NCBI GenBank assembly: GCA_018713375.1
Contig: DVOV01000176.1
Coordinates: 1 to 13,456 of the forward strand
Direction: 5' to 3'
Length of the DNA stretch: 13,456 nucleotides
Source of the DNA: Candidatus Scatomorpha stercorigallinarum
Lineage (GTDB): Bacteria; Bacillota_A; Clostridia; Oscillospirales; Oscillospiraceae
Below the pieces are notes generated by a model. It saw only the letters and a program-made list of their open reading frames with translations, was not told the DNA's origin and made no database searches. The position numbers and the translations under genes were made by a program. The first letter of the stretch is position 1; the number at the start of each line of letters is the position of its first letter. Below, piece by piece: positions 1-13,456 of the stretch.

Positions 1-1
1 C

Positions 2-1222
2 TTCGCCGGCATCATGGAGAGCCACATGCACGAGTACAAGCCCGCCGGCACCCCCGACGAGCTGGTGCGCGCCGCCATGGCCGACCCCATCGGCACCCCG
101 ACCCTGGCCGTGATGGCCGAGGGCAAGAAGAAGGTCGTCATCATCTGCTCCGACCACACCCGCCCGGTGCCCAGCAAGGTCATCATCCCCCCGATGCTGG
201 AGGAGATCCGCAAGGGCAGCCCCGACGCCGACATCACCCTGCTGATCGCCACCGGCTGCCACCGCGAGACCACCAAGGAAGAGCTCATCAACAAGTTTGG
301 TGAGGACATTGTCGCCAACGAGAAGATAGTCGTCCACGACTGCGACGACACCGACAACCTCGTCTGCATCGGCAAGCTGCCCAGCGGCGGCGACCTGATC
401 GTCAACAAGCTGGCCGTCGAGGCCGACCTGCTGGTGGCCGAGGGCTTCATCGAGCCCCACTTCTTCGCGGGCTTCTCCGGCGGCCGCAAGAGCATCCTGC
501 CCGGCATCGCCTCCCGCAAGACCGTTGTTTACAACCACAACGGCAAGTTCATCGACGATCCGCACAGCCGCACCGGCATCGTGGACGGCAACCCCATCCA
601 CAACGATATGCTGTATGCCGCCCGCGCCGCGCACCTGGCCTACATCGTGAACGTCATCAACGACTCCAACAAGACCCCCATCTACGCTGTCGCCGGCGAC
701 GTCGACCTGGCCCACCGTGTCGGCCGCGAGTTCCTGAGCAGCCAGTGCCAGGTGCCCGCAAACATGAGCGACATCGTCATCTCCACCAACGGCGGCTATC
801 CGCTGGACCAGAACATCTATCAGTCCGTCAAGGGCATGACCGCCGCTGAGGCCACCGTCAAAGAGGGCGGCGTCATCATCATGCTCAGCAAGTGCAACGA
901 CGGCCACGGCGGCAAGGTTTTCTATGAGACCTTCCGCGACGAGAAGAATCTGCAGCGCATGATGGACACTTTCATCGCCACTCCGCCCACCGAGACCATC
1001 ATCGACCAGTGGCAGAGCCAGATTTTCGCCCGTCTGCTGATGCGCGCCACCGTTGTGTTTGTCTCCGACGCCCCGGACGACATGGTCTCCGACCTGCACA
1101 TGGTCCCGGCCCACTCCATGGAGGAGGCCCTGGCCAAGGCCGACGAGATCCTCGCCGCCAAGGGCATCAAGGACGGCTCCATCCTCTCCATCCCCGACGG
1201 CGTGTCCGTCATGGTGGTGTGA
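2..1222 (+). CDS. larA: LarA-family nickel-dependent alpha-hydroxyacid racemase/epimerase (5' partial)
   Basis: This is a LarA-family enzyme, which inverts the alpha carbon of 2-hydroxyacids by hydride transfer on a nickel-pincer (NPN) cofactor. The frame is open to the window edge. The first ATG is at 14, but the residues before it (FAGI) also fit the family, so the true start lies upstream. Numbering from that ATG, all residues known to matter in Lactobacillus plantarum LarA are found with a constant offset of 25: D47 and R50 (D72, R75), H83 (H108), H149 (H174), the cofactor lysine K159 (K184) in GFSGGRK, and nickel ligand H175 (H200). The C-terminal half carries STNGGYPLDQN and VKGMTAAEA. 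The match to true lactate racemase is close, but the family also holds malate, phenyllactate, hydroxyglutarate and gluconate racemases or epimerases. The neighbouring acid-sugar genes suggest a sugar-acid substrate, which is inference. larB and larC lie downstream. Confidence 0.93.
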   Translation, partial: FAGIMESHMHEYKPAGTPDELVRAAMADPIGTPTLAVMAEGKKKVVIICSDHTRPVPSKVIIPPMLEEIRKGSPDADITLLIATGCHRETTKEELINKFGEDIVANEKIVVHDCDDTDNLVCIGKLPSGGDLIVNKLAVEADLLVAEGFIEPHFFAGFSGGRKSILPGIASRKTVVYNHNGKFIDDPHSRTGIVDGNPIHNDMLYAARAAHLAYIVNVINDSNKTPIYAVAGDVDLAHRVGREFLSSQCQVPANMSDIVISTNGGYPLDQNIYQSVKGMTAAEATVKEGGVIIMLSKCNDGHGGKVFYETFRDEKNLQRMMDTFIATPPTETIIDQWQSQIFARLLMRATVVFVSDAPDDMVSDLHMVPAHSMEEALAKADEILAAKGIKDGSILSIPDGVSVMVV

Positions 1223-1261
1223 GAGCCGGCACAGCGCTAATAACTTACCCGGCATGACCTA

Positions 1262-1292
1262 CGCGCCGGCCCTGCCGGGCCGGCGCGGTTTT
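1262..1292 (+). terminator. GC-rich hairpin with TTTT, between the racemase and glycerate kinase genes
   Basis: A perfect 11-bp stem (1262-1272 with 1277-1287, left arm CGCGCCGGCCC) closes a TGCC loop and is followed by GTTTTC. This is an intrinsic terminator with a short U tract, so partial read-through is possible. The 137-bp gap also holds a second small hairpin (1316-1321 with 1326-1331, CAGGCC/GGCCTG) just upstream of the ribosome site of the next gene. A poor promoter candidate lies there too (TTGTGA at 1309, 17-nt spacer, TAAAAG at 1332), so whether the next gene starts a new transcript cannot be settled by eye. Confidence 0.75.
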
Positions 1293-1359
1293 CATAACCA
1301 AAAGACGGTTGTGAGCAGGCCGAAGGGCCTGTAAAAGCAAGCAAGCGGAGGTTTTTGCA

Positions 1360-2496
1360 TTGAAAAAAGCGGTTCTTATACCCGATTCCTTTAAGGGCAC
1401 CATGTCTTCCACCCGCGTTTGCCAGCTCATAGCGGAGCGCATCGAGAAGATATTCCCCGGCTGCGCCGTGCAGTCCATCCCCGTCGCGGACGGTGGCGAG
1501 GGCAGCGTTGACGCCTTCCTCACCGCCGTTGGCGGCGAGAAGGTGACCAGGACCGTCACCGGCCCCTGGTTTGAGCAGTGCGAGGGCTACTACGGGCTGA
1601 TCGACGGCGGCGCCACCGCCGTGCTCGAGATGGCAGCCGCGGCCGGCCTGCCCATGGTGGGTGACCACAAGGACCCCAGCGGCACCACGACCTACGGCGT
1701 GGGCGAGCTGATAGCGGACGCGGCCCGCAGCGGGGCCAAAAAGCTCGTCGTCGGCCTCGGCGGCAGCGCCACGAACGACGGCGGCTGCGGCGCGGCCGCT
1801 GCCGCGGGCGTCAAGTTCTACAACGCCGCGGGAGAGAGCTTCGTGCCCGTGGGCGGCACGCTGAAGGACATCGAGCGCATCGACATGTCCAGCCGCGACC
1901 CGGCGCTGAACAGCGTGGAGATCGTCACCATGTGCGACATAGACAACCCGATGTACGGCAAGACCGGCGCGGCCTATATCTTCGGGCCCCAGAAGGGCGC
2001 CGACCCGGCGATGGTCGAGTCGCTCGACCAGGGGCTGAGGCATCTGGCCGAGGTCATCAAGCGCGACGTGGGCGTCGACGTGGCCGAAATCCCCGGCGCG
2101 GGCGCGGCGGGCGCCATGGGCGCCGGCATGGTGGCCTTCTTCGGCTCCCGGCTGCAGATGGGCATCGAGACCGTGCTCGACACCGTGGGCTTCGACGAGG
2201 CTATCAAGGACGCCGACGTTATTTTCACCGGCGAGGGCAAGATAGACTCCCAGAGCCTGCGCGGCAAGGTCGTCATCGGCGTGGCCCGCAGGGCGGTGAA
2301 GCAGGCGAAGCCCGTTATCGCCATCGTCGGCGGCGCGGACTACGACGTTGACGCCGCCTATGGCGAGGGCGTGACGGCCATCTTCCCGATAAACCGCCTG
2401 CCGCAGGACTTCTCTGTGCTCAAGGAGCACTCCGAGGAGAACCTGGCCTTCACAGCGGAGAACGTGCTGCGCACCATGCGCATGGCCGGAATGTGA
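1360..2496 (+). CDS. garK: Glycerate 2-kinase (GarK/GlxK family)
   Basis: A 378-residue glycerate kinase of the GarK/GlxK family, which phosphorylates D-glycerate with ATP to 2-phosphoglycerate and so feeds lower glycolysis. Family motifs are all visible: PDSFKG at 8-13, PVADGGEG at 41-48, GLGGSATNDGGCG at 132-144 and TGEGKIDSQSLRGK at 290-303. The length is usual for the family. The start is a TTG codon, chosen because GGAGG at 1347-1351 lies 8 nt upstream and the protein begins MKKAVLIPDS, as homologues do. The next gene begins 8 nt after the stop, so the two are co-transcribed. In this cluster it may handle glycerate made from a sugar acid by dehydration and cleavage, but no aldolase or tartronate semialdehyde reductase is in view. 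Confidence 0.93.
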   Translation: MKKAVLIPDSFKGTMSSTRVCQLIAERIEKIFPGCAVQSIPVADGGEGSVDAFLTAVGGEKVTRTVTGPWFEQCEGYYGLIDGGATAVLEMAAAAGLPMVGDHKDPSGTTTYGVGELIADAARSGAKKLVVGLGGSATNDGGCGAAAAAGVKFYNAAGESFVPVGGTLKDIERIDMSSRDPALNSVEIVTMCDIDNPMYGKTGAAYIFGPQKGADPAMVESLDQGLRHLAEVIKRDVGVDVAEIPGAGAAGAMGAGMVAFFGSRLQMGIETVLDTVGFDEAIKDADVIFTGEGKIDSQSLRGKVVIGVARRAVKQAKPVIAIVGGADYDVDAAYGEGVTAIFPINRLPQDFSVLKEHSEENLAFTAENVLRTMRMAGM

Positions 2497-2504
2497 GGCG
2501 CGGC

Positions 2505-3533
2505 ATGAAGCCGATCCTTGCGATAACAATGGGCGACCCGGCGGGCGTCGGGCCGGAGATATCCGTCAAAGCCCTCGCCAAGAGCGAGGTCTATGGTTAC
2601 TGCCGGCCGCTCGTCGTGGGCTCGCCAGTCATAATGGAGCGCGCGAAGGGCTTCGTGGGGATGCCGGAGATCGCCATCCATGAGATAAAGTCCGTCTCCG
2701 AGGCCAAGTTCGAGTGCGGCACCATCGACGTGCTTGACCCGGGCCTGGAGGGCATGGAGCAGGTCGTCCCCGGCAAGGTGAGCGCCCTGGCGGGCGACGC
2801 GGCCTTCAAATGCGTGGTCAAGGCCATCGAGCTGGCCATGGCCAAGGAAGTTGACGGCACCGTCACCAACCCGCTGAACAAGGAGGCCATCAACCTCGCC
2901 GGGCACCACTTCTCCGGGCACACGGAGATCTATGCGCACTACACCAACACCAAGAAGTACACCATGATGCTCGTGCATGAGAACATGCGCGTCGTCCACG
3001 TCTCCACCCACGTCTCGCTGCGCGAGGCCTGCGACCGCGTGAAGAAGGACCGCGTGCTGGACTGCATCCGCATCGCGGCGGACGCCTGCCGCAAGCTGGG
3101 CATTGAAGACCCGCGCGTGGGCGTGGCCGGGCTCAACCCGCACTGCGGCGAGAACGGCATGTTCGGCCGCGAGGACCTGGACGAGATCGCCCCGGCGGTG
3201 GAGGCCGCCAAGGCGGAGGGCATCGACTGCACCGGCCCCGTGGCGCCCGACACCGTGTTCAGCAAGCTGCGCGGCGGCTGGTTCGACGTGGTCGTGGCCA
3301 TGTACCACGACCAGGGGCACATACCGATGAAGGTCGTGGGCTTCGTCTATGACCAGGAGAAGAAGGAATGGGGCGCCGTGGCGGGCGTGAATATCACCTG
3401 CGGGCTGCCCATCATCCGCGTCAGCGTTGACCACGGCACGGCCATGGGCCACGCGGGACACGGCAACGCCAGCGAGCTGAGCCTGATAAACTCCATCGAG
3501 TGCGCCACTCAGTTCGCGCTGCACTGGGAGTGA
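2505..3533 (+). CDS. pdxA2: PdxA/PdxA2-family 4-phospho-acid dehydrogenase
   Basis: A 342-residue NAD-dependent, metal-dependent dehydrogenase of the PdxA family. PdxA itself oxidises 4-phosphohydroxythreonine in pyridoxal phosphate synthesis. The PdxA2 branch oxidises and decarboxylates D-threonate 4-phosphate (or D-erythronate 4-phosphate) to dihydroxyacetone phosphate. Motifs seen are MGDPAGVGPEI at 9-19, GHHFSGHTE at 133-141, the three likely metal histidines H169, H213 (GLNPHCGE) and H268 (MYHDQGH), and the C-terminal VDHGTAMGHAGHGNAS. The ATG at 2505 is preferred over the GTG at 2493 because GAGG at 2495-2498 lies 6 nt before it and the protein then starts MKPILAITMGDP as usual. The four-carbon acid sugar kinase follows 4 nt after the stop, and that pairing favours the PdxA2 role over vitamin B6 synthesis. 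Confidence 0.88.
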   Translation: MKPILAITMGDPAGVGPEISVKALAKSEVYGYCRPLVVGSPVIMERAKGFVGMPEIAIHEIKSVSEAKFECGTIDVLDPGLEGMEQVVPGKVSALAGDAAFKCVVKAIELAMAKEVDGTVTNPLNKEAINLAGHHFSGHTEIYAHYTNTKKYTMMLVHENMRVVHVSTHVSLREACDRVKKDRVLDCIRIAADACRKLGIEDPRVGVAGLNPHCGENGMFGREDLDEIAPAVEAAKAEGIDCTGPVAPDTVFSKLRGGWFDVVVAMYHDQGHIPMKVVGFVYDQEKKEWGAVAGVNITCGLPIIRVSVDHGTAMGHAGHGNASELSLINSIECATQFALHWE

Positions 3534-3537
3534 TAGA

Positions 3538-4752
3538 ATGGACAGATATCTGATAATAGCCGACGATTTCACCGGCGCTAACGACACAGGCGTGCAGCTG
3601 CGCCGCCGCGGCCTGCCCACGAGCGTCATCTTCGCGGGCAAGAAGCTGCCGGAGGGCGACTGCGTGGTGATAGACACCGAGAGCCGCGGCGTTTCCCCCG
3701 AGGAGGCGGCCGAGGCCGTTACGCTCGCCTGCGCGGAGGTCAACTTTGACGACTATAAGTACGTCATCAAGAAAGTGGACTCCACCCTGCGTGGCAACAT
3801 CGCCGCCGAGGTGGCCGCCATGGACGCGGCCTATAAGCCGGAGCTCATCATTTTCATGCCCGCGCTGCCCGCGCTGGGCCGCACCACCGAAAACGGCGTC
3901 CACTGCCTTAAAGGCGTGCCCCTGACGGAGACGGAGCTCGCCAAGGACCCCAAGAACCCCGTCCGCGAGGACAACATCAACAGGTTGCTGGCCGCGGCCT
4001 ATACGGAGAACGTCACGCACGTCTCGCTCGGCGAGATACGCAACGGGTTCGCCATCGAGGGCGGGCGCGTCTTTACCTTCGACAGCGTCTCCGACCAGGA
4101 CATGCAGGCCGTCATCGCGGCTGCCAAGGCCACGGGCAAGCGCACGCTGTATATCGGCACGGCCGCCATGGCCGACAACATCATGGCCCTGGAGAGCACG
4201 GTGGCGCCTGTGATGGGCGTCATCGCCAGCGTCAGCGACGTATCCGGCGGGCAGGTGCGCGCGGCGGAGGCCGCGGGCGTCAAGAGCGTGGTCGTGCCCT
4301 TCCACGAGATACTCTCCGGCGCCAAGGGGCAGGCCGAGTATGTGAACGCCACCGTGGAGAGCCTGAAGGCCGGGCACGACACCATGCTCGTCAGCAGCAG
4401 CACACTCAGCCGCAGCGAGCTCGAGGCCGCCAAGGCCGAGGGCGAGCGCCAGGGCATGAGCCTGCCGCAGGTGAGCGACTATGTGCGCTTCACGATGGGC
4501 GAGATGGCCGCCGCCGTGCTCGGCGAGTGCGCCGTCAGCGGCGTGTTCGTAACGGGCGGTGACACGGCGCTGGGCCTGCTGGAGAGCCTGGGCGCGGACG
4601 GCTCGGAGATACTCTCCGAGGTCAGCGTGGGCATCCCCATGATGCGCCTCATCGGCGGAAAGGCCGCTGGCGTGAAGATGGTCACAAAGGCGGGCGCTTT
4701 CGGCACGCCGGACGCCATCAACAACGCCTTCCGCAAGCTCAAGGAAGCCTGA
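3538..4752 (+). CDS. Four-carbon acid sugar kinase (DUF1537, DtnK/OtnK-like)
   Basis: A 404-residue two-domain kinase of the former DUF1537 family, which phosphorylates the 4-hydroxyl of threonate, erythronate or 2-oxotetronate with ATP. The N-terminal substrate domain shows IADDFTGANDTG near 7-18 and KKVDSTLRGN near 78-87. The C-terminal nucleotide domain shows VTGGDTALGLL near 338-348, an IPMMRL segment and KAGAFG. The length is typical. The ribosome site GGGAG (3526-3530) overlaps the stop of the preceding gene, so the two are tightly coupled. A kinase next to a PdxA2-like enzyme without an OtnC-type aldolase or OtnI isomerase fits the D-threonate route (DtnK plus PdxA2). Which four-carbon acid it accepts is inferred from that pairing and cannot be read from the sequence. 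Confidence 0.9.
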   Translation: MDRYLIIADDFTGANDTGVQLRRRGLPTSVIFAGKKLPEGDCVVIDTESRGVSPEEAAEAVTLACAEVNFDDYKYVIKKVDSTLRGNIAAEVAAMDAAYKPELIIFMPALPALGRTTENGVHCLKGVPLTETELAKDPKNPVREDNINRLLAAAYTENVTHVSLGEIRNGFAIEGGRVFTFDSVSDQDMQAVIAAAKATGKRTLYIGTAAMADNIMALESTVAPVMGVIASVSDVSGGQVRAAEAAGVKSVVVPFHEILSGAKGQAEYVNATVESLKAGHDTMLVSSSTLSRSELEAAKAEGERQGMSLPQVSDYVRFTMGEMAAAVLGECAVSGVFVTGGDTALGLLESLGADGSEILSEVSVGIPMMRLIGGKAAGVKMVTKAGAFGTPDAINNAFRKLKEA

Positions 4753-4765
4753 AATAAAGAGTGAG

Positions 4766-4789
4766 GCCGGGCCGCCGACGCGGCCCGGC
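4766..4789 (+). other. Intercistronic GC hairpin without U tract
   Basis: A perfect 10-bp stem (4766-4775 with 4780-4789, left arm GCCGGGCCGC) closes a CGAC loop in the 51-nt gap before the dehydratase small subunit. No T tract follows. The purine-rich ribosome site of the next gene comes directly after it. It is more likely an mRNA stability or processing element than a terminator, which is inference. Confidence 0.6.
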
Positions 4790-4803
4790 GGAAAGGAAAG
4801 TAA

Positions 4804-5097
4804 ATGAGCACTATTCACGCGGTCCATATCGACGACAAGGACTCCTGCGTCACCGTCACCGAGCCCGTCAAGGCCGGGGACACCGTGGAGTACCACCTGG
4901 CGGACGGCACGGTGGAGACCGTTACCGCCCTGGGCGACTCGCCCATCTATCACAAGATCGCCATCGTGGACGTGCCGGAGGGCGGATTCGTCTACAAGTA
5001 CGGCCAGAAGATCGGCATAGCCAGCTGTGATATCAAAAAGGGCGACTACGTCCACACCCACAATTTGAAGCCCGTCGGGCACCTGCAGGAGGCGTGA
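4804..5097 (+). CDS. UxaA-family dehydratase small subunit (SAF domain)
   Basis: A 97-residue SAF-domain protein matching the N-terminal part of altronate/galactarate dehydratases (UxaA/GarD) when that part is encoded separately. Conserved segments are HKIA at 50-53, KYGQKIG at 65-71, and VHTHN at 83-87, which is the usual end of the SAF fold. It is expected to form a complex with the product of the next gene and help bind the substrate carboxylate. The ribosome site is the AAAGGA near 4792. Its stop overlaps the ribosome-site region of the large subunit, as expected for subunits made in step. The same split layout occurs in (R)-sulfolactate sulfo-lyase (SuyA/SuyB), so the substrate class is open. 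The sugar-acid kinases next door favour a sugar acid. Confidence 0.87.
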   Translation: MSTIHAVHIDDKDSCVTVTEPVKAGDTVEYHLADGTVETVTALGDSPIYHKIAIVDVPEGGFVYKYGQKIGIASCDIKKGDYVHTHNLKPVGHLQEA

Positions 5098-5099
5098 AC

Positions 5100-6272
5100 A
5101 TGGATAAGACCACTTTTATGGGCTATAAGCGCCCCTACGGCCGCGTCGGCATCCGCAACCACGTCGTGGTCATGCCCGGCGTCAACTGCGCGGAGATCGC
5201 CGCCAGGCGCATCGCTGAGAGCTGCAAGGGCTCCACGCTGCTCACCAACCCCTACGGCTGCGTGCAGAGCCAGGGCGACACGCAGATCACGCTGAAGATC
5301 CTTGCCGGCCTGCTCGCCAACCCGAACGTACACAGCGTGCTCATCGTCGGCCTCGGCTGCGAGACCATGCAGAAGGACATGTACCTCAACGCCGTGGAGG
5401 AGCGCTCCCCCGGCAAGCGCGTGGAGTATATCTCCATCCAGCAGTGCGGCGGCATCGGCCGCACGGTGGCAAAGGGCATCTCCATCGTCCAGGAGCTGAT
5501 GGCGGAGGCCGAAAAGTGCAAGCGCGAGCCCTGTCCCATCGGCGAGCTGATGCTCGGCCTCGAGTGCGGCGGCAGCGACCCCACGAGCGGCATCTGCGCC
5601 AACGTGGCGCTGGGCATCGTCTCCGACCGGCTGGTCGATATGGGCGGCAGCAGCGTCATCAGCGAGACCAGCGAGGCCATCGGCGCCGAGCACATCCTCA
5701 AGGCCCGCGGCGCCACGCCGGAGATCGGCCAGAAGATCTATGACACCATCAAGTGGAAGGACGACGCCTACCGCGAGATGGGCGAGGACATCCGCAACTC
5801 CAACCCGACGCCGGGCAACATCCGCTCCGGCCTCACCACGCTGGAGGAGAAGAGCCTGGGCTGCATCAACAAGAGCGGCACGCGGCCCTTCACCGGCTGC
5901 TACGCCTATGGCGAGATGATCACCACCCGCGGCCCCGCCTTCCTGGAGACCGGCGCTTACGACCCGCTCTCCACCATCGGCGAGCTCGCCAGCGGCTGCC
6001 AGACCGTGGCCTTCACCACCGGCATGGGCAACCCGATGGGCTGCGCCGTGGGCCCGGTCATAAAGATAACCGGCAACCACCAGACCTATGAGTGGATGAA
6101 CGACCTGCTCGATTTCGACTGCAGCGCCAGCCTGCGCGGCGAAAAGAGCCACGCCCAGGTGGCGGACGAGCTCTTCGACCTCATAATCGACGTCTGCGAG
6201 GGCAAGCTGACCAAGGCGGAGATCAACGGCTCCGACATCAACACCATCGACCACTACAATATGCTCTGCTGA
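5100..6272 (+). CDS. UxaA-family dehydratase large subunit
   Basis: A 390-residue large subunit of the altronate/galactarate dehydratase family, metal-dependent lyases that remove water from sugar acids to give 2-keto-3-deoxy acids. Motifs are GYKRPYGRVGIRN at 8-20, NPYGCVQSQGD at 50-60, GLGCE at 84-88, QQCGG at 114-118, GLECGGSDPTSGI at 153-165, PGNIRSGLTTLEEKSLG around 238-254 and TTGMGNPMG at 306-314. The conserved cysteines C54, C87 and C156 are the obvious metal-ligand candidates. The start is the ATG at 5100 because AGGAGG (5087-5092) lies 7 nt upstream. The GTG at 5094 is only 1 nt from it. An (R)-sulfolactate sulfo-lyase (SuyB) has the same fold and size and cannot be excluded by eye. 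Altronate specificity should not be assumed. Confidence 0.87.
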   Translation: MDKTTFMGYKRPYGRVGIRNHVVVMPGVNCAEIAARRIAESCKGSTLLTNPYGCVQSQGDTQITLKILAGLLANPNVHSVLIVGLGCETMQKDMYLNAVEERSPGKRVEYISIQQCGGIGRTVAKGISIVQELMAEAEKCKREPCPIGELMLGLECGGSDPTSGICANVALGIVSDRLVDMGGSSVISETSEAIGAEHILKARGATPEIGQKIYDTIKWKDDAYREMGEDIRNSNPTPGNIRSGLTTLEEKSLGCINKSGTRPFTGCYAYGEMITTRGPAFLETGAYDPLSTIGELASGCQTVAFTTGMGNPMGCAVGPVIKITGNHQTYEWMNDLLDFDCSASLRGEKSHAQVADELFDLIIDVCEGKLTKAEINGSDINTIDHYNMLC

Positions 6273-6289
6273 GGGCATGGAAAAATGCG

Positions 6290-6316
6290 AGGGCCGCCCC
6301 GCGCGGGCGGCCCTTT
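6290..6316 (+). other. Perfect GC hairpin before larB (weak terminator or processing site)
   Basis: A perfect 10-bp stem (6290-6299 with 6305-6314, left arm AGGGCCGCCC) closes the loop CGCGC and is followed by TTTGCGGGTTTTCG. The T run touching the stem is too short for a strong terminator, so attenuation or RNA processing between the catabolic genes and the cofactor genes is likelier. The hairpin also argues against starting larB at the upstream ATG at 6277. Confidence 0.6.
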
Positions 6317-6336
6317 GCGGGTTTTCGAGGTATGCT

Positions 6337-7083
6337 ATGAAGAAAAAATTCGTTTTGGACATCCTGAAAGAGGTCGAGGCCGGAAGGCTCTCGGCCGACG
6401 ACGCTCTTACCCGCCTGAAGCTCGAGCCAATAGAGGAGCTCGGCTTCGCGCGCGTGGACCTGCACCGGGAACTGCGCCAGGGCGCGACCGAGGTGATCTA
6501 CGGCGCGGGGAAGACGCCGGAACAGATTTCGAAAATTATCGGCGCGTTGATGGACAACGGCGCGCCCACCGTGCTCACCACGCGCATGGCGCAGGAGGCG
6601 GCGGACTATGTGGGCGAGCGGCATGAGCTGCGCTACGACCCCGTTTCACGCGTGGGCATCGCCGGCGAGATACCGGAGCCGGACGGCGTGGGCACCATAG
6701 TCGTCGCCACCGGCGGCACGACGGACATCCCCGTGGCGGAAGAGGCGGCGCTGACCGCCGAGGCGCTGGGGAACCGCGTGAAGCGCCTCTATGACGTGGG
6801 CGTTTCCGGCATCCACCGCCTGCTCGAGCACGCGGACGACATCGTCACCGCCCGCTGCATCGTGGCCGTGGCCGGCATGGAGGGAGCGCTGCCGAGCGTC
6901 ATCGGCGGGCTTGCCGACTGCCCGGTGATCGCCGTTCCCACCAGCGTGGGCTATGGCGCCGCATTTGGCGGCGTGGCGGCGCTTTTGAGTATGCTGAATT
7001 CCTGCGCCAGTGGCCTGTCCGTGGTCAACATCGACAACGGCTTCGGGGCGGGCTATCTGGCCAGTATGATAAATCACCTGTGA
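6337..7083 (+). CDS. larB: LarB, nickel-pincer cofactor biosynthesis carboxylase/hydrolase
   Basis: A 248-residue LarB, which carboxylates nicotinic acid adenine dinucleotide and releases pyridinium-3,5-biscarboxylic acid mononucleotide, the first step to the nickel-pincer cofactor. The N-terminus holds the LarB-type LGFARVDLHRELRQG. The C-terminal PurE-like domain holds ATGGTTDIPVAEEAA, LYDVGVSGIHRLL, VAGMEGALPSVIGGL, PTSVGYGA and LNSCASGLSVVNID. The start at 6337 (MKKKFVLDI) is chosen because GAGG at 6327-6330 sits 6 nt upstream. The longer form from 6277 would read through a hairpin and adds unrelated residues. larC begins 10 nt after the stop. It is expected to supply cofactor to the racemase at the start of the window. 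Confidence 0.96.
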   Translation: MKKKFVLDILKEVEAGRLSADDALTRLKLEPIEELGFARVDLHRELRQGATEVIYGAGKTPEQISKIIGALMDNGAPTVLTTRMAQEAADYVGERHELRYDPVSRVGIAGEIPEPDGVGTIVVATGGTTDIPVAEEAALTAEALGNRVKRLYDVGVSGIHRLLEHADDIVTARCIVAVAGMEGALPSVIGGLADCPVIAVPTSVGYGAAFGGVAALLSMLNSCASGLSVVNIDNGFGAGYLASMINHL

Positions 7084-7093
7084 GGACCGAGCA

Positions 7094-8416
7094 ATGAGAA
7101 CACTTTATCTTGACTGCGGCATGGGCGCGGCGGGCGATATGCTGATGTCCGCGCTCTATGAGCTGGCGCCCGACCGCGAGGGCTTTTTGCGCAAAATGGC
7201 GGAGCTGGGCCTGCCCGGCGTGGAGGTGAAGCTCGCGCGCGCGGAGAGCCACGGCATCGCCGGCACGCACGCTGCCGTGACCGTACACGGCCTGGAGGAG
7301 GACGAGCACCTGCACGGCCACGAGGGGCACGGACATGGCCATGAGCAGCCCCACGAACATCCGCATGAGCACGGGCACGACCACGGGCACGAACATGAGC
7401 ATGACCACGGCCACGGGCATGTTCATGAGCACGAGCATGAGCATGAGCACGCTCACGAACACGAACACGGCCACCACCATCACGGGCCGCACCTGAGCGA
7501 CGTCCTGGCGCTCATCGGCTCGCTGCCGGTGTCCGAGCGCGTGAGGGAGGACGCCTGCGCGGTCTACCGCGCCATCGCGGAGGCCGAGGGCGAGGCGCAC
7601 GGCGCCGCGCCGGACATGGTGCACTTCCACGAGGTGGGCTCGCTGGACGCCATCGCCGACGTGGTCGGCGTCTCGCTGCTGATGGAGGCGATTGCGCCGG
7701 AGCGCGTGGTGGCCTCGCCTGTGCGCGTGGGCTATGGCACTGTGCGCTGCGCGCACGGGCTGCTGAGCGTCCCCGCGCCGGCCACGGCCTCGCTGCTCAA
7801 GGGCGTGCCCATCTATGCCGGCGCTCTGGAGGGCGAGATGTGCACCCCCACGGGCGCGGCGCTGCTGAAGCACTTCGCCACGGAGTTCGGGCACATGCCG
7901 GAGATGGAGACGGAGGCCGTCGGCGTGGGCCTGGGGACGCGCGATTTCGGCACGCCCAACTGCCTGCGCGCCTTTCTGGGCGAGAGCCGGGGCGGGCTGC
8001 CGCGCGTGAGCGAGCTCAGGTGCAACATCGACGACGCCACGCCCGAGGAGCTGGGCTTTGCCATGGACGTGCTGCTGGAAAACGGCGCGCTGGACGTGTT
8101 CACCGTGCCCATCGGCATGAAGAAAAACCGCCCCGCCACCCTTCTCTGCTGCCTTTGCACGACGGACAGGGAAGAGGAGATGGGCCGGCTGCTGCTGCGC
8201 CATACGCCCACGCTGGGCGTGCGCATCTACCGCCCGGAGCGGATGACGCTAAGCCGCGGCATCGAGACGGCGGAAACGCGCTTCGGCCCCGTGCGCGTCA
8301 AGACCGCAGAGGGCTGGGGCGTGAGCAAGCGGAAGGCGGAGTATGACGACATCGCCCGCATCGCCCGCGAAAACGGCCTCACGCTGGCCGAGGCGCGCGC
8401 TGAGGCGGAAAAGTGA
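7094..8416 (+). CDS. larC: LarC, nickel insertase for the nickel-pincer cofactor
   Basis: A 440-residue LarC, the CTP-dependent nickel insertion protein (cyclometallase) that completes the nickel-pincer cofactor. The N-terminus reads LDCGMGAAGDM as in the family. Later come HFHEVGSLDAIADVVG, GYGTVRCAHGLLSVPAPAT, EGEMCTPTGAALL, CNIDDATPEELG and a C-terminal FGPVRVK...SKRKAEYDD segment. Residues 72-133 are a low-complexity His/Glu/Gly/Asp stretch, presumably for nickel storage or delivery. In L. plantarum the gene is split into larC1/larC2 joined by programmed frameshifting. Here both parts are in one continuous frame. The ribosome site GAGGA overlaps the larB stop (7082-7086). larE, the sulfur-donating partner, does not follow. 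Confidence 0.96.
   Translation: MRTLYLDCGMGAAGDMLMSALYELAPDREGFLRKMAELGLPGVEVKLARAESHGIAGTHAAVTVHGLEEDEHLHGHEGHGHGHEQPHEHPHEHGHDHGHEHEHDHGHGHVHEHEHEHEHAHEHEHGHHHHGPHLSDVLALIGSLPVSERVREDACAVYRAIAEAEGEAHGAAPDMVHFHEVGSLDAIADVVGVSLLMEAIAPERVVASPVRVGYGTVRCAHGLLSVPAPATASLLKGVPIYAGALEGEMCTPTGAALLKHFATEFGHMPEMETEAVGVGLGTRDFGTPNCLRAFLGESRGGLPRVSELRCNIDDATPEELGFAMDVLLENGALDVFTVPIGMKKNRPATLLCCLCTTDREEEMGRLLLRHTPTLGVRIYRPERMTLSRGIETAETRFGPVRVKTAEGWGVSKRKAEYDDIARIARENGLTLAEARAEAEK
7307..7492 (+). repeat. His-rich low-complexity coding repeat in larC
   Basis: Residues 72-133 of LarC contain about 31 histidines in 62 positions, mostly as HG, HE and HD pairs ending in HHHH. The DNA is a degenerate run of CAC/CAT alternating with GAG, GGG/GGC and GAC codons, so length variation between strains is likely. 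Histidine-rich stretches are known in LarC and other nickel chaperones. Confidence 0.9.
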
Positions 8417-8420
8417 CATA

Positions 8421-8443
8421 ACGGCTTGAATGAGCCGTATTTT
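8421..8443 (+). terminator. Weak terminator hairpin after larC
   Basis: A 6-bp stem ACGGCT/AGCCGT (8421-8426 with 8433-8438) and ATTTTG follow 4 nt after the larC stop. It is weak, but it is the only candidate end for the larBC transcript. Its loop contains the -35 of the next promoter. Confidence 0.45.
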
Positions 8444-8454
8444 GCTGGTATAAT
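8426..8454 (+). promoter_or_regulatory. Promoter of the ECF sigma / anti-sigma operon
   Basis: The -35 is TTGAAT at 8426-8431, the spacer is 17 nt, and the -10 is a perfect TATAAT at 8449-8454 preceded by TG one base upstream (extended -10). Transcription would start near 8461, leaving a leader of about 75 nt. This is a housekeeping-type promoter. No second, ECF-type promoter was recognised. Confidence 0.75.
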
Positions 8455-8476
8455 CAGAACGCAAAAAATTTTTTCC

Positions 8477-8502
8477 GGGCGGTGCAATAAAACGCGCCGC
8501 CC
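8477..8502 (+). other. Leader hairpin upstream of the sigma gene
   Basis: The stem 8477-8485 with 8494-8502 (GGGCGG/CCGCCC extended by a G-U and two more pairs) encloses the loop AATAAAAC. It lies in the 5' leader after an A6T6 tract (8463-8474). There is no T tract after it. A role in leader stability is possible. I do not recognise a riboswitch. Confidence 0.4.
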
Positions 8503-8535
8503 AGGCATTATTATGGCAGTCAGGAGGTCGCGGCC

Positions 8536-9099
8536 TTGTTGATGATGCTTGGAGCTACGCTTTCCGGAGGCGGAGCGGAGGCGCTCGAACGTTGCCTTGT
8601 CCGTATGGCGGACGGGGACACAGACGCCCTTTCCGGGCTCTATGAGAGGACGCACGCGGCCATATACGGCTACGCGCTATCACTCCTGAAGAATGTACAG
8701 GACGCCGAGGACGTAATGCAGGACACCTTTGTAAAGGCGTTTCACTCCGCGGGGCAATACAAAAGCTCCGGCAAACCCATGGCCTGGCTGATGACCATCG
8801 CCCGCAACGAGGCGCTGATGCGCATCCGCGGCCGGGGGAGGACGGTCTCGATGTCCCCGGAGGACTGGCAGGAACAGTTCGCCGACCAGCCGGACGTCTC
8901 GCAGGAGGATATGCTGACACTGAAAGCCCTGCTGGAGACGCTCTCCGACGAGGAGCGGGAGATTGTCACGCTGCATGCGCTCACCGGGCTCAAGCACCGG
9001 GAGATCGCCGCCATGCTGGACCTGGCATTGCCCACTGTCCTGTCGAAGTACAACCGCGCCATAAAAAAGCTTGGGAAGTCCCTTGAGGAGGCTGAGTGA
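8536..9099 (+). CDS. ECF-type RNA polymerase sigma-70 family factor
   Basis: A 187-residue sigma factor with only regions 2 and 4. Region 2 spans about 33-98 and includes the core-binding DAEDVMQDTFVKAF and the -10-recognition part ending near AWLMTIARNEALMRIR. Region 4 spans about 130-180 with LSDEEREIVTLHALTGL and a helix-turn-helix around KHREIAAMLDLALPTVLSKYNRAIKKL. The start is the TTG at 8536, 7 nt after AGGAGGT (8522-8528). A second TTG and two ATGs follow within 9 nt, so the exact first residue is uncertain. The stop overlaps the start of the membrane anti-sigma candidate by one base (TGATG), typical of a sigma/anti-sigma pair. The regulon is unknown. Confidence 0.92.
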   Translation: MLMMLGATLSGGGAEALERCLVRMADGDTDALSGLYERTHAAIYGYALSLLKNVQDAEDVMQDTFVKAFHSAGQYKSSGKPMAWLMTIARNEALMRIRGRGRTVSMSPEDWQEQFADQPDVSQEDMLTLKALLETLSDEEREIVTLHALTGLKHREIAAMLDLALPTVLSKYNRAIKKLGKSLEEAE

Positions 9100-11129
9100 T
9101 GGACAACGAAAAGCTCGAACAGCGCATACGCGACCTGGCCGGGCACGCCGCGCCCGATAAGCTCGGCGACATACTCGCAGCCTGTCAGCAGGACGCCCGG
9201 AAAGGAACGATAATCGATATGAATACCGAAGTGAAGAAGAGGAGACCCCGTTGGACGGCCATCGTTGCCGTCGCCGCTGCCGTCGCGCTCATCTGCGCCG
9301 CCGGCTTTATAGGCTACGGCTACGGCCGCACCGCCGCCCCCACCGAGGATTCGGTGATCATGCTCGACGTCAACCCCAGCGTGTCCATCAGCGTGGACGC
9401 GGAGGAGAAGGTCCTCGCCGTCACGCCGCTGAACGCGGACGGCAACATCGTCGTCGGCGACATGGACTTCACCGGCTCCAGCCTGGACGTGACGGTGAAC
9501 GCCCTCATCGGCTCCATGCTGCTGAACGGCTATATCGACGACATCACGAACTCCATCCTGGTCACCGTTGAGAACGGCGACGCCGCCCGCGCGGCCACAT
9601 TGCAGGAGCGCGTGACGGCCCTCGTCAGCGGCGCGCTGAGCAGCGACGGCCTGCAGGCTTCCGTCATCAGCCAGACGGTCACGCAGAGCAGCGAGCTGAG
9701 CGCCCTTGCCCAGCAGTACGGCATCTCCGAGGGCAAGGCGGAGCTCATCCGCAAGGTCGTGCTGCTCGATCCCACGCTTACTTTCGAGACGCTTGCCGGG
9801 CTGAGCGTGAACGACATCTCCCTGATAGCCGACTCCCGCTCGCTGAGCGATTCCACCGTGACCCAGACCGGCTCCGCCAGCGACAAGGGCTACATCGGCG
9901 AGGAGGCCGCAAAGGCCGCCGCCTATGCCCACGCAGGCGTTTCCGCCGCGGATGTCAGCTATTCCTACGTTGATTACGACAGCGAGAACGGCATCATGGT
10001 CTACGAGGTGAAGTTCCTGGCCGGGGACGTGGAGTACGAGTACGACATCAGCGCGCTCGACGGCGCCATCGTCAAGTATGAGCGCGACCAGAGCGGCAGC
10101 GGGCTGAGCAGCCCAAACGCGAGCAGCGACTATATAGGCGAAGCCGCCGCCAAGGCCGCCGCGCTGGAACACGCGGGCCTCAGCGAGAGCGACGTCACCT
10201 GGACGAAGGCCAGCTTTGACCGCGAGAACGGCATAATGATCTATGAGATAGAATTCATCACCGCCGACGCCGAGTACGATTACGAAGTCAACGCCCTCAC
10301 GGGCGCGATCGTCAAGTCCGAGCGTGAGGTGCGCCGCGCCCCCGCCGGCAGCCAGGGCGCCGTGGCCCCGCCGGTGCAGACGGGCGCCGTCTCCATGGAC
10401 GATTACATCGGCGAAGAGGCCGCCAGGGCCGCCGTGCTGGAGCACGCGGGCGTCGCCTCTGCCGACGCCACCTGGACCAAGTGCGCGCTGGAGCGCGAGA
10501 ACGGCGTGATGGTCTATGAGCTCGATTTCTTCACGGCAGAGGCCAAGTATGACTACGAGGTGAACGCCACCAGCGGCGAGATCGTCAAGTCCGAGCGCGA
10601 GGTACGCGGCAGCGGCGCGGCCCAGGCCGGCGCGGGCACCACGGACAGCTATATCGGCGTGGACGCGGCCAAGGCCGCCGTGCTGGAGCACGCGGGCGTC
10701 GCCGCCGCCGATGCCACCTGGATAAAGACCGAGCAGGACTGGGAGCACGGCGTGATGGTCTATGACCTCGATTTCATCACGGCTGACGCCGAGTATGACT
10801 ACGAGGTGAACGCCAGCACGGGCGCGATACTCAAGTCCGAGCGCGAGGCGCGCCCCGCCGCCTCCCAGGGCGGCACCCAGACGGGCGGCGCGGCTGCCGG
10901 CGGCACTACCGCCGGGGGCTACATCGGCGAGGCCGCGGCCAAGGCCGCCGCGCTGGGCCACGCCGGCGTGGCCGAGGGCGACACCTACCAGATGAAAGTA
11001 GAGCTCGACCGCGACGACGGGGTCTATCTCTACGAGGTGGAGTTCAAGGCCGGCGGCATGGAGTATGAGTACGAGATCGACGCCTACAGCGGCGCCGTGC
11101 TCAAGGCCGAGCGCGATTACGACGACTGA
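9099..11129 (+). CDS. RsgI-like membrane anti-sigma factor candidate with five PepSY repeats
   Basis: A 676-residue membrane protein. Residues 1-50 are a short cytoplasmic region (LEQRIRDLAGHAAPDKLGDIL and the basic KKRRPRW) that could hold the sigma factor. One transmembrane helix spans about 52-73. Residues 85-190 resemble the extracytoplasmic RsgI N-terminal domain: LDVNPSVSISVD at 89-100, then TPLNADG and an ILVTV segment. From 265 on come five PepSY-type repeats starting YIG at about 265, 345, 436, 518 and 608, joined by Gly/Ser/Ala-rich linkers. The start is the ATG at 9099 with GAGGAGG (9085-9091) 7 nt upstream. No HxxxCxxC zinc anti-sigma motif is present. Pairing with the sigma gene suggests transmembrane signalling with PepSY as sensor or protease-inhibiting module. 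The signal is unknown. Confidence 0.85.
   Translation: MDNEKLEQRIRDLAGHAAPDKLGDILAACQQDARKGTIIDMNTEVKKRRPRWTAIVAVAAAVALICAAGFIGYGYGRTAAPTEDSVIMLDVNPSVSISVDAEEKVLAVTPLNADGNIVVGDMDFTGSSLDVTVNALIGSMLLNGYIDDITNSILVTVENGDAARAATLQERVTALVSGALSSDGLQASVISQTVTQSSELSALAQQYGISEGKAELIRKVVLLDPTLTFETLAGLSVNDISLIADSRSLSDSTVTQTGSASDKGYIGEEAAKAAAYAHAGVSAADVSYSYVDYDSENGIMVYEVKFLAGDVEYEYDISALDGAIVKYERDQSGSGLSSPNASSDYIGEAAAKAAALEHAGLSESDVTWTKASFDRENGIMIYEIEFITADAEYDYEVNALTGAIVKSEREVRRAPAGSQGAVAPPVQTGAVSMDDYIGEEAARAAVLEHAGVASADATWTKCALERENGVMVYELDFFTAEAKYDYEVNATSGEIVKSEREVRGSGAAQAGAGTTDSYIGVDAAKAAVLEHAGVAAADATWIKTEQDWEHGVMVYDLDFITADAEYDYEVNASTGAILKSEREARPAASQGGTQTGGAAAGGTTAGGYIGEAAAKAAALGHAGVAEGDTYQMKVELDRDDGVYLYEVEFKAGGMEYEYEIDAYSGAVLKAERDYDD
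9891..11117 (+). repeat. Five tandem PepSY-domain coding repeats
   Basis: Units begin at 9891, 10131, 10404, 10650 and 10920, that is every 80-91 codons. Each follows the pattern YIGxxAAxAAxxxHAG, then xNGxMxYExxF, xYDYEVNAxxGxIxKSERE. Units 2, 3 and 4 are most alike at the DNA level, including repeated stretches around VLEHAGV and KSEREV, which points to tandem duplication within the gene. Units 1 and 5 are the most diverged. Confidence 0.9.
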
Positions 11130-11144
11130 TAAAGGCTGTTACTG

Positions 11145-11180
11145 AAAAGCGGGGAGCTTCAGCTCCCCGCTTTTTTATTT
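11145..11180 (+). terminator. Strong intrinsic terminator after the anti-sigma gene
   Basis: The 9-bp GC-rich stem GCGGGGAGC (11149-11157) pairs with 11162-11170 around a TTCA loop, extended by AAAA/TTTT, and is followed by TTTTTTATTTT. It separates the signalling pair from the peroxide operon. The A tract on the left also lets it work, less well, on the other strand. Confidence 0.93.
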
Positions 11181-11186
11181 TCCTGC

Positions 11187-11215
11187 TTGACAAATGAAAT
11201 TAGAATGTATATAAT
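11187..11215 (+). promoter_or_regulatory. Consensus promoter of the perR operon
   Basis: TTGACA at 11187-11192 and TATAAT at 11210-11215 are separated by exactly 17 nt, a perfect housekeeping promoter. The start point would be near 11222, about 26 nt before the perR ATG. Such a strong promoter is expected to need repression, which fits the inverted repeats that overlap it. Confidence 0.9.
11200..11214. promoter_or_regulatory. PerR-box-like operator 1 (over the -10)
   Basis: TTAGAAT-G-TATATAA is a 7-1-7 inverted repeat matching 11 of 14 positions of the known PerR consensus TTATAATNATTATAA. It overlaps the -10 element, so a bound repressor would block polymerase. Confidence 0.6.
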
Positions 11216-11217
11216 AT

Positions 11218-11236
11218 TTTTAGAAATATTCTAAAA
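11218..11236. promoter_or_regulatory. PerR-box-like operator 2 (over the start point)
   Basis: TTTTAGAA-ATA-TTCTAAAA is a perfect 8-bp inverted repeat with a 3-nt centre. Read as 7-1-7 from 11220 to 11234 it also matches 11 of 14 PerR consensus positions. It lies about two helical turns (20 nt) from operator 1 and covers the predicted start of transcription. Confidence 0.7.
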
Positions 11237-11247
11237 GGCTGAGGCAC

Positions 11248-11640
11248 ATGACAAAATACGAAAAGGAGATATACCGCATCGTCAACAGCTCGCGGGATCA
11301 CATGACGGCGGAGCAGATGTTTTCTGCCCTGCGCGAGGTCTACCCGACGGTGTCGCTGGCGACGATCTACAACAACCTCAACCGCCTGTGCGAAGCGGGG
11401 CTGCTGCGGCGCATCAGCGTCGAGGGCTCGCCGGAGCGCTTCGACCGCGCGGAGAAGCACGACCACCTGGTCTGCGAGCGCTGCGGGCGGTTGGCGGACG
11501 TGAGTTTTGACGACCTGACCGCCTCGCTGCGCGCTCAGCTGGGCGAGGACTTTTCCTACTACGACCTGAAGGTGTATTACCTCTGCCCGCAGTGCCGGGC
11601 GGAGCAGTGTAAGACGGACGAGAAAGGAGAATGCGAGTGA
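11248..11640 (+). CDS. perR: PerR-like peroxide-sensing Fur-family repressor
   Basis: A 130-residue Fur-family repressor. The winged helix has [19 protein letters not shown] around 36-53. Structural zinc cysteines are C76/C79 (CERC) and C113/C116 (CPQC). All five ligands of the regulatory Fe/Mn site of Bacillus subtilis PerR have counterparts: H18 (H37), D66 (D85), H71 (H91), H73 (H93) and D84 (D104). The aspartate at the last position is the PerR-type choice rather than the Fur-type glutamate. The protein is about 15 residues shorter than B. subtilis PerR, mostly at the N-terminus. PerR proteins lose DNA binding when peroxide oxidises the site histidines. Operators over its own promoter suggest autoregulation, and the downstream rubredoxin/rubrerythrin genes are classic PerR targets. 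Confidence 0.9.
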
Positions 11641-12281
11641 AGTACGTATGTAAGGTCTGCGGCTACGTCTATGACGAGGAGCGCGAGGGCAAGCCGTTCG
11701 GCGAGCTGCCGGAGGACTGGCGCTGTCCCGTGTGCACCGCGCCCAAGACAGCGTTCGAGAGTGCGGGCGGCGGGCCGCAGGAGCCGGAGGCGAAGGCAAA
11801 AGCTGAGCCGGCGCCCGTAATGGAGCCGGCGGAGGAATTGCGGGAGCTGACGGCCGGGGAGCTGGCTGCGCTGTGCTCAAACCTGGCGCGCGGCTGCGAG
11901 AAGCAGTACAACGAGGGCGCGGCGGCGCTCTACCGCGAGCTGGCGGACTATTTTGCCGCCGTGACGCCGCCCGTGCCGGAGGCGGAGGTGGCGGCGCTGG
12001 CCGCCGAGCTGAAGGCGGACCTCACGCAGCGCTATCCCGCCGCCAGGGAGGCGGCCGCGGCGCAGGGCGACCGGGGCACGCTGCGCGTGTGTACCTGGGG
12101 CGAGAAGGTGACGAATATGCTCGCTTCGCTGCTGGATATGTACCGGAGCGGGGGCGAGGAGGCCTTTAAGGACAGGAAACTCTGGCTCTGCACGGTGTGC
12201 GGATTCATCTACGCCGGCGAACAGCCGCCGAAGATCTGCCCGGTGTGCAAGGTGCCGGAGTGGAAATTCGAGCGCGTTTGA
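11637..12281 (+). CDS. Protein with a rubredoxin domain at each end, possibly a degenerate rubrerythrin relative
   Basis: A 214-residue protein with two rubredoxin iron sites. The N-terminal rubredoxin (1-42) has C5/C8 and C30/C33 in [10 protein letters not shown]. The C-terminal rubrerythrin-style rubredoxin (183-214) has C185/C188 and C201/C204 with PEWKFE. An acidic Ala/Pro/Glu linker (43-68) leads to a helical middle (69-180) that looks like a shortened ferritin-like domain but has no histidine, so the ExxH ligands of a diiron site are absent. It is probably an electron carrier to the rubrerythrin downstream, which is inference. The GTG start at 11637 is preferred because GGAG at 11626-11629 lies 7 nt upstream and the protein then starts [10 protein letters not shown]. 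The ATG at 11631 is 1 nt from the site. GTGA overlaps the perR stop, so translation is coupled. Confidence 0.82.
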
Positions 12282-12294
12282 AGGGGGCGGAAGT

Positions 12295-13338
12295 ATGAAA
12301 AAAGTTGCTGTACGCAATCTCAGGCTCTGCACAAAGGACTGCCTGTGCCTGTACGTCTGCCCCACGGGCGCGACGGACACCGAGGACAGCGTCATCGACG
12401 TGAGCAAGTGCATCGGCTGCGGCGTATGCGCCGGGGCCTGCCCCAGCGGGGCCATATCCATGGTGCCGGAGGAGTACCCGCCCCAGCAGCCGAAGGACGA
12501 GGCCGTGCTGGAAAAGACGCGCGCGCTGACGTCCAGCAAGGCGCGCGAGGAAAAAATGGCCCGTCAGCTGGCGGAGAACGCGCCGGAGGGGCTGAAGAGG
12601 CTGATGAAGGCCGCCGCCGGCTCGATGCGGCTGGTGAACGAGGACCTGCTGCGCGAGTCGCGCTATATGCTGCCGCAGAGCGCGGCGGCGCACGAGCTGC
12701 TTGAGAGGCTCGTGGCCGCGCCGCCCACGGGCTTCCCTGTGGAGGCGGCGAAGAAACTGCTGGAAATGATACCCTGTAACGAAGAAAGGAAGGAAAAAGA
12801 TATGAACAAGTACGCCGGGACCCAGACTGAGAAGAACCTCGAGGCCGCTTTCGCCGGAGAGAGCCAGGCACGCAATAAATACACCTATTTCGCCTCCGTC
12901 GCAAAAAAGGAGGGCTACGAGCAGATCGCCGCGCTGTTCCAGAAGACCGCCGACAATGAGAAGGAGCACGCGAAGATGTGGTTCAAGGAGATGAACGGCA
13001 TCGGCAATACGGCGGAAAACCTCCTGCACGCCGCGGAGGGCGAGAATTACGAGTGGACGGACATGTACGACGGCTTTGCCAAAACGGCGGAGGCCGAGGG
13101 CTTCCCCGAGCTGGCGGCCAAGTTCCGCCTGGTGGCGGCCATCGAGAAGCACCACGAGGAGCGCTACCGCGCGCTGCTGCGCAATGTGGAGATGGCCGAG
13201 GTGTTCGCCAAGAGCGAGGTCAAAGTGTGGGAGTGCCGCAACTGCGGGCACATCGTCGTCGGCGCCAGCGCGCCGGAAGTCTGCCCCACCTGCAACCATC
13301 CGCAGAGCTACTTCGAGCTCAACTGCGAGAACTATTGA
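12295..13338 (+). CDS. Ferredoxin-rubrerythrin fusion frame
   Basis: A single 347-codon frame with two parts. Residues 1-58 are a two-cluster ferredoxin: an unusual CxxxCxCxxxCP set (C12, C16, C18, C22) and a canonical CxxCxxCxxxCP set (C39, C42, C45, C49). Residues 59-169 are a helical, charged region without a known domain. Residues 170-347 are a complete 178-residue rubrerythrin. The first start has AAGGGGG 7 nt upstream. The joint reads EERKEKD, which is a purine-rich ribosome site being translated, and the rubrerythrin has its own ATG at 12802. The gene may therefore make a fusion, a separate rubrerythrin, or both. If fused, electrons could pass from the ferredoxin clusters to the rubredoxin and diiron sites to reduce peroxide. 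A lost stop codon or sequencing indel is the alternative. Confidence 0.8.
12787..12793 (+). promoter_or_regulatory. Internal ribosome binding site before rubrerythrin
   Basis: AGGAAGG sits 8 nt upstream of the ATG at 12802, inside the longer open frame. Its translation in that frame gives the run EERKEKD, unlike a conserved protein segment, which suggests the bases are kept for ribosome binding. Confidence 0.65.
12802..13338 (+). CDS. rbr: Rubrerythrin (internal in-frame start)
   Basis: This is a complete 178-residue rubrerythrin, a non-haem diiron peroxidase that reduces hydrogen peroxide in anaerobes. Numbering from this ATG, the diiron ligands are E20 (FAGES), E53 and H56 (NEKEH), E81/E84 (ENYEW) and E115/H118 (IEKHHE). 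The C-terminal rubredoxin iron site is C145/C148 and C161/C164. AGGAAGG at 12787-12793 lies 8 nt upstream, a good independent ribosome site, and the protein begins [20 protein letters not shown] as stand-alone rubrerythrins do. It shares its frame with the upstream ferredoxin part and no stop separates them. It is listed separately because it is probably also made on its own. Confidence 0.82.
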
Positions 13339-13346
13339 GGCGCAAC

Positions 13347-13381
13347 AAAAAAGGGGAAAGCCCGCGGGCTTTCCCCTTTTT
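13347..13381. terminator. Bidirectional intrinsic terminator
   Basis: GGGGAAAGCCC (13353-13363) is complementary to 13366-13376, flanked by AAAAAA on the left and TTTTT on the right. The stem is at least 10 bp with a CGCG loop. It ends the peroxide operon and, read on the other strand, would end a convergent gene. Confidence 0.93.
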
Positions 13382-13383
13382 CT

Positions 13384-13410
13384 GCCCGGCGGGAGCCGGG
13401 TGCTTTTTTT
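13384..13410 (+). terminator. Second terminator with T7 tract
   Basis: CCCGGC (13385-13390) pairs with GCCGGG (13395-13400) around GGGA, with a G-U pair outside, and TTTTTTT follows at 13404-13410. This gives the + strand a back-up terminator. Confidence 0.75.
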
Positions 13411-13411
13411 A

Positions 13412-13456
13412 TCAGCCGAGGGCCTCAAGGTCGGCCTTGAAGGCGGCCAGGCTCTC
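13412..13456 (-). CDS. 3' end of a convergent minus-strand gene (partial)
   Basis: Read on the minus strand from the window edge, the last 45 bases give ESLAAFKADLEALG and a TGA stop at 13414-13412. Codon use (GCC, GAG, CTG, AAG, GGC) matches the other genes, and the stop is followed by the bidirectional terminator. The fragment is too short to name. Confidence 0.45.
   Translation of the reverse strand, partial: ESLAAFKADLEALG

Follow-up and report, generated by a model that had tools for sequence, protein, structure and literature searches.

The LarA homologue at the start of the window (the whole stretch of 13,456 nucleotides analysed here, from Candidatus Scatomorpha stercorigallinarum) is predicted to be a glycerate racemase that would feed the adjacent glycerate kinase, with the use of a four-carbon acid as a parallel branch; judged from the sequence, we give this reading a probability of roughly 0.55. 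Its direct basis is formed by the protein families, the residues, the gene order and the conservation of the link, from which we infer substrates, direction, transport and joint regulation. The nickel-pincer (NPN) cofactor made by LarB, LarC and LarE would serve LarA, which would take a hydride from C2 of L-glycerate, hold hydroxypyruvate and return the hydride on the other face to yield D-glycerate. This product could then be phosphorylated by the neighbouring glycerate kinase and enter glycolysis. The DUF1537 kinase and the PdxA2-like dehydrogenase may represent a second, co-regulated branch leading from a four-carbon acid, e.g. D-threonate, to dihydroxyacetone phosphate. Import of these small acids probably relies on a KdgT-family permease, whose gene directly precedes larA in the nearest relative, and the UxaA/GarD-type dehydratase may act on a further sugar acid.

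The gene cluster is real and its neighbourhood is conserved. All genes lie on the forward strand, and profile matches and open frames agree with the families and the gene order given in an earlier note on this DNA. The larA gene (2..1222; Lar_N and LarA_C) is missing its first 21 codons, as its 5' end lies outside the window; its start was read in the nearest relative, L004. It is followed by a garK-type glycerate kinase gene (1360..2496; TTG start behind GGAGG), whose product scores 458.5 bits against PF02595 (cut-off 23.3) and 421.9 bits against TIGR00045 (cut-off 168.45), stays below the cut-offs of two narrower glycerate kinase models and has 3cwc as its closest solved structure. Then come the genes for a PdxA2-like 4-phospho-sugar-acid dehydrogenase (2493..3533; PF04166), a DtnK-like DUF1537 four-carbon acid sugar kinase (3538..4752; PF07005 and PF17042) and a UxaA/GarD-type dehydratase split into a small SAF-domain part (uxaN, 4804..5097; PF08666) and a large catalytic part (uxaC, 5094..6272; PF04295 and PF20629). 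Beyond an intergenic palindrome (6290..6314) follow two genes of NPN cofactor biosynthesis: larB (6334..7083, open frame from 6277; NF033503 281.6 bits, cut-off 175) and larC (7094..8416; TIGR00299 and NF052512 above cut-off), the latter with its LarC1 and LarC2 parts fused in a single frame by a His-rich linker.

Two further Scatomorpha records (L004, L005) keep the order larA-garK-pdxA-dtnK-uxaN-uxaC, so the arrangement is not an accident of assembly. Although larE was not found in the window by tblastn with one LarE query, L004, whose LarA is 99% identical, carries upstream a larE (TIGR00268 249.6 bits, cut-off 150) and then the KdgT-type permease directly before larA. As the earlier note described, a racemase of the LarA type sits together with cofactor genes of its own inside a small sugar-acid cluster. 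The gap between larA and garK contains a candidate terminator or attenuator on the forward strand (1262..1287), a G+C-rich hairpin with a T-rich tail behind it; L004 has the same hairpin, and in L005 it comes with seven consecutive T. Terminator-like sites in positions 1-9100 number 8 against 5.1 expected from shuffles. Such a terminator-like hairpin between the two genes counts against the glycerate reading.

The described DtnK plus PdxA2 pathway is not known to contain a LarA. The window has adjacent genes of both families, but neither protein reaches the curated cut-off for the corresponding exact function. The DUF1537 kinase reaches 271 bits against the D-threonate kinase model NF047819 (cut-off 450), with 4xfm as best solved match, and the PdxA-family protein 352.5 against the D-threonate 4-phosphate dehydrogenase model NF002891 (cut-off 583); it passes only the general TIGR00557 (335.6, cut-off 290.35), its best solved match being the D-threonate 4-phosphate dehydrogenase 6e85. 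The large dehydratase part shares with the UxaA/GarD superfamily (PMC6336799, as far as the excerpt considered goes; 6u7l) the GD_AH domains and four Cys (32, 56, 89, 158) common to GarD and to the relatives' copies. It differs by the split into two genes and by a score of 220.3 against the GarD galactarate dehydratase model TIGR03248, far below the cut-off of 730.85; its solved match is the galactarate dehydratase 6u7l. A SuyAB role of the split UxaA was set aside because these four GarD-type Cys are present while the sulfolactate sulfo-lyase, in the same excerpt of PMC6336799, is described as having none of the four superfamily Cys; that the two sets of positions correspond in numbering is something we infer. 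Database names gave only generic terms for this protein among the best 120 matches listed in a protein search.

The window LarA scores 590.5 bits against the nickel-dependent lactate racemase model NF033504 (cut-off 460). All catalytic and cofactor residues checked are identical to LarA1 (H73, R75, H108, H174, F175, F176, K184, H200, Q295, K298, W358), in line with the earlier statement that every known active-site residue is present. The LarA proteins of L. plantarum (LarA1) and T. saccharolyticum (5huq, 6c1w, 2yjg) share these residues and full-length similarity, but they carry T or E at position 359 and are named lactate racemases, whereas the window LarA has Gln at this known specificity site (T359 in LarA1). 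With F, F, W and Q the protein fits the LAR group, which has F at 175 and 176, W at 358 and E or Q at 359 (PMC11770544), and its pocket retains the tight F-F-W of the C3-acid racemases.

A further hint towards glycerate arises from LarAH43 of Enterocloster asparagiformis, which belongs to the same group, has the same F-F-W-Q pattern and is 65% identical to the window LarA (L052/L172 were equated with LarAH43 by residue number, with Q359 exact). Glycerate is its best measured substrate, with a kcat/KM of 1.14e5 compared to 8.3e4 /M/s for lactate, while the Glu-type LarAH51 reaches 1.0e4 on glycerate and 9.8e4 /M/s on lactate (PMC11770544). The pockets of LarAH43 and the window LarA have C107, Q359 and F363 in common and differ beside the nickel ligand H200, where the window clade has Y198 and N201 and LarAH43 has A198 and C201. 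Within the 10 kb shown on each side of the LarAH43 gene (L052) there is no match to a glycerate kinase, DUF1537 or PdxA, and both the missing kinase and the two differing positions count against the glycerate reading. According to its authors the physiological significance of LarAH43 is still to be determined (PMC11770544).

A Gln at the T359 position, as found in the window LarA, could be at most a necessary feature of a glycerate-preferring LarA. The Isosphaera LarA, whose best substrates are lactate and 2-hydroxybutyrate (PMC11851776), also has Gln there, so the Gln alone is not diagnostic. As most Gln types moreover have no nearby glycerate kinase, a rule equating Gln with glycerate was rejected. 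Six columns separate the Gln-type from the Glu-type sets, including Y198/N201/Q359/F363 versus A/C/E/L, in a 45-row comparison made before the TPP enzyme discussed below was set aside as a glycerate link, so that its rows are included. In favour of the glycerate reading, L009, a member of the clade of the window LarA with 80% identity and more than 8 kb of flank, has Glu and none of the neighbours discussed here; L008 agrees with it but offers little flank. Tests of residue against context on independent pairs pointed in the expected direction and were not significant. The tree tests used a quick tree (LG+G4) with column 359 left out and the TPP rows included.

We compared the gene context of 140 related larA loci up to 6 kb on either side, a limit before which many contigs end (L004, on the same contig as L113, was left out of the table, L001-L003 were unused, and two PDB reference rows have no context). 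A glycerate kinase, counting GarK and MOFRL only, accompanies larA in 36 of the 99 Gln types but in 0 of the 29 Glu types. This contrast is confounded by sampling, as 77 of the Gln rows were collected by a pattern search around the window LarA (the peptide QWQSQIFA among its patterns includes the Gln) and 27 of the Glu rows come from an evenly drawn set. In the drawn sample alone the contrast is weak (3/21 Gln versus 0/27 Glu, p 0.08), with one of the three cases being the window's near-twin and one kinase lying on the opposite strand; the recount by sample indicates that the kinase contrast leans heavily on the window-centred set. Two unrelated kinase families are represented, GarK in 30 loci and MOFRL/DUF4147 in 6, the MOFRL proteins scoring best against glycerate 2-kinase models yet below their cut-offs. 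Directly downstream of larA the next gene is a glycerate kinase in 31 of 98 Gln types (27 GarK and 4 MOFRL; the window itself excluded) and DUF1537 in 3; in 30 of the 31 kinase cases no more than 123 bases separate the two genes. This makes the kinase, which the earlier note listed yet gave no role, the commonest named neighbour at this position. Divided by context, the 99 Gln types comprise 20 with kinase and DUF1537/PdxA, 16 with the kinase only, 8 with the C4 genes only and 55 with neither; 53 are without glycerate-kinase, TPP-enzyme, lactate or UxaA context. The many loci lacking such neighbours weigh against the glycerate reading. In its favour, 7 of the 8 genomes with the C4 genes only have a glycerate kinase gene elsewhere, away from larA.

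A third link to glycerate was considered in a TPP enzyme adjoining larA in Treponema, as a possible glyoxylate carboligase (Gcl). Its best match is indeed the Gcl model, but one member scores 600.3 against a cut-off of 791, and the catalytic Glu, which Gcl is not known to have, is present in all 10 members listed; the enzyme was therefore dropped as evidence for glycerate.

The earlier note had proposed a threonate/erythronate 2-epimerase converting D-erythronate to D-threonate, which would open both acids to the DUF1537 kinase and PdxA2. The larA/DUF1537/PdxA neighbourhood is conserved, contrary to what the note said would refute its proposal. A dtnK or pdxA gene occurs up to 6 kb from larA in 28 of the 99 Gln types (2/21 in the drawn sample) but in 0 of the 29 Glu types; it is directly upstream of larA in 14 of 98 Gln types and directly downstream in 3, and C4 acids therefore remain a live rival. 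This co-linkage is left unexplained by glycerate alone. Two loci (L074, L080) show kdgT-larA-dtnK with no linked glycerate kinase, the contig of the latter ending inside dtnK; Cys or Leu replaces F107 next to a catalytic His; and LarAH43 has a weak but real activity on 4-deoxy-threonate, the only form in which threonate appears in the main text of PMC11770544. This activity of only 80-170 /M/s (Table 2 there) is, however, about 700- to 1400-fold worse than that on glycerate, and the equivalents of F175, F176 and W358 are retained. The 16 kinase-only loci also argue against it, as does a search of 14 of their genomes (L118 and L132 left out), many of them incomplete, in which 4 showed no DUF1537. 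DUF1537/PdxA pairs of an E. raffinosus plasmid and of Azospirillum have no larA in the 11-17 kb examined. With a glycerate kinase as the commonest named next gene, a tight F-F-W pocket and a closest assayed relative preferring glycerate, the epimerase is not the best choice and we consider it unlikely.

LarA could also be a broad racemase for small polar acids, interconverting glycerate and C4 acids at useful rates and feeding both kinases. The kinase and DUF1537/PdxA contexts co-occur (Fisher p 1.4e-5, uncorrected for kinship), and LAR-group enzymes are promiscuous (PMC11770544). The co-occurrence could, however, mean shared uptake or regulation only, and the C4 rates of the tested relatives are very low, which leaves this reading quite doubtful. 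Equally speculative is the extended proposal that the Y198/N201/Q359 subfamily of Clostridia and Treponema might act as stereochemical gatekeeper in a C3/C4 aldonate regulon, interconverting L/D-glycerate as well as D-erythronate/D-threonate, so that glycerate kinase and DUF1537 would use every C2 isomer that one permease imports.

An ordinary lactate racemase placed in the cluster by chance would agree with the name of the NF033504 model, with the good activity of LarAH43 on lactate (PMC11770544), with the 55 Gln types having neither context and with the rarity of the kinase link in the drawn sample. Against this, lactate-oxidation genes (EtfAB-like, GlcD-like and LctP, of which only LctP passes its cut-off) accompany 18 of the 29 Glu types but only 1 of the 99 Gln types, in the drawn sample 18/27 and 1/21 (p 1.4e-5), and the six residue columns separate both sets; we regard it as very unlikely. 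In these Glu-type operons larA would likewise give access to both enantiomers of a C3 acid, with lactate and a dehydrogenase there and glycerate and a kinase here. A role of LarA as epimerase for the UxaA/GarD-type dehydratase, acting on its substrate, is highly improbable, since a linked UxaA pair accompanies a Cys359 LarA clade in 9/9 loci (including LarAH42) but the catalytic part only 4 of 99 Gln types, namely the window, two Scatomorpha relatives and L024, in which a homologue of 33-35% identity is located farther away.

For the annotation of the LAR group, in which the curated model NF033504 currently labels the window LarA a lactate racemase, the data suggest a working rule that associates Glu with lactate genes, Cys with UxaA pairs, and the N201/Y198/Q359 set with glycerate kinase. 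The link between larA and the kinase may already be visible among the neighbouring COGs in Table S1 of PMC7583248. Among the LarA proteins assayed to date LarAH43 is the one preferring glycerate, and for its relatives the glycerate-kinase link offers a testable role: the use of L-glycerate or racemic glycerate by gut anaerobes via a nickel enzyme.

The cluster fills positions 2-8416 on the + strand and consists of eight genes, namely larA, a GarK-type glycerate kinase (garK), a PdxA2-like dehydrogenase (pdxA), a DUF1537 kinase (dtnK), a two-part UxaA/GarD-type dehydratase (uxaN, uxaC), larB and larC, which upholds the gene content described in the earlier note. At the junctions garK/pdxA, pdxA/dtnK, uxaN/uxaC and larB/larC, stop and start overlap or almost touch. 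One exception to this tight spacing is the gap of 137 bases between larA and garK, in which a G+C hairpin of 11 pairs with a T-rich tail is found (1262-1287). It is one of two strong G+C intergenic palindromes (the other at 6290-6314); it recurs in the Scatomorpha relative L004, and in a second relative, L005, where seven T follow, it looks like a terminator. The part of the cluster 3' of larA may therefore depend on read-through or a second promoter in the lineage of the window.

The nearest genome, Candidatus Scatomorpha intestinavium (L004), has 31% of sampled words in common with the window and a LarA that is 99% identical. Upstream of its larA it carries larE (TIGR00268, 249.6 bits, cut-off 150) and a KdgT-family permease gene (PF03812, 392.4 bits; under the cut-off that the model specific to KdgT sets). 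If larE of L004 is counted together with larB and larC, the predicted gene set for the nickel-pincer nucleotide cofactor is complete. The larC of the window encodes the LarC1 and LarC2 parts in a single frame without a frameshift, whereas larC of L. plantarum has a frameshift. Its product contains 31 His within a 65-residue stretch (7298-7492), a predicted linker that is likely to bind nickel. Downstream of the cluster follow an ECF sigma factor and an RsgI-type anti-sigma protein (RsgI_M domain and four PepSY repeats according to Pfam; 8536-11129), and then a regulator of the Fur family, a protein carrying rubredoxin-like domains at its two ends and a ferredoxin-rubrerythrin-rubredoxin fusion (11248-13338), probably an oxidative-stress cluster.

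Every catalytic and cofactor-binding position examined in the window LarA is the same as in LarA1, and the specificity positions 175, 176, 358 and 359 are F, F, W and Q. According to PMC11851776, the substrate side chain faces the residues equivalent to these four. PMC11770544 describes three LAR-group enzymes, assayed beside LarA1, that differ chiefly at the 359-type position (LarAH51 Glu, LarAH43 Gln, LarAH42 Cys), and gives kcat/KM ratios of glycerate to lactate of 0.06 for LarA1, 0.10 for LarAH51 and 1.4 for LarAH43. Among six LarA-like matches in the E. asparagiformis genome two are LAR-group copies, with Gln as frame residue 359 in the first and Cys as residue 357, counting from an in-frame Met, in the second; by residue number they match LarAH43 (Q359) and LarAH42 (C357) as numbered in the paper. 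LarAH43 and the window LarA share 65% identity. For the Isosphaera LarA, which has Gln too, PMC11851776 reports L-lactate and 2-hydroxybutyrate as the preferred substrates, followed by L-glycerate.

For the survey of gene neighbourhoods, two samples of loci were compiled. Set one contains 80 larA loci in named genomes, the best 80 of 122, picked out with peptide patterns that were taken from the LarA of the window; 78 of the 80 are Gln types, and since the pattern QWQSQIFA includes the Gln, this set is uninformative on Gln frequency. Set two derives from an even draw of 391 genomes across the class; with a threshold of E 1e-90 or better, 57 of them carry larA of the LAR group. Their 59 copies, each taken with up to 6 kb per side, comprise 21 Gln, 27 Glu, 8 Cys, 2 Met types and 1 Thr type. 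The combined table has 140 rows (the window, 79 from set one, 59 from set two and the LarAH42 locus), of which the window and L113, on the contig of L004, are near duplicates and many are related. Counted within 6 kb of larA, GarK occurs in 30 of 99 Gln rows, 0 of 29 Glu rows and 0 of 9 Cys rows, a MOFRL/DUF4147 kinase in 6/99 Gln and 3/9 Cys rows, and KdgT in 30/99 Gln rows. Lactate-oxidation genes (EtfB-like, EtfA-like, GlcD-like, LctP; named from profile scores, LctP alone exceeding its cut-off) accompany 18/29 Glu types and 1/99 Gln types. Treponema and other Spirochaetota have a TPP enzyme (acetolactate synthase/Gcl type) and an iron alcohol dehydrogenase directly 5' of a Gln-type larA (L027, L029, L036, L048, L054, L064, L079, L081). 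Within the same 6 kb, 53/99 Gln rows have none of glycerate kinase, TPP enzyme, lactate genes or UxaA in their context; in 45/99 dtnK/pdxA are missing as well, and in 11/29 Glu rows no scored context is seen.

When only set two is considered, the contrast is strong for lactate genes (Glu 18/27 vs Gln 1/21; Fisher p 1.4e-5) and weak for the glycerate kinase (Gln 3/21 vs Glu 0/27; p 0.08); one of its three kinase-linked Gln loci is the near-twin of the window, and another has the kinase on the opposite strand. Since a glycerate kinase lies near 32/77 Gln rows in set one, the link belongs to the clade nearest the window and not to Gln types generally, and the combined Gln/Glu kinase contrast thus mixes two sampling modes. 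A quick maximum-likelihood LarA tree, with column 359 excluded and TPP rows included in the glycerate context, requires at least 15 changes of residue type and minima of 24 and 11 changes of glycerate and lactate context. Independent-pair tests lean in the expected direction, but the informative pairs are too few (median p 0.5 for Gln-glycerate, 0.5 for Gln-lactate, 0.25 for Glu-lactate).

Our first choice is that the window LarA would be a glycerate racemase. The earlier note had put a threonate/erythronate epimerase first; this place it loses to glycerate, as directly 3' of larA in 98 Gln rows (window left out) garK stands 27 times and MOFRL 4 times vs dtnK 3 times. It stays a serious rival: directly 5' of larA, pdxA is found 7 times and dtnK 7 times in these rows, and dtnK or pdxA occurs within 6 kb in 28/99 Gln rows. 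KdgT stands in that 5' position 11 times. The UxaA catalytic part lies within 6 kb in 4/99 Gln rows. The arrangements include dtnK-pdxA-larA-garK (L010, L012, L018, L026, L047), dtnK-larA-garK-kdgT-pdxA (L017, L024, L028, L030, L046), larA-garK-kdgT-larB-larC-pdxA-dtnK (L013) and a divergent dtnK-pdxA unit (L006), and a gene for a PrpR_N-type sigma-54 activator is present in 22/80 set-one loci. Among relatives that can be cultured, Yanshouia hominis (L011) and Proteiniclasticum aestuarii (L058) carry the cluster.

Glycerate kinase and dtnK/pdxA occur together in 20 of the 99 Gln rows, with 16 rows having the kinase only, 8 dtnK/pdxA only and 55 neither (Fisher p 1.4e-5, kinship uncorrected). 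Seven of the eight C4-only genomes have a glycerate kinase gene elsewhere; among 14 genomes searched for the 16 kinase-only rows, many of them incomplete, a DUF1537 protein was found elsewhere in 10 and not found in 4. Outside the clade, a DUF1537/PdxA pair occurs on an Enterococcus raffinosus plasmid (L179), adjoining a PrpR-type regulator, and in Azospirillum, and Pantoea has PdxA on a stretch ending before any kinase; a search of these stretches, which are 10-17 kb long, found no larA, and the C4 pair can therefore stand as a separate module. Iron alcohol dehydrogenase, dihydrodipicolinate-synthase-family and exo-alpha-sialidase annotations lie near the DUF1537/PdxA pair of L182 and the PdxA of L181. 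Kinase-only, kinase-plus-C4 and C4-only rows agree in the residue at 359, and most of them have N201 (12/16, 19/19 and 7/8), which suggests that their LarA proteins act on one common substrate.

The split UxaA/GarD-type protein would be a sugar-acid dehydratase, its catalytic part having four Cys in common with galactarate dehydratase 6u7l. Within the Gln clade this part is confined to four loci: that of the window, those of the two Scatomorpha relatives, and L024, in which a copy with 33-35% identity stands at a greater distance. All nine Cys-type loci (L161-L167, L170 and L178, the LarAH42 match included) have a linked UxaA/GarD-type pair, the catalytic part lying within 6 kb in 9/9 Cys rows; four of eight drawn loci have a GntP-type carrier, and L163 additionally has GarR and a MOFRL kinase. 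LarAH42 was slow on the substrates assayed, according to PMC11770544, and therefore a larger sugar acid may be its real substrate.

The open-access main texts searched contained neither the phrase "glycerate racemase" nor a paper with "lactate racemase" together with "glycerate kinase"; larA, glycerate and nickel-pincer nucleotide do occur jointly in four records. As far as their accessible text goes, "kinase" is absent from PMC11770544 and appears once in PMC7583248, in a general remark about sugar kinases, and "glycerate" is absent from the main text of PMC11796402 and PMC12611868.

The 45 Gln rows that have GarK, MOFRL or a TPP enzyme nearby are set apart from the 18 Glu-type lactate rows (majority of at least 80% in each group) by positions 198 (Y/A), 201 (N/C), 359 (Q/E), 363 (F/L), 384 (V/I) and 387 (L/M). 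Unlike the kinase-context Gln rows with Y198 and N201, LarAH43 has A198 and C201. Two loci of the window's own clade, L008 and L009, encode LarA proteins 79-80% identical to that of the window, which keep Y198 and N201 and have Glu359. GGDEF genes adjoin larA in both, and no glycerate kinase or DUF1537 was found in the DNA examined (for L008 a 3.9-kb contig). L008 and L009 represent a natural comparison pair.
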